Shown here: positions 1-64,000 of the stretch, piece after piece
How positions within the stretch are numbered: position 1 is the stretch's first letter
Layout: each line of letters starts with the position of its first letter
DNA from: Streptomyces sp. SCSIO 75703
Lineage (GTDB): Bacteria; Actinomycetota; Actinomycetes; Streptomycetales; Streptomycetaceae
Direction of reading: 5' to 3'
Assembly (NCBI RefSeq): GCF_036607905.1
Contig: NZ_CP144555.1
Location: 5,642,001-5,706,000 of the forward strand
DNA: 64,000 nt
Notes under the pieces: generated by a model
Seen by the model: the letters and a program-made list of their open reading frames with translations, nothing else
The model's database searches: none
What the model was told of the DNA's origin: nothing
Position numbers and translations under genes: made by a program

Positions 1-1
1 G

Positions 2-844
2 GTGCACGCCCAGGGCGTCACGCCCTGGCCCCAGGAGGTCACGGCGCAGATGGTCGCCAACTTCCTCGGCGGCGGCGCGGTCTGCAACGCCTTCGCCGCC
101 CAGGTCGGCGCCGAGGTGTGCGTCGTCGACGTCGGCGTCGCCGCCGACCTGCCCGCCACCCCCGGGCTGCTGCCCCGCAAGGTCCGCTCCGGCACCGGCG
201 ACATGACCACCGGCCCCGCCATGACCCGCGAGGAGGCCAAGCAGGCCATCGAGGTCGGCATCGAGACCGCCCGCGACCTGGTGGCGGCCGGCAACAAGGC
301 GCTGCTGACCGGCGAGATGGGCATCGCCAACACCACCGCGTCCGCCGCCCTGATCTCCGTCTTCACGGGGGCCGACCCCGCCGAGGTCACCGGCCGTGGC
401 ACCGGCATCAACGACGAGACGCTGGTCCGCAAGACGGAGGTCGTCCGCCGTGCCCTCGACGTGCACCAGCCCGACCCGGCCGACCCCATCGGCGTCCTCG
501 CCGCGATCGGCGGCCTCGAACACGCGGCCATGGTCGGCCTGCTCCTCGGCGGCGCCTCCCTGCGCACCCCGGTGATCCTGGACGGCGTCAGCGCCGGCGC
601 CGCGGCCCTCGTCGCGCGTGCCATCGCCCCCGAGGTCCTCGCGGCCTGCATCGCGGGCCACCGCAGCGCCGAACCGGGCCACGTCGCCGCGCTCAACAAG
701 CTCGGCCTGCGCCCCCTGGTCGACCTCGACCTCCGCCTCGGCGAGGGCACCGGCGCCCTGCTCGCCCTGCCGATGGTGCAGAGCACGGCACGGGCGATGC
801 ACGAGGTGGCGACGTTCGACTCGGCGGGCGTCACCGAGAAGTGA
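2..844 (+). CDS. cobT: CobT, nicotinate-nucleotide-dimethylbenzimidazole phosphoribosyltransferase (5' truncated by window edge)
   Basis: This enzyme makes alpha-ribazole phosphate from nicotinate mononucleotide and 5,6-dimethylbenzimidazole, for the lower ligand of cobalamin, in the cytoplasm. The visible 280 codons hold family signatures: GEMGIANTT near residue 103, which carries the catalytic Glu region, and the glycine-rich GRGTGINDETLV near residue 131. The Gly/Ala-rich C-terminal half (GVSAGAAALVAR) also fits. CobT is usually about 350 residues, so the N-terminal part lies left of base 1, and the GTG at base 2 is probably not the true start. The next gene makes a corrin/siroheme precursor, which supports a tetrapyrrole role. 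Confidence 0.93.
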   Translation: MHAQGVTPWPQEVTAQMVANFLGGGAVCNAFAAQVGAEVCVVDVGVAADLPATPGLLPRKVRSGTGDMTTGPAMTREEAKQAIEVGIETARDLVAAGNKALLTGEMGIANTTASAALISVFTGADPAEVTGRGTGINDETLVRKTEVVRRALDVHQPDPADPIGVLAAIGGLEHAAMVGLLLGGASLRTPVILDGVSAGAAALVARAIAPEVLAACIAGHRSAEPGHVAALNKLGLRPLVDLDLRLGEGTGALLALPMVQSTARAMHEVATFDSAGVTEK

Positions 845-1009
845 CCCGCCGCGGGGGAGGGGCGGCGCGGCCGGCGAACGGCCCGCCCGCCCCGCCCCCG
901 CCCGGCCACGCCTCACTCCCATCCGTACCGCTCTCGTAGAATCCGCACGTCAGGGCCGCTCCAGAGCCGAAGCGCCCCACCGCACCGCCAGGACGAGGAG
1001 CCCGCCCTC

Positions 1010-2242
1010 ATGGCCGAACACCCCGCCTACCCCGTAGGTCTCCGCCTCTCCGGCCGCCGTGTGGTCGTGCTCGGTGGCGGGCAGGTCGCCCAGCGCCGCC
1101 TGCCGGCCCTCGTCGCCGCGGGCGCCGACGTCCTGCTCGTCTCGCCCGAGGCCACCGCGTCGGTCGAGGCGATGGCGGACGCCGGGGAGATCACCTGGGA
1201 GCGGCGCTGGTACGCGCACGGCGACCTCGCCGACGCCTGGTACGCCCTGATCGCCACCGGCGACACCGAGGCCAACGACGCCGCCTCCGCCGAGGCCGAG
1301 CACCACCGCGTCTGGTGCGTCCGCTCCGACGACGCCGACCGGGCCACCGCCTGGACCCCGGCCACCGGCACCAGCGAGGGCGTGACGGTCGCCGTGCTCA
1401 CCACCCGCGCGCGCAGCCGCGACCCGCGCCACACCGCCGCCATCCGCGACGCGGTCGTGGAGGGCCTGCGCGACGGGACCCTCGTCGCCCCGCACCACCG
1501 CACCCGCACCCCCGGCGTCGCCCTCGTCGGCGGCGGACCCGGCGACCCGGACCTCATCACCGTCCGGGGCCGGCGCCTGCTCGCGGAGGCCGACGTCGTC
1601 ATCGCCGACCGGCTCGGCCCGCGCGACCTGCTCGCCGAACTCCCGCCGCACGTCGAGGTGATCGACGCGGCGAAGATCCCCTACGGCCGGTTCATGGCCC
1701 AGGAGGCCATCAACAACGCGCTGATCGACCACGCCAGGCAGGGCAAGTCCGTGGTCCGGCTCAAGGGCGGCGACCCGTTCGTGTTCGGGCGGGGCATGGA
1801 GGAGGCGCGGGCCCTGGCCGAGGCCGGCATCCCCTGCACCGTCGTCCCCGGCATCTCCAGCTCGATCTCGGTGCCCGGCGCGGCCGGCATCCCGGTCACC
1901 CACCGGGGAGTCGCCCACGAGTTCACCGTGGTCAGCGGCCACGTCGCCCCCGACGACGAGCGGTCCCTCGTGGACTGGCCGGCCCTCGCCCGGCTCACCG
2001 GCACGCTCGTCGTCCTCATGGGCGTCGACAAGATCGGCCGGATCGCCGAGACCCTCGTCGCGCACGGCAGGTCCCCCGACACCCCCGTCGCGCTGGTCCA
2101 GGAGGGCACCACCGCCGCCCAGCGCCGGGTCGACGCCACCCTCGCCACGGTCGCCGAGACGGTCGTCGCCGAGGAGATCCGGCCGCCCGCGGTCATCGTC
2201 GTCGGCGAGGTCGTCCGGGTCGGCCCGGCGGGGACGGCCTGA
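1010..2242 (+). CDS. cysG: Siroheme synthase / uroporphyrinogen-III C-methyltransferase
   Basis: A 410-residue two-domain enzyme. The N-terminal part (about 1-150) is a CysG/Met8-like NAD-binding precorrin-2 dehydrogenase domain with VLGGGQVAQRRL near residue 22. The C-terminal part (about 165-405) is an SAM-dependent uroporphyrinogen-III methyltransferase with GGGPGDPDL near 174, VVRLKGGDPFVFGRG and the VPGISSS segment. It converts uroporphyrinogen III to precorrin-2 and probably on to sirohydrochlorin for siroheme and cobalamin. The ATG at 1010 follows GGACGAGGAG. A TAGAAT hexamer at 937-942 could be a -10 element, but no clear -35 is visible. The next gene starts one base after this stop. 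Confidence 0.93.
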   Translation: MAEHPAYPVGLRLSGRRVVVLGGGQVAQRRLPALVAAGADVLLVSPEATASVEAMADAGEITWERRWYAHGDLADAWYALIATGDTEANDAASAEAEHHRVWCVRSDDADRATAWTPATGTSEGVTVAVLTTRARSRDPRHTAAIRDAVVEGLRDGTLVAPHHRTRTPGVALVGGGPGDPDLITVRGRRLLAEADVVIADRLGPRDLLAELPPHVEVIDAAKIPYGRFMAQEAINNALIDHARQGKSVVRLKGGDPFVFGRGMEEARALAEAGIPCTVVPGISSSISVPGAAGIPVTHRGVAHEFTVVSGHVAPDDERSLVDWPALARLTGTLVVLMGVDKIGRIAETLVAHGRSPDTPVALVQEGTTAAQRRVDATLATVAETVVAEEIRPPAVIVVGEVVRVGPAGTA

Positions 2243-2243
2243 C

Positions 2244-3095
2244 ATGGCCGCACCCGTCATCGTCGAGGACGCCCGGGACCCGCGCCTCGGCGACTACACC
2301 GACCTGACCGACGTGGCGCTGCGCCGCCGCCGCGAACCCGCCGAGGGCCTCTTCATCGCCGAGGGCGAGAAGGTCATCCGGCGGGCCCTGGCGGCCGGCT
2401 ACCGGATGCGCTCCCTGCTGCTGTCGGCCAAGTGGCTCGACGTCATGCGCGACGTGATCGACACGACGTCCGCCCCGGTGTACCTGGTGGACCCGGCCCT
2501 CGCCGAGCGGGTCACCGGCTACCACGTGCACCGCGGCGCCCTCGCCGCCATGCACCGCGAACCGCTGCCGGCCGCCGCCGAACTGCTGCGCGGCCTCACC
2601 TGCGGGCACCCGCCGGGCCGCGCGGGGCGTCCGGCGCGGCGCGTCGCCGTCTTCGAGGACATCGTCGACCACGCCAACGTCGGCGCCGCCTTCCGCAACG
2701 CCGCCGCCCTCGGCGTCGACGCCGTCCTGCTCACCCCGCGCTGCGCCGACCCGCTCTACCGACGGTCCGTCAAGGTCTCGATGGGCGCCGTCCTCCAGGT
2801 GCCCTGGACCCGCCTGGAGTCCTGGCCGCACGACATCGAGGTGCTGCGCGCCGCCGGGTTCACCGTCGCCGCGCTCTGCCTCAGCGACCGTGCCGTGCCG
2901 CTCGACGACCTCGCCGCCCGCCGGCACGGCGGACTGGCCCTGCTCTTCGGCACGGAGGGCGACGGCCTGACCCGCGCGGCGCTCGACGCGGCCGACGCGC
3001 ACGTCCGCATCCCGATGGACGCGGGTGTGGACTCCCTCAACGTGGCCGCCGCCTCGGCGGTCGTCTTCTACGCGACCCGCCCATCGGGCACCTGA
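2244..3095 (+). CDS. TrmH/SpoU family RNA 2'-O-methyltransferase
   Basis: A 283-residue SPOUT methyltransferase. An N-terminal substrate-binding region (about 1-125) precedes the knotted catalytic domain. The three SPOUT motifs are visible: motif 1 NVGAAFRNAAALG, motif 2 LLFGTEGDGL and motif 3 ending SLNVAAASAV. Members methylate the 2'-O of tRNA or rRNA riboses with SAM; the target nucleotide cannot be read from sequence. The ATG lies one base after the cysG stop, so the two are probably co-transcribed and translationally coupled. Downstream is a tandem-repeat intergenic region. Confidence 0.9.
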   Translation: MAAPVIVEDARDPRLGDYTDLTDVALRRRREPAEGLFIAEGEKVIRRALAAGYRMRSLLLSAKWLDVMRDVIDTTSAPVYLVDPALAERVTGYHVHRGALAAMHREPLPAAAELLRGLTCGHPPGRAGRPARRVAVFEDIVDHANVGAAFRNAAALGVDAVLLTPRCADPLYRRSVKVSMGAVLQVPWTRLESWPHDIEVLRAAGFTVAALCLSDRAVPLDDLAARRHGGLALLFGTEGDGLTRAALDAADAHVRIPMDAGVDSLNVAAASAVVFYATRPSGT

Positions 3096-3194
3096 CGGGC
3101 ACCGCCGCGGGCGAACCGCGGTCCGGGCGTGTCCCCGGGCCGTGCCGCCCGGGAGTGTTTCCCGCCCGACCGCCGACACGCCGACGACGGACTC

Positions 3195-3344
3195 GTGTCG
3201 CCAGTGTGCCGACACGCAGGCGATGGGCTTGTGTCGCCAGTGTGCCGACACGCAGGCGATGGGCTTGTGTCGCCAGTGTGCCGACACGCAGGCGATGGGC
3301 TTGTGTCGCCAGTGTGCCGACACGCAGGCGATGGGCTTGTGTCA
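3195..3344. repeat. 36-bp tandem repeat, four copies, each with a small hairpin
   Basis: Four near-identical 36-bp units start at 3195, 3231, 3267 and 3303, and a broken fifth begins at 3339. Each unit contains the inverted repeat GTGTCG-N9-CGACAC, so the array can form a row of hairpins. The unit length is divisible by three, so several frames stay open and give a 12-residue periodic translation (CRQCADTQAMGL). The array lies in the 354-bp gap between the methyltransferase (+) and the kinase (-), which converge. I read it as non-coding, possibly a terminator-like or recombinogenic minisatellite. Confidence 0.85.
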
Positions 3345-3449
3345 CCCGCCGACGCGCCGATGGCGCGCGTGCCGGCCGGGCGCGGACCCGCCGCCGGTGC
3401 GCGGTAACTGCCGGGACGGCCGTGCCGGACCGCCGTACGCACGGACGCG

Positions 3450-4919
3450 CTACGGGTGCGCCGACCCGCCGCTCACACCGCCGTGGCCCGCGTCTGTTCC
3501 TGTTTCCGTGCCGGCGCCGGTGCTCGACCTCGCCGGCACGCCCGGCCCGCCACTCGGGGACCCCTGTGCCGACACGCCGACCCGTTCGGCGCCGAAGCCC
3601 CGGGCGGGGCCCTGGCAGCCCTGTGCCGCGGCGATGCCCAGCGCGACCAGCAGCGTCACCACCACGAAGACGACGAGCCGCTGCCGCAGCAGCCGGGGGT
3701 TGGCCGGCCGCCGCCCGGTCTGGGTGTTCCTCGGCACCGTGCGCGGGCCACTGCCGTGCGGGCGGGGCCGGTTGCCCGTACCGGAACGGGGTCCGCCACG
3801 CCCGGCGCCCCGGGAGGCGGGCGCGGGACGGGCCCCCGACCGCGCCCCCGTACCGCCGCCGCGTGAACCGGCGCCGCCCCGCGACGACGGTCCGCCGCGT
3901 GAGGCCGGTCCGCCGCGCGAGGGGACGCCGCCCCGCGACCCGCCGGACCCGCGCGGACCGCCGGACCCGCGTGACACGGGCGTGCCGTGCGACCCGGTCT
4001 GCCCCGGCGAACGGCGCACGGGACGTTCCGCGTACCCCTCGGCGAGCCGGTCGGCCTCCCCGGTACGCGGCGCCGGCGGCCGGACGTCGGCCAGGCCCTG
4101 CGCCTCCCGGGTGGCGATCTCCTTGAGCCGCAACGACAGTTGCAGCGTGCTGGGCCGCTCCTCGGGGTCCTTGGCCAGACACGCCCGGACCAGCGGCGCC
4201 AACGCGTCCGGCACACCCTGGAGCTGCGCCTCCTCGTGCACCACGCGGTACAGCATCACCTCGGAACTGCCGTGCCCGAAGGGCGAGTCGCCCATCGAGG
4301 CGTACGCCAGCGTGGCGCCGAGCGAGAACACGTCCGTGGCCGGGGTGACGGCCGCGCCCCGCACCTGCTCGGGGGCGAGGAAACCGGGGGAACCGACCGC
4401 CGTGCCGACGTGGGTGAGCGTGGAGGCCCCCGTCGCCCAGGCGATGCCGAAGTCGATGATCCGGGGCCCCTTGGGGGACAGCAGGATGTTGGACGGCTTG
4501 AGGTCCCGGTGGACCACCCCGGCCTCGTGGACCGCGACGAGTCCCTCCGAGAGCGCGGCGCCGACGGCGGCGACGTCCGCCGCGCAGAGCGGGCCCTCCT
4601 CGACGACCTTGTCGTGCAGGGAGGGCCCGGGAACGTACTGGGTGGCGAACCACGGCCGGTCCGCGTCCAGATCGGCGGCGACCAGCCTCGCGGTGCACCC
4701 GCCCCTGATCCGCCGCGCGGCCGAGACCTCGCGCGCGAACCGGGAGCGGAACTCCTGGTCCTCCGCCAGGTCCGGCCGGATGACCTTCAGCGCGACCCGT
4801 TGCCCCTTCTTGTCGGAGCCCAGGTAGACCACGCCCATCCCGCCCGCGCCGAGCCGCCGGTGAAGCCTGAACGAGCCGACGACGCGCGGGTCCTCGCGCC
4901 TGAGGCGCATCATCGCCAT
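3450..4919 (-). CDS. Membrane-anchored Ser/Thr protein kinase without PASTA domains
   Basis: A Hanks-type kinase of about 489 residues. Visible motifs are the glycine loop LGAGGMGVVYLG, the lysine in VALKVI, HRDLKPSN in the catalytic loop and DFGIAW in the activation loop. The kinase domain covers about residues 10-270. A Pro/Arg/Gly/Ser-rich linker follows, then one membrane segment (LVVFVVVTLLVALGIAAA) near residue 425 and a short tail of about 50 residues. The catalytic domain therefore faces the cytoplasm; the tail has no PASTA or other sensor domain. I chose the ATG at 4919 because GGGGA lies 5-6 nt upstream; in-frame ATGs at 4925 and 4955 are alternatives. Substrate unknown. Confidence 0.9.
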   Translation of the reverse strand: MAMMRLRREDPRVVGSFRLHRRLGAGGMGVVYLGSDKKGQRVALKVIRPDLAEDQEFRSRFAREVSAARRIRGGCTARLVAADLDADRPWFATQYVPGPSLHDKVVEEGPLCAADVAAVGAALSEGLVAVHEAGVVHRDLKPSNILLSPKGPRIIDFGIAWATGASTLTHVGTAVGSPGFLAPEQVRGAAVTPATDVFSLGATLAYASMGDSPFGHGSSEVMLYRVVHEEAQLQGVPDALAPLVRACLAKDPEERPSTLQLSLRLKEIATREAQGLADVRPPAPRTGEADRLAEGYAERPVRRSPGQTGSHGTPVSRGSGGPRGSGGSRGGVPSRGGPASRGGPSSRGGAGSRGGGTGARSGARPAPASRGAGRGGPRSGTGNRPRPHGSGPRTVPRNTQTGRRPANPRLLRQRLVVFVVVTLLVALGIAAAQGCQGPARGFGAERVGVSAQGSPSGGPGVPARSSTGAGTETGTDAGHGGVSGGSAHP

Positions 4920-5502
4920 GTTCATCCCCGCTGCCCGGTCCCTGTGACGTGCCACAGCTTACGTTTCCCCGGCCGCCCGCGCGCAGAGGCCGCGCCAGCC
5001 CGGCCCGGCGGGTCGCCCCCGCCCCGGTGCCCGCCCCACGGCCCACCCGCGTCTCCGCCCCGGCACCCGGCGCCCGCCGCGTGGACCACCAACCCCCTTT
5101 TGAGCGAAAAAGGTTGACGGGCCGTGAGGCGGACTTCCCGCCACCCCGGCGGGGGGCCGGGGACGAGCCACCTCCCCGCGGCGCGCGGGGGCGGCCCCAT
5201 GGCGCAGGCGGGGGGCCGGTGTGCCGCACTGGTACAGACGTGAGGGAAGTCACCCGCCCGTGGGAGTCCCCTCCGGGAAGACCCCGAGGCGCGGGGCCGG
5301 CTCTCCACCCAGGGGAGTACACCGCGCCGGGCGGCTCATCCTCGGGGAGGCCCGGCAATCGGTACGCGGGCATGACGCCCGGCACGGGCCCGGCGCCTAG
5401 ATTCGAGACCGAGCGGTGGACACGGCACTCGTCCCCGGGGGCCGGGCGCCCACCGCGCCACGAGGACACGGAGAAGACCTCATCGACGGTCAGGGAGGGA
5501 CC
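4920..5502. other. Long intergenic region between divergent kinase and small membrane protein genes
   Basis: This 583-bp gap contains no convincing gene. It holds a locally AT-rich hairpin at 5096-5113 (CCTTTT, six-base loop, AAAAGG) beside a TTGACG at 5114-5119 that has no matching -10 element. A TAGATT hexamer at 5398-5403 is a plausible -10 element for the downstream small protein and would leave a leader of about 90 nt. Overlapping open frames here look like high-GC noise. Confidence 0.5.
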
Positions 5503-5664
5503 ATGACGCAGTCGGCACCGACGCGGCAACGTCCGGCACGCCGCCACCCGGTGGTGGCGACGCTCATGGCCCTGCCCCTGGCGGCCCTGCTCCTGCTCGT
5601 CTTCGACGGGTGGGAGACGGTGGCCACACAGGCGTCGTCCGTGGGTGTGATGCTGGGGCGCTGA
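5503..5664 (+). CDS. Small single-pass membrane protein, 53 residues
   Basis: The ATG at 5503 follows AGGGAGGGACC, a very strong ribosome binding site, which decides this start over an upstream in-frame one. The product has a basic N-terminus (residues 1-15), one hydrophobic segment around residues 18-34 (VVATLMALPLAALLLLVF) and a short tail. A strong factor-independent terminator hairpin follows at 5752-5785, so this is probably a monocistronic unit. Function is unknown. From memory a small membrane protein occupies the same position in S. coelicolor. Confidence 0.75.
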   Translation: MTQSAPTRQRPARRHPVVATLMALPLAALLLLVFDGWETVATQASSVGVMLGR

Positions 5665-5751
5665 ACGGCGACCCCAGGCCCGGAAGAGCGGTCCGGGCGG
5701 GGACATCCCTCCATGAAACCCCGTGGGGACGGGGGTACGGCGGACGGCACG

Positions 5752-5785
5752 ATGCCGGGCGCGGCTGGGGAGCCGCGCCCGGCAT
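5752..5785 (+). terminator. Intrinsic terminator after the small membrane protein
   Basis: Perfect 15-bp stem (ATGCCGGGCGCGGCT and its complement) with a GGGG loop, followed by TTT. It lies 87 nt after the stop at 5664. Confidence 0.8.
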
Positions 5786-5826
5786 TTCCCCTTCCCGCCC
5801 CCGGGCCCCTCACCGCCGCGCCCCCG

Positions 5827-5832
5827 TACCCT
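5827..5832 (+). promoter_or_regulatory. -10 element 7 nt from start codon (leaderless promoter)
   Basis: TACCCT ends 7 nt before the GTG at 5840. This spacing places transcription start at or next to the start codon. No ribosome binding site is seen ahead of the GTG. Confidence 0.45.
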
Positions 5833-5839
5833 CACCCCC

Positions 5840-6805
5840 GTGACACCGGACCCCCTCCTGCCCGCGCTGGCCTCCCACGCCGGAGCGGTGGCCCACGCCC
5901 GGGGCCCCGCCTCCCTCCGCTGCCGCTGCCCCCGCCCCGCCGAGGCCGCCACCCTCGCGGACCGCCCCGACGGCACCGTCGTCCGGCACGCGGGCACCGT
6001 CGCCAAGGCCCACGCGCCGGACACCGACCCGGCGGAACTGTCCCTGCGCCTCGCCGTCGCCGCGCGGCTGACCGGCGTCCTGCTGCCCCCGCTCGGCGCC
6101 CCCGACGTCCCCGGCAGCCCCGTCCGCCTGGCCGGACGCCTCGTCACCCACTGGCCGTACGGCACCCCCGTCGACCCCGGCGATCCGGACGCCGCCCCCT
6201 GGGAGGAGGCGGCGGACCTGCTCGCCCGGCTGCACCGCACCCCGGTGCCCGGCCCCCTGCCGCCCATGCGCGGCCCCGGGAAGGCGGCCCGCGCCGTCGC
6301 CCGGCTCCGCGCCGTCGCCCCGCGCCACCCCGGCACGGCACCCGTCCTGGGCGCCTGGGCCGCCCTGCCCGCCTGGGCCCGCGGCGAGGGGGCCGCGCCG
6401 GGGGCCGGCACGCTCTGCCACGGCGACCTCCACCTCGGCCAGCTCGTCCGCCACCCCGCGCACGGCGGGCCCTGGCTGCTGATCGACGTCGACGACCTCG
6501 GCCTGGGCGCCCCCGCCTGGGACCTGGCCCGCCCCGCCGCCTGGTACGCGTGCGGGCTGCTGCCGCCCGAGGTGTGGCAGCGCTTCCTGGCCGCCTACCG
6601 CGCTGCGGGCGGCCCGGCCGTCCCGGCGGACGGCGACCCCTGGGCGGCGCTGGACGTCCCGGCCCGCGCCCTCACCGCCCAGACCGCCGCCCGGTCCGTC
6701 ACCAAGGCCGTGGCCGAGGGGCGCCCGCTGGACGACGTGGAGGAGGAGTTCGTCGGCGCCTGCGCCCGTATGGCCGCGGTTCCCCTTGCCCCGTCGGGGA
6801 GTTGA
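5840..6805 (+). CDS. Aminoglycoside phosphotransferase (APH)-family kinase-like protein
   Basis: A 321-residue protein of the APH/choline kinase fold. The phosphotransferase motif LCHGDLHLGQL (Brenner motif) is near residue 195, followed by LLIDVDDLGLGAPAWDLARP, which supplies the metal-binding Asp. The N-terminal lobe is divergent. Members phosphorylate small hydroxylated substrates such as sugars, amino alcohols or antibiotics; nothing here identifies the substrate, and a resistance role should not be assumed. I chose the GTG at 5840 over the far-upstream in-frame ATG at 5723 because that one overlaps the preceding terminator. A possible TTGACC(15)TAGGCT promoter for the next gene overlaps its stop codon. 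Confidence 0.82.
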   Translation: MTPDPLLPALASHAGAVAHARGPASLRCRCPRPAEAATLADRPDGTVVRHAGTVAKAHAPDTDPAELSLRLAVAARLTGVLLPPLGAPDVPGSPVRLAGRLVTHWPYGTPVDPGDPDAAPWEEAADLLARLHRTPVPGPLPPMRGPGKAARAVARLRAVAPRHPGTAPVLGAWAALPAWARGEGAAPGAGTLCHGDLHLGQLVRHPAHGGPWLLIDVDDLGLGAPAWDLARPAAWYACGLLPPEVWQRFLAAYRAAGGPAVPADGDPWAALDVPARALTAQTAARSVTKAVAEGRPLDDVEEEFVGACARMAAVPLAPSGS

Positions 6806-6905
6806 CCGGCCGCCGCGCCACGTAGGCTGCAACCGACCGCGTCCGGGCGGTGTCTGTCCCGGCGAGACGCGAAACAGCACCGACCGGCGAGGAGTCGAGC
6901 CCATC

Positions 6906-7205
6906 ATGCAGTGCCCCAAGTGCCACGCACCGATGCACACCTACCAGCGCAACGGCGTTCAGATCGAGCAGTGCAGCGGCTGCCGGGGGATCTTCCTGGA
7001 CTACGGGGAGCTGGAAGCACTGACCCGGCTGGAGGCCCAGTGGTCCCCGCCCGCCCCGCCGGCGCCGCCCGCCCCGCCGGCGCCGCCCGCCCCGCAGGCG
7101 TACCCGTCCGCCCCGGCCCCCGCCTGGGGCGCCCCGCACGGCGGCCACGGCCACTACGGCCACCACCGCCACCGCGGCTTCGGCCGCATGCTCTTCTCCA
7201 GCTAG
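6906..7205 (+). CDS. TFIIB-type zinc-ribbon protein
   Basis: A 99-residue protein. The N-terminal zinc ribbon has CPKC at residues 3-6 and CSGC about 22 residues later, then GIFLDYGELEAL, as in the zf-TFIIB family. A (PPAPPA)n stretch and a Gly/His-rich tail (GGHGHYGHHRHRG) follow and may bind metal. The exact role is unknown; such proteins are usually annotated as transcription-factor-like zinc fingers without proven function. GAGGAG lies about 12 nt upstream of the ATG. The TAG stop is the first part of a dispersed inverted repeat. Confidence 0.85.
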   Translation: MQCPKCHAPMHTYQRNGVQIEQCSGCRGIFLDYGELEALTRLEAQWSPPAPPAPPAPPAPPAPQAYPSAPAPAWGAPHGGHGHYGHHRHRGFGRMLFSS

Positions 7206-7264
7206 GGCCTTTCGTTGGGATCACGCCGGGCTCGGGGGGTCGGCCTGATCCCAACGAAAGACCC
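7203..7264. repeat. Dispersed hairpin element, copy A (overlaps TAG stop)
   Basis: Inverted repeat with arms CTTTCGTTGGGATCA and TGATCCCAACGAAAG separated by a G-rich spacer. The outer edge begins at the TAG stop of the zinc-ribbon gene. Related copies are at 39476-39524 and 43985-44045. It probably acts as a terminator. Confidence 0.85.
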
Positions 7265-7285
7265 CAGGGCCGCCGGGCACGACGA

Positions 7286-7316
7286 AGCCCCCGGCCGCAG
7301 GTGACGGCCGGGGGCT
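7286..7316 (-). terminator. Terminator of the tRNA operon
   Basis: Perfect 12-bp stem (AGCCCCCGGCCG and its complement) with a seven-base loop. It starts about ten bases beyond the 3' end of the last tRNA on the minus strand. It also lies between converging units, so it may serve both. Confidence 0.75.
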
Positions 7317-7326
7317 CCGGTGAGTG

Positions 7327-7398
7327 TGGACGATACTGGGATTGAACCAGTGACCTCTTCCGTGTCAGGGAAGCGCTCTCCCGCTGAGCTAATCGTCC
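7327..7398 (-). tRNA. tRNA-Val (GAC), copy 1
   Basis: Full cloverleaf of 72 nt: acceptor GGACGAT/ATCGTCC, D arm GCTC/GAGC, anticodon loop CTGACAC with anticodon GAC, T loop TTCAATC, discriminator A. CCA is not encoded. Last gene of the minus-strand operon Gly-Cys-Val-Val-Val. Confidence 0.97.
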
Positions 7399-7409
7399 TC
7401 GGGACTGCG

Positions 7410-7481
7410 TGCGCGATACTGGGATTGAACCAGTGACCTCTTCCGTGTCAGGGAAGCGCTCTCCCGCTGAGCTAATCGCGC
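7410..7481 (-). tRNA. tRNA-Val (GAC), copy 2 with different acceptor stem
   Basis: Same body and anticodon loop (CTGACAC) as the two neighbouring copies, but the acceptor stem is GCGCGAT/ATCGCGC. Both strands of the stem changed together, so pairing is kept. Discriminator A, no encoded CCA. Confidence 0.97.
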
Positions 7482-7521
7482 GGGGTGATCCTGGTGGATC
7501 GTATCGGTCCTGTCGGACCAG

Positions 7522-7593
7522 TGGACGATACTGGGATTGAACCAGTGACCTCTTCCGTGTCAGGGAAGCGCTCTCCCGCTGAGCTAATCGTCC
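7522..7593 (-). tRNA. tRNA-Val (GAC), copy 3
   Basis: Identical over its 72 nt to copy 1 as far as I can read, including acceptor GGACGAT/ATCGTCC and anticodon GAC. It is separated from copy 2 by about 40 bp. Confidence 0.97.
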
Positions 7594-7597
7594 GTGG

Positions 7598-7668
7598 AGG
7601 TGGAGACGGGATTTGAACCCGTGTAGACGGCTTTGCAGGCCGTTGCCTCGCCTCTCGGCCACTCCACC
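7598..7668 (-). tRNA. tRNA-Cys (GCA)
   Basis: 71-nt cloverleaf with acceptor GGTGGAG/CTCCACC, anticodon loop CTGCAAA (anticodon GCA) and T loop TTCAAAT. Discriminator U73 is the identity base expected for tRNA-Cys. It ends only 4 nt from the adjacent tRNA-Val. Confidence 0.97.
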
Positions 7669-7706
7669 AGGAGTGTAGGGGACCGGGAGGCCCCCTGTGT
7701 CCAGCG

Positions 7707-7779
7707 AGCGGACGACGAGGTTCGAACTCGCGACCTCAACCTTGGCAAGGTTGCGCTCTACCAACTGAGCTACGTCCGC
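7707..7779 (-). tRNA. tRNA-Gly (GCC)
   Basis: 73-nt cloverleaf with acceptor GCGGACG/CGTCCGC, anticodon loop TTGCCAA (anticodon GCC), T loop TTCGAAC and discriminator U. First gene of the minus-strand tRNA operon. Confidence 0.97.
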
Positions 7780-7820
7780 CTGTCGATTCGGTACGCTCCC
7801 GCGTCCCGGCGACGGGTTGA

Positions 7821-7848
7821 ACTCTAGCGGATTCCGGGGCCAGGACAA
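7821..7848 (-). promoter_or_regulatory. Promoter of the tRNA operon
   Basis: On the minus strand, TTGTCC (7843-7848) and TAGAGT (7821-7826) are separated by 16 bp, about 40 nt upstream of tRNA-Gly. This fits a housekeeping sigma factor promoter. Confidence 0.6.
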
Positions 7849-7944
7849 AAACGCGTTTGTGCAGCGTGCTGCGGTGCCCGTGGCCGCGTACCCGGTCAGG
7901 CCCACCGGGAGGCCACGTTCGAGTCATTTGCCCGCGGCCCCGCC

Positions 7945-7950
7945 TAGACT
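7945..7950 (+). promoter_or_regulatory. -10 element 7 nt from start codon (leaderless promoter)
   Basis: TAGACT ends 7 nt before the GTG at 7958. No Shine-Dalgarno sequence lies between them, so a leaderless transcript is likely. Confidence 0.6.
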
Positions 7951-7957
7951 CGGCCCC

Positions 7958-9004
7958 GTGTCCGACCTCTCGCCCCTGGCCCGCTTCCGGGATCGCCTCG
8001 CCACCGGCCTCCTCGATGTCACGAGCGACCCCGCCGCGCTCGAATCCGGCGGCTTCTGGGCCGTCTGCGCGGACTTCGAGGGCCGTCTGACCTGCGCCCG
8101 GTTCGCCGACGTCCGGTACGCGCCGGTCCCCGCGCCGGTGCCGGGCGCCTGGGCCGGACCGGGCACCGGCGACTGGGCGTCCTCGCTCGACCGCGCCGCG
8201 TACACCGCGGCCGTGCGGCGCATCCGCGACCACATCGCCGCCGGCGACGTCTACCAGGCCAACCTGTGCCGCGTGCTGTCGGCGCCCGTCGCCCCCGGCG
8301 CCGACGTGGACGCCCTCACCGCCCTGCTGGCCCAGGGCAACCCCGCCCCGTACGCCGGAACGATTCGGCTGCCGGCGCACGGGGTGGAGCTGGCCACCGC
8401 CTCGCCCGAGCTGTTCCTGCGCCGCGCGGGCTCCGTCGTCGAGTCCGGGCCCATCAAGGGCACCGGACGCACCGAGGCGGACCTGCTGGAGAAGGACCAC
8501 GCGGAGAACGTCATGATCGTGGACCTGGTCCGCAACGACCTCGGCCGGGTCTGCGTCCCCGGCAGCGTGAGCGTGCCCGACCTGTGCGCCGTGGAGAAGC
8601 ACCCCGGCCTGGTCCACCTCGTCTCCACGGTGCGCGGCGAACTGCTCCCGGACGCCGGCTGGCCCGCCCTGCTGGACGCCGCCTTCCCGCCCGGCTCGGT
8701 CACCGGCGCCCCCAAACCCAGCGCCCTCGGCATCATTGGCGAGCTGGAGACCGCGCCGCGCGGCCCCTACTGCGGGGGCGTCGGCTGGGTCGACGCCGAC
8801 CGGTCCACGGGCGAGCTGGCGGTCGGCATCCGCACCTTCTGGATCGACCGGGCCGCGGGGCTGCTGCGCTTCGGCACCGGCGCCGGCATCACGTGGGGCT
8901 CCGACCCCGAGCGGGAGTGGCGGGAGACCGAACTGAAGGCGGCCCGGCTGCTCGCGGTAGCGTCGGGCGTGTACGAGGTGACCGGAGAGGGACTACCGAC
9001 GTGA
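7958..9004 (+). CDS. Chorismate-binding enzyme, PabB-like aminodeoxychorismate synthase component I
   Basis: A 348-residue protein of the TrpE/PabB/menaquinone-specific family. The chorismate-binding core covers about 90-335 and shows ASPELFLRR, SGPIKGTGRT, VMIVDLVRNDLGRVC and GSVTGAPKPSALGII, with the usual C-terminal YCGGVGW and GTGAGITWGS. PIKGT in this position is typical of PabB-type enzymes rather than of salicylate synthases. It should aminate chorismate with an amidotransferase partner, which is not in this window. The gene downstream, with a GTGA overlap, is a PabC-like lyase, so the pair probably makes p-aminobenzoate for folate or a secondary product. The in-frame ATG at 7817 lies on the opposite side of a good -10 element and was rejected. 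Confidence 0.87.
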   Translation: MSDLSPLARFRDRLATGLLDVTSDPAALESGGFWAVCADFEGRLTCARFADVRYAPVPAPVPGAWAGPGTGDWASSLDRAAYTAAVRRIRDHIAAGDVYQANLCRVLSAPVAPGADVDALTALLAQGNPAPYAGTIRLPAHGVELATASPELFLRRAGSVVESGPIKGTGRTEADLLEKDHAENVMIVDLVRNDLGRVCVPGSVSVPDLCAVEKHPGLVHLVSTVRGELLPDAGWPALLDAAFPPGSVTGAPKPSALGIIGELETAPRGPYCGGVGWVDADRSTGELAVGIRTFWIDRAAGLLRFGTGAGITWGSDPEREWRETELKAARLLAVASGVYEVTGEGLPT

Positions 9005-9822
9005 AGATCTGGCTCGACGGCGGGCTGCGCGACACCGACGCCGCCCGCGTCTCCGCCTTCGACCACGGACTGACCGTGGGCGACGGCGTCTTCGAGACCG
9101 TCAAAGCGGTGCACGGCAGGCCGTTCGCCCTGACCCGGCACCTCGCCCGGCTGGCCCGCTCGGCCGGCGGCCTGGGCCTGCCCGAACCCGACCTCGACGA
9201 GGTCCGCCGGGCCTGCGCGGCCGTGCTCGACGCCAACCCCGTGGAACTGGGCCGGCTGCGCATCACCTACACCGGCGGCCCCGGCCCGCTCGGCTCCGAC
9301 CGCGGCGACGCCGGGACGACCCTGCTCGTCGCCGTCGGCGCCACCGCCCGGCGCCCCGACACCACGGCCGTGGTGACCGTGCCCTGGACCCGCAACGAGC
9401 GCGGCGCCGTCACCGGCCTGAAGACCACCTCGTACGCCGAGAACGTGGTCGCCCTGGCCCGCGCCCACGAACAGGGCGCCACCGAGGCCCTGTTCGGCAA
9501 CACCCGGGACCGGCTGTGCGAGGGCACCGGCTCCAACGTCTTCGTCGTCCTCGACGGCGAACTCCACACCCCGCCGGTGGAGTCCGGCTGCCTCGCCGGC
9601 ATCACCCGCGCCCTGGCCGTCGAGTGGACCGGTGCCCGGGAGACGGACCTCCCGCTCGACGTCCTGGAACGGGCCGACGAGGTCTTCCTCACCTCCACCC
9701 TGCGCGACGTGCAGGCCGTGCACCGCGTCGACGGCCGCGCGCTGGCGGACGCGCCCGGCCCGGTCACCGCCAAGGCCATGCGGATCTTCGACGAGCGCTC
9801 CGCCGCCGACCTGGACCCCTGA
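9001..9822 (+). CDS. Aminotransferase class IV, 4-amino-4-deoxychorismate lyase-like
   Basis: A 273-residue fold-type IV PLP enzyme. Landmarks are DHGLTVGDGVFETVKA near residue 21, the likely PLP lysine in GLKTTSYAENVVA near residue 140, and ATEALFGNTRDRLCEGTGSNVFVV, which binds the cofactor phosphate. The GTG start overlaps the upstream stop (GTGA), indicating translational coupling with the PabB-like gene. With that partner it most likely releases pyruvate from aminodeoxychorismate to give p-aminobenzoate. Branched-chain or D-amino acid aminotransferase activity is the alternative within this family. Confidence 0.85.
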   Translation: MKIWLDGGLRDTDAARVSAFDHGLTVGDGVFETVKAVHGRPFALTRHLARLARSAGGLGLPEPDLDEVRRACAAVLDANPVELGRLRITYTGGPGPLGSDRGDAGTTLLVAVGATARRPDTTAVVTVPWTRNERGAVTGLKTTSYAENVVALARAHEQGATEALFGNTRDRLCEGTGSNVFVVLDGELHTPPVESGCLAGITRALAVEWTGARETDLPLDVLERADEVFLTSTLRDVQAVHRVDGRALADAPGPVTAKAMRIFDERSAADLDP

Positions 9823-9892
9823 CCGGCCCGCCGGGCGGAAGTGCCCGGAAAACCGGAGGTCACGGCCCGCCCCGGTCGGGTAGAACACCTTG

Positions 9893-10717
9893 ATGACCAC
9901 GACCCTGCGGCCGGCCGAGCCGCTTCAGTTCGCCCCCGACGGCAGCCGTTCACGCCGCTACCAGGTGTGCGTGAACAGCCGTCCCGTCGGCGCGGTCCAC
10001 CTCGGCACCTCGCCCGGCCTCGGCGACACGGTGGCCGTGATCCTCGACCTGCGCGTCGACGAGCCCGACCGGCGCCGGGGCCGGGCCACCGTCGCCGTGC
10101 TCGCCGCGGAGGAGGTCGCGCGCGGCTGGGGCTGCCGGCAGATCGAGGCGAGCGTCCCCGCCGACGCGGCCCCCGCCCTGCTGCTGGCCGGGGCGCTGGG
10201 CTACGTCCCGCGCAACCGCCTGCTCGCCAAACCGCTCGGCGCCACCGGGCCCGCCCTCCCGCCGGGCCGCCGCGCCCGCCCGATGACCCGGGACGAGTAC
10301 GCCGACTGGAGCGTGCGGGAGGCCGAGCGGTACGCGCGGACGTGGAGGGAGCGGGGCGTGCCCGAGGAGGCGGCCCGTGCCAAGGCGCGCGGCGACCACG
10401 AGAGCCTGCTGCCCCGGGGGCAGGACACCGAGAACGCGCTGTTCAGCGTGGTCGAGGAGGAGGGCGTCCCGGTCGGCACCCTGTGGCTGGCGCTGCGCGA
10501 GGACGAGGCGTTCGTCTACGACGTCGAGGTCGACGCGGCCCACCGGGGCCGTGGCCACGGCCGCACGCTGATGCTGCTGGCGGAGCGCCAGGCGATCGCC
10601 GCCGGACGCCGCCGCCTCGGTCTCAACGTCTTCGCCGGCAACGCCCCGGCCGAGCGGCTCTACGCCTCCCTCGGCTACGAGACGGTCCGGCACCACCTGT
10701 GGAAGCCGCTGCTGTAG
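9893..10717 (+). CDS. GNAT acetyltransferase with two tandem domains
   Basis: A 274-residue protein. The N-terminal GNAT-like half (about 15-120) has DLRVDEPDRRRGRATVAVL and a glycine-rich acetyl-CoA loop. The C-terminal half (about 130-274) has VYDVEVDAAHRGRGHGRTLMLLAE, the standard acyl-CoA pyrophosphate-binding motif A, and ends NAPAERLYASLGYE. Substrate is unknown. The ATG at 9893 is 6 nt after TAGAAC, so the mRNA may also be leaderless. The next gene converges on it with only 22 bp between. Confidence 0.83.
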   Translation: MTTTLRPAEPLQFAPDGSRSRRYQVCVNSRPVGAVHLGTSPGLGDTVAVILDLRVDEPDRRRGRATVAVLAAEEVARGWGCRQIEASVPADAAPALLLAGALGYVPRNRLLAKPLGATGPALPPGRRARPMTRDEYADWSVREAERYARTWRERGVPEEAARAKARGDHESLLPRGQDTENALFSVVEEEGVPVGTLWLALREDEAFVYDVEVDAAHRGRGHGRTLMLLAERQAIAAGRRRLGLNVFAGNAPAERLYASLGYETVRHHLWKPLL

Positions 10718-10739
10718 CGGCGACGCGGGTCCCGGAGGC

Positions 10740-11264
10740 TCACTCCCCGTCGCCGGCCAGCAGCCGGTCGGCGATCTCCTCGACGCGCTCGCGCAGTCCC
10801 TCCTGGCTCTTGCCGCCGTCCAGCCGTTCGCCGCCGATGACGTAGGTGGGGGTGCCGGTGACGCCGATGGCCTTGCCCTCGGCGTGGTCGGCGTCGACGA
10901 TCAGGATGTGCCGGCCGTCGATCAGCGCCGTGTCGAACTCCTCGGCGTCCAGGCCGAGTTCGCGGGCCACCTCGACCAGGAAGGGCTCGCCGCCCCGGTC
11001 CAGCTCCTCGACTCGGCGCAGCACGGCCTCGACGTAGGGCCAGCCCCGCCCCTGCTCGGCGGCCTCCTCGGCGGCCTGCGCGGCGGCGAAGGAGTGCCGG
11101 TGCTTCTCCAGCGGGAAGTGCCGCAGCCGTACGTCGAGGCGGTCGCCGTAGCGGGCGCGCAGGGCGGTCAGGTCGTCCAGGGCGGTACGGCAGTCGGGGC
11201 ACTGCAACTCGCACCACACGTCGAGGACGGCGACGGCGGGACGATCGGCGGGGAAGTCACTCAT
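10740..11264 (-). CDS. Cytoplasmic DsbA/FrnE-like thioredoxin-fold protein
   Basis: A 174-residue thioredoxin-fold protein. Its redox motif CPDC is at residues 23-26 (WCELQCPDCRTAL), and a cis-Pro loop GVTGTPTYVIGG lies near residue 138, with an alpha-helical insertion between, as in the DSBA family. There is no signal peptide or membrane segment, so it should act in the cytoplasm as an oxidoreductase or isomerase. Its partner is unknown. It is an independent minus-strand gene between an acetyltransferase and a small membrane protein. Confidence 0.85.
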   Translation of the reverse strand: MSDFPADRPAVAVLDVWCELQCPDCRTALDDLTALRARYGDRLDVRLRHFPLEKHRHSFAAAQAAEEAAEQGRGWPYVEAVLRRVEELDRGGEPFLVEVARELGLDAEEFDTALIDGRHILIVDADHAEGKAIGVTGTPTYVIGGERLDGGKSQEGLRERVEEIADRLLAGDGE

Positions 11265-11473
11265 CCCCCCAGTCTCCCAGCCCGGCCGCGCCGCACCGGA
11301 CCGGGCCGGTGACGCGTGGCCCGCCGGGGATCCCGCCCCCGAGGTCCCGCGCGGCCCCTACCCCGAGATGTCCCTGATCTTCGCGTCCGGGCGTGGCCTC
11401 CGGGGGGCCGGGGGGTGCAGGATGGAAGGGGCGAAACGCTCGTCCTCGACCCGAGCCCGACCAGGAGGACCGG

Positions 11474-11926
11474 ATGATTGCCGAGACCGTCTGCTCAGCC
11501 GTGTCCGCGGCGGGCCTGGGCATCGCGGCGGTCACCGCGTACCGCAGGCGCTTCCTCACCGCGGTCCGCGTGGCCGCGTACGCGCTGGTCCCGGTCGGCC
11601 TCGTGATGACGGGCGTCGTCAAGTGGCTCGCCGGCACCGCCTTCAGCCCGACGGCGTGGGCCGGATTCGCCGTGCTGGGCCTGGCCTGGCTGCTCTTCAT
11701 GATCACGCGTGCCGTGGAGCGCCGCCGCGGCGGCAGCCGCGGGCGGCGCGGGGAGACCGGGGCCGCGGCCGAGTCCGGCCCGGTGGCGCCCGGCGCCTCC
11801 CGGCCCTCCCTGGGCTCGTCGGCCTCCCGTCCGGCGGCCGGGGCCTCCGGCTCCTCCGCGGCGCCGGCCAAGGGGGAGGACGACTTCAGCGACATCGAGG
11901 CCATCCTCAGGAAGCACGGCATCTGA
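11474..11926 (+). CDS. Two-pass membrane protein of unknown function
   Basis: A 150-residue protein. AGGAGG lies 8 nt upstream of the ATG, which fixes the start. Hydrophobic segments cover about residues 5-22, 33-51 and 62-76, so two or three membrane passes are likely. An Arg-rich region and a Ser/Ala/Pro-rich disordered tail follow and end in an acidic stretch EDDFSDIEAILRKHGI, which resembles a protein-binding helix. I recognise no functional domain. Confidence 0.75.
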   Translation: MIAETVCSAVSAAGLGIAAVTAYRRRFLTAVRVAAYALVPVGLVMTGVVKWLAGTAFSPTAWAGFAVLGLAWLLFMITRAVERRRGGSRGRRGETGAAAESGPVAPGASRPSLGSSASRPAAGASGSSAAPAKGEDDFSDIEAILRKHGI

Positions 11927-12114
11927 GGCGGCTCCTACCGGTGCGCGGACGTGGTGGCGTCCGCGCACCGCAACGTCCCAGTGATCCGAGCCCGGCACCG
12001 TACGCTCCGTAATGATCACGAGGCGAAGCGGAGAGTGCGGAACCCGCGGCCATCCGGTCTCCGGGTGCGCCCGAATCGCGCCGGCCGGGGACGCTGGGTC
12101 ATCATCGCCGCGAG

Positions 12115-12294
12115 ATGCCCGACCCCACTCGGCTGGAAGCCCAGCCGGATACGAGACAGAGTGCCACCGCGCCCCCTCCGGACGAGACGCGCGGCTGCCT
12201 CTTCGCCCTGTCCCAGCCACCGCTGATGATCTTCCTGGCGGTGATCGGGTCCCTGCTGCTCATGGCGTCCTTGCACGACCTGCTGTTGCTGTGA
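12115..12294 (+). CDS. Very small single-pass membrane protein, 59 residues
   Basis: An ATG at 12115 opens a 59-codon frame ending TGA at 12292-12294. The first 30 residues are hydrophilic (Pro, Asp, Thr rich, with RGCLF). The C-terminal half is one strongly hydrophobic helix (PLMIFLAVIGSLLLMASLHD) ending in Leu residues. The layout of a short polar N-terminus and a terminal membrane anchor argues for a real protein, although the upstream GCCGCGAG is only a weak ribosome binding site. Function unknown. Confidence 0.6.
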   Translation: MPDPTRLEAQPDTRQSATAPPPDETRGCLFALSQPPLMIFLAVIGSLLLMASLHDLLLL

Positions 12295-12415
12295 GCCGTA
12301 CACCGCGCTCCCCGGCGCCACCCGCCGGGGAACGCGTCCTCACCGGGCGACCCGTCCACGCGGCGCGGCATCCGGGACCGGCGGGCCCGCGCCGGGCCGG
12401 ACCCAGCGCGCGGCG

Positions 12416-12976
12416 TCAGCGCGCGGCCTCCTTGCGCCGCGCCCGGTACGCGGCCACGTGCAGCCGGTTTCCGCAGGTCCGGCTGTCGCAGTAGCGGCGG
12501 GACCGGTTACGGGAGAGGTCGACGAAGGCCCGTCGGCAGTCCGGGGCCTCGCAGCGCCGCAGCCGCTCCTGCTCACCGGCGACCACGAACAGGGCCAGCG
12601 ACATCCCGCAGTCCGCGGCGAGGTGGTCGGCGACGGAGGCGCCGGGCGCGAAGTAGTGGATGTGCCAGTCGTAGCCGTCGTGGTCGGTGAGCCGGGGCGT
12701 GGTGCTCGCGGCGGCCACCAGTTCGTTGATCAGGGTGGCCGCGGACCGGGCGTCCGGTGCGGCGAAGACGGCCGCGAACCGCGCCCGCACCGAGCGCACC
12801 GCCGTGAGGTCGTGGTCCGCCAGCGCGCCGACATCACTGATGGCGTGCGCGCTCACGAACTCCTCCAGGGCCGCCACGTCCGGCAGCCCGTCAGGCGTCG
12901 CGTCGTCCTCGGGGACGGTGTTCACCAGATCCACCACGGTGTCGAGGGCGCACCGGATGTCGTGGGTGATCAGCAC
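12416..12976 (-). CDS. CGNR zinc-finger protein with ABATE domain, putative regulator
   Basis: A 186-residue protein. The N-terminal ABATE-like region (about 5-125) contains LVNT near residue 17 and HIHYFAPG. The C-terminal CGNR zinc finger (about 140-180) shows RRCEAPDCRRAFVD followed by RRYCDSRTCGNR, which gives four Cys ligands. These proteins are presumed stress-responsive DNA-binding regulators in actinomycetes. The GTG at 12976 is preceded by GGGAGC at good spacing, so longer in-frame starts were rejected. Its target genes cannot be inferred. Confidence 0.88.
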   Translation of the reverse strand: MLITHDIRCALDTVVDLVNTVPEDDATPDGLPDVAALEEFVSAHAISDVGALADHDLTAVRSVRARFAAVFAAPDARSAATLINELVAAASTTPRLTDHDGYDWHIHYFAPGASVADHLAADCGMSLALFVVAGEQERLRRCEAPDCRRAFVDLSRNRSRRYCDSRTCGNRLHVAAYRARRKEAAR

Positions 12977-13217
12977 GTTCTGCTCCCTGGCCTGGGGGTC
13001 GGGCGGGCGCCCGCCGATGCTGGCCGATCGTACTGGCTTCCACGCCGGGCGCACCGGCCCCGATCCAGCCCCCGGGGAGGGAGACGCGGGCACGCGCGCG
13101 CCGGCGCCGCCGCGGTGGATGTCCGCCGCGACGACGCCGGTCTGTGCCCTATGCGGTTGTCCAGGCCCGTGCCGTCACCCCGAGTCGACGGCGACGGGCT
13201 GCTTCACGGGTCCCGCC

Positions 13218-13631
13218 CTAGCTTTCCGCCAGGATGTGCGAGAGCTCCTGGTCGAGATCGAAGTGCCGGTGTTCCGTGCCGGGGGGCACGGCGGCGTCGG
13301 TGCGCTTCAGGAAGGACTCCAGGGCCCGCGCGGGGGCCTCCAGCAGCGCTTCGCCCTCCGGGGAGCTGAGGGCGATGCACACGACGCCCTGGCCGTGACT
13401 GCGGGACGGCCAGACCCGGACGTCGCCGGTGCCCGTGGGGCGGTGGAGCCCTTCGGCGAGGAGGTCGCGGGCGAACACCCACTCGACGGTTTCCTCGGCT
13501 CCGGTGTGGAAGGTGGCGTGCACGGCATAGGGGTCGGCCGTGTCGTACCGCAAGCCTGCGGGGACGGGCAGGGAGGACTCGCTCGACACAACGAGGCGCA
13601 GGTGCAGCTCGCAGCTGACCGTGGTGTTCAT
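13218..13631 (-). CDS. ssgB: SsgB, sporulation cell-division activator
   Basis: A 137-residue SsgA-like protein that I recognise as SsgB from its sequence: VSCELHLRLVV at the N-terminus, ADPYAVHATFHTG, VRVWPSRSHGQGVVC, and a C-terminus ending ELSHILAES. SsgB marks future septum sites in sporulating aerial hyphae and helps recruit FtsZ (established in S. coelicolor). The ATG at 13631 gives the usual length; the upstream extension to 13697 is not family sequence. It stands alone, divergent from a small membrane protein, with an AT-rich control region between. Confidence 0.96.
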   Translation of the reverse strand: MNTTVSCELHLRLVVSSESSLPVPAGLRYDTADPYAVHATFHTGAEETVEWVFARDLLAEGLHRPTGTGDVRVWPSRSHGQGVVCIALSSPEGEALLEAPARALESFLKRTDAAVPPGTEHRHFDLDQELSHILAES

Positions 13632-13822
13632 AAGCGCCAGGGCCTTTCGCTCAGTGTGCGCTCGGGGATTCGCACGTCGGCGAAATCGACATGCCACCTA
13701 CGGTGGCGTTGTAAACCCCTCTGAGTGTTTTGCGTGCCTTTATGTAACCCTTCCGGCCGAGTGATCGTTCGAGGTCCACACCCGTTCCGGTGAGGCGTTT
13801 CGCTTCGGTAGTGTTCGGCGTC
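13632..13822. promoter_or_regulatory. Divergent control region of ssgB and the PGPGW protein
   Basis: About 190 bp, distinctly AT-richer than its surroundings between 13705 and 13760. It contains the perfect inverted repeat GCCACC-TAC-GGTGGC at 13693-13707, about 62 bp upstream of ssgB, a candidate operator. A TAGTGT hexamer at 13809-13814 lies 8 nt before the ATG at 13823 and suggests leaderless transcription rightward. The ssgB promoter itself could not be assigned. Confidence 0.45.
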
Positions 13823-14278
13823 ATGAACACGGGGAGTGACAGGGGCGGTGACCGGGACGCCGGGGCGGACCGGCCGGAGGCGGACGGGGCGGCCTCCGGC
13901 GGCCGGGTGCCCGGTTCCCGGGCGCCGGCCTTCGTGCGGGAGCGGCGAGCCCTGCACGTGAGCTGGCAGGTCGCGGTCTTCCTGGTCGGCCTCGCGGTCG
14001 TGGCGGCCGGGGTCCTGATGCTGGCGCTGCCCGGACCCGGCTGGGTCGTGATCTTCGGCGGCATGGCGATCTGGGGCACCGAGTTCGCCTGGGCCCAGCT
14101 CGTGCTGCGCTGGACCAAACGCAAGGTCACCGAGGCGGCGCAGCGCGCTCTCGACCCGAGGGTGCGGCGCCGCAACATCGTCCTGACCGTGATCGGGACG
14201 GTCGTCGCCGCCGCGCTGATCAGCGTCTATCTGGGGAAGTACGGCTTCCGGGCGCCCTGGTCGACAGGGGGTCCCTGA
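13823..14278 (+). CDS. TIGR02611-type transmembrane protein (PGPGW motif)
   Basis: A 151-residue protein. A polar N-terminus (about 1-45) is followed by a hydrophobic pair of helices around residues 53-85 that contain LPGPGWVVIFGGMAIWG, the PGPGW family signature. A basic cytoplasmic segment (WTKRKVTEAAQRAL) and a last membrane helix near residues 120-140 complete it. Function is unknown. It is found beside ssgB in streptomycetes (from memory), but nothing in the sequence ties it to division. Confidence 0.85.
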   Translation: MNTGSDRGGDRDAGADRPEADGAASGGRVPGSRAPAFVRERRALHVSWQVAVFLVGLAVVAAGVLMLALPGPGWVVIFGGMAIWGTEFAWAQLVLRWTKRKVTEAAQRALDPRVRRRNIVLTVIGTVVAAALISVYLGKYGFRAPWSTGGP

Positions 14279-14360
14279 GTCCGCGAGCGGGTGTGGTGCC
14301 CGGTCGTGCGCAGCCGGTCACGAGCACCCTCTGACATGCGGTAATGTTCTTCCTGCGTCC

Positions 14361-14432
14361 GGGCGATTAGCTCAGTGGGAGAGCGCTTCGTTCACACCGA
14401 AGAGGTCACTGGTTCGAACCCAGTATCGCCCA
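14361..14432 (+). tRNA. tRNA-Val (CAC), copy 1
   Basis: 72-nt cloverleaf: acceptor GGGCGAT/ATCGCCC, anticodon loop TTCACAC with anticodon CAC, T loop TTCGAAC, discriminator A. TAATGT at 14342-14347 is a plausible -10 element. A strong terminator follows. Confidence 0.97.
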
Positions 14433-14438
14433 CCGGAT

Positions 14439-14483
14439 CGACAGGCGGCCCGGCTCACCCTCCGTGAGCCGGGCCGCCTGTCG
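14439..14483 (+). terminator. Terminator of tRNA-Val copy 1
   Basis: Perfect 20-bp stem beginning CGACAGGCGGCC with a five-base loop, followed by TTT. It starts 7 nt after the tRNA. Confidence 0.9.
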
Positions 14484-14830
14484 TTTGCCCGCGACGCTCC
14501 CGGGCGGGTCTTCGGAGCGGTTCAGGGGGTCCCGCGCGCCCGTTCGGCGGCGGTCCCGTACCGGCCGACGATCACGCTCCGTCACCGCCGGCCGGGGCTG
14601 CGGACGGCCGTCGGCGGCACGCCGGGCGCCCGGCGGAGAGCCCACCCCCGTGTGAGGTCAAGGACGAGTTCCGGCCGTGCCGTGCCTCCCGGGAACGTCA
14701 ACGCGCCTGCGTTCGGGGGGAATTCGGCGGACACCGCGAGAGGCCGCGGAAATCTCCGTCAATTCACCGCAAAGAATGGCCCATGTGTTCTCTGCGAACA
14801 GGCCGGGGCGGGGCACGGCAGACTGCCCGC
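14484..14830. other. Intergenic stretch without recognisable gene
   Basis: About 350 bp between the tRNA terminator and the SRPBCC gene. Open frames on both strands lack family sequence or good ribosome binding sites. The part from 14700 to 14790 is less GC-rich and may hold a promoter. CAGACT at 14819-14824 lies 6 nt before the next GTG. Confidence 0.5.
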
Positions 14831-15280
14831 GTGGACTGGAACCATTACCGTTTCCGCAGCCTCTGGACCCTGCCCGCGCCGCCCGGCGAGGTGTACCGCG
14901 CCCTGGAGCGCGTCGAGGACTACCCGCACTGGTGGCCCCAGGTGCGCGAGGTCACCCGGCTCGACGCCACCGGCGCCCGCCTGCGCATCCGCTCCCTGCT
15001 GCCCTACGACCTCACCGTCACCCTGCGCGAGTCCGCGCGCTCCCCGGTGGCCGGCGTGCTGGAGGGGGTCCTCGGCGGTGACATGGACGGCCGGGCCCGC
15101 TGGACGCTCACCCCCGGGCCCGGGGGCGGCACCCTCGTCCGCTACGACCAGGAGGTCGACCTCCGCAAACCCCTGCTGCGCCGGCTGGCCGTGCCCGCAC
15201 GGCCGCTGCTGCGGGCCAACCACGCCCTGATGATGCGGGCGGGCCGGCGCGGTCTGGCCGGGCGGCTGGCGGCGGTTTGA
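14831..15280 (+). CDS. SRPBCC (START/polyketide-cyclase-like) protein
   Basis: A 149-residue protein of the Bet v1-like SRPBCC fold. Typical pattern: APPGEVYRALERVEDYPHWWPQVREV at residues 13-38, then alternating strands with RWTLTPGPGGGTLVRYDQEVDL, and a long C-terminal helix (LRANHALMMRAGRRGLAGRL). Such proteins bind hydrophobic ligands or act as cyclases; the ligand is unknown. The upstream in-frame ATG at 14783 was rejected because the fold begins right after GTG 14831. A tRNA promoter overlaps its stop codon. Confidence 0.82.
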   Translation: MDWNHYRFRSLWTLPAPPGEVYRALERVEDYPHWWPQVREVTRLDATGARLRIRSLLPYDLTVTLRESARSPVAGVLEGVLGGDMDGRARWTLTPGPGGGTLVRYDQEVDLRKPLLRRLAVPARPLLRANHALMMRAGRRGLAGRLAAV

Positions 15281-15306
15281 AGGAAGCGAGCCGGGGCCTG
15301 TATGGT
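15277..15306 (+). promoter_or_regulatory. Promoter of tRNA-Val copy 2
   Basis: TTGAAG (15277-15282) and TATGGT (15301-15306) with an 18-bp spacer, ending 13 nt before the tRNA. The -35 element overlaps the TGA stop of the SRPBCC gene. Confidence 0.7.
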
Positions 15307-15319
15307 TCAGTCCGTTCCC

Positions 15320-15391
15320 GGGCGATTAGCTCAGTGGGAGAGCGCTTCGTTCACACCGAAGAGGTCACTGGTTCGAACCCAGTATCGCCCA
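15320..15391 (+). tRNA. tRNA-Val (CAC), copy 2
   Basis: The 72-nt sequence reads identical to the copy at 14361-14432, including acceptor GGGCGAT/ATCGCCC and anticodon CAC. Flanks differ, so each copy has its own promoter and terminator. Confidence 0.97.
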
Positions 15392-15399
15392 CCGGGAAG

Positions 15400-15426
15400 A
15401 GCCGGTCCGTCGACGACGGACCGGCT
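15400..15426 (+). terminator. Terminator of tRNA-Val copy 2
   Basis: Stem AGCCGGTCCGTC with its perfect complement and a GAC loop, followed by TTCT. Confidence 0.85.
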
Positions 15427-15437
15427 TTCTCATGCGC

Positions 15438-16150
15438 TCAGGCCGCCGCCGGCAGGTCCGGCCGCAGCGGCCGGACCGGGTCCGTCGGCTCCGGCGCCGC
15501 GTCCGGCGCGAACCACGGCCGCGCCCCGCGCGCCACACCGCCTGCAAGGTGTGCGGTTCGGCGGCGGAGGGCGGTTCCGGACGGGCCGCGTGGCGGCACC
15601 CCACGACCCGTACCGGCTCCAGCGCGGCACGGGCGTCCGGCCGCCGCGTCGTGGGCCCGCTCCGACGCGGTGCCGTAGTGCGCGCACCGGCCGGCCAGGG
15701 TGCGCCGGCCCTCCCGGTGCCGGCCCAGGTGGCGGTCGAGCACCAGCGGATCCAGGACGTGCGGCGGCGCCCTGTCTCCCGCCGCGCCCCAGCGAAGAGG
15801 CCCGGTGGCGGCGCAACTTCCGGTCCGGCAGCGTCAGGCCGAAGGGCGCGTTCATCACCGCCACGGGACGGCCCGTGGCGGCCTGCTCGGTCAGCGCCTC
15901 GACGAACTCGTGGACCACCGGCGCCGGCCGGCGGCCGTGGTGCCGGAGGCGTTCCCCGGTCGGCCCGCACACCGCCGTCGACGCCTCCGGCACCGGTACC
16001 CCGGGGTTGACCGGCCACCGGTGACCCGCGGGGCCCGTCCCGGGGCGTCCTGCGTGACGACGGCCGCCGCCACGATCCCGCCGGCCTCGACGTGCACGCC
16101 GTCGTCTCCGTGGCGAAGGTGGCCGGCGGTCCCTCGAACCAGCTCGTCAT
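15438..16150 (-). pseudogene. DEDD-type 3'-5' exonuclease (DnaQ-like) pseudogene
   Basis: Pieces of one exonuclease of about 240 residues lie in order but in different minus-strand frames: MTSWFEGPPATFATETT from ATG 16150, then VEAGGIVAAAVVTQDAPG, then EFVEALTEQAATGRPVAVMN and APFGLTL, then LDRHLGRHREGRRTLAG and CAHYG, then DARAALEPVRVVG and HTLQAVW, and finally RPLRPDLPAAA ending at the TGA at 15438. At least four or five frameshifts are needed; the first is a missing G after the ACGACG near 16098. The first catalytic motif reads ATE instead of DTE, so the Asp is lost as well. The gene is clearly dead. An intact paralogue elsewhere in the genome would explain its loss. Confidence 0.85.
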
Positions 16151-16434
16151 GGGGTGCCCAACTCCTCGCTCGCCCACGGGCGCTGGCGCTGCCACCCCGG
16201 CTCGCCCAGGTCGGGCCGGGTGATACCCGGGCCGTGCCGGCCGTACGCCGCGACCGCCCAACGGGCCGCCGCGCGGCGGTGTTCGCGGCGGTGGGCCGGA
16301 ACAGGGACGCTCCGTAAGCCGTCGGGTGCCGGGCACCGTGTCCGCGGGGCGGTGGGGGAGACCCGTACCAGCGCCGTGGCCCGTCCCGGCCGCCCCAGGG
16401 GACGGGCGGCAGCGGGAGCGGTGGTCCACGGCAT
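16147..16434 (-). pseudogene. Possible remnant of the gene upstream of the exonuclease pseudogene
   Basis: A 95-codon minus-strand frame ends in TGA at 16147, overlapping the ATG of the exonuclease pseudogene as ATGA, the pattern of a translationally coupled gene. Its last third (RWAVAAYGRHGPGITRPDLG) looks protein-like, while the first part is low-complexity. I recognise no family. It may be the C-terminal remnant of a decayed gene from the same operon. Low confidence. The rest of the gap up to 16623 holds only a TACCAT (16558-16563), a candidate -10 element for thrS. Confidence 0.3.
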
Positions 16435-16623
16435 CCTGCCCCGCCGCCCCGCCCCAGGCCCCGGGGCCCGTGCCGGTGCCTCCCGCCGCTCCGCCCCTCA
16501 CGGGCCGCGCGCCCCGGGCGCCGGGGAAAGATTTCGCGGTGGGCCGTCCCGGGTCGGTACCATCGCCCCCATGCGTGCGCTCCGGTATGGCGCCGCGGCC
16601 CCACCTTCAGTCAGGAGAGACCG

Positions 16624-18600
16624 GTGTCAGACGTCCGTGTGATCATCCAACGCGATTCCGAGCGGGAAGAACGCGTGGTGACGACGGGCACGACGGCCGC
16701 CGAGCTCTTCGCCGGCGAGCGCTCGGTCATCGCCGCCCGCGTCGACGGAGAGCTGAAAGACCTCGCGTACGAGATCGCCGACGGCGAGAGCGTCGAGGGT
16801 GTCGACATCACCTCCGACGACGGACTGGCCATCCTGCGCCACTCCACCGCGCACGTCATGGCCCAGGCCGTGCAGGAGCTGTTCCCCGAGGCCAAGCTGG
16901 GCATCGGCCCGCCGGTCCGCGACGGCTTCTACTACGACTTCGACGTCGAGGAGCCCTTCCACCCCGATGACCTCAAGGCCATCGAGAAGAAGATGCAGGA
17001 GATCCAGAAGCGCGGACAGCACTTCTCCCGCCGTGTCGTGACCGACGAGGCCGCCCGCGAGGAGCTGGCCGACGAGCCGTACAAGCTGGAGCTGATCGGC
17101 CTCAAGGGCTCCGCGTCCCACGACGACGGCGCGGACGTCGAGGTCGGCGCCGGCGAACTGACGATCTACGACAACCTGGACGCCAAGACCGGCGAGCTGT
17201 GCTGGAAGGACCTCTGCCGCGGTCCCCACCTGCCCTCCACCCGGAACATCCCGGCGTTCAAGCTCATGCGCAACGCCTCCGCCTACTGGCGCGGCAACGA
17301 GAAGAACAAGCAGCTCCAGCGCATCTACGGCACCGCCTGGCCGTCCAAGGCCGAACTGAAGGAGCACCTGGAGTTCCTCGCCGAGGCCGAGAAGCGCGAC
17401 CACCGCAAGCTCGGCGCCGAACTGGACCTCTTCTCGATCCCCGAGCAGATCGGCTCCGGCCTCGCCGTCTTCCACCCCCGGGGCGGCATCATCCGCCGGG
17501 TCATGGAGGACTACTCGCGCCGCCGCCACGAGGAGGAGGGCTACGAGTTCGTCTACACCCCGCACGCCACCAAGGGGAAGCTCTTCGAGACCTCGGGCCA
17601 CCTGGACTGGTACGCCGACGGCATGTACCCGCCCATGCAGCTCGACGAGGGCGTGGACTACTACCTCAAGCCCATGAACTGCCCCATGCACAACCTCGTC
17701 TTCGACGCGCGGGGCCGTTCCTACCGCGAGCTGCCCCTGCGGCTGTTCGAGTTCGGCACGGTCTACCGCTACGAGAAGTCCGGCGTCGTGCACGGCCTCA
17801 CCCGCGCCCGCGGCTTCACCCAGGACGACGCGCACATCTACTGCACCCGCGAGCAGATGGCCGACGAGCTGGACAAGACGCTCACCTTCGTCCTCAATCT
17901 GCTGCGCGACTACGGCCTCACCGACTTCTACCTGGAACTGTCCACCAAGGACGAGACCAAGTTCGTCGGCTCCGACGAAGCCTGGGAAGAGGCCACCGAG
18001 ACGCTGCGCCAGGTCGCCGAGAAGCAGGGCCTGCCCCTCGTCCCCGACCCGGGCGGCGCTGCCTTCTACGGGCCGAAGATCTCCGTCCAGGCCCGCGACG
18101 CCATCGGCCGGACCTGGCAGATGTCGACCGTCCAGCTCGACTTCAACCTGCCGGAGCGCTTCGACCTGGAGTACACCGCCGCCGACGGCACCAAGCAGCG
18201 CCCGGTCATGATCCACCGCGCCCTGTTCGGTTCCATCGAGCGCTTCTTCGCCGTGCTCCTGGAGCACTACGCGGGCGCCTTCCCGGTCTGGCTCGCCCCG
18301 GTCCAGGCGGTGGGCATCCCGGTGGGGGACGCGCACGTGGAGTACCTGCGCGAGTTCGCCGCCGAGGCCCGCCGCAAGGGCCTGCGGGTGGAGGTCGACG
18401 CCTCCTCCGACCGCATGCAGAAGAAGATCCGCAACGCCCAGAAGCAGAAGGTCCCCTTCATGATCATCGTCGGGGACGACGACATGCACGGCGGCACCGT
18501 CTCCTTCCGTCACCGCGACGGGTCGCAGGAGAACGGCATCCCGCGCGACCAGGCGCTGGCCAAGCTCGTCGACGTCGTCGAGCGGCGCGCCCAGGTCTGA
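16624..18600 (+). CDS. thrS: Threonyl-tRNA synthetase
   Basis: A 658-residue class II synthetase charging tRNA-Thr. Order of domains: TGS (about 1-70), the editing/second additional domain with [11 protein letters not shown] near residue 77, the catalytic core (about 260-550) with MNCPMHNL supplying zinc-binding Cys/His, [23 protein letters not shown] (motif 2 region) and [11 protein letters not shown] (motif 3), and the anticodon-binding domain at the C-terminus. The GTG at 16624 is preceded by AGGAGAGACCG. I saw no T-box structure in the short leader. A terminator-like hairpin follows the gene. Confidence 0.97.
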
Positions 18601-18626
18601 CGACCACGGCGCGACGGTCCGGTCCG

Positions 18627-18652
18627 GGCCCCGGGAGACCATCCCGGGGGCC
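18627..18652 (+). terminator. Hairpin after thrS
   Basis: GGCCCCGGGA and TCCCGGGGGCC around a five-base loop. One base is unpaired and there is no T run, so termination strength is uncertain. Confidence 0.5.
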
Positions 18653-18678
18653 TTGGTCCGGGCCCCCGCGCGACGCCA

Positions 18679-18684
18679 TATGCT
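18679..18684 (+). promoter_or_regulatory. -10 element 7 nt from start codon (leaderless promoter)
   Basis: TATGCT ends 7 nt before the ATG at 18692, with no ribosome binding site between. Confidence 0.5.
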
Positions 18685-18691
18685 GCCTGGT

Positions 18692-19237
18692 ATGACGAGT
18701 GAGCCGGAGCAGCAGATCGGGGTGGGGACGCCGGACGCGTTCCAGCGCCTGTGGACGCCCCACCGGATGGCCTACATCCAGGGGGAGAACAAGCCGAGCG
18801 GCCCCGGGGCCGGCGACGGCTGCCCCTTCTGCGCCGTGCCGGCCATGTCCGACGAGGAAGGGCTCGTCGTCACCCGCGGCGAGCACGTCTTCGCGCTGCT
18901 CAACCTCTACCCGTACACCGGCGGCCACCTGATGACCGTGCCCTACCGGCACGTCGCCGACTACACCGAACTGACCGGGGAGGAGACGGCCGAGCTGGCA
19001 CTCCTCACCCAGCAGGCGATGACGGCCCTGCGCGCCGCCTCCGGTGCCCAGGGCTTCAACATCGGCATGAACCAGGGCGCGGTCGCCGGCGCGGGCATCG
19101 CCGCCCACCTCCACCAGCACATCGTGCCCCGCTGGGGCGGCGACACGAACTTCATGCCGGTCGTCGGTCACACCAAGGTGCTGCCCCAGCTCCTCGGCGA
19201 CACCCGCGCCCTGCTCGCCGAGGCGTGGCCCGCCTGA
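18692..19237 (+). CDS. HIT-family protein, Ap4A phosphorylase-like
   Basis: A 181-residue histidine-triad protein. The catalytic triad HLHQHIVPRW is near residue 132. A CPFC motif lies near residue 43, and LNLYPYTGGHLMTVPYRHV near 70 shapes the nucleotide pocket. The mycobacterial counterpart in the same place (Rv2613c, next to pgsA) was reported to split diadenosine tetraphosphate by phosphorolysis, so that role is a reasonable inference here. In Mycobacterium pgsA follows directly; here a membrane protein and an EF-G-like gene on the opposite strand lie between. Confidence 0.9.
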   Translation: MTSEPEQQIGVGTPDAFQRLWTPHRMAYIQGENKPSGPGAGDGCPFCAVPAMSDEEGLVVTRGEHVFALLNLYPYTGGHLMTVPYRHVADYTELTGEETAELALLTQQAMTALRAASGAQGFNIGMNQGAVAGAGIAAHLHQHIVPRWGGDTNFMPVVGHTKVLPQLLGDTRALLAEAWPA

Positions 19238-19301
19238 GCCGGGGAACGCCGGGCCGCCGGGCGAGGTCCCGCCCCGCCCGGCACCGCCGGCGCACGGCGC
19301 T

Positions 19302-20963
19302 CTACGCGTCGTAGAGGTCGGCCTTCTTCGGCGCCACGTCCTGCACCGCCCCGCTGAGGGCCGCCGACCGCGCGCCGAACTTGGACGTGTCCACGCCGTT
19401 CTCGTCGAGGACGCGGAGCGCGGCCGAGTGCACCGCCCGCAGCACCGGGGTGGCCGCGCGCAGCGCGTCGTCGGCCATGAAGCGGTGCCGCCACGGCTGA
19501 TCCGCCCACGCGTGGCGCAGCCCGAAGGGCTCCGGCAGGCCCATCGTGCCGCCGAGCCAGTTGAGCAGCGGCGGATACCAGGTCAGCGGCGCCCGGACGG
19601 CGAGCCGCACCACCTCGTTGGCGTCCACCAGCGGGAGCTTCACCGTACGGCTCTCCCACGGCTTGAACGCCTTCGTGACCGACTTCGACGGCGCCGAGGG
19701 CTTGGTCGTGAACAGCGAGTTCACCGGGCCCAGGGCGTGGCCGGTGACCTCGATGCGCAGCGTGGAGTGGAGCACGGTCACCGTGATCAGCATCGTGATC
19801 ACCAACTGGCCGTCCCACAGCGTCCACTGCACGCCCAGGTAGTGCCGGTCACCCGCGCCGAACTGCTGCTTGTTGCAGATCTCCTGTATGGCGTGCGGCT
19901 TGACCTGGTACGCCTCGACGTCCGTGCCGCCCGGACGGGTGACCGACCCGGCGTTCTCCCCGACCGGTGTGACGATCCAGTGGCGTACGGAGGGCTTCGG
20001 GAAGCCGCCCGTGTTCAGCGGGCCGCGCTCCAGTTGGGCGAGCTGGTCGTGGATGGACCGTATGACGTCCCAGCTCCGGAAGGGGTGGATCTCCCGGCCC
20101 GGGTCGGCGGACACCAGCTCCTCCGCGAGCTGCCAGCTTCCCCAGCGGGTGCCCATCCCGAGGATGCCCTTGGGGCCCGCGTAGAAGACCGAGTTGGACT
20201 GCTGCTCGGCGCTCAGCCTGGCCAGCGACTGCCGCAGTTGCTCGGCGGCGGTCTCGTTCGGGTTGCTGGGGACGGCCTCGGGCACCTTGGCGCCCACGCC
20301 GCTGCCGGAGAGCAGTCCGTCCCAGCGCTCGCGCAGGTCCCCGGCCGTCGCCTCGCAGAGCCGCTTGGCCAGGAACCAGCCGACCACGGGCATCACCACG
20401 GCCGCTCGCGCGTACCAGGCCCAGAGGCCGGCGAAGGGCATCTTGATCAGGAACAGCACCGCGAGGACGCCGATCGCGGCGAGCGCCGCGGAACCGAGGG
20501 TCCCGGCCCGCTTGTTCTGCGCCTTGGCGACGGTGGCGCGGATCTGGAACCCCAGCAGCCACACCAGCATCCCGGGCAGGAAGAGCACCCCGCACAGGAG
20601 GATCACCGCGGTCAGCTTGTTGTCCCGGGCCTTGCGGATGCCGTTGGCGGCCAGGCAGTGCTCGACCACCACCTGCGGCTCGGTGCCGAACGACTGGATC
20701 AGGGCGTTGCGCCCGCTGCCCAGCATGCGGGCGACGACCGCGTTGGAGAACGCCTCGCCCAGGTTGGGACGGAAGATCGTGGCCCACGAGCGGCCGGCGT
20801 TGACCGTGGTCTTGTGCCAGTCGTTGTCGGCCTTCTTGATCTCCTCCATCTCGTTGTCCCGGTACGCGGCGGAGGCCAGCGCGAAGGTGGGCGCCTGCCC
20901 TCCGGCGCCCGCTCGCGGAACCTGCGGTCCGAAGAAGTCCGCGAATCCGCCGTCAGCGCTCAT
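19302..20963 (-). CDS. Membrane protein of unknown function
   Basis: A 553-residue protein. The N-terminal 110 residues are soluble and hydrophilic. Two hydrophobic stretches follow around residues 118-140 (LTAVILLCGVLFLPGMLVWLL) and 155-200 (LAAIGVLAVLFLI and AAVVMPVVGWFLA), giving three or four helices. The remaining 350 residues are soluble apart from a hydrophobic stretch near 400 (LVITMLITVTVLHSTL). I recognise no domain. Homologues occupy the same place in S. coelicolor (from memory). It and the EF-G-like gene point leftward, against the phosphatidylinositol genes. Confidence 0.8.
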   Translation of the reverse strand: MSADGGFADFFGPQVPRAGAGGQAPTFALASAAYRDNEMEEIKKADNDWHKTTVNAGRSWATIFRPNLGEAFSNAVVARMLGSGRNALIQSFGTEPQVVVEHCLAANGIRKARDNKLTAVILLCGVLFLPGMLVWLLGFQIRATVAKAQNKRAGTLGSAALAAIGVLAVLFLIKMPFAGLWAWYARAAVVMPVVGWFLAKRLCEATAGDLRERWDGLLSGSGVGAKVPEAVPSNPNETAAEQLRQSLARLSAEQQSNSVFYAGPKGILGMGTRWGSWQLAEELVSADPGREIHPFRSWDVIRSIHDQLAQLERGPLNTGGFPKPSVRHWIVTPVGENAGSVTRPGGTDVEAYQVKPHAIQEICNKQQFGAGDRHYLGVQWTLWDGQLVITMLITVTVLHSTLRIEVTGHALGPVNSLFTTKPSAPSKSVTKAFKPWESRTVKLPLVDANEVVRLAVRAPLTWYPPLLNWLGGTMGLPEPFGLRHAWADQPWRHRFMADDALRAATPVLRAVHSAALRVLDENGVDTSKFGARSAALSGAVQDVAPKKADLYDA

Positions 20964-21120
20964 TCCCGCCCCCGATCGCCATCACTGCTGCTCCTCGGGC
21001 CTTCCCGACTTCCCTGACGCGCACACCTGTTGATCAGGTCATCAGCGTATCCGCCGCCGGGGTCCCGCGTCAGCGGACGGTCAAAGGCGCCCCCGGATGC
21101 GCCCGTTGCCCCCGGGACGC

Positions 21121-21300
21121 GCCCTCGCGCGCGGGTCCGGCGCGCGGCCGTCGGACCGCACCCGCGCGCGAGCGGACCCGCCGGCCTTCCGCGCATCGAG
21201 CCCTGACCCGGCACACCGGCCCCGCGCGCGAGGGGCCCGGGTCGACGGCGAGTTGTCGGGGCGCCTGCTCTTCCACCGGCCCCGCGCGCGAGGGGCCCGG
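21121..21300. repeat. Cluster of GC-rich short repeats between two minus-strand genes
   Basis: A 27-bp sequence containing CCCCGCGCGCGAGGGGC occurs at 21214-21240 and again exactly 60 bp on at 21274-21300. A degraded inverted version is near 21121-21139 and another fragment near 21161-21177. Each copy is partly self-complementary. The cluster follows the EF-G-like gene on its transcribed strand and may end its transcript. The rest of the 344-bp gap (20964-21307) holds no gene I can support. Confidence 0.65.
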
Positions 21301-21307
21301 CGGCCGG

Positions 21308-23533
21308 TCAGGACGCCGTGCCCACCGTCTCGCGCAGCCGCTCGGCGATCTGCGGCGGCACCGGTTCGTGGCGGGCGTAGCGGCGGCCGAACCGCGCGGT
21401 GCCGTGCGAGAGGGAGCGCAGGTCGACCGCGTACCGGCCGATCTCCGTCTCGGGCGCCTCGGCGCGGACCAGGGTCCGGCCGCCGCCGGTCTGCTCGGTG
21501 CCGAGCACCCGCCCGCGCCGCCCGGACAGATCGCCCAGCACGGCGCCCACGTAGTCGTCGGCGACCAGGACGCTCACCTCCGCCACCGGTTCCAGCAGCA
21601 GGACCCCGGCGTCCGCGGCGGCCTCCCGCAGGGCCAGCGCCCCGGCCGTCTGGAAGGCGGCGTCGGAGGAGTCCACCGAGTGCGCCTTGCCGTCCAGCAG
21701 CGTCACCCGCACGTCGGTCAGCGGATGACCGGTGGCGACCCCGCGGGCCGCCTGGGCGCGCACGCCCTTCTCGACCGACGGGACGAACTGGCGCGGCACC
21801 GCGCCGCCCACCACCCGGTCCACGAACTCGATCCCCGAGCCGACCGGCAGTGGCTCCACCTCGATCGTGCAGATCGCGTACTGCCCGTGCCCGCCGGACT
21901 GCTTGACGTGCCGCCCGCGCGCCGTCGCCCGTCCGCCGAAGGTCTCCCGCAGCGCGACCCGGTGCGGCACCACGTCCACCCGCACGCCGAACCGGCCGCG
22001 CAGCCGCTCCAGCGCCACGTCCGCGTGCGCCTCGCCCAGGCACCACAGGACCACCTGGTGGGTGTCCGGGTTCTGCTCCAGCCGCATCGTCGGGTCCTCG
22101 GCGACCAGCCGGGCGAGCCCCTGAGAGAGCCGGTCCTCGTCCGCCTTGCCGTGCGCCCGGATGGCGAGCGGGAGGAGGGGGTCCGGCATCTCCCAGGGCG
22201 TCATCAGCAGCGGGTCCTCCCGGTTCGAGAGGGTGTCCCCCGTCTCCGCCCGCCCCAGCCGGGCCACGCACCCCAGATCACCGGCGATCACCTCGGCGAC
22301 CGGCCGCTGCTGCCGGCCGAAGGGCGTGGTCAGCGCGCCGGCTCGCTCGTCGGCCTCGTGCGGTCCGCCGTCCTCCCGGGCTCCGCCGGTGCCGTTGCCG
22401 TTGCCGGACGCACCGTGCCCGAGGACGTGCACCGCATGGTCGGGGCGCAGGGTGCCGGAGAAGACGCGGACCAGGGAGATCCGGCCCACGTACGGGTCGG
22501 AGGACGTCTTCACCACCTCGGCGAGCAGCGCGCCGGCCGGGTCACAGGCGCGCGGCTCGCGCGGCGCGCCGCCGGGTGTCGTCAGCGGCGGCACGGTCCG
22601 CTCGGGCGGGGTCGGGAACCCGCCGGTGACCAGCTCCAGCAACTCGACCGTGCCGAGCCCCTGCCGGGCCCCCTCGGCGGCGGGCGCGGCGGCCAGGACC
22701 GGGAAGAACACCCCCCGGGCCACCGCCCGCTCCAGGCCCCGGACGAGCGTCGGGACGTCGACGTCCTCACCGCCGAGGTAGCGGTCCATCAGGGTCTCGT
22801 CCTCGCTCTCCGCGATGATCCCCTCGATGAGCCGGGCGCGCGCCTCCTCGACCGGCGCCAGGTGCTCCGGACCCGGCGCGGACTCGGCGCGCTCCCCGGC
22901 GGAGTAGTCGTACAGCCGCCGCGGGAGCAGACCGGCCAGCCCGGTCACGGGCGCGTGCCCGTCGGGGCCCGCGGGCCCGCGCAGCGGCAGGTGGAGCGGC
23001 AGCACGGCGTCGGGGTCGTCGGCGCCGAACGCCCGCGCGCACATCCGGGTCATCTCCTCGAAGCCGGCCCGCGCGGCCTCCAGGTGCGTGATCACGATGG
23101 CCCGGGGCATGCCGACGGCCGCGCACTCCTCCCACACCACGCGGGTCGGGCCGTCCACGCCGTCGGCGGCCGAGACGACGAAGAGGGCCGCGTCCGCCGC
23201 CCGCAGACCGGCCCTCAGCTCCCCGACGAAGTCGGCGTACCCGGGGGTGTCGAGGAGGTTGACCTTCACCCCGTCCCACGTGACCGGCACCAGGGAGAGC
23301 TGGACCGAGCGCCGCTGCCGGTGCTCGATCTCGTCGTAGTCGGAGACGCAGCCGCCGTCCTCCACGCGGCCCGCCCGGTTCACCGCCCCCGCGGTCAGCG
23401 CGAGCGCCTCCACCAGGGTCGTCTTCCCCGCTCCGGAGGAGCCGACCAGCACCACGTTCCGTACGGACGCGGGGTGGCCGGCCGCTGTCGCCCCGCCGGC
23501 GGCTCCGGGGTGGGTGTGTGCCTTGTCGCCCAT
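21308..23533 (-). CDS. EF-G-like GTPase (EF-G2 type) with degenerate G4 motif
   Basis: A 741-residue protein with EF-G domain order. The G domain has P-loop GSSGAGKT (31-38) and DTPGYADF (95-102). EF-G domains II to V follow, including VSVLVADDYVGAVLGDLSGRRG in the C-terminal domain. The usual NKxD guanine-specificity motif is replaced by THLE (149-152), and the switch I region (RRSVQLSLVPV) departs from the RGITI consensus. Such EF-G2 paralogues exist in actinobacteria, and the M. smegmatis one was reported not to support translocation. Role unknown; normal elongation is unlikely. ATG 23533 is preceded by GGGAGG. Longer open frame upstream is not family sequence. Confidence 0.88.
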   Translation of the reverse strand: MGDKAHTHPGAAGGATAAGHPASVRNVVLVGSSGAGKTTLVEALALTAGAVNRAGRVEDGGCVSDYDEIEHRQRRSVQLSLVPVTWDGVKVNLLDTPGYADFVGELRAGLRAADAALFVVSAADGVDGPTRVVWEECAAVGMPRAIVITHLEAARAGFEEMTRMCARAFGADDPDAVLPLHLPLRGPAGPDGHAPVTGLAGLLPRRLYDYSAGERAESAPGPEHLAPVEEARARLIEGIIAESEDETLMDRYLGGEDVDVPTLVRGLERAVARGVFFPVLAAAPAAEGARQGLGTVELLELVTGGFPTPPERTVPPLTTPGGAPREPRACDPAGALLAEVVKTSSDPYVGRISLVRVFSGTLRPDHAVHVLGHGASGNGNGTGGAREDGGPHEADERAGALTTPFGRQQRPVAEVIAGDLGCVARLGRAETGDTLSNREDPLLMTPWEMPDPLLPLAIRAHGKADEDRLSQGLARLVAEDPTMRLEQNPDTHQVVLWCLGEAHADVALERLRGRFGVRVDVVPHRVALRETFGGRATARGRHVKQSGGHGQYAICTIEVEPLPVGSGIEFVDRVVGGAVPRQFVPSVEKGVRAQAARGVATGHPLTDVRVTLLDGKAHSVDSSDAAFQTAGALALREAAADAGVLLLEPVAEVSVLVADDYVGAVLGDLSGRRGRVLGTEQTGGGRTLVRAEAPETEIGRYAVDLRSLSHGTARFGRRYARHEPVPPQIAERLRETVGTAS

Positions 23534-23786
23534 GTCCTTGCCTCCCGTGCACGGTGAGGTCGCTGGGGGCGCGGACGGGCGGGCCGCGTGCACCGGCGGC
23601 TCCGGCGACGCCCGCGGTACTTCGAGCTTTCCACTCCCGTCAGCCCGCGTCCATACGAAGGGCCCGGTCCCCGCCCGGGGCCGGGACGGGCCCGGGTGCG
23701 GCCGTCGACCACGCCCCCGCGTGACTACGATGGGCCAGCCGGCGGCCAGCAGGGGCCGCGCGGCGACACCGACCTCCGGGAAGGCC

Positions 23787-24452
23787 ATGCTGAACAAGTA
23801 CGCGCGTGCATTCTTCACGCGTGTCCTCACACCGTTCGCCGCGTTTCTCATCCGCCGGGGCGTCAGCCCGGACACGGTCACACTGATCGGCACGGCCGGT
23901 GTGGTCGCGGGTGCGCTGGTCTTCTATCCCCTGGGAGAGTTCTTCTGGGGCACGGTCGTGATCACCCTCTTCGTCTTCTCCGACCTCGTCGACGGCAACA
24001 TGGCCCGCCAGCTCGGCCGCTCCAGCCGCTGGGGCGCCTTCCTGGACTCCACCCTGGACCGGGTCGCCGACGGCGCGGTCTTCGCCGGCTTCGCCCTCTG
24101 GTACGCGGGCCGCGGCGACGACACCGTCCTGTGCGCGGTCGCCATCTTCTGCCTCGCCAGCGGGCAGGTGGTCTCGTACACCAAGGCGCGCGGCGAGTCG
24201 ATCGGGCTGCCGGTCGCCGTCAACGGGCTGATCGAGCGGGCCGAGCGGCTGGTGATCTCGCTGGTCGCCGCCGGTTTCGCCGGCCTGCACAAGTTCGGCG
24301 TGCCCGGCATCCAGTACCTGCTGCCCGTCGCCCTGTGGATCGTCGCCGTCGGCAGCCTCGTCACGCTGGTCCAGCGCGTCGTCACCGTCCGCCGCGAGTC
24401 CGCGGAGGCGGAGGCCGCCGAGAGGGGCCAGGGATCCGAGGCGGCCACGTGA
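23787..24452 (+). CDS. pgsA: Phosphatidylinositol phosphate synthase (CDP-alcohol phosphatidyltransferase)
   Basis: A 221-residue integral membrane enzyme. The CDP-alcohol phosphotransferase signature DG-x2-AR-x8-G-x3-D-x3-D is complete: DGNMARQLGRSSRWGAFLD, then STLD. Six hydrophobic helices span about residues 20-200. In actinobacteria this enzyme joins CDP-diacylglycerol with inositol-1-phosphate. It is the first gene of pgsA-acyltransferase-pimA, coupled to the next by a GTGA overlap. The ATG 23787 follows GGGAAGG; an upstream in-frame ATG would add a Gly/Ala-rich extension and was rejected. Confidence 0.93.
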   Translation: MLNKYARAFFTRVLTPFAAFLIRRGVSPDTVTLIGTAGVVAGALVFYPLGEFFWGTVVITLFVFSDLVDGNMARQLGRSSRWGAFLDSTLDRVADGAVFAGFALWYAGRGDDTVLCAVAIFCLASGQVVSYTKARGESIGLPVAVNGLIERAERLVISLVAAGFAGLHKFGVPGIQYLLPVALWIVAVGSLVTLVQRVVTVRRESAEAEAAERGQGSEAAT

Positions 24453-25396
24453 GCGCCCGGGACCGGCTGACCGACACCCTGTACGGCGCCGGCTGGGCCA
24501 CGGTGAAGAAGCTCCCCGAGCCCGTCGCCGTCCGCCTCGGACGCACCCTCGCGGACGCCGCCTGGAAGCGGCGCGGCACGGGCGTGCGGCGGCTGGAGAG
24601 CAACTACGCGCGCGTGCTGCCCGGCGCGGGACCCGAGCGGCTGGCCGAGCTCTCCCGCGCGGGCATGCGCTCCTACCTGCGCTACTGGATGGAGTCCTTC
24701 CGGCTCCCGGCCTGGGGCGTCGAACGCATCGCGTCCGGCTTCGCCCCCAAGGACCTGCACCACCTGACCGACGGCATGGCCGCCGGCCGGGGCGTCGTCC
24801 TCGCCCTGCCCCACCTCGCCAACTGGGACCTGGCCGGCGCCTGGGTCACCACGCACCTGGGCATCCCCTTCACCACGGTCGCCGAGCGCCTCAAGCCGGA
24901 GACCCTCTACGACCGCTTCGTCGCCTACCGCGAGGGCCTGGGCATGGAGGTCCTCCCGCACAGCGGCGGCACCGCCTTCGGCACCCTCGCCCGGCGGCTG
25001 CGCGAGGGGGGTCTGGTCTGCCTGGTCGCCGACCGGGACCTGTCCGCCTCCGGCGTCGAGGTCGAGTTCTTCGGCGCGACCGCCCGGATGCCCGCCGGGC
25101 CCGCCCTGCTCGCCCAGCAGACCGGCGCGGCCCTGCTGCCGGTGACGCTCTGGTACGACGACTCCCCGGTGATGCGCGGCCGGGTCCACCCGCCGGTCGA
25201 GGTGCCCGGGCAGGGCACGCGGGCCGAGCGGACCGCCGCGATGACGCAGGCCCTCGCCGACGCCTTCGCCGGCGGCATCGCCGAGCACCCCGAGGACTGG
25301 CACATGCTCCAGCGCCTGTGGCTCGCCGACCTCGACCCCGCGAAGGCGCCGGGCGCCCGGCGCGGGGACGGCGCACCGGAACGGGGTGCCCCGTGA
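24449..25396 (+). CDS. Phosphatidylinositol mannoside acyltransferase (PatA-like, LpxL family)
   Basis: A 315-residue lysophospholipid acyltransferase of the HtrB/LpxL type. The catalytic HX4D motif is HLANWD near residue 125, and FFGATARMPAGPALLAQQTG lies near 210. In Mycobacterium the gene in the same position (Rv2611c) acylates phosphatidylinositol mannosides, and I infer the same role. GTG 24449 overlaps the pgsA stop, and its own stop overlaps the GTG of pimA, so all three are translationally coupled. It is expected at the inner face of the membrane. Confidence 0.9.
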   Translation: MSARDRLTDTLYGAGWATVKKLPEPVAVRLGRTLADAAWKRRGTGVRRLESNYARVLPGAGPERLAELSRAGMRSYLRYWMESFRLPAWGVERIASGFAPKDLHHLTDGMAAGRGVVLALPHLANWDLAGAWVTTHLGIPFTTVAERLKPETLYDRFVAYREGLGMEVLPHSGGTAFGTLARRLREGGLVCLVADRDLSASGVEVEFFGATARMPAGPALLAQQTGAALLPVTLWYDDSPVMRGRVHPPVEVPGQGTRAERTAAMTQALADAFAGGIAEHPEDWHMLQRLWLADLDPAKAPGARRGDGAPERGAP

Positions 25397-26592
25397 GGAT
25401 CGGCATCGTCTGCCCGTACTCCTGGGACGTGCCGGGCGGCGTCCAGTTCCACATCCGGGACCTCGCCGAGTACTTCCTGCGCCTCGGCCACGAGGTGTCC
25501 GTGCTCGCCCCCGCCGACGACGACACCCCGCTGCCGCCCTACGTCGTCTCCGCCGGCCGCGCGGTGCCGGTGCCCTACAACGGCTCGGTGGCCCGGCTCA
25601 ACTTCGGCTTCCTGTCGGCGGCCCGGGTGCGGCGCTGGCTGCACGAGGGCGCCTTCGACGTCATCCACATCCACGAGCCGACCTCGCCCTCGCTGGGCCT
25701 GCTGACCTGCTGGGCGGCGCAGGGCCCCATCGTGGCCACCTTCCACACGTCCAACCCGCGCTCCCGCGCGATGATCGCCGCGTACGCGATCCTCCAGGCC
25801 GCGCTGGAGAAGATCAGCGCCCGGATCGCCGTCAGCGAGTACGCGCGCCGCACCCTCGTCGAACACCTCGGCGGGGACGCCGTGGTGATCCCCAACGGCG
25901 TCGACGTCGACTTCTTCGCCAAGGCCGAGCCCCGCCCCGAGTGGCAGTCCGAGGAGGCGCGGGGCCTGCCGGCCCGGGAGGCCGGCGGCACGATCGGGTT
26001 CATAGGCCGCATCGACGAGCCCCGCAAGGGACTGCCGGTGCTCATGCGGGCCCTGCCCGAGATCATCGCCGCCCGGCCGGGTGCCCGGCTGCTGGTGGCC
26101 GGCCGCGGCGACGAGAAGGAGGCGGTCGCCTCCCTGCCGCCGGAACTGCGCCCCCGCGTCGAGTTCCTCGGCATGGTCGGCGACGAGGACAAGGCGCGCT
26201 TCCTGCGCAGCGTCGACCTGTACGTGGCGCCCAACACCGGCGGGGAGAGCTTCGGCATCATCCTCGTCGAGGCCATGTCGGCGGGCGCCCCGGTGCTCGC
26301 CTCCGACCTGGACGCCTTCGCGCAGGTCCTGGACCAGGGGGAGGCCGGCGAGCTGTTCCCCAACGAGGACGCCGGCGCGCTGGCCGCCGCGGCGGTACGG
26401 CTGCTGGCCGACCCGGGGCGGCGGGCCGGGCTGCGGGACCGGGGCAGCGCGCACGTGCGGCGCTTCGACTGGTCGACGGTGGGCGCGGACATCCTGTCCG
26501 TCTACGAGACGGTGACCGCGGGCGCGGCGGCGGTCGCGGCCGACGACCGGGCGACGGGTCTGCGCGCCCGCCTGGGACGGGCCCGGGACTGA
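25393..26592 (+). CDS. pimA: Phosphatidylinositol alpha-mannosyltransferase PimA (GT4)
   Basis: A 399-residue GT-B glycosyltransferase. The N-terminal Rossmann half begins VRIGIVCPYSWDVPGGVQ, whose GG loop binds the donor. The C-terminal half carries GFIGRIDEPRKGLPVL near residue 200 and APNTGGESFGIILVEAMSAG near 278, with the E-x7-E motif of family GT4. The family transfers the first mannose from GDP-mannose to phosphatidylinositol. Position after pgsA and the acyltransferase matches the mycobacterial order, supporting the assignment. A palindrome at 26632-26653 follows. Confidence 0.92.
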   Translation: MRIGIVCPYSWDVPGGVQFHIRDLAEYFLRLGHEVSVLAPADDDTPLPPYVVSAGRAVPVPYNGSVARLNFGFLSAARVRRWLHEGAFDVIHIHEPTSPSLGLLTCWAAQGPIVATFHTSNPRSRAMIAAYAILQAALEKISARIAVSEYARRTLVEHLGGDAVVIPNGVDVDFFAKAEPRPEWQSEEARGLPAREAGGTIGFIGRIDEPRKGLPVLMRALPEIIAARPGARLLVAGRGDEKEAVASLPPELRPRVEFLGMVGDEDKARFLRSVDLYVAPNTGGESFGIILVEAMSAGAPVLASDLDAFAQVLDQGEAGELFPNEDAGALAAAAVRLLADPGRRAGLRDRGSAHVRRFDWSTVGADILSVYETVTAGAAAVAADDRATGLRARLGRARD

Positions 26593-26631
26593 GCCGCCGC
26601 GCGGGCGGCCCCGGCGTCCTGCCGGGCGTGG

Positions 26632-26653
26632 GCGGCCTCGCCGGCGAGGCCGC
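26632..26653 (+). terminator. Perfect palindrome downstream of pimA
   Basis: GCGGCCTCGCC joined directly to its complement, 22 bp with no spacer. It may end the pgsA-pimA transcript; no T run follows. Confidence 0.5.
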
Positions 26654-26806
26654 GGACCGGGCGGCGTCCTGGCCCGGCCGTGCCGCCGGGACGCTCCCCT
26701 CGCCGACCCTCGGGGACGCCGTCCCGGAGGCCGGCGGCGGGGACCCGCGGACCGCCGGCCCGGCCGCCGGGCTCCGGTGCCCGGCCGGTGTCCCGGGACG
26801 CACCGG

Positions 26807-26812
26807 TAGCCT
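26807..26812 (+). promoter_or_regulatory. -10 element 8 nt from start codon (possible leaderless promoter)
   Basis: TAGCCT ends 8 nt before the GTG at 26821, without an intervening ribosome binding site. Confidence 0.45.
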
Positions 26813-26820
26813 TGCCGCCC

Positions 26821-27363
26821 GTGACCGCAACCCTGATCTGGACCCTGGCCGTCCTCGTGGCGATCGGCCTGTACCTGAGCTGGACGGCGGGCCGCCTGGA
26901 CCGGCTCCACGCCCGGATCGACGCCGCCCGCGCCGCGCTCGACGCGCAACTGCTGCGCCGGGCCTCCGTGGCCCAGGAACTGGCCACCTCCGGCGTCCTC
27001 GACCCGGCCGCCTCCATCGTCCTGTACGAGGCGGCGCACGGCGCCCGGCAGGCCGAGGAGGAACAGCGGGAGGTCGCCGAGAGCGAGCTGACCCAGGCGC
27101 TGCGGGCGGTGTTCGAGGAACCGGCGCAGGTCGACGCCGTCCGTGAGGCGCCCGGGGGTGAGGAGGCCGCCCGTGAACTGGCCGAGGCGGTCCGCCGGGT
27201 CCCGATGGCCCGCCGCTTCCACAACGACGCCGTGGGCGCCGCCCGCCGGCTGCGCGAACACCGCAAGGTGCGCTGGTTCCGGCTGGCCGGACACGCGCCC
27301 TTCCCGCCGGCCTTCGAGATGGACGACGAGCCCCCCGCCGCCCTGATCGACCGCGCCGCCTGA
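26821..27363 (+). CDS. Membrane-anchored helical protein of unknown function (NUDIX not present)
   Basis: A 180-residue protein. One N-terminal membrane helix (residues 3-22, ATLIWTLAVLVAIGLYLSW) is followed by long amphipathic helices rich in Ala, Arg and Glu. The layout resembles LemA-like proteins, with an extracellular N-terminus and a helical cytoplasmic body, but no LemA motif is clear. In Mycobacterium a NUDIX gene sits at this position, and it is not seen here. It is separated from pimA by 228 bp with a palindrome, so it is probably an independent unit. Confidence 0.75.
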   Translation: MTATLIWTLAVLVAIGLYLSWTAGRLDRLHARIDAARAALDAQLLRRASVAQELATSGVLDPAASIVLYEAAHGARQAEEEQREVAESELTQALRAVFEEPAQVDAVREAPGGEEAARELAEAVRRVPMARRFHNDAVGAARRLREHRKVRWFRLAGHAPFPPAFEMDDEPPAALIDRAA

Positions 27364-27643
27364 ACCCGGCTCCGTACCGGCCCGGCAGGGACCTCGTGCC
27401 GCCGGGCGCTCTGCCCCGTGGCGGCCTCGCGCCACCCGGGGCCGCGCCGCCCGGCCCACCTCGCGGGGACGGCCCCGCCCGGCCTGCCTCCGGGGAACCC
27501 GGTCCACCCCGGGGCCGTACGGGCCCGGCACGCCACCCGGCCCGGGAAAACGAGCCACCGCCTGACCGGTGGCCCTTGTTGTGGACTGGTCCGGTCGCGT
27601 TTGCTCGTCTCGCACCAGACCACTTCCCCTCAGCGAGGTACCC

Positions 27644-28555
27644 GTGTCCGACTCGTTCTCCGACAACCAGGCCACCGAGACCGGCACCGCCCGCGTGAAG
27701 CGCGGCATGGCCGAACAGCTCAAGGGCGGCGTGATCATGGACGTCGTCACCCCGGAACAGGCGAAGATCGCCGAGGACGCCGGTGCCGTGGCCGTCATGG
27801 CCCTGGAGCGGGTCCCCGCCGACATCCGCAAGGACGGCGGCGTGGCCCGGATGTCCGACCCCGACATGATCGAGGGCATCATCGAGGCGGTCTCCATCCC
27901 CGTGATGGCCAAGTCCCGCATCGGCCACTTCGTCGAGGCCCAGGTCCTGCAGTCCCTCGGCGTCGACTACATCGACGAGTCCGAGGTGCTGACCCCGGCC
28001 GACGAGGTCAACCACTCCGACAAGTGGGCCTTCACCACCCCCTTCGTCTGCGGCGCCACCAACCTCGGCGAGGCCCTGCGCCGCATCGCCGAGGGCGCCG
28101 CGATGATCCGCTCCAAGGGCGAGGCCGGCACCGGCAACGTGGTCGAGGCCGTCCGCCACCTGCGCCAGATCAAGAACGAGATCGCCCGGCTGCGCGGCTA
28201 CGACCACAACGAGCTGTACGCCGCCGCCAAGGACCTGCGCGCCCCCTACGAGCTGGTCAAGGAGACCGCCGCGCTCGGCCGTCTCCCGGTCGTGCTCTTC
28301 TCCGCGGGCGGCGTCGCCACCCCCGCCGACGCCGCGCTCATGCGCCAGCTCGGCGCCGAGGGCGTCTTCGTCGGCTCCGGCATCTTCAAGTCCGGCGACC
28401 CGGCCAAGCGCGCCGCCGCCATCGTCAAGGCGACCACCTTCCACGACGACCCGAAGGTCATCGCGGACGCCTCCCGCGACCTGGGCGAGGCCATGGTCGG
28501 CATCAACTGCGACACCCTCCCCGAGACCGAGCGCTACGCCAACCGGGGCTGGTAG
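27644..28555 (+). CDS. pdxS: Pyridoxal 5'-phosphate synthase subunit PdxS
   Basis: A 303-residue TIM-barrel synthase that builds PLP from ribose 5-phosphate, glyceraldehyde 3-phosphate and ammonia. Signatures: [36 protein letters not shown] with the first catalytic Lys, and [13 protein letters not shown]. Its partner PdxT starts six bases after its stop. The GTG at 27644 follows a GC-moderate leader; the first part of the 280-bp gap upstream (27364-27570) holds nothing I can name. No pdxR-type regulator is adjacent. Confidence 0.97.
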
Positions 28556-28561
28556 GCACCC

Positions 28562-29170
28562 GTGGGCGAGACGCCCGTCATCGGCGTCCTGGCCCTCCAG
28601 GGCGACGTACGGGAGCACCTGGCCTCCCTGGCCGCGGCGGGCGCCGCGGCCAGGGAGGTGCGGCGCCCCGGGGAACTGGCCGCCGTCGACGGCCTGGTGC
28701 TGCCCGGCGGCGAGTCGACCACCATCTCCCGGCTGGCCGTGCTCTTCGGCCTCATGGAGCCCCTGCGCGCCCGCGTGCGCGCGGGCATGCCGGTCTACGG
28801 GACCTGCGCGGGCATGATCCTGCTGGCCGACAAGATCCTCGACCCGCGTTCCGGGCAGCAGACGGTCGGCGGCATCGACATGATCGTGCGCCGCAACGCC
28901 TTCGGCCGGCAGAACGAGTCCTTCGAGGCCGCCGTCGACCTGCGCGGCGTCGGGGGCGGTCCGGTCTCGGGCGTCTTCATCCGCGCCCCCTGGGCCGAGT
29001 CCGCCGGGGCCGGCACCGAGATCCTCGCCGAGCACGACGGCCGCGTCGTCGCGGTCCGCCAGGGCAACGCGCTGGCCACCTCCTTCCACCCGGAACTCAC
29101 CGGCGACCACCGCGTCCACCGCCTCTTCACCGCCATGGTGCGCGCAAACCGGACGGCCGAGTCCTTGTAG
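28562..29170 (+). CDS. pdxT: Pyridoxal 5'-phosphate synthase glutaminase subunit PdxT
   Basis: A 202-residue class I-type glutaminase that feeds ammonia to PdxS. The nucleophile Cys82 is in YGTCAGM, the oxyanion strand is [10 protein letters not shown] near residue 45, and the His/Glu pair is in SFHPELT near residue 180. GTG start at 28562. Probably part of pdxS-pdxT-yebC, since the next gene begins 48 bp later, although TAGGATTCT at 29168-29176 might hold a separate -10 element. Confidence 0.96.
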
Positions 29171-29218
29171 GATTCTGACGTTCGGACGAAGACGGGTTAC
29201 GCGAAGGAGACTGAACAG

Positions 29219-29971
29219 ATGGCCGGCCACTCCAAATGGGCCACGACGAAGCACAAGAAGGCCGTCGTCGACGCCAAGCGCGGCAAGCTCTTCGCGAAGC
29301 TCATCAAGAACATCGAGGTGGCGGCCCGCATGGGGGGTGCCGACCCCGAAGGCAACCCCACCCTCTACGACGCCATCCAGAAGGCGAAGAAGCAGTCCGT
29401 TCCCAACAAGAACATCGACTCCGCGCTCAAGCGCGGCGCCGGCCTGGAGGCCGGCGGCGCCGACTACGAGACGATCATGTACGAGGGCTACGGCCCGAAC
29501 GGCGTCGCGGTGCTCATCGAGTGCCTCACCGACAACCGCAACCGCGCCGCCTCCGACGTCCGGGTGGCGATGACCCGCAACGGCGGCTCCATGGCCGACC
29601 CCGGCTCGGTCTCGTACCTCTTCAACCGCAAGGGTGTCGTGATCGTCCCCGCGGACGGCCTGAGCGAGGACGACGTCCTCGGCGCCGTCCTGGAGGCGGG
29701 CGCCGAGGAGGTCAACGACCTCGGCGAGAGCTTCGAGGTGGTCAGCGAGCCGGGCGACCTGGTCGCGGTCCGCACCGCCCTCCAGGACGCCGGCATCGAC
29801 TACGAGTCGGCCGACGCCCACTTCGTGCCGACCATGCAGGTCGAGCTGGACGAGGACGGCGCCCGGAAGATCTTCAAGCTGATCGACGCCCTGGAGGACA
29901 GCGACGACGTCCAGAACGTCTTCGCCAACTTCGACGTGAGCGACGAGATCATGGAGAAGGTCGACGCCTGA
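29219..29971 (+). CDS. yebC: YebC/PmpR-family protein
   Basis: A 250-residue protein beginning [14 protein letters not shown], the family hallmark. Three domains: an N-terminal helical RNA/DNA-binding part, then alpha/beta domains containing [19 protein letters not shown]. Family members act as transcription regulators, and one branch helps ribosomes through proline stretches; here the role is not established. AAGGAGA lies 8 nt ahead of the ATG. It precedes ruvCAB as in many bacteria, but an 18-bp terminator stem separates them. Confidence 0.95.
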
Positions 29972-29981
29972 CCCGTGCCCG

Positions 29982-30022
29982 CGCGGCGGGCCGACGGGGA
30001 CACACCCCGTCGGCCCGCCGCG
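29982..30022 (+). terminator. Terminator between yebC and ruvC
   Basis: Perfect 18-bp stem starting CGCGGCGGGCCG with loop ACACA, followed by TTGT. It splits yebC from ruvCAB transcriptionally. TAGCCT at about 30040 may be the -10 element of the ruvC promoter. Confidence 0.85.
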
Positions 30023-30162
30023 TTGTCGGTGGCACCCGATAGCCTGGCGCATGTCAAACGATCACCGTCCGGCGTACCGCGACCGCCGGCCGGGCGGCCC
30101 GAGGGGCCCGGCCGGGGACGCGGGAGCGGCGGCGGTGCGGCCGCGGAGCAGGGGAGGCGCGC

Positions 30163-30729
30163 GTGCGCGTACTGGGGGTGGACCCCGGGCTGACCCGCTG
30201 CGGGGTCGGCGTCGTGGAGGGCGTCGCGGGCCGCCCGCTGACCATGATCGGCGTCGGTGTCGTGCGCACCCCGGCCGACGCCGAGCTCGGCGACCGCCTC
30301 GTCGCCGTGGAAGAGGGCGTCGAGCAGTGGCTCGACGAGTACCGGCCGCAGTACGTCGCCGTCGAGCGCGTCTTCAGCCAGCACAACGTCCGCACCGTCA
30401 TGGGCACCGCCCAGGCCAGCGCCGTCGTCATCCTGTGCGCCGCGCGCCGCGGCCTCCCGGTCGCCCTGCACACCCCCAGCGAGGTCAAGGCCGCCGTCAC
30501 CGGCTCCGGCCGCGCCGACAAGGCCCAGGTCGGCGCCATGGTCACCCGCCTGCTGCGGCTCGCCGCGCCGCCCCGGCCCGCCGACGCCGCCGACGCCCTC
30601 GCCCTCGCCATCTGCCACATCTGGCGGGCCCCCGCCCAGAACCGGCTCCAGCGGGCCGCCGCCCTGCACGCCGCTCCCCCCGCCCGGGCGGTCCGCGTCC
30701 CGCCCGCACCGAAAGGCCGTACGCCATGA
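30163..30729 (+). CDS. ruvC: Holliday junction resolvase RuvC
   Basis: A 188-residue endonuclease cutting Holliday junctions held by RuvAB. Acidic active-site residues are visible: Asp7 in [12 protein letters not shown], Glu near residue 68 in VAVERVF, and the C-terminal Asp pair in [14 protein letters not shown]. The tail after residue 155 is Ala/Arg rich. GTG start at 30163. The stop overlaps the ATG of ruvA (ATGA). Confidence 0.96.
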
Positions 30730-31337
30730 TCGCTTTCGTCAGCGGCACCGTCGCCGCCCTCGCCCCCGGCTCCGCGGTGGTGGAGGTCGGCGGGGTCGGC
30801 ATGGCCGTCCAGTGCACCCCGGGCACCCTCGCCGGACTCCGGGTCGGCACCGCCGCGCGGCTCGCCACCTCCCTCGTGGTCCGCGAGGACTCGCTCACCC
30901 TCTACGGCTTCGCCGACGACGACGAGCGCCAGGTCTTCGAACTCCTCCAGACCGCCAGCGGCGTCGGCCCCCGCCTCGCCCAGGCCATGCTCGCCGTGCA
31001 CACCCCCGACGCGCTGCGCCGGGCCCTGTCCACCGGCGACGAGAAGGCCCTCACCGCCGTCCCCGGCATCGGCAAGAAGGGCGCGCAGAAGCTCCTCCTG
31101 GAACTGAAGGACCGCCTCGGCGAACCGGTCGGCTCCCCCTCCTCCGCCGCCGTCGCCGCGCCCGCCGCGGGCTGGCGTGACCAGCTCCACGCCGCGCTCA
31201 TCGGCCTCGGGTACGCGGCCCGCGAGGCCGACGAGGCGGTGTCCGCCGTGGCGCCCCAGGCCGAGGCCGCCGGCGGGACACCGCCCGTGGGCCAGTTGCT
31301 CAAGGCCGCCCTCCAGACGCTGAACCGCGCCCGATAG
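30726..31337 (+). CDS. ruvA: Holliday junction branch migration subunit RuvA
   Basis: A 203-residue junction-binding protein that targets RuvB. OB-fold domain (1-63), helix-hairpin-helix domain with [14 protein letters not shown] and [17 protein letters not shown], a Ser/Ala/Pro linker (about 135-150) and the RuvB-binding domain III at the C-terminus. Coupled by ATGA overlap to ruvC. RuvB follows 27 bp downstream. Confidence 0.96.
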
Positions 31338-31364
31338 TCCGCACCGAGAGCCGAGGCACACCGC

Positions 31365-32435
31365 ATGAACTGGGACGAGACGACCGACTCCGACGCCGCC
31401 GAGCGCCTCGTCGGCGCGTCCGCCGACGGCGAGGACCAGGCCGTGGAGGCCGCTCTGCGCCCCAAGGACCTGGGCGAGTTCATCGGCCAGCAGAAGGTCC
31501 GCGAACAGCTCGACCTCGTCCTGCGCGCCGCCCGCGCCCGCGGCGCCACCGCCGACCACGTCCTGCTCTCCGGCGCCCCCGGCCTCGGCAAGACCACCCT
31601 CTCGATGATCATCGCGGCCGAGATGGGCGCCCCCATCCGCATCACCTCCGGCCCCGCCATCCAGCACGCCGGCGACCTCGCGGCGATCCTCTCCTCCCTC
31701 CAGGAGGGCGAGGTCCTCTTCCTCGACGAGATCCACCGCATGTCCCGGCCCGCCGAGGAGATGCTCTACATGGCGATGGAGGACTTCCGGGTCGACGTCA
31801 TCGTCGGCAAGGGCCCCGGCGCCACCGCCATCCCCCTCGAACTGCCCCCCTTCACCCTCGTCGGCGCCACCACCCGCGCCGGACTGCTGCCGCCCCCGTT
31901 GCGCGACCGCTTCGGCTTCACCGCCCACATGGAGTTCTACGGCCCCGCCGAACTGGAACGGGTGGTGCACCGCTCGGCCGGCCTCCTCGACGTCGAGATC
32001 GACCCCGACGGCGCCGCCGAGATCGCGGGCCGCTCCCGCGGCACCCCCCGCATCTCCAACCGCCTCCTGCGCCGCGTCCGCGACTACGCCCAGGTCAAGG
32101 CCGACGGCGTGATCACCCGCGGGATCGCCGCGGCGGCCCTCGCGGTCTACGAGGTCGACGCCCGCGGCCTGGACCGCCTCGACCGGGCCGTCCTGGAGGC
32201 CCTGACCAAACTGTTCGGCGGCGGACCCGTCGGCGTCTCCACCCTCGCGGTGGCCGTGGGGGAGGAGCGGGAGACCGTCGAGGAGGTCGCCGAACCCTTC
32301 CTCGTGCGCGAGGGACTGCTCGCCCGCACCCCCCGGGGACGGGTGGCGACCCCCGCCGCCTGGGCACACCTCGGGCTGACCCCGCCGGGCGCCGCCGCGC
32401 CGGGAAACGGACAACAGGACCTGTTCGGGGCGTGA
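31365..32435 (+). CDS. ruvB: Holliday junction branch migration ATPase RuvB
   Basis: A 356-residue AAA+ motor. Walker A is [10 protein letters not shown] near residue 70, Walker B LFLDEIHR near 120, sensor region [20 protein letters not shown] near 168, and the winged-helix domain ends the protein. An N-terminal acidic extension of about 20 residues precedes the [11 protein letters not shown] start of the fold. Last gene of ruvCAB. Confidence 0.97.
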
Positions 32436-32609
32436 CGCCCCCGTCCCGACGAGCACATTGGCCCGAGCAGGAACCCCGGTGCCATGCTGAGCGTTGTTCC
32501 CTGCGCGCGGACTCGCCTAGACTCCGCCGATGCCACCCTTGACGGCGGCGCCCACACCCCCAACCAACAGGCCGCTCACATCGCGGTCGTGTGAAGGAAG
32601 TACCGACCC

Positions 32610-33143
32610 GTGAGTCTCGTGACCCTCCTCCCGTTCATCGTGCTCATCGGGGCCATGTTCCTGATGACCCGGTCGGCGAAGAAGAAGCAGCAGCAGGCCG
32701 TCGACATGCGGAACCAGATGCAGCCCGGTTCCGGCGTCCGCACCATCGGGGGCATGTACGCCACGGTCAAGGAGGTGAGCGAGGACACCGTCCTCCTCGA
32801 CGCCGGGCCGGGCGTCGAGCTGCTCTTCGCCAAGAACTCCATCGGCGCCGTGCTGAGCGACGACGAGTACAACCGCATCGTCCACGGCATCGAGCACGAC
32901 CTGAAGGACGACACCCACGTCGTCCCGGACGACGCCTCCTCCCTCACCGAGGGTGACGCGGACGCCTCCGGCGACCACTCCGTCGACCTCGGCAAGAAGG
33001 AGGCGGCCGACGAGGCCGACGAGACCGCCAAGCCCTCGGACGCCAAGGCCGACGAGCCCGCCGACGCCAAGGCCGACGAGCCGGCGGACGCCAAGGCCGA
33101 CGACCAGCCGAAGAAGTCCGACGGCGGTTCCGGGACGAAGTAG
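32610..33143 (+). CDS. yajC: Preprotein translocase subunit YajC with acidic repeat tail
   Basis: A 177-residue protein. One membrane helix (LLPFIVLIGAMFLMT, residues 5-20) is followed by a basic patch and the YajC core (GSGVRTIGGMYATVKEV) to about residue 95. The remaining 80 residues are a highly acidic tail with the octapeptide DAKADEPA repeated nearly three times (24-bp DNA repeats at 33040-33108). YajC associates with SecD and SecF, which follow. The GTG start at 32610 has GGAAG upstream. The tail is longer than in the usual YajC of about 110 residues. Confidence 0.92.
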   Translation: MSLVTLLPFIVLIGAMFLMTRSAKKKQQQAVDMRNQMQPGSGVRTIGGMYATVKEVSEDTVLLDAGPGVELLFAKNSIGAVLSDDEYNRIVHGIEHDLKDDTHVVPDDASSLTEGDADASGDHSVDLGKKEAADEADETAKPSDAKADEPADAKADEPADAKADDQPKKSDGGSGTK

Positions 33144-33152
33144 CCGCGCCCC

Positions 33153-33178
33153 GGGGGCGCGGGTCCGCCCGCGCCCCC
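33153..33178 (+). terminator. Hairpin between yajC and secD
   Basis: GGGGGCGCGGG and its complement with loop TCCG, 10 nt after the yajC stop. No T run; may attenuate rather than end transcription into secD. Confidence 0.55.
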
Positions 33179-33274
33179 GCGCCGCGTCGTCCGCACGGAC
33201 CCCCACCCACCACGCGATGGCCGCCGGTATGCCGCCCCGGCGGTGCGACGCGGCCCGACAGGGAGTATGACAAG

Positions 33275-35095
33275 GTGGCAGCCCTCAAAAAGGGAAAGCA
33301 AGCGAGCGCCCAAAGCAAGCCCGGGCGCTCGCTGGCCCTGATGGTGATCGTCATTGCGGCGCTCACGGGAGGCATGTTCGCCTCCGGAAACACGACTCCG
33401 CGCCTCGGCATCGACCTGGCGGGCGGTACGAGCATCACGCTCCGGGCCGTCTCCGAACCGGGCCAGGAGTCCGCGATCAACAAGACCAACATGGACACCG
33501 CGGTCGAGATCATGGAGCGCCGTGTCAACGGCCTCGGCGTCTCCGAGGCCGAAGTCCAGACCCAGGGCACCCGGAACATCATCGTCAACATCCCCAAGGG
33601 GATGAACTCCGAGGAAGCCCGCGCCCAGGTCGGCACCACCGCCAAGCTCTACTTCCGCCCGGTCCTCGCCACCGAGCCGTCCGGCGCCGACGCGGCCGGC
33701 ACCCCCGCACCCGACGCCTCGGGCAGCGCCTCCCACAAGGCCACCGACCCGGCGGGCGACACGACCGGAGCCCCGACGGCGGACGCCACCGGCGACACCG
33801 CGCGGGACACCGCCGGCGACCGGGCCGCGGCCACCCCGACCTCCTCCCCGAACCCGGGCGCCACCACACAGGGCCGCGCCGTCACCGACGCGCTCGAGGC
33901 CGGCCCCAGCCCCTCCGCCACCCCCTCCGGCGACGCCTCCCCGGCGCCGTCCCCCGGCGCCTCCGACGGCACCGGCGACGCCGCCTCCGAGAAGCTCCGG
34001 GCCCGGTACGCCGCGCTCGACTGCACCGACGGCTCCGCACGGGCCAAGGCCGGCGAGGGCGCCCTGCCCGCCGACCCCACCGTCGCCTGCGGCACCAACG
34101 CCCAGGGCCAGTGGCAGAAGTACCTCCTCGGACCCGCCGCCGTCGACGGCACGGACGTGGACAAGGCCCAGGCCGTCTTCAACACGCAGACCGCCGCGGG
34201 CTGGACCGTCACCATGGACTTCACCGGCGGCGGCGCGAAGAAGTTCGCGGACATCACCGGCAAGCTGGCGCAGAACCCGTCCCCGCAGAACCAGTTCGCC
34301 ATCGTCCTGGACAACGAGGTCGTCTCCGACCCGTACGTCAGCCAGGCCCTGACCGGCGGCAACGCGGAGATCTCCGGGCAGTTCGGCCAGGAGGAGGCGC
34401 AGAGCCTCGCCAACATGCTGTCCTACGGCGCGCTCCCGCTGAGCTTCCATGAGGACAGCGTCACCACCGTCACCGCCGCGCTCGGCGGTGAGCAGCTCCA
34501 CGCCGGGCTGATCGCGGGCGCCATCGGGCTCGCGCTGGTCGTCCTCTACCTGCTGGTCTACTACCGCGGCCTGTCGTTCATCGCCATCGCCTCGCTGATG
34601 GTCTCCGCCTCGCTCACGTACGCGGTCATGTCGCTGCTCGGCCCGACCATCGGCTTCGCGCTGAACCTGCCGGCCGTGTGCGGTGCCATCGTCGCCATCG
34701 GGATCACGGCGGACTCGTTCATCGTCTTCTTCGAACGGGTCCGCGACGAGATCCGGGAGGGCCGCTCGCTGCGCCCCGCCGTCGAACGCGGCTGGCCGCG
34801 CGCCCGGCGCACCATCCTGGTCTCCGACTTCGTGTCGTTCCTCGCCGCCGCCGTGCTCTTCGTGGTCACCGTCGGCAAGGTGCAGGGCTTCGCGTTCACG
34901 CTGGGGCTGACCACCCTGCTCGACGTGGTCGTGGTCTTCCTCTTCACCAAGCCGCTGCTCACGCTGATGGCCCGCCGCCCGTTCTTCGCCCGCGGCCACC
35001 GCTGGTCCGGGCTCGATCCAAAGGCCCTCGGCGCGAAGCCACCCCTGCGCGCGAGCCGTCGTCCCGTCGCCCCCGTCACGACGAAGGAGGCGTGA
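33275..35095 (+). CDS. secD: Protein translocase subunit SecD with low-complexity insertion
   Basis: A 606-residue membrane protein that uses the proton gradient to aid late protein export. First membrane helix at about residues 12-30, then GIDLAGGTSITL. The periplasmic-side domain is interrupted at about 132-237 by a Thr/Ala/Pro/Ser/Asp-rich stretch with no fold signature. The P4-type helical region and five further membrane helices (about 405-585) follow, with NLPAVCGAIVAIGITADSFIVFFERVRDE as the conserved core. The GTG start lies before basic AALKKGKQ. secF begins 2 bp after its stop. Confidence 0.95.
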   Translation: MAALKKGKQASAQSKPGRSLALMVIVIAALTGGMFASGNTTPRLGIDLAGGTSITLRAVSEPGQESAINKTNMDTAVEIMERRVNGLGVSEAEVQTQGTRNIIVNIPKGMNSEEARAQVGTTAKLYFRPVLATEPSGADAAGTPAPDASGSASHKATDPAGDTTGAPTADATGDTARDTAGDRAAATPTSSPNPGATTQGRAVTDALEAGPSPSATPSGDASPAPSPGASDGTGDAASEKLRARYAALDCTDGSARAKAGEGALPADPTVACGTNAQGQWQKYLLGPAAVDGTDVDKAQAVFNTQTAAGWTVTMDFTGGGAKKFADITGKLAQNPSPQNQFAIVLDNEVVSDPYVSQALTGGNAEISGQFGQEEAQSLANMLSYGALPLSFHEDSVTTVTAALGGEQLHAGLIAGAIGLALVVLYLLVYYRGLSFIAIASLMVSASLTYAVMSLLGPTIGFALNLPAVCGAIVAIGITADSFIVFFERVRDEIREGRSLRPAVERGWPRARRTILVSDFVSFLAAAVLFVVTVGKVQGFAFTLGLTTLLDVVVVFLFTKPLLTLMARRPFFARGHRWSGLDPKALGAKPPLRASRRPVAPVTTKEA

Positions 35096-35097
35096 GC

Positions 35098-36213
35098 ATG
35101 TCGAAACTCGGCACCCTCGGCGCCCGGCTGCACCATGGGGAGATCGGCTACGACTTCGTCAGGAACCGCGTGATCTGGTACGGGCTCTCCGTCCTGATCA
35201 CCATCGCCGCGATCCTCGGCCTGTCCGTGCGCGGACTGCACATGGGCATCGAGTTCCAGGGCGGCGCGGTCTTCACCACCCCGAAGAACATGAGCGCGTC
35301 CGTCTCCCAGGCCGAGGGCTACGCGGAGGACGCCTCCGGACACGACGCGATCGTCCAGAAGCTCGGCGACGGCAGCCTGCGCATCCAGATCGCGGGCATC
35401 GACACCGGCGCCTCGGACGACATCAAGCGGGCCCTCGCCACCGACCTCAAGGTCGACGCGGAGCGGATCAACGCCGATCTGGTGGGTCCGAGCTGGGGCG
35501 AGCAGATCGCGAACAAGGCGTGGAAGGGCCTGGCGATCTTCATGGTCCTGGTGGTGATCTACCTGGCGATCGCCTTCGAATGGCGGATGGCCGTCGCCGC
35601 GTTCGTCGCCCTGGTCCACGACCTCACCATCACCACCGGCGTCTACGCCCTGGTCGGCTTCGAGGTCACCCCGGGCACCGTGATCGGCCTGCTCACCATC
35701 CTGGGCTACTCGCTCTACGACACCGTCGTCGTCTTCGACAGCCTCAAGGAGCAGACGAAGGACATCACCAGGCAGAGCCGCTGGACCTACTCCGAGATCG
35801 CCAACCGCTCGATCAACGGCACGCTGGTCCGCTCGGTCAACACCACGGTGGTGGCCCTGCTGCCGGTGGCCGGGCTGCTCTTCATCGGGGGCGGTGTCCT
35901 CGGCGCCGGTATGCTGAACGACATCTCCCTGTCGCTGTTCGTCGGCCTCGCGGCAGGCGCGTACTCCTCGATCTTCATCGCCACGCCGCTCGTCGCCGAC
36001 CTCAAGGAACGCGAGCCGCAGATGAAGTCCCTCAAGAAGCGCGTCCTCGCCAAGCGGGCGCAGGCCGCGGCCCGGGGGGAGAGCGGGGGGTCCGCCGGCG
36101 ACGGGGTGCTCGACGACGCACACCAGGGCGCGGCGGCCGCGGTCGTCGGGCCCCGCAACCAGTCCGCGGCCCGCACCCGGGGCCGCGGCGGATCCTCGGA
36201 AAGGCACCGATGA
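35098..36213 (+). CDS. secF: Protein translocase subunit SecF
   Basis: A 371-residue partner of SecD. First membrane helix at about 25-45, conserved GIEFQGGAVF near residue 50, then five helices (about 140-305) including GYSLYDTVVVFD, the SecF signature with the proton-relay Asp. The tail of about 60 residues is charged and Ala/Gly rich. ATG 35098 follows GGAGGCGTGAGC. Its stop overlaps the ATG of apt (ATGA). Confidence 0.96.
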   Translation: MSKLGTLGARLHHGEIGYDFVRNRVIWYGLSVLITIAAILGLSVRGLHMGIEFQGGAVFTTPKNMSASVSQAEGYAEDASGHDAIVQKLGDGSLRIQIAGIDTGASDDIKRALATDLKVDAERINADLVGPSWGEQIANKAWKGLAIFMVLVVIYLAIAFEWRMAVAAFVALVHDLTITTGVYALVGFEVTPGTVIGLLTILGYSLYDTVVVFDSLKEQTKDITRQSRWTYSEIANRSINGTLVRSVNTTVVALLPVAGLLFIGGGVLGAGMLNDISLSLFVGLAAGAYSSIFIATPLVADLKEREPQMKSLKKRVLAKRAQAAARGESGGSAGDGVLDDAHQGAAAAVVGPRNQSAARTRGRGGSSERHR

Positions 36214-36758
36214 CCGAGCTGACCGACATCACGGGGCTGCTGCTGAGCCGCATCCGTGACGTGCCCGACCACCCGGAGCCGGGCGTGGTGTTCAAGGACA
36301 TCACCCCGCTCCTCGCGGACCCGGTGGCCTTCGCGGCTCTCACCGACGTGCTCGCCGAGTTCGCGGCGGGCACCGGCGCCACCAAGGTGGTCGGGCTGGA
36401 GGCCCGGGGCTTCATCCTGGGCGCCCCCGTCGCCCTGCGGGCCGGCCTCGGCTTCGTCCCCGTGCGCAAGGCGGGCAAGCTCCCCGGGGCGACCCTCGGA
36501 CAGGCGTACGACCTGGAGTACGGCTCGGCCGAGATCGAGGTGCACGCCGAGGACCTCAGCCCCGACGACCGCGTCCTGGTCGTCGACGACGTCCTCGCCA
36601 CCGGCGGCACCGCCGAGGCGTCCGTCCGGCTCATCCGCCGGGCCGGAGCCCGGGTGGCGGGCCTCGCCGTGCTGATGGAGCTGGGCTTCCTCGGTGGCCG
36701 GGCCCGGCTGGAGCCCGCGCTGGCCGGTGCTCCGCTGAGGTCGCTGCTCATGGTCTGA
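36210..36758 (+). CDS. apt: Adenine phosphoribosyltransferase
   Basis: A 182-residue purine salvage enzyme making AMP from adenine and PRPP. The PRPP motif VLVVDDVLATGGTAEA is near residue 125, the hood region is PGVVFKDITPLL near 25, and GLEARGFILGAP is near 62. Coupled to secF by ATGA overlap and followed by a strong terminator, so it closes the yajC-secD-secF-apt unit. The apt-relA neighbourhood is common in actinobacteria. Confidence 0.96.
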   Translation: MTELTDITGLLLSRIRDVPDHPEPGVVFKDITPLLADPVAFAALTDVLAEFAAGTGATKVVGLEARGFILGAPVALRAGLGFVPVRKAGKLPGATLGQAYDLEYGSAEIEVHAEDLSPDDRVLVVDDVLATGGTAEASVRLIRRAGARVAGLAVLMELGFLGGRARLEPALAGAPLRSLLMV

Positions 36759-36771
36759 GCCCCCCGCGAAG

Positions 36772-36813
36772 GCCGGAGGCGGGCACCGGGGGAATCCGGT
36801 GCCCGCCTCCGGC
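36772..36813 (+). terminator. Terminator after apt
   Basis: Perfect 18-bp stem starting GCCGGAGGCGGG, loop GGGAAT, followed by GTTGT. It separates the secDF-apt unit from relA. Confidence 0.85.
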
Positions 36814-36928
36814 GTTGTGCCGAGATGAACGGTCCCCTGTGGCCTGAAGGCGATCCTGGGGCCGGGGATCGCTACCATGGGCCTTCCGGAGCCTGACCGG
36901 GGACCCGGATCGCGCACGAGGAGTCCTC

Positions 36929-39475
<2,547 letters not shown>

Positions 39476-39478
<3 letters not shown>

Positions 39479-39524
39479 GGTCTTTCGTCGGGATCACGCG
39501 GCCTGATCCAAACGAAGGACCCTA
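39476..39524. repeat. Dispersed hairpin element, copy B (overlaps relA stop)
   Basis: The inverted repeat runs from TAGGGTCTTTCGT...GGATCA to TGATCC...ACGAAGGACCCTA, so the relA stop codon TAG itself lies in the stem. The spacer between the arms is the shortest of the three copies. Confidence 0.85.
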
Positions 39525-39563
39525 GCCGCCCCGCACGGCGCGCGCGGCGCCCACACGGACGGG

Positions 39564-39596
39564 AAGGGCTCCCGCACACACCGTGCGGGAGCCCTT
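39564..39596. terminator. Bidirectional terminator between relA and the DUF349 gene
   Basis: 14-bp stem AAGGGCTCCCGCAC with its complement and loop ACACC. A-rich and T-rich ends on either side suit both converging genes. Confidence 0.85.
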
Positions 39597-39635
39597 TCGT
39601 GTGCGCGCCGGGGCGCGCGGACGGTCGGCCGCCGA

Positions 39636-40865
39636 TCAGCCGCCGAACTCCTGCAGACCCTTGAGCGCCTGGTCCAGGAGCGCCTGGCGGCCCTCCAGCT
39701 CGCGCTCCAGCTTGTCCGCCTTGGAGTTGTTTCCCTGGGCGCGCGCCTGCTCGATCTGGCCGCGCAGCTTGTCCACGGCGGCCTGGAGCTGGCCGGTCAG
39801 TCCCTCGGCCCGTGCACGGGCCTCCGGGTTGGTCCGGCGCCACTCGGCCTCCTCGGCCTGCTGGATGGCGCGCTCCACGGTGTGCATCCGGCCCTCGACC
39901 CGCGGCCGGGCGTCGCGCGGCACGTGCCCGATGGCCTCCCAGCGCTCGTTGAGCGAGCGGAACGCGGCGCGGGCCGCCTTGAGGTCGGTGACCGGCAGCA
40001 GCCGCTCGGCCTCCTCGGCCAGTTCCTCCTTCAGCTTGAGGTTCTCCGCCTGCTCGGCGTCGCGCTCGGCGAAGACCGAGCCGCGGGCGGCGAAGAAGAC
40101 GTCCTGGGCGCCGCGGAAGCGGTTCCACAGATCGTCCTCGTGCTCGCGCTGAGCGCGGCCCGCGGCCTTCCACTCGGCCATCAGGTCGCGGTAGCGCGCC
40201 GCCGTCGGACCCCAGTCCGTCGAGCCGGACAGCGCCTCGGCCTCGGAGACCAGCCGTTCCTTGATCCGGCGGGCCTCCTCGCGCTGCGCGTCGAGCTGGG
40301 CGAAGTGCTGCTTGCGCCGCTTGGAGAACGCCGAGCGCGCGTGCGAGAAGCGGTGCCACAGCTCGTCGTCGGACTTGCGGTCCAGCCGGGGCAGCCCCTT
40401 CCAGGTGTCCACCAGCGCCCGCAGCCGTTCGCCGGCCGCCCGCCACTGGTCGGAACGGGCCAGCTCCTCGGCCTCCGTGACCAGGGCCTCCTTGGCGGCG
40501 CGCGCCTCGTCGGACTGCCGGGCCCGCTGGACCCGGCGCTCCTCGCGGCGCTGTTCCACCAGCTCGACGAGCCGGTCCAGGCGGGCCCGGAGGGCTTCCA
40601 GGTCGCCGACCGCGTGGTGCGCGTCGACCTGCTCGCGCAGGTGCTCCACGGCGGCCAGGGCGTCCTTCGCCGAGAGGTCGGTGGTCTTCACGCGCTTCTC
40701 GAGGAGGCCGATCTCGACCACCAGGCCCTCGTACTTGCGTTCGAAGTAGGCCAGCGCCTCCTCCGGGGAGCCCGCCTGCCAGGAACCGACGACCTTCTCG
40801 CCGTCGGCCGTACGCACGTACACGGTCCCCGTCTCGTCGACGCGGCCCCACGGGTCGCTGCTCAC
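39636..40865 (-). CDS. DUF349 coiled-coil protein
   Basis: A 409-residue, highly charged helical protein. Three or more DUF349 repeats are visible from W-x-R-F patterns spaced about 75 residues apart (DELWHRFSHARSAFSKRR, DDLWNRFRGAQDVFFAARG, and the FRSLNERWEAIGHVP segment). The N-terminal 75 residues form a small separate domain (GRVDETGTVYVRTADGEKVV). Function is not established; family members are thought to bind nucleic acids or act with (p)ppGpp-related genes, and here it faces relA tail to tail. GTG 40865 is preceded by GGAGGC. Confidence 0.88.
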   Translation of the reverse strand: MSSDPWGRVDETGTVYVRTADGEKVVGSWQAGSPEEALAYFERKYEGLVVEIGLLEKRVKTTDLSAKDALAAVEHLREQVDAHHAVGDLEALRARLDRLVELVEQRREERRVQRARQSDEARAAKEALVTEAEELARSDQWRAAGERLRALVDTWKGLPRLDRKSDDELWHRFSHARSAFSKRRKQHFAQLDAQREEARRIKERLVSEAEALSGSTDWGPTAARYRDLMAEWKAAGRAQREHEDDLWNRFRGAQDVFFAARGSVFAERDAEQAENLKLKEELAEEAERLLPVTDLKAARAAFRSLNERWEAIGHVPRDARPRVEGRMHTVERAIQQAEEAEWRRTNPEARARAEGLTGQLQAAVDKLRGQIEQARAQGNNSKADKLERELEGRQALLDQALKGLQEFGG

Positions 40866-41000
40866 AGCGCCTCCTCCACATGATGCCTGCGGGGGGATTC
40901 GCTTCCCCCGGGCATCGTCCACAGTTTCGTCACGGCCAACATAGGCGACCGGCGGGGGGCCTGTCCGCATCCCGCGCGACCGAAATTTCGCAGATGGGGA

Positions 41001-41819
41001 TCAGGATTTCGTGACCGTCGCCTTGTCGATCACGACCGTCGCGTTCGGTGCCCCGTCGCCCGCCCCGGTGTTCTCGCCGGCGTCGGAGATCTTCTTGAGC
41101 ACCTTCATGCCCGCCTCCGAGACGGTGCCGAACGGCGTGTAGCTCGGGGGCAGCGGGCTGTCCTGGTAGACCAGGAAGAACTGGCTGCCGCCGGAGCCGG
41201 GCTGGCCGGTGTTGGCCATCGCCACCGTGCCCGCCGGGTACACGTCGCCCTTCAGGCTCTCGTCCTTCAGGTTCTCGTCCGGGATGGTGTACCCGGGGCC
41301 GCCGTTGCCCTGGCCCGTCGGGTCGCCGCACTGGAGCACGTAGATGCCGCCGGTGGTGAGGCGGTGGCAGGGCGTGTGGTCGAAGTAGCCCTTCGACGCC
41401 AGGAAGTCGAAGGAGTTGACCGTGTGCGGGGCCGCCGACGCCTTCAGCGCGATGTCCACGTCACCGCAGGTCGTCGCCAGCCTCATGGTGTACGAGGCCG
41501 ACTTGTCGATGGTCAGCTCCGGTTCCTTGTCCCAGGTCTTCGTCGCCGGCTCGCCGGGGGCCGGCTTCGCGCACGGGTCGGGCGCCTTGCTGGTCTCGGC
41601 GGGGCTCGGCGTGACCTCGGCGCCCGCGGTGGTCTTGTCGTCGTCCTTGAGGGCCCCGGTGGCGTACAGCGCCGCACTGCCGATCAGCACCACGCCCAGC
41701 ACCGACGCGATCGCGGCGTTGCGCGCCCGCGACTTGCGCCGGGCGGAGGTCCGCCGCTGCTGCTGCCGCAAGAACTTCTCCCGGGCGAGCTGACGCCGCC
41801 GCTGCTCCTGGCTGACCAC
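41001..41819 (-). CDS. Membrane-anchored cyclophilin-type peptidyl-prolyl isomerase
   Basis: A 272-residue protein. A basic N-terminus is followed by one membrane helix (about residues 34-56, AAIASVLGVVLIGSAALYATG), a Thr/Pro/Lys linker and a cyclophilin domain (about 105-270) on the outside. The catalytic Arg is kept in PCHRLTTGGIYVLQCGDPTGQG, where the usual Phe and Gly are replaced by Cys, giving two nearby cysteines. GTG 41819 is preceded by GAGGGAGAG. It should help fold exported proteins. Confidence 0.9.
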   Translation of the reverse strand: MVSQEQRRRQLAREKFLRQQQRRTSARRKSRARNAAIASVLGVVLIGSAALYATGALKDDDKTTAGAEVTPSPAETSKAPDPCAKPAPGEPATKTWDKEPELTIDKSASYTMRLATTCGDVDIALKASAAPHTVNSFDFLASKGYFDHTPCHRLTTGGIYVLQCGDPTGQGNGGPGYTIPDENLKDESLKGDVYPAGTVAMANTGQPGSGGSQFFLVYQDSPLPPSYTPFGTVSEAGMKVLKKISDAGENTGAGDGAPNATVVIDKATVTKS

Positions 41820-42003
41820 CGGGTTCTCTCCCTCATGACTCGTCGAGTGCCGGCCGCTCCGCCTGCGCGCGACGCGCCGACCGCCTGCGTGTAGGCCCGT
41901 ACCGTATATGGGTTCGCTGAGGAAACGGCACCGCCGGTAGGCTCTGACCACGGGCGAGGGCCGCCCGCAAGCCACCCGTACCGACCTCGAACGAAGGACG
42001 AAC

Positions 42004-42711
42004 GTGCTCATTGCCGGGTTCCCCGCCGGGGCCTGGGGGACGAACTGTTACGTCGTCGCCCCCGCCGCCGGTGAGGAGTGCGTGATCATCGACCCCGGCC
42101 ACCAGGCCGCCCCCGGCGTCGAGGAGGCACTCGCCAAGCACCGGCTGAAGCCCGTCGCCGTCGTCCTCACCCACGGCCACATCGACCACGTGGCCTCGGT
42201 CGTCCCGGTCTGCGGCGCACACGGCGTACCCGCCTGGATCCACCCCGCGGACCGGTACATGATGAGCGACCCCGAGAAGGGGATCGGCCGGTCCATCGGC
42301 ATGCCGCTGATGGGGGAGCTGACCGTCGGCGAGCCGGACGACGTCCGGGAGATGACCGACGGCACCCGGCTGGAACTGGCCGGTCTGGAGCTGACGGTCG
42401 CCCACGCGCCGGGCCATACCAAGGGGTCGGTGACCTTCGGCCTGCCCGAGGCGGCGGACGTCCCGCCGGTCTTCTTCTCGGGCGACCTGCTGTTCGCCGG
42501 CTCCATCGGACGCACCGACCTGCCCGGTGGTGACATGGCCGAGATGCTCGACTCGCTGGCCCGCGTGTGCCTGCCGCTCGACGACTCGACCGTGGTGCTG
42601 TCCGGCCACGGGCCCCAGACGACCATCGGCCGCGAACGCGCCACCAACCCGTACCTGCGGCAGGTGGCCGACGGCCAGGGAGCCCCCGGGGCTCCCCGAC
42701 GAGGAATGTGA
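42004..42711 (+). CDS. Metallo-beta-lactamase fold hydrolase, glyoxalase II-like
   Basis: A 235-residue MBL-fold enzyme. The metal motif THGHIDH (HxHxDH) is near residue 58; further ligands are in [12 protein letters not shown] near 136, [15 protein letters not shown] near 160 and LSGHGPQT near 200. The early GTNCYVV and VIIDPGHQA are typical of the hydroxyacylglutathione hydrolase branch. Streptomycetes use mycothiol rather than glutathione, so the substrate may be a mycothiol thioester (inference). GTG 42004 follows GAAGGACGAAC. hisS starts 13 bp after the stop. Confidence 0.9.
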
Positions 42712-42724
42712 CGAGAGACCTTCC

Positions 42725-43987
42725 GTGAGCACCTTCAAGGCCCCCAAGGGCACGTACGACCTGCTTCCCCCCGACTCCGCCACCTATCTGGCGGTCCGGG
42801 AGGCGTTCTCCGCCCCGCTGCGCGACTCCGGCTACGGCTACGTCGAGACGCCCGGCTTCGAGAACGTCGAGTTGTTCGCCCGCGGCGTCGGCGAGTCCAC
42901 CGACATCGTGACGAAGGAGATGTACGCCTTCGAGACCAAGGGCGGCGACCGGCTGGCGCTGCGCCCCGAGGGCACCGCCTCCGTCCTGCGCGCCGCGCTG
43001 GAGGCCAACCTGCACAAGCAGGGCAACCTGCCGGTCAAGCTCTGGTACTCGGGCTCGTACTACCGCTACGAGCGCCCGCAGAAGGGCCGCTACCGGCACT
43101 TCTCCCAGGTCGGCGCCGAGGCGATCGGCGCCGAGGACCCGGCGCTCGACGCCGAGCTGATCATCCTCGCGGACCAGGCGTACCGCTCCCTGGGCCTGAG
43201 GAACTTCCGCGTCCTGCTCAACAGCCTCGGCGACCGGGAGTGCCGCCCCGTCTACCGCGCGGCCCTCCAGGACTTCCTGCGCGGGCTCGACCTGGACGAG
43301 GACACCCTGCGCCGCGCCGACATCAACCCGCTGCGCGTCCTCGACGACAAGCGCCCGCAGGTGCAGGAGCAGCTCTCCGGGGCGCCGCTGCTGCGCGACT
43401 ACCTGTGCGACGCCTGCAAGGCGTACCACGAGGAGGTCCGCGAACTGGTCACCGCGGCCGGCGTGGTCTTCGAGGACGACCCGCGGCTCGTGCGCGGCCT
43501 CGACTACTACACGCGCACCACCTTCGAGTTCGTCCACGACGGGCTGGGCTCCCAGTCGGCGGTGGGCGGCGGCGGCCGCTACGACGGCCTCTCCGAGATG
43601 ATCGGCGGCCCCGCCCTGCCCTCGGTGGGCTGGGCCCTCGGCGTCGACCGCACCGTCCTCGCCCTCCAGGCGGAGGGCATCGAGCCGGACCTGCCCGCCA
43701 CGACCTCCGTCTTCGCGGTCCCGCTCGGCGAGGAGGCCCGCCGGGTGCTCTTCGCCAAGGTCACCGAGTTGCGCAAGAACGGCGTCGCCGCCGACTTCGC
43801 CTACGGGGGCAAGGGGCTCAAGGCCGCCATGAAGGCCGCCAACCGCTCCGGCGCCCGCTACACGCTGGTGCTCGGCGAACGCGACCTGGCCGAGGGCGTC
43901 GTCCAGCTCAAGGACATGGAGTCCGGCGAGCAGACCCCGATCGGCGTCAACGAGGTCGTGGCCGAGCTGGAGTCCCGGCTCGCCTAG
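42725..43987 (+). CDS. hisS: Histidyl-tRNA synthetase
   Basis: A 420-residue class II synthetase. Motif 1 region near residue 40, motif 2 [14 protein letters not shown] near 118, the histidine-specific [13 protein letters not shown] near 259, motif 3 [11 protein letters not shown] near 305, and the anticodon-binding domain after about 325. GTG at 42725. Probably co-transcribed with the MBL hydrolase upstream, as is common for this pair. The TAG stop begins dispersed hairpin copy C. Confidence 0.97.
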
Positions 43988-44045
43988 GACTTTCGTCGGG
44001 ATCAGGCCGGACCCCGCGAGCCCGGCGTGATCCCAACGAGAGGCC
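43985..44045. repeat. Dispersed hairpin element, copy C (overlaps hisS stop)
   Basis: Arms CTTTCGTCGGGATCA and TGATCCCAACGAGAG with a G/C-rich spacer. Pairing needs a few wobble positions, so it is the most degraded of the three copies. It begins at the hisS TAG. Confidence 0.8.
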
Positions 44046-44075
44046 CTGGGTGTGCTGTCCGGACAGCACACCCAG
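44046..44075. terminator. Perfect 30-bp palindrome after hisS
   Basis: CTGGGTGTGCTGTCC joined directly to its exact complement, placed next to repeat copy C. It probably gives a second terminator hairpin with the central TCCGGA as loop. The rest of the gap to 44266 has no gene; CACAAT near 44213 is a possible -10 element. Confidence 0.75.
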
Positions 44076-44266
44076 CCCGTCGTCCCTCCCGGGGGCGCCC
44101 GCGTTCGCGCGCGTGTGCCCCCGGCGAACGGTTGTCGGCCGGATTCCGACTCCCCAGGGCGATCACCGGTGCGTTCTTATGTTCATCGAACAGTGGTCGC
44201 GGACGCCCATGCGGCACAATGGCCCTGCCCGAAGCAGGTCTCCTCTCCAGTGACGGAATCGGCGTG

Positions 44267-44932
44267 ATGAGCAAGACGACAGTGAGGGACGTCTCCACCG
44301 ACCGGGAGCCGGACGCGCCGGAGCCGGACACCGCCGCCCCGCGCACCGAGGGCGGCAGCCGCGCCTTCGCCCTGCTGCTGGTGCTGACGGGCGCGGCCGG
44401 GGTGCTCGCCGCGTGGGTCATCACCCTGGACAAGTTCAAGCTGCTGGAAGCCAAGGTCGCCGGCACCACCTACACCCCGGGGTGCAGCCTCAACCCGGTC
44501 GTCTCCTGCGGCAGCGTCATGGAGAGCGACCAGGCCACCGTCTTCGGCTTCCCCAACCCGATGCTGGGCCTGGTCGCCTACGGCATGGTGGTCTGCGTCG
44601 GCATGAGCCTGCTCGCCGGCGCGCGCTTCCCGCGCTGGTTCTACCTCACCTTCAACGCCGGCTGCCTCTTCGGCGTCGGCTTCGTGAGCTGGCTGCAGTT
44701 CGAGTCCCTGTACCGGATCAACTCGCTCTGCCTGTGGTGCTGCCTGGCCTGGGTCGCCACCATCCTGATGTTCTGGTACCTGACCTCCTTCAACGTCCGC
44801 AAGGGCTTCCTGCCCGCCCCGGCCGCCGTCCGCGGCTTCCTGGGCGAGTTCACCTGGGTGCTCCCGGTGCTGCACGTCGGCATCGTCGGCATGATGATCC
44901 TCACCCGCTGGTGGGACTTCTGGACCGCCTGA
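44267..44932 (+). CDS. Vitamin K epoxide reductase (VKOR) family protein
   Basis: A 221-residue membrane protein. After a charged N-terminus of about 35 residues there are five hydrophobic helices. The loop cysteines are in CSLNPVVSCGSVM near residue 70, and the quinone-site CxxC is in LCLWCCLAWV near 154. VKOR proteins re-oxidise DsbA-like partners in actinobacteria and so drive disulfide formation outside the cytoplasm. No thioredoxin domain is fused and no exported DsbA lies nearby. Start could also be the GTG at 44264. Confidence 0.9.
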   Translation: MSKTTVRDVSTDREPDAPEPDTAAPRTEGGSRAFALLLVLTGAAGVLAAWVITLDKFKLLEAKVAGTTYTPGCSLNPVVSCGSVMESDQATVFGFPNPMLGLVAYGMVVCVGMSLLAGARFPRWFYLTFNAGCLFGVGFVSWLQFESLYRINSLCLWCCLAWVATILMFWYLTSFNVRKGFLPAPAAVRGFLGEFTWVLPVLHVGIVGMMILTRWWDFWTA

Positions 44933-44963
44933 CCGGGCCCGTCGCGCTGTCGGTGCGGTGAAC

Positions 44964-44969
44964 TAGGGT
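44964..44969 (+). promoter_or_regulatory. -10 element 7 nt from start codon (leaderless promoter)
   Basis: TAGGGT ends 7 nt before the GTG at 44977. No ribosome binding site is visible. Confidence 0.55.
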
Positions 44970-44976
44970 TTCGGAC

Positions 44977-46332
44977 GTGGAGCCCGACCTGTTCACCGCC
45001 GCAGCAGAAGAACGCCAGGAGAAGGACCCGGCCGGCAGCCCGCTCGCCGTCCGGATGCGTCCGCGCACCCTCGACGAGGTGGTGGGCCAGCAGCACCTGC
45101 TCAAGCCCGGCTCGCCGCTGCGCCGGCTGGTCGGCGAAGGCGCCGCCGGCCCGGCCGGCCCCTCCTCGGTGATCCTGTGGGGCCCGCCCGGCACCGGCAA
45201 GACCACCCTGGCGTACGTCGTCTCCAAGGCCACCAACAAGCGCTTCGTCGAACTGTCGGCGATCACCGCGGGCGTCAAGGAGGTCCGCACGGTCATCGAC
45301 GGCGCCCGCCGCGCCGTCGGCGGGTACGGCAAGGAGACCGTCCTCTTCCTCGACGAGATCCACCGCTTCAGCAAGGCCCAGCAGGACTCCCTCCTCCCGG
45401 CCGTGGAGAACCGCTGGGTCACGCTCATCGCCGCCACCACCGAGAACCCCTACTTCTCGGTGATCTCCCCGCTGCTCTCCCGCTCCCTCCTGCTCACCCT
45501 CGAACCGCTCACCGACGACGACCTGCGCGGACTCATGCGCCGCGCCCTCACCGCCGAGCGCGGACTGGGCGGCGCCGTCACCCTGCCCGAGGACACCGAG
45601 GCGCACCTGCTGCGCATCGCCGGGGGCGACGCCCGCCGGGCCCTGACCGCGCTGGAGGCCGCCGCCGGAGCCGCGCTGGACAAGGGCGAGGCCGAGATCG
45701 CCCTGACCACGCTGGAGGAGACCGTCGACCGGGTCGCGGTGGCCTACGACCGCGACGGCGACCAGCACTACGACGTCGCCAGCGCCCTGATCAAGTCCAT
45801 CCGGGGCTCCGACGTGGACGCCGCCCTGCACTACCTGGCGCGGATGATCGAGGCCGGCGAGGACCCCCGCTTCATCGCCCGGCGCCTGATGATCTCCGCC
45901 AGCGAGGACATCGGCCTCGCCGACCCGAACGCCCTGCAGATCGCGGTCGCCGCCGCCCAGGCCGTCGCCCTGATCGGCTTCCCCGAGGCCGCCCTCACGC
46001 TCAGCCACGCCACCATCGCCCTGGCCCTCGCCCCCAAGTCCAACTCCGCGACCACCGCCATCGGCGCCGCCCTGGAGGACGTCCGCAAGGGCCTCGCCGG
46101 CCCCGTCCCCGCCCACCTGCGCGACAGCCACTACCAGGGCGCGGGCAAGCTGGGCCACGGCCAGGGGTACGTGTACCCGCACGACCTGCCCGAGGGCATC
46201 GCCGCCCAGCAGTACGCGCCGGACGCCCTGAAGGACCGCTCCTACTACACGCCGACCCGGCACGGCGCCGAGGCGCGGTACGCGGACGCGGTGGAGTGGA
46301 CCCGTACGCACCTCGGCCGCAGGCGGTCCTGA
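44977..46332 (+). CDS. rarA: Replication-associated recombination ATPase RarA (MgsA)
   Basis: A 451-residue AAA+ protein. [15 protein letters not shown] near residue 25, Walker [15 protein letters not shown] near 65, Walker [16 protein letters not shown] near 122, then [23 protein letters not shown] and a long helical C-terminal tetramerisation region ([18 protein letters not shown] near 270). It acts at stalled replication forks. It stands before rpsD with a 351-bp gap. Confidence 0.94.
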
Positions 46333-46683
46333 GCACCCGGCGCCACCCTGTAGAATCCTGCGGAGTGCTGCGTCCCGTGTCCGGCCTCCGTCGAGGAGCC
46401 GGCACCACCAGAACGGGACATCCAGCCGGAGAACCGCCTCCCCAGGGCGGCGGGGATCCAGGAGCGTCGCGCACCGGCGAACGGTGTCGCGGGCCGCCCA
46501 CCACCACCCGGGATCCCGGGACCGGTCGGTGGGCCACTCGCGTGCTGCACGTATGTGCCCAGATCAGGGGAGCGGCTGCCCGGCAGGCCCGATGAGGCCC
46601 GCGGGGTTTCCCCCGGCTGCGGATGCGACCTCCCTTAACCCTGGTGAAGCCGTATTCACACAGAGACACGAGGTGTTCGGTTC
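46333..46683 (+). promoter_or_regulatory. rpsD promoter region and long 5' leader
   Basis: TAGAAT at 46351-46356 is a good -10 element, though no clear -35 is present. It would give an rpsD leader of about 320 nt. The leader has a hairpin at about 46381-46402 (CCGGCCTCC and GAGGAGCCGG) and further GC-rich inverted segments. S4 is an autoregulator in several bacteria, so a feedback-binding leader is possible but not shown. No ORF here is convincing. Confidence 0.5.
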
Positions 46684-47298
46684 ATGGCGAACCAGTCCCG
46701 CCCCAAGGTCAAGAAGTCGCGTGCCCTCGGCATCGCGCTGACCCCGAAGGCCGTCAAGTACTTCGAGGCCCGCCCCTACCCGCCGGGCGAGCACGGCCGC
46801 GGCCGCAAGCAGAACTCGGACTACAAGGTTCGTCTGCTCGAGAAGCAGCGTCTGCGCGCGCAGTACGACATCAGCGAGCGCCAGCTCGTCCGCGCCTACG
46901 AGCGCGCCGCCAAGACCACCATGAAGACCGGTGAGGCCCTGCTCATCGAGCTGGAGCGCCGCCTCGACGCGCTGGTCCTGCGTTCGGGCATCGCCCGCAC
47001 GATCTACCAGGCCCGCCAGATGGTCGTCCACGGCCACATCCAGGTCAACGGCCAGAAGGTCGACAAGCCGTCCTTCCGCGTCCGCCCGGACGACGTCGTG
47101 CAGGTCCGCGAGCGCAGCAAGGACAAGACGCTCTTCACCATCGCCCGCGAGGGCGGCTTCGCCCCCGAGGGCGAGACCCCGCGTTACCTCCAGGTGAACC
47201 TGAAGGCCCTGGCCTTCCGCCTGGACCGGGACCCCAACCGCAAGGAGATCCCGGTCATCTGCGACGAGCAGCTCGTCGTCGAGTACTACGCCCGCTGA
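46684..47298 (+). CDS. rpsD: 30S ribosomal protein S4 (zinc-free type)
   Basis: A 204-residue S4 that begins assembly of the 30S body. The S4 RNA-binding domain is at about 93-155 ([20 protein letters not shown]). The N-terminal CxxC-type zinc knuckle is absent: the region reads [20 protein letters not shown], so this is the C-minus form. It stands alone, away from the alpha operon of ribosomal proteins. ATG 46684 follows GAGGTG at about 8-13 nt. The sequence is complete and ends VVEYYAR. Confidence 0.97.
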
Positions 47299-47341
47299 TC
47301 CGGCCGGACTCCGCCCCGCGGACCCGGCACCGGCAGGTGCC

Positions 47342-49600
47342 TCAGCCCGTCGTCTCCCCACCCCCGCGGGTGGGCGAGGCGGCGGGCTTCGCGTGCGGCG
47401 GCTCCGCCGGCGCCCCCGCCGCGGGCGCCACCGGACGCGGCCGGACCCCCGGCCTCCGCAGTGCCCGCGCCACCGCCTCGCTCCGGTCGAGCCGCGCCCC
47501 CCGGCGCGCACACGCCTCGTAGCCCGCGTCGCCCAGCCGCTCCCGGGCCGCCGTCTCGCACAGTTCGTGCGGCGTGTTGTAGTGCGCCGAACCGAACAGC
47601 GGCAGCCCCACCGAGGGCCACATCCGGCTCGCCGCGCCCTGCAGCACCGCCGCCTCCGCCGCGTCGCCCTCCGTCACCGTGACCAGGGCCAGCAGTTCCA
47701 CCGCCAGCACCGAGCCGAGCTGGTCGTGGAAACCGTGGGCGCTGTCCAGCGACTCGGTCAGCAGCTCCCGGGCGAGGGCCGGCTCGCCCCGGCTCCAGGC
47801 CGCGTAGGCCAGCACGTACAGCGCGTAGGCGCGGGCCCAGCGCTCGCCGTGGTCCTCGCAGACCCGGCGCACGTCCTCGCACAGCCGCACGGCGTCGGAC
47901 AGGTCGCCCTGGAAGGCCCGCGTCATCGCCAGTTCCACCTGGCCCATCAGCACGTTGCTGTTCAGCTCGCCGATCTCGCCGTAGCGGCGCAGCGCCGAGC
48001 GCAGCAGCGTCTCCGCGCGCGCCATGTCGTCGGTGACCAGCGCCAGGCAGCCGGTGCGGTGCTCCGCGTAGGCCAGCGCCGTGTCGTTCGCCGACCGCTC
48101 GGCCTCCTCCCGGCACTCCTGGAGGGCCCCCAGCGCGGCCACCGTGTCACCCTGGAGGATCGCCACGTAGGCGAGGACCCACAGTGCCTTCAGCCGGGAC
48201 TGCTCGCCCGCGGTCGGCTCCGCGTCCAGCCGCACCGCCTGCTCCAGCCAGCGCCGCCCCTCCGACAGCCGGCCGCTGCCGACCCAGTGGAACCACAGGG
48301 CTCCCGCCAGGTACTGGCCCAGGTGCGCCTCCTCCGGATCCGCCAGGCAGTGCTCCAGCGCGCTGCGCAGGTTGGGCAGTTCGGCGTCGACCCGGGCGGC
48401 GACCTCGCGCTGGCGCGGCGAGAACCACTCCAGCTCGCACCAGGTCGCCAGGCCCACGTACCAGTCCCGGTGCCGGCGCCGCAGCCGGGCCGCGTCGCCC
48501 GCCGCCTCCAGCCAGCCGGCGCCGTACGCGCGCACCGTGTCGAGCATCCGGTAGCGCACCCCGGCCGGCGACTCCTCGCGGGTCAGCACCGACTGGGCGA
48601 GCAGCGCGGAGACCACGTCGAGCACGTCGTCGGCGGCCAGCCCGCCGCCGCTGCACACGTACTCGGCGGCCTCCAGGTCGAAGGGGCCGGCGAAGACGGA
48701 CAGCCGCGCCCACAGCAGCCGCTCCTCGGGGGTGCACAGTTCGTGGCTCCAGCCGATCGCCGTGCGCAGCGTCCGGTGGCGGGGGAGCGCGGTGGGGTCC
48801 CCGCCGGTCAGCAGCCGGAAGCGGTCGTCCAGCCGGCGCAGCACCTGGCCGGGCGAGAGGGCGCTCAGCCGCCCCGCGGCCAGCTCGATCGCCAGCGGGA
48901 TACCGTCCAGCCGCCGGCACAGTTCGAGGGCGTCCCCGGCGGGCCCGTCCCGCGGACCGCGCTCGTCCGGGGCCCGGCCGGGGGCCTCCGGGCCGTGGGG
49001 AGTCTCCGGGCCGTGGGGAGCCTCCGGGCCGTGGTGGGCATCCGGCCACACCACCTCGCGCTGGGCCGCGCGGACCCGCAGCAGCTCCACCGCCTCCTCG
49101 GGGCCCAGCGGCGCCAGCGGCACCAGCCGCTCCCCGGCCACGCCCAGCGGACGGCGGCCCACCGCCAGCACCCGCAGCCCCGGCGCCCGCTCCAGCAACT
49201 CGGCCGCGAGCAGGGCACACGGCTCCACCAGGTGCTCGACGCCGTCCAGGAGCAGCAGCGTCTCCCGGTCGGCCAGGTGCGCGAGGAGCGTCTCGCGCGG
49301 CAGCCGCGTCGTGTGGTCGGTCAGCCCGAGGGCCTCCACCACCGCGTAGTCGACGAACTCCGGATCGCGCACCGGGGCCAGCTCGACGCGCCACACCCCG
49401 TCGCGCGGCGTGCGCTCCGCCGCCGCCCGCGCCGCCAGCCGCGACTTCCCGACCCCGCCCGTCCCCGTCACGGTCACCAGCCGGGAGGCGTCCAGGGCCC
49501 GGGCCAGTCCGGCGAGTTCCGCCGCGCGCCCGACGAACGCGTCGAGTTCCAGCGGGAGATTGCCGTGCGGTGAGGGACCGCCACGCCGATGAGCTGCCAT
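47342..49600 (-). CDS. NB-ARC ATPase with TPR-like C-terminus, AfsR/LuxR-related but without DNA-binding domain
   Basis: A 752-residue STAND-type protein. NB-ARC starts at about residue 20 with ELDAFVGRAAELAGL. The P-loop is TGTGGVGKS (Lys52), Walker B is TLLLLDGVEHL, and a GxP-type LDGIPLAIELAAGRLSAL lies near residue 238. A helical region and TPR-like repeats fill about 400-700. No SARP, LuxR or HTH domain is visible at either end, unlike AfsR. HGPEAP/HGPETP repeats near 190-215 come from an 18-bp tandem repeat. ATG 49600 lacks a strong ribosome binding site. Likely a signalling ATPase; target unknown. Confidence 0.82.
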   Translation of the reverse strand: MAAHRRGGPSPHGNLPLELDAFVGRAAELAGLARALDASRLVTVTGTGGVGKSRLAARAAAERTPRDGVWRVELAPVRDPEFVDYAVVEALGLTDHTTRLPRETLLAHLADRETLLLLDGVEHLVEPCALLAAELLERAPGLRVLAVGRRPLGVAGERLVPLAPLGPEEAVELLRVRAAQREVVWPDAHHGPEAPHGPETPHGPEAPGRAPDERGPRDGPAGDALELCRRLDGIPLAIELAAGRLSALSPGQVLRRLDDRFRLLTGGDPTALPRHRTLRTAIGWSHELCTPEERLLWARLSVFAGPFDLEAAEYVCSGGGLAADDVLDVVSALLAQSVLTREESPAGVRYRMLDTVRAYGAGWLEAAGDAARLRRRHRDWYVGLATWCELEWFSPRQREVAARVDAELPNLRSALEHCLADPEEAHLGQYLAGALWFHWVGSGRLSEGRRWLEQAVRLDAEPTAGEQSRLKALWVLAYVAILQGDTVAALGALQECREEAERSANDTALAYAEHRTGCLALVTDDMARAETLLRSALRRYGEIGELNSNVLMGQVELAMTRAFQGDLSDAVRLCEDVRRVCEDHGERWARAYALYVLAYAAWSRGEPALARELLTESLDSAHGFHDQLGSVLAVELLALVTVTEGDAAEAAVLQGAASRMWPSVGLPLFGSAHYNTPHELCETAARERLGDAGYEACARRGARLDRSEAVARALRRPGVRPRPVAPAAGAPAEPPHAKPAASPTRGGGETTG

Positions 49601-49761
49601 GGAACACGGAGCGTACTGACCCGTATTCAGTCCGTACAATCGGTTCGCGCAACTCCTTACGGCACGGTAATGCGGTACGGAGCCCGGTGCCCGGCGCGAT
49701 AGGCTCGGTGCACGACTTTCTCGATGTACAGGCACGTCTTTTCAGGGAGCGGGTGCACGCG

Positions 49762-50196
49762 GTGTCCGGTGGCGAGGTGGCCGGGATCCTGGTGGCCGTC
49801 TTCTGGGCGATCCTGGTCTCCTTCCTCGCCGTCGCGCTGGCGAGGCTGGCCCAGACGCTCAGGGCGACCACCAAGCTGGTGGCGGACGTGACCGACCAGG
49901 CCGTCCCCCTGCTGGCGGACGCCTCCGCGACGGTGCGCTCGGCGCAGACCCAGATCGAGCGGGTCGACGCCATCGCCACCGACGTCCAGGAGGTCACCTC
50001 CAACGCCTCCGCCCTCTCGACCACCGTCGCCTCCACCTTCGGCGGCCCCCTGGTCAAGGTCGCGGCCTTCGGCTACGGCGTGCGCCGGGCGCTCGGCGCG
50101 CGGGGCGGGGACGGGCCGGCCAGGCAGCCGCGCCGCGCCGTGATCGTCGGACGGACGATCCCGACCGCGCGGCGGACGAAGCGGAAGAAGGACTGA
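49762..50196 (+). CDS. DUF948 membrane-anchored helical protein
   Basis: A 144-residue protein. One membrane helix at residues 6-28 (AGILVAVFWAILVSFLAVALARL) precedes a long amphipathic helix (TLRATTKLVADVTDQAVPLLADA) that resembles methyl-accepting-chemotaxis-like coiled coils. The C-terminus is basic. Family DUF948 has no proven function. GTG 49762 is preceded by GGGAG at 11 nt; GTG 49753 is an alternative. It starts the block that runs into alaS. Confidence 0.85.
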   Translation: MSGGEVAGILVAVFWAILVSFLAVALARLAQTLRATTKLVADVTDQAVPLLADASATVRSAQTQIERVDAIATDVQEVTSNASALSTTVASTFGGPLVKVAAFGYGVRRALGARGGDGPARQPRRAVIVGRTIPTARRTKRKKD

Positions 50197-50203
50197 CCCA
50201 GCG

Positions 50204-50557
50204 ATGTTCCGCCGTACGTTCTGGTTCACCAGCGGCGTGGCCGCCGGAGTGTGGGCCACCACCAAGGTCAACCGCAAGCTGAGGGAGCTGAGCCCCGAGA
50301 GCCTGGCCGCGACCGCGGCCGACAAGGCGCTCGACGCCGGCGGCCGGCTGCGGGACCGCGCGGTCGGCTTCGCCCTCGACGTCCGCGACCACATGGCGCG
50401 CCGCGAGGCCGAACTGGGCGACGCGCTCGGACTGCACGCGCCGCCGCCCGACCCGGCGCTCGCGCCGCCCCGGCGGTACGCCGCCATCGAGAACCGCAAC
50501 GATCCGACGTACGTCGACAAGGCGACGTACTCGTCCAACCGGAATGAGGACCACTGA
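50204..50557 (+). CDS. Conserved small actinobacterial protein upstream of alaS
   Basis: A 117-residue protein. A short hydrophobic N-terminus ([19 protein letters not shown]) could be a weak membrane anchor; the rest is helical and charged, ending in a Pro/Arg/Asn-rich tail. I think it belongs to a DUF6167-like family, from memory. It lies 7 bp after the DUF948 gene, and its stop overlaps the ATG of alaS by one base, so the three genes are probably one operon. Confidence 0.8.
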
Positions 50558-53229
50558 TGGAGTCGGCCGAGATTCGTCGCCGCTGGTTGAGCTTCTTCGA
50601 GGAGCGCGGTCACACCGTCGTCCCTTCGGCGTCGCTCATCGCGGACGACCCGACTCTGCTGCTGGTCCCGGCGGGCATGGTGCCGTTCAAGCCGTACTTC
50701 CTCGGGGAGGTCAAGCCGCCCTTCGACCGCGCCACCAGCGTGCAGAAGTGCGTGCGCACCCCCGACATCGAAGAGGTCGGCAAGACCACCCGGCACGGCA
50801 CGTTCTTCCAGATGTGCGGCAACTTCTCCTTCGGCGACTACTTCAAGGAAGGCGCGATCACCCTCGCCTGGGAGCTGCTCACCAGCCCCCAGGACAAGGG
50901 CGGTTACGGCCTCGACCCCGAGCGCCTGTGGATCACCGTCTACCAGGACGACGACGAGGCCGAGCGCATCTGGCACGACGTCGTCGGCGTCCCGGCCGAG
51001 CGCATCCAGCGCCTCGGCAAGAAGGACAACTACTGGTCCATGGGCGTCCCCGGCCCCTGCGGCCCCTGCTCCGAGATCAACTACGACCGCGGCCCCGAGT
51101 TCGGCGCCGAGGGCGGCCCCGCCGTCAACGACGAGCGGTACGTCGAGATCTGGAACCTCGTCTTCATGCAGTACGAGCGGGGCGAGGGCATCGGCAAGGA
51201 GGACTTCGAGATCCTCGGCGAGCTGCCGAGCAAGAACATCGACACCGGCCTCGGCCTGGAACGCCTCGCCATGATTCTGCAGGACGTGCGGAACATGTAC
51301 GAGATCGACACCTCCATGGCCGTCATCCGCAAGGCCACCGAGCTGACCGGCGTGGCCTACGGCGACGCCCACGCCTCCGACGTCTCGCTGCGCGTGGTCA
51401 CCGACCACATGCGCACCTCCGTGATGCTCATCGGCGACGGCGTCACCCCCGGCAACGAGGGCCGCGGCTACGTGCTGCGCCGCATCATGCGCCGCGCCAT
51501 CCGCAACATGCGCCTGCTCGGCGCCTCCGGCCCGGTCGTCAAGGACCTGATCGACGTCGTCATCGCCATGATGGGGCAGCAGTACCCCGAACTGGTCACC
51601 GACCGGGAGCGGATCGAGAAGGTCGCCCTCGCCGAGGAGGCCGCCTTCCTCAAGACGCTGAAGGCCGGCACCAACATCCTCGACACGGCCGTCAGCGAGA
51701 CCAAGACCGCCGGCGGCACCGTGCTCTCCGGCGACCAGGCCTTCCTGCTCCACGACACCTGGGGCTTCCCCATCGACCTCACCCTGGAGATGGCCGCCGA
51801 ACAGGGCCTGTCCGTGGACGAGGACGGCTTCCGCCGCCTGATGAAGGAGCAGCGCGAGCGCGCCAAGGCCGACGCCCGCGCCAAGAAGACCGGCCACGCC
51901 GACCTCGGCGCCTACCGGGAGATCGCCGACCGCGCCGGCGCCACCGACTTCATCGGCTACGGCGACACCGAGGGCGAGTCGACCATCGTCGGCATCCTCG
52001 TCGACGGCGTCTCCTCGCCCGCGGCCACCGAGGGCGACGAGGTCGAGATCGTCCTGGACCGCACCCCCTTCTACGCCGAGGGCGGCGGCCAGATCGGCGA
52101 CAGTGGCCGGATCAGGGCCGAATCCGGCGCCGTCATCGAGATCCGCGACTGCCAGAAGCCGGTCCCGGGCGTCTACGTCCACAAGGGCGTCGTCCAGGTC
52201 GGCGAGGTCACCGTCGGCGCCAAGGCCCAGGCCACCATCGACGTGCTCCGCCGCAAGGCCATCGCCCGCGCCCACTCGGCCACCCACCTCACCCACCAGG
52301 CGCTGCGCGACGCGCTCGGCCCCACGGCCGCCCAGGCCGGTTCCGAGAACCAGCCCGGCCGCTTCCGCTTCGACTTCGGCTCGCCCTCCGCCGTGCCCAC
52401 CGCCGTGATGACCGACGTCGAACAGAGGATCAACGAGGTGCTCGCCCGCGACCTCGACGTCCGCGCCGACGTCATGGGCATCGACGAGGCCAAGAAGCAG
52501 GGCGCCATCGCCGAGTTCGGCGAGAAGTACGGCGAGCGGGTCCGGGTCGTCACCATCGGCGACTTCTCCAAGGAGCTGTGCGGCGGCACCCACGTCCACA
52601 ACACCGCCCAGCTCGGCCTGGTCAAGCTGCTCGGCGAATCCTCCATCGGCTCGGGCGTGCGCCGCATCGAGGCGCTGGTCGGCGTGGACGCCTACCACTT
52701 CCTCGCCCGCGAGCACACCGTCGTCGCCCAGCTCCAGGAGCTGGTCAAGGGCCGGCCGGAGGAACTGCCGGAGAAGATCTCCGCCATGCTCGGCAAGCTG
52801 CGGGACGCCGAGAAGGAGATCGAGAGGTTCCGCGCGGAGAAGGTCCTCCAGGCCGCCGCCGGACTCGCCGAGTCCGCCAAGGACGTGCGCGGCGTCGCCG
52901 TGGTCACCGGCCGGGTGCCGGACGGCACCACCGCCGACGACCTGCGCAAGCTCGTCCTCGACGTGCGCGGGCGCGTCCAGGGCGGCCGGGCCGCCGTGGT
53001 GGCCCTGTTCACCGCGGTCAACGGCAAGCCGCTGACGGTCATCGCCACCAACGAGGCCGCCCGCGAGCGCGGGCTCAAGGCCGGCGACCTGGTCCGCACC
53101 GCCGCCAAGACCCTCGGCGGCGGGGGCGGCGGCAAGCCGGACGTCGCCCAGGGCGGCGGCCAGAACCCGGACGCCATCGACGCCGCCGCCGAGGCCGTCG
53201 AGCGGCTCGTGGCGGACACCGCGAAGTGA
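50557..53229 (+). CDS. alaS: Alanyl-tRNA synthetase
   Basis: An 890-residue class II synthetase. The catalytic domain starts [18 protein letters not shown]. The editing domain has the zinc motif [11 protein letters not shown] near residue 570 and [13 protein letters not shown] near 675. The C-terminal DHHA1 domain ends with a Gly-rich [19 protein letters not shown], also typical. The ATG shares its first base with the stop of the upstream gene (TGATG). The next gene begins within the stop codon (GTGA). Confidence 0.97.
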
Positions 53230-53750
53230 GCGCGGGACAGGGCCCCGGCGAGGGCCCGGAGCACGCGGCGGCGGACGGCCCGGCCATGCGCCGCGGCCGC
53301 CGCCTGGCCGTCGACGTCGGCGACGCCCGGATCGGGGTCGCCTCGTGCGACCCGGACGGCATCCTCGCCACCCCGGTGGAGACCGTCCCCGGCCGGGACG
53401 TCCCGGCCGCCCACCGGCGGCTGCGTCAACTCGTCGAGGAGTATGAGCCGATCGAGATCGTCGTCGGGCTCCCGCGGTCTCTCAAGGGGGGCGAGGGCCC
53501 GGCCGCGGCCAAGGTGCGGGGCTTCGCCCAGGAGCTGGCCCGGGGCGTCGCCCCGGTCTCCGTACGTCTCGTCGACGAGCGGATGACGACCGTCACGGCG
53601 GGCCGGAGCCTGCGCGCCTCCGGGGTCCGCTCGCGCAAGGGCCGGTCGGTGATCGACCAGGCCGCGGCCGTCGTCATCCTCCAGCAGGCACTCGAATCCG
53701 AACGGGTGTCAGGCGAAGCACCCGGTGAGGGCGTCGAAGTGGTCATGTGA
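53226..53750 (+). CDS. ruvX: YqgF/RuvX family putative Holliday junction resolvase or anti-Pre-16S nuclease
   Basis: A 174-residue RNase H-fold protein. [18 protein letters not shown] near residue 25 gives the first acidic residue, [11 protein letters not shown] near 77 and [10 protein letters not shown] near 112 give the others, and the last is in [13 protein letters not shown]. In E. coli the homologue matures 16S rRNA 5' ends. GTG 53226 overlaps the alaS stop; the ATG at 53286 is an alternative start that removes a 20-residue Gly/Ala-rich extension. mltG follows after 123 bp. Confidence 0.9.
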
Positions 53751-53873
53751 TCGCGATACGGTAACGTTCCGCGCGATGCGGGGGCATTCGAACAGCCACC
53801 GCACAGCAAGAGGCGGAACGGGAGCCGGACCTTCCAGCCGCGCGTTTCGCCGCCTCGCGGCTCTAGGGGATCG

Positions 53874-55641
53874 ATGACTGAGTATGGCCGGGGCCAAGGC
53901 TCCGCACCGTGGGGTCCGGAGGACCCCTTGTACGGGGACGGATGGGAAGGACAGCAGGCCCAGGCGGGCCTGCAGTCCCCCTACGGCGGCCGGCCGCAGC
54001 AGTATCCCGAGCAGCCGCAGCACCAGCACCAGCAGCAGTACGGCGAATGGGGAGGCGGTTCCGGGTACGGCGAACAGCAGTACGACCCGTACGACCAGTA
54101 CGGGCAGCCTCCCCCCGGCGGACAACAACCCTACGGACAGCAGCAGGGCGGGCAGTACGACGGGCAGTACGACCCGCAGCAGTACGCGTCCCAGCAACAC
54201 CCGCACCAGCAGCCGCAACAGCCCCACCAGCAGCACGCACAGCACCCGCAGGACGAGGGCTGGGGCACTGGCGCGCATCCCCACGCGCAGTACCCCGGCG
54301 ACCCGTCCGACCCCTACGGCCAGCAGGCCGCGGCCTACGGCGGCGGCGAGCAGCCCGACTTCTACGGCACCCCCGACGCCTACCCGCCCCCCGAGCCGCC
54401 CGGCCGCCGGCGCACCGAGCCCGAACCCGAGCGCACCGACTGGGACCCCGGCACCGAGGAGGAGGACCACGCCTTCTTCACCGGCGCGGACGACGGCAAA
54501 CCAGGGGAGGCCGACGCCGACGAGGAGGGCCCGGTCCGCGGGCGCGGCGAGCGCCGGGCCCGCGGCGGCAAACCCAAGAAGAAGGGCCGCAACGGCTGCG
54601 CCTGCCTCGTGGTCTCGCTGGTGCTGGGCGGCGGCGCCCTGGGCGTCACGTACTTCGGTTACCAGTTCTACCAGGACCGTTTCGGCTCGGCCCCGGACTT
54701 CGCGGGCAGCGGCAACGGCGAGCAGGTCACCGTCACCATCCCCAAGGGCGCGACCGGCTCCGTCATCGGCCAGGAGCTGAAACGCAAGGGCGTCGTCAAG
54801 AGCGTGGACGCCTTCATCTCCGCGCAGGCGAGCAACCCCGGCGGCCAGGGCATCCAGGACGGCGTCTACACGCTGCAGAAGGAGATGTCGGCCGAGAGCG
54901 CGGTCGCACTCCTGCTCAGCCCCAAGAGCCGCAGCAACCTGATCATCGCCGAGGGCAAGCGCAACATCGACGTCTACAAACTCATCGACAAGCGCCTGGA
55001 GGTCAAGGAGGGCACCACCGCGAAGGTCGCCGAGAGCGAGTGGAAGAGCCTCGGACTGCCCGAGTGGGCGATGAACCACGAGAACCTCAAGGACCCCCTG
55101 GAAGGCTTCCTCTACCCCTCCAGCTACTCGGTCGCCAAGGGCCAGAAGCCCGAGGAGGTCCTCAAACAGATGGTGGCGCGGGCCAACGAGCAGTACCAGC
55201 GGATCGGGCTGGAGAAGAAGGCGGCCGGACTCGGCCTCGACGGCCCCTGGGAACTGCTCACCGTGGCCAGCCTCGTCCAGGCCGAGGGCAAGACGCACGA
55301 GGACTTCCGGATGATGTCCGAGGTCGTCTACAACCGCCTCAAGCCCACCAACACGGAGACCAACCGGCTCCTCCAGTTCGACTCGACCTTCAACTACCTC
55401 AAGGGCGAGAGCAACATCCGGATCAGCGAGTCCGAGATCAACAGCAACAAGGACCCCTACAACACGTACACGAACAAGGGCCTGCCGCCCGGTCCCATCG
55501 GCAACCCCGGCCAGGAGGCCCTGGAGGCGGCGCTGGTGCCGACCGACGACGGCTGGATCTACTTCGTGGCCACCGACGGCCTGAACAAGACCGAGTTCGC
55601 CAAGAACTACGCCGAATTCCAGAAGCTCAAGGACAAGTTCG

Positions 55642-55661
<20 letters not shown>
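53874..55661 (+). CDS. mltG: Endolytic transglycosylase MltG with long Gln/Tyr/Pro/Gly-rich N-terminus
   Basis: A 595-residue type II membrane protein. Residues 1-235 are low-complexity, rich in Gln, Tyr, Pro and Gly (QQPHQQHAQHP), and lie in the cytoplasm. One membrane helix is at about 240-262 (LVVSLVLGGGALGVTYFGY). The extracytoplasmic YceG domain follows, with the catalytic Glu in TVASLVQAEGKTHEDF near residue 470 and NTYTNKGLPPGPIGNPG near 530. It cuts nascent glycan strands. ATG follows AGGGGATCG. Its last 20 bp overlap aroE. The N-terminal extension is far longer than in E. coli MltG. Confidence 0.94.
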
Positions 55662-59534
<3,873 letters not shown>

Positions 59535-59694
59535 GTACCCCCGCGTCCCTTCCGTCCGGCCCGCCCGCGGTGCCGGGCACCCGACGGCGTCCCCGGCCGT
59601 TCACCAAACGCCGGCCGGGGACGGTACCGTTCGGTGGCAGGCGGGAGCCCCCGCCGTCAGCGCCCATCGCCTGTACGAGACGGAGTGGCACCGG

Positions 59695-60663
59695 ATGCAG
59701 CACGCAGTGGGGTCTCCGCTGCCGCCGCCCCACCAGCCGGGGCACGGACCGGCCGCCGGCTGGTCCCCGGCCGCGCACCAGCCGGGGCCGCACCACCAGG
59801 GCCCCGCCCCCGTGCCCCCGCCCCCGGGCCACCCGATGCGGGCGCCCCGGCCCGGGACGCCCCCGCCGGGCCCGCAGCGGCCCGGCGCGCACCAGCCGGG
59901 CGCCGGGCAGCCCGGCGTACCGCACCCCGGTCCGCCGCGGACCGGAGCCCCGCACCCCACGGCCCCCGGACAGCCGCCCGCCCCGCAACACCCGGCGCCG
60001 CACGCGCCCGCCACGGACGTCACCGGTCACGTACCGCTGCCCCCGGGTGGTCCCGTCGCCGCCCCGCACCTGCCCGGCGCCCCCTCGGCCATGCCCGACC
60101 CGGCCACCGCCACCCTCGCCGTCCTGCTCATCGGACCGGCCGGCGCCGGCAAGACGACCGTCGCCAAGTACTGGGCCGACCACCGCCGCGTGCCCACCGC
60201 CCACATCAGCCTCGACGACGTCCGCGAGTGGGTCCGCTCCGGCTTCGCCGACCCCCAGTCGGGCTGGAACGACCACTCCGAGGCCCAGTACCGCCTCGCC
60301 CGCCGCACCTGTGGCTTCTCGGCCCGCAACTTCCTCGCCAACGGCATCTCGTGCATCCTCGACGACGCCGTCTTCCCCGACCGCCCCGTCGTCGGCCTCG
60401 GTGGCTGGAAACGGCATGTCGGCCCCGGGCTGCTCCCGGTCGTCCTGCTGCCCGGACTGGACATCGTCCTGGAGCGCAACGCCGCCCGCAGCGGCAACCG
60501 GCGGCTCACCGACGAGGAGGTCGCCCGCATCCACGGCCGGATGGCCGGCTGGTACGGGTCGGGCCTGCCCATCATCGACAACTCCCAACTCGGCATAGCG
60601 GAGACGGCCCGGGTCCTGGACGAGGTCCTGGCCCGTTCCATAGCCAGCCCGCCCCAGTGGTAG
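59695..60663 (+). CDS. P-loop ATPase/kinase with Pro-rich N-terminus
   Basis: A 322-residue protein. Residues 1-130 are a Pro/Gly/His/Gln-rich disordered region with repeated HQPG units. The C-terminal domain (about 138-320) is a small-molecule or zeta-toxin-like P-loop kinase: Walker A LLIGPAGAGKTTVAKYW near residue 143, ISLDDVREWVRSGF near 172, and a lid-like ERNAARSGNRRLTDEEVARIH near 262. Substrate is unknown. The gene lies between aroB and the M24 gene in streptomycetes (from memory). The start ATG follows GGAGTGGCACCGG. Confidence 0.82.
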   Translation: MQHAVGSPLPPPHQPGHGPAAGWSPAAHQPGPHHQGPAPVPPPPGHPMRAPRPGTPPPGPQRPGAHQPGAGQPGVPHPGPPRTGAPHPTAPGQPPAPQHPAPHAPATDVTGHVPLPPGGPVAAPHLPGAPSAMPDPATATLAVLLIGPAGAGKTTVAKYWADHRRVPTAHISLDDVREWVRSGFADPQSGWNDHSEAQYRLARRTCGFSARNFLANGISCILDDAVFPDRPVVGLGGWKRHVGPGLLPVVLLPGLDIVLERNAARSGNRRLTDEEVARIHGRMAGWYGSGLPIIDNSQLGIAETARVLDEVLARSIASPPQW

Positions 60664-60778
60664 CGGCCCCCGCCGCACCGGCCCCCGCGTGACGCCGGGG
60701 ACCGGGCGGGGCGCGGCACGGAAGGGTGCCGAGGCCCCACTCGGACCCGCTCGAACGGCGACATCCGGCCACCCCTCG

Positions 60779-60784
60779 TAGGCT
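60779..60784 (+). promoter_or_regulatory. -10 element 6 nt from start codon (leaderless promoter)
   Basis: TAGGCT ends 6 nt before the ATG at 60791, with no ribosome binding site. Confidence 0.55.
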
Positions 60785-60790
60785 CGGCTC

Positions 60791-61897
60791 ATGTCAGAGG
60801 TGTACGCGGCCCGCCGGACGCGCCTACGGGAACGCTGCGACGCGGGCGGCAGCGCGGCGGTACTGGTCTCCCGCCCCGCCAACGTGCGCTACCTCGCGGG
60901 CGCCGCCCCGCACGGCGCGGTACTGCTGCTCGGCGGGGACGAGGACCTCCTCGTCCACGGAGGACCGCCCTACGCCCGCCCCACCGAGGGCCGGCCCGAC
61001 GAGAACCTGCGGGTCCACGTCCTGCCCGGACCCGGCGGCGACCCCGCCGTCGCCGCCGCGGACATCGCCGCCGCACGCGGCGCCGACTCCCTCGCCACCG
61101 AGGACCACCACCTCACCGTCGCCCGCCACCGCGCCCTGCGCTCCGTCGCGCCCCGGCTGCGCCTGAACGACCTCGGGGGAGCGGTGGAACAACTCCGGGT
61201 GATCAAGGACGAGGAGGAGATCTCCTTCCTGCGCATCGGCGCGGAGATCGCCGACCAGGCCCTCGGCGAACTCCTCGAATCCATCCTGGTCGGCCGCACC
61301 GAGCGGCACCTCGCCCTGGAACTGGAACGGCGCCTGGTCGACCACGGCGCCGACGGCCCCGCCTTCCCCACCTCCGTGGCGACCGGCCCGCACTCGGGCC
61401 GCCGCGGCCACCGCCCCAGCGACCGCCGGGTGGAGGAGGGCGACTTCCTCTCCGTCTGCCTCGGCGCCGACTACCGCGGCTACCGCTGCGAGATCGGCCG
61501 GACCTTCGTCATCGGCACCTCGCCCGCCGACTGGCAGATCGACCTGTACGATCTGGTCTTCTCCGCCCAGCGGGCCGGCCGCGAGGCCCTCGTACCGGGT
61601 GCGGCCTGCCGTGATGTGGACCGCCTCACCCGCCAGCCGCTGGACTCCGCGGGGTACGCGGAGTACCTGCCGCCGCTCACCGGGCACGGCGTGGGGCTGG
61701 AAATCGGCGAGGACCCGCAATTGGCCCCCGCGGCCATGGGTAAACTGGACGCTTGTGTGCCGGTCACCGTCGAACCGGGAGTCCACCTCCCGGGCCGGGG
61801 CGGGGTCCGGATCGATGACACGCTCGTCGTGCGCCCCGAGGCGGACGGCGGACCCGAGCTACTCACCATCACGACCAAGGAGCTGCTCGCGCTCTAG
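60791..61897 (+). CDS. M24 (Xaa-Pro peptidase) family protein with altered metal ligands
   Basis: A 368-residue protein with the creatinase N-terminal domain (about 1-125) and the pita-bread M24 domain. The five metal ligands of aminopeptidase P are D, D, H, E, E. Here the first Asp is Cys223 ([12 protein letters not shown]), the second Asp is Glu234 (RCEIGRTF), His299 (GHGVGLEI) and Glu328 (VEPGVHLPG) are kept, and the last Glu is Asp342 ([10 protein letters not shown]). Activity is therefore doubtful or metal preference changed. It precedes efp by 58 bp, the usual pepQ-efp order. Annotated pepQ-like by position; a non-peptidase role is possible. Confidence 0.85.
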
Positions 61898-61955
61898 CCC
61901 CGCGCTGTGCGCCCGCCCCCGAGTCGTCCACGTCAGTCCAGGAGATTCCACAACC

Positions 61956-62522
61956 GTGGCTTCCACGAACGACCTCAAGAACGGCATGGTGCTCAAGCTC
62001 GAAGGCGGCCAGCTCTGGTCCGTCGTCGAGTTCCAGCACGTCAAGCCCGGCAAGGGCCCGGCCTTCGTGCGCACCAAGCTCAAGAACGTGCTCTCCGGCA
62101 AGACCGTCGACAAGACCTTCAACGCCGGTGTCAAGGTCGACACCGCCACCGTCGACCGCCGCGACATGCAGTTCTCCTACATGGACGGCGACTACTTCGT
62201 CTTCATGGACATGGAGACCTACGACCAGCTCCACGTCGACCGCAAGGTCGTCGGGGACACCGCCCACTTCCTGGTCGAGGGCTTCGAGGCCACCGTCGCC
62301 CAGCACGAGGGCGAGGTGCTCTCCGTCGAGCTGCCCGCGGCCGTCGAGCTGACGGTCCAGGACACCGAGCCCGGCGTCCAGGGCGACCGCTCCACCGGCG
62401 GCACCAAGCCCGCCACGCTGGAGACCGGCCACCAGATCCAGGTCCCGCTCTTCATCACCACCGGTGAGAAGATCAAGGTCGACACCCGCACCAGCGACTA
62501 CCTCGGCCGGGTGAACGGCTAA
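61956..62522 (+). CDS. efp: Translation elongation factor P
   Basis: A 188-residue EF-P that relieves ribosome stalling at polyproline. Three beta-barrel domains. The loop that contacts the P-site tRNA reads KPGKGPAF with Lys33 at the tip. The PGKGP form is typical of actinobacteria, and no EpmA or EarP modification gene is seen here. GTG 61956 follows AGGAGATTCC. nusB starts 2 bp after the stop, so the two are one unit. Proline-rich proteins in this window (P-loop protein, MltG, zinc-ribbon) are likely clients. Confidence 0.97.
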
Positions 62523-62524
62523 CC

Positions 62525-62959
62525 GTGGCTGCTCGCAACACGGCCCGCAAGCGCGCCTTCCAGATCCTCTTCGAGGGCGACCAGCGCGGTGCCGATGTCC
62601 TGACGGTCCTCGCCGACTGGGTCCGGCACGCCCGGTCCGACACCCGGCAGCCGCCGGTGAGCGAGTACACGATGGATCTCGTGGAGGGCTACGCCGTGCG
62701 CGCCGCGCGCATCGACGAGCTGATCGCCCAGTACGCGGTGGGCTGGACGCTCGACCGGATGCCGGTCGTCGACCGCAACATCCTGCGGCTGGGTGCCTAC
62801 GAGCTGATCTGGGTCGACGCCACCCCGGACGCCGTCGTCCTCGACGAGATGGTCCAGCTCGCCAAGGAGTTCTCCACGGACGACTCGCCGGCCTTCGTCA
62901 ACGGGCTGCTCGGCCGGCTCAAGGAGCTGAAGCCGTCGCTGCGCCGGGAAGACGCCTGA
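62525..62959 (+). CDS. nusB: Transcription antitermination factor NusB
   Basis: A 144-residue all-helical protein binding boxA RNA with S10. Starts ARNTARKRAFQILFEGDQRG, with LDRMPVVDRNILRLGAYELIW near residue 77 and the typical end DDSPAFVNGLLGRL. GTG start. Followed by a strong 16-bp terminator stem, which closes efp-nusB. Confidence 0.96.
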   Translation: MAARNTARKRAFQILFEGDQRGADVLTVLADWVRHARSDTRQPPVSEYTMDLVEGYAVRAARIDELIAQYAVGWTLDRMPVVDRNILRLGAYELIWVDATPDAVVLDEMVQLAKEFSTDDSPAFVNGLLGRLKELKPSLRREDA

Positions 62960-62971
62960 CCGCTGTCGCCG

Positions 62972-63012
62972 CCCGAGGGGCCCGCGGCACCGCCCGCCGC
63001 GGGCCCCTCGGG
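62972..63012 (+). terminator. Terminator after nusB
   Basis: Perfect 16-bp stem beginning CCCGAGGGGCCC with a nine-base loop, 12 nt after the nusB stop. No T run. Confidence 0.8.
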
Positions 63013-63049
63013 CGTCGGGCGGTGCCGGGGTCGTCCCGGAACCGAAAAA

Positions 63050-63095
63050 GCCGCCGGGGTGACCGGAACCATGTGGTTCCGGTCACCCCGGCGGC
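63050..63095. terminator. Bidirectional terminator between nusB and bldD
   Basis: A second, perfect 21-bp stem starting GCCGCCGGGGTGACC with loop ATGT. AAAAA on its left provides a T run for bldD transcripts, and GTTTCT follows on the right. Confidence 0.9.
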
Positions 63096-63122
63096 ACGTT
63101 TCTGCTGGGGCGGGGGAGGCGG

Positions 63123-63626
63123 TCAGCCCTCCTCGTGGGTGGCGACCGCGCGGCGCGCGTCCGCGTCCAGCACACCCCAGCTGATGAGCTGCTCGGTCAG
63201 CACCGAGGGCGACTGGTCGTAGATCACGGCGAGGGTGCGCAGGTCGTCCTGGCGGATCGAGAGCACCTTGCCGTTGTAGTCACCGCGCTGCGACTGGATC
63301 GTGGCGGCGTACCGCTGGAGGGGGCCCGCCTTCTCGGCCGGCACGGTGGCCAGCCGTTCCAGGTCCAGGACCAGCTTCGGCGGCGGCTCGGCCGCGCCGC
63401 CCGGGGTCGTCCCCGGCAGCAGCTCCTGCACGGGAACGCCGTAGAAGTCCGCCAGCTCGGCGAGGCGCTGCACCGTCACGGCGCGGTCGCCGCGCTCGTA
63501 CGAACCGACCACCACGGCCTTCCAGCGGCCCTGGGACTTCTCCTCGACACCGTGGAGGGAAAGGCCCTGCTGGGTGCGGATGGCCCGGAGCTTGGCCCCG
63601 AGCTGTTTGGCGTATTCGCTGGACAT
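63123..63626 (-). CDS. bldD: BldD, c-di-GMP-responsive master repressor of development
   Basis: A 167-residue repressor that holds back sporulation genes during vegetative growth. Residues 1-79 are an HTH_3 DNA-binding domain (AKLRAIRTQQGLSLHGVEEK). The C-terminal domain has the c-di-GMP signature RGD (114-116), eight residues, RQDD (125-128), exactly as in the studied protein. Family knowledge: a tetramer of c-di-GMP brings two C-terminal domains together so BldD can bind DNA. ATG 63626 is preceded by GGGAG and gives the known length; a five-residue longer start is rejected. Confidence 0.98.
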   Translation of the reverse strand: MSSEYAKQLGAKLRAIRTQQGLSLHGVEEKSQGRWKAVVVGSYERGDRAVTVQRLAELADFYGVPVQELLPGTTPGGAAEPPPKLVLDLERLATVPAEKAGPLQRYAATIQSQRGDYNGKVLSIRQDDLRTLAVIYDQSPSVLTEQLISWGVLDADARRAVATHEEG

Positions 63627-63681
63627 ATGGCTCCCGGACAAGGTGTCGACGCGGCCGGCCCTGTTGTCTGCCGCGCGGCTG

Positions 63682-63724
63682 GTAACTCACTGTGAGGTTA
63701 CGCAGAGTTACTTGCCTGCGTCAA
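63682..63724 (-). promoter_or_regulatory. bldD promoter with overlapping operator-like inverted repeat
   Basis: On the minus strand, TTGACG (63719-63724) and TAACCT (63695-63700) are 18 bp apart. The -10 hexamer lies inside the inverted repeat GTAACCTCACAGTGAGTTAC (63682-63701), so a bound repressor would block RNA polymerase. This fits the known autoregulation of bldD. Confidence 0.75.
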
Positions 63725-63871
63725 GCCGAATGGTCCGCCCCGGCTGATCCGTGATATCCGCGGCCCGTTACTGCGTACGGGTGGCCCCGGCGCGGCACCG
63801 GGGTGACGGGGGCGGGTCCCGGGCGGTGCGGGACGCTCCGGCGGGCCTGCTACGGTAGGTGGTGCAAATCC

Positions 63872-63912
63872 GACGTCCTTTAAGGTCCGTCCCGTGAGAC
63901 GGAGAAGGAGGT
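63872..63912 (+). promoter_or_regulatory. pyr operon leader, PyrR-binding/attenuation hairpin
   Basis: A stem CCGTC-CCGTGA-GACGG directly precedes the GGAGAAGGAGG ribosome binding site of pyrR. Upstream TCCTT can pair with AAGGA of that site. The CCGTGAG loop resembles the PyrR-binding loop described in other bacteria. This suggests feedback control by PyrR of translation or transcription, depending on uridine nucleotides. Confidence 0.65.
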
Positions 63913-63921
63913 CCGTTTCGT

Positions 63922-64000
63922 ATGGACACGCACGACAGGCGTGGCGAACAGGCCCGGCCGGCGGAACCCCGCCCCGAGGCGCGGCCCGTCCTGGAGGCCC
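63922..64000 (+). CDS. pyrR: PyrR, bifunctional pyr regulator/uracil phosphoribosyltransferase (3' truncated by window edge)
   Basis: Only 26 codons are visible: MDTHDRRGEQARPAEP and then RPVLEA at the point where the PyrR fold starts (R-P-V-L-E is typical for streptomycete PyrR). The strong GGAGAAGGAGG sits about 11 nt upstream behind the leader hairpin. PyrR binds pyr mRNA in response to UMP/UTP and often retains uracil phosphoribosyltransferase activity. Position beside bldD matches S. coelicolor from memory. Confidence 0.8.
   Translation, partial: MDTHDRRGEQARPAEPRPEARPVLEA

Follow-up and report, generated by a model that had tools for sequence, protein, structure and literature searches.

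Elongation factor P (EF-P) relieves stalling at runs of proline. In Firmicutes, an Xaa-Pro aminopeptidase has been reported to colocalize with efp, and a joint action of the two is proposed in a passage of PMC7327921; indeed, passages of the same article and of PMC4993169 propose that leftover proline peptides are cleared by a neighboring or related Xaa-Pro peptidase. The gene order pepQ-efp-nusB is termed a putative conserved operon in a portion of PMC3359211, which, along with a portion of PMC13118837, also reports bldD adjoining nusB and efp in Streptomyces and Saccharopolyspora. A table of Bacillus subtilis sporulation mutants in PMC4703394 includes both yqhT and efp mutants. As for the enzymes themselves, a passage of PMC5774706 gives His243 and His361 of Escherichia coli aminopeptidase P (AMPP) as active-site residues and describes an Asp-Arg-Tyr relay. 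Within the M24 fold, Ebp1/PA2G4 is presented in passages of PMC11266112 as a pseudopeptidase located at the ribosomal exit, with two of the five metal ligands retained.

The window analyzed here, a 64,000-nucleotide stretch of the genome of Streptomyces sp. SCSIO 75703, contains an efp-linked M24 gene whose product is, to judge by its residues, very likely to be catalytically dead. The open reading frame (positions 60791 to 61897, forward strand) encodes 368 amino acids plus a stop codon, with a Creatinase_N domain (residues 8 to 138; Pfam, 50.2 bits against a cut-off of 22) followed by the pita-bread domain (Peptidase_M24; residues 147 to 348, 169.9 bits against a cut-off of 23). The protein is of the M24B type (prolidase/aminopeptidase P). 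The solved chains nearest to it belong to prolidases of archaea and bacteria, such as the Pyrococcus furiosus prolidase (PDB code 1pv9; E value of 1.3e-48), and the methionine aminopeptidase (MetAP) model scores 39.3 bits, under its cut-off of 171.35, the best matches being prolidases. Both trees and gene order support orthology to the efp-linked actinobacterial pepQ. Below, orthologs with D-D-H-E-E metal ligands are termed canonical and those lacking that set are termed dead. Prolidases and aminopeptidases P are also the best fold neighbors in the PDB of a moderate-confidence AlphaFold model, built from 43 dead-clade sequences (with an average pLDDT of 68.8); since the pLDDT is below 50 from residue 297 to residue 368, the pocket cannot be judged from this model.

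Against the canonical D-D-H-E-E, the ligand set of the window protein reads C223, E234, H299, E328, and D342, with two of the five residues kept. The sequence-only reading, which named the replacement of Asp by Cys223, of Asp by Glu234, and of Glu by Asp342 and the retention of His299 and Glu328, agrees on all five with the alignment to 1pv9, and the coordinates that it gave for the reading frame are correct. The alignment with 1pv9 and other proteins is collinear, with C223 and E234 occupying the positions of the Asp/Asp pair, and no canonical Asp pair is found elsewhere in this prolidase alignment. The codons for Cys223 (61457 to 61459) and Glu234 (61490 to 61492), which, like all those given below, lie on the forward strand, each stand where active enzymes have a ligand Asp (D in 64/64 canonical and 0/105 dead orthologs at either position). 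The retained ligands His299 (61685 to 61687) and Glu328 (61772 to 61774) are found in 94 and 86 of the 105 dead orthologs, respectively. The last, Asp342 (61814 to 61816), replaces a ligand Glu of active enzymes, and the dead orthologs have D in 87 cases, E in 17, and G in 1.

The losses had been understated in that reading; three active-site His residues, the relay Tyr, and the TDxRY motif are gone as well. Gly206 (61406 to 61408), Pro295 (61673 to 61675), and Gly306 (61706 to 61708) occupy positions that carry active-site His residues in active enzymes, with His present in only 2, 5, and 2 of the 105 dead orthologs. By a numbering match that is our own, these positions correspond to residues 243, 350, and 361 of E. 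coli AMPP, His350 being taken from the title of PDB entry 2bww. His332 (61784 to 61786) stands in place of the Tyr of the Asp-Arg-Tyr relay of X-Pro enzymes (H in 99/105 dead and Y in 64/64 canonical orthologs), and the relay as a whole, again in our own mapping, reads C223, R340, and H332 here, with the Arg alone kept. Ten catalytic residues are thus reduced to three (H299, E328, and R340) in the window protein. In the N-terminal domain, T56, D57, R59, and Y60 of the TDxRY motif are kept in 0 to 5% of the dead orthologs, and the old mode of substrate handling is therefore unlikely.

These counts rest on an ortholog pool made up of the best M24 match from each of 174 loci together with the window, obtained through searches of 150 Streptomyces, 296 class-level, 150 family-level, and 119 order-level genomes; a part of the matches was taken, with preference for the best and the most divergent ones, and the sample is therefore nonrandom. 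Leaving aside a 444-residue protein that is likewise noncanonical (L142, EAHEQ), two split frames (L146 and L147), and three identical copies, there are 169 distinct intact orthologs, 64 with D-D-H-E-E and 105 without it. The latter show 25 ligand sets, among them CEHED (59 proteins), RQHED (13 proteins), VSHGE (4 proteins), CEHDD (3 proteins), and ASHGE (3 proteins). The loci from named genomes (n = 80) uniformly lack the canonical set and comprise CEHED (69 loci), GEHED (3 loci), SEHED (2 loci), and one locus each with RAHED, REHED, RQYED, SSHGE, SRHGE, and AAAGE. On the question, raised earlier, of whether the same substitutions are conserved across Streptomyces, the absence of D-D-H-E-E therefore holds throughout the named loci, but the exact replacement set does not, CEHED accounting for 69 of the 80.

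When the active-site columns are removed, the canonical and dead sets form the two sides of a single branch with 100* support. A local sequencing slip is ruled out, since 105 of the 169 orthologs lack D-D-H-E-E on one side of that branch and so do all of the named loci. In a mixture-model tree of 112 of the 169 rows, which omits 57 rows (near copies of the CEHED type and canonical rows with less than 44% identity), the stem of the dead clade has a length of 0.55 changes per column, and its join to the nearest canonical genera has an SH-aLRT value of 90% and is not starred. A FastTree tree includes all 169 rows under a simpler model and carries a long-branch warning among the outer canonical rows. 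On the 112-row tree, the catalytic columns change repeatedly, the fewest changes needed being 16 at residue 223, 14 at 234, 22 at 206, and 21 at 306. The dead side includes Streptomyces, Kitasatospora, Streptacidiphilus, Streptantibioticus, and further genera, while canonical proteins occur in two genera of the same family (g115 and g118; seven proteins) and in two other families of the order (members of f47 and of genus g132 of f48). The gene is widespread in Streptomyces, with an M24 match of at least 434 bits in 146 of 150 genomes; of the four others, efp too is absent from three, and the remaining one is truncated by a contig end.

The pattern of change inside the dead clade bears directly on what the altered site might do. 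One possibility, suggested in the sequence-only reading, is that CEHED is a site rebuilt for another metal (e.g., Zn or Fe) in an enzyme that remains an active hydrolase in Streptomyces. It is the commonest state, as the above counts indicate, and all five of its residues could in principle bind metal. However, residue 223 in the 105 dead orthologs is C in 65, R in 20, A in 11, S in 4, V in 4, and G in 1, and residue 234 is E in 68, Q in 14, S in 12, R in 7, and A in 4. Within a single genus and in intact frames, R, S, G, and A recur at the former position and Q, R, and A at the latter. His299 is lost in 11 of the 105 (to E, A, G, and other residues), and residue 328 is E in 86, G in 14, D in 3, and A in 2. 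Cys223 is also far less conserved than its neighbors V222 (104/105) and G225 (105/105). This is not the tolerance of a working site, and the drift of the ligand columns, together with the loss of the three His residues, the relay Tyr, and TDxRY, argues against the different metal, an idea to which we accord very little likelihood. As a separate observation, residues 223 and 234 (positions 61457 to 61492) seem to covary, in that C is mainly paired with E, R with Q or R, and A or V with S; it looks as if packing on neighboring strands has replaced metal binding.

Outside the site, much of the protein is preserved. We compared columns whose constancy reaches at least 95% among the 64 canonical orthologs, namely, ten catalytic columns and 62 others. 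Seven of the ten catalytic columns are kept in fewer than 20% of the dead orthologs, and 47 of the 62 others persist in 95% or more of them (Mann-Whitney P = 1.4e-4); likewise, the seven of ten contrast with 11 of the 62 others for which retention falls below one-half (Fisher P = 0.0016). These eleven include T56, D57, R59, and Y60 as well as columns 205, 232, 236, and 296, which are adjacent in sequence to catalytic residues. Of the columns compared, 37 do not vary at all among the dead orthologs that have a residue there. A scaffold that is constant around a site that is not fits a binding protein. The dead set has, in addition, clade-specific residues of its own, G203 (105/105), H332 (99/105), and R232 (93/105), and these could be taken as signs of a creatinase-like, metal-free hydrolase that acts on a new substrate, creatinases having the same M24 fold. 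Against this, residue 206, the first His of the PHH motif and presumably the place of the creatinase base, is almost always Gly, Ala, Arg, Asp, or Asn, with H in the 2 of 105 cases noted above, and sister lineages differ in their pocket residues. A new hydrolase of this kind thus appears most improbable.

The rates of substitution likewise speak for a protein that is still in use. Among the Streptomyces-type dead orthologs (89 proteins and 3,843 pairs), the median NG86 dN/dS ratio is 0.281 for the M24 gene, 0.281 for nusB, and 0.343 for efp, and among the canonical pairs, it is 0.522 for M24, close to the 0.525 of nusB; NG86 is distorted by the very high third-position GC content, making the comparison between genes informative and the absolute value not. 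In 16 Kitasatospora-type proteins, the values are 0.482 for M24, 0.245 for nusB, and 0.499 for efp, and the constraint on M24 is weaker there than in the Streptomyces-type proteins. The sequence-only reading held that the gene is not decaying because it is intact next to efp; the statement is true, though intactness in that place is weak evidence by itself, and the constraint on the sequence is the real evidence. Its suggestion of a possible pseudoenzyme is borne out by catalytic residues that are lost clade-wide in a gene whose scaffold is kept and which does not decay. On these grounds, it is highly probable that the product still functions as a protein.

Two signs of decay were considered and rejected. 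The M24 frame is split in two loci of Streptomycetaceae (G505 and G498), and we read these splits as assembly errors because nusB (in G505) and efp (in G498) are split there too. In five genomes of the clade (G467, G630, G079, G050, and G111), no full M24 match was obtained; efp is missing in every one of them, and these cases are hence read as assembly gaps.

A surviving but inactive protein might also act by pairing with an active M24 paralog and regulating it. Seven other M24 proteins were found in this genome, all with D-D-H-E-E; some look like methionine aminopeptidases, and one (L001) is the nearest to the window protein. M24B enzymes dimerize, and their N-terminal domain can contribute to the partner's site in trans. 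A dimer has been shown for DddP and is stated for creatinase and prolidases in a passage of PMC4108388. Yet, with TDxRY lost, completion of a partner's site in the usual way is unlikely, and in some Streptomyces genomes a second M24 match is absent at the cut-off used. We regard such a regulatory subunit as improbable, if less so than either of the hydrolases considered above.

The gene neighborhood hints at a role. Downstream of the M24 gene, separated by 58 bases, lies efp (61956 to 62522, forward strand; GTG start, with a PGKGP loop in the product), which is followed by nusB (62525 to 62959, forward strand). The order M24-efp-nusB on one strand is found in every one of the 254 loci where M24 was matched, whether canonical or dead (some being copies of one genome), with a median of about 60 bases separating M24 from efp. 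Downstream of nusB, on the reverse strand, is a gene (63123 to 63626) for what is probably the developmental regulator BldD, to judge by the start of its sequence and its position. An aroB-efp-nusB arrangement without M24 was observed in two genera of family f48 in the same order (g133 and g134; loci L220, L221, and L222), and the absence of M24 between aroB and efp means that EF-P does not need it there. The M24-efp neighborhood is ancestral and could be a matter of inertia.

The PGKGP form of the EF-P loop is commoner with the dead set (93/105 genomes) than with the canonical set (23/64, with PGKGG in at least 40/64) but is not exclusive to it, and a conserved loop switch was accordingly rejected. 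A comparison of EF-P columns between the dead and canonical sets found none that switches along with the loss of the site, and the branch-rate covariation between M24 and efp (rho of 0.09) points to no special link.

A TAGGCT element resembling a -10 box (60779 to 60784, forward strand) lies 12 nt before the M24 ATG. The pattern TANNNT is present 11 to 14 nt before the M24 start in 102/103 dead and 40/64 canonical loci, with shuffled sequences giving 0.8 to 2.1%, and at the same distance before the efp start it is found in 0/168 loci; the transcript therefore probably begins at the M24 ATG. The element probably represents a leaderless promoter of the M24-efp unit, as far as its sequence and spacing indicate; a scan of the region with the sigma-70 consensus found no promoter-like site. 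It could be argued that M24 is retained merely as a leader cistron, for the sake of this promoter and of translational coupling into efp, in keeping with the near-universal element before M24, its absence before efp, and the short distance between the two genes. Such a view leaves unexplained why the protein itself is under selection, with 37 fully constant columns and a Streptomyces-type dN/dS ratio equal to that of nusB; a shorter or frameshifted leader would serve equally, and g133 and g134 manage without an M24 leader. We give it only a very slim chance.

The gene upstream of M24 (59695 to 60663, forward strand; start codon uncertain) encodes a P-loop NTPase (AAA_33) whose N-terminal tail is rich in Pro and corresponds to the NCBIfam Pro-rich N-terminal domain NF040555. 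In 93 orthologs, the tails have a median length of 109 residues, if the open frame is taken to start at its first ATG, and a proline content of 33%, with PPP present in 77. This NTPase gene is beside M24 at 173/188 dead loci and 0/66 canonical loci. Of the 15 dead loci without it, eight extend no more than 450 bases beyond M24 on its upstream side, and the other seven fall in six genomes with Kitasatospora/Streptacidiphilus codes, the NTPase being farther off or on another contig. The NTPase domain is 73 to 94% identical to that of the window in the dead-M24 genomes listed. Across the 296 class-level genomes, 28 Streptomyces genomes were positive and one other gave a weak match, and three more weak matches (27 to 32% identity) were obtained among the canonical genomes. 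The gain of the NTPase and the loss of the M24 site lie on the same branch and count as one event on the tree, and the branch-rate covariation of M24 with the NTPase (0.37) is below that with aroB (0.49) and nusB (0.39), giving no sign of special coupling. Coevolution of M24 with the Pro-rich NTPase or with EF-P was thus set aside, branch rates carrying no special signal.

In five of the genomes with Kitasatospora/Streptacidiphilus codes, the spacing between the NTPase and M24 is about 7 to 14 kb, and in L141, it is 3 kb. In L219, this stretch (2700 to 15900) contains genes for a NicO nickel transporter, an Fpg-type glycosylase, a DUF4011 AAA protein, and an epimerase.

Taking these findings together, we propose as the probable explanation that the M24 protein is a maintained pseudoenzyme that acts by binding, with a tentative place in EF-P-linked translation. 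As the sequences support, the Xaa-Pro peptidase of the pepQ-efp-nusB neighborhood lost its metal site, active-site His residues, and proton relay on the branch from which Streptomyces, Kitasatospora, Streptacidiphilus, and their allies descend and then stayed under selection at the protein level as a folded, noncatalytic protein, which would work through binding rather than cutting. Its most likely role would be that of an adaptor or competitor in EF-P-linked translation, with a proline-containing nascent chain or partner protein bound by the former substrate face or by the invariant parts of the outer scaffold, a mode comparable to that suggested for Ebp1, the M24 pseudopeptidase of the ribosomal exit. 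A dead protein could not have the clearing of peptides as its role in this clade. The individual parts of this proposal differ in strength; a tie of the role to EF-P or translation, suggested by the gene neighborhood, is put forward tentatively, at somewhat less than an even chance, and a proline-rich ligand is doubtful. It is also conceivable, though rather unlikely, that the protein is a bacterial counterpart of Ebp1 in a fuller sense, with the EF-P-linked M24 always having had a noncatalytic job in translation and the Streptomycetaceae branch having kept only that job; in such a case, M24 would read proline-rich segments, possibly the NTPase tail, and the PPP-containing protein, the dead Xaa-Pro peptidase, and EF-P would constitute one proline-centered module.

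Family models call this gene an Xaa-Pro peptidase, while its residues predict a product that does no cutting in Streptomyces, Kitasatospora, Streptacidiphilus, and the genera related to them. By retaining the partner of EF-P without its chemistry, such a lineage would amount to a natural catalytic-dead experiment, which could separate the proteolytic idea from a binding role. The question is testable in a model Streptomyces, for which we take SCO1492 to be the locus tag of the M24 gene. In the open-access literature searched, we found no paper on this pseudoenzyme.

Among known systems, the closest by descent are PepQ, including that of pepQ-efp-nusB, and aminopeptidase P (YqhT/PapA in B. subtilis). 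The window protein is an ortholog of the actinobacterial efp-linked pepQ product by tree and gene place and has the same fold and scaffold residues; these enzymes have five ligands, in contrast to two here, and the three His residues, the relay Tyr, and TDxRY are absent from the window protein. Creatinase and the ectoine hydrolase DoeA, which are M24 proteins other than peptidases, also have the same fold. Creatinase retains a catalytic His, whereas in the window protein this His is lost and the pocket is variable. Like the window protein, the DMSP lyase DddP combines the M24 fold with a changed role, but its binuclear metal site is described as invariant in a passage of PMC4108388, whereas the ligands vary in the family of the window protein. 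With Ebp1, there is a candidate likeness in an M24 fold without a full metal site and in a tie to translation. However, Ebp1 is MetAP-like, eukaryotic, and ribosome bound, whereas the window protein is prolidase-like and bacterial, and its prolidase matches, with the MetAP model under the cut-off, place it outside the Ebp1 subfamily. It would hence be a bacterial M24 pseudopeptidase of the prolidase type, to set beside Ebp1, the only M24 pseudopeptidase named in the review passages of PMC11266112.
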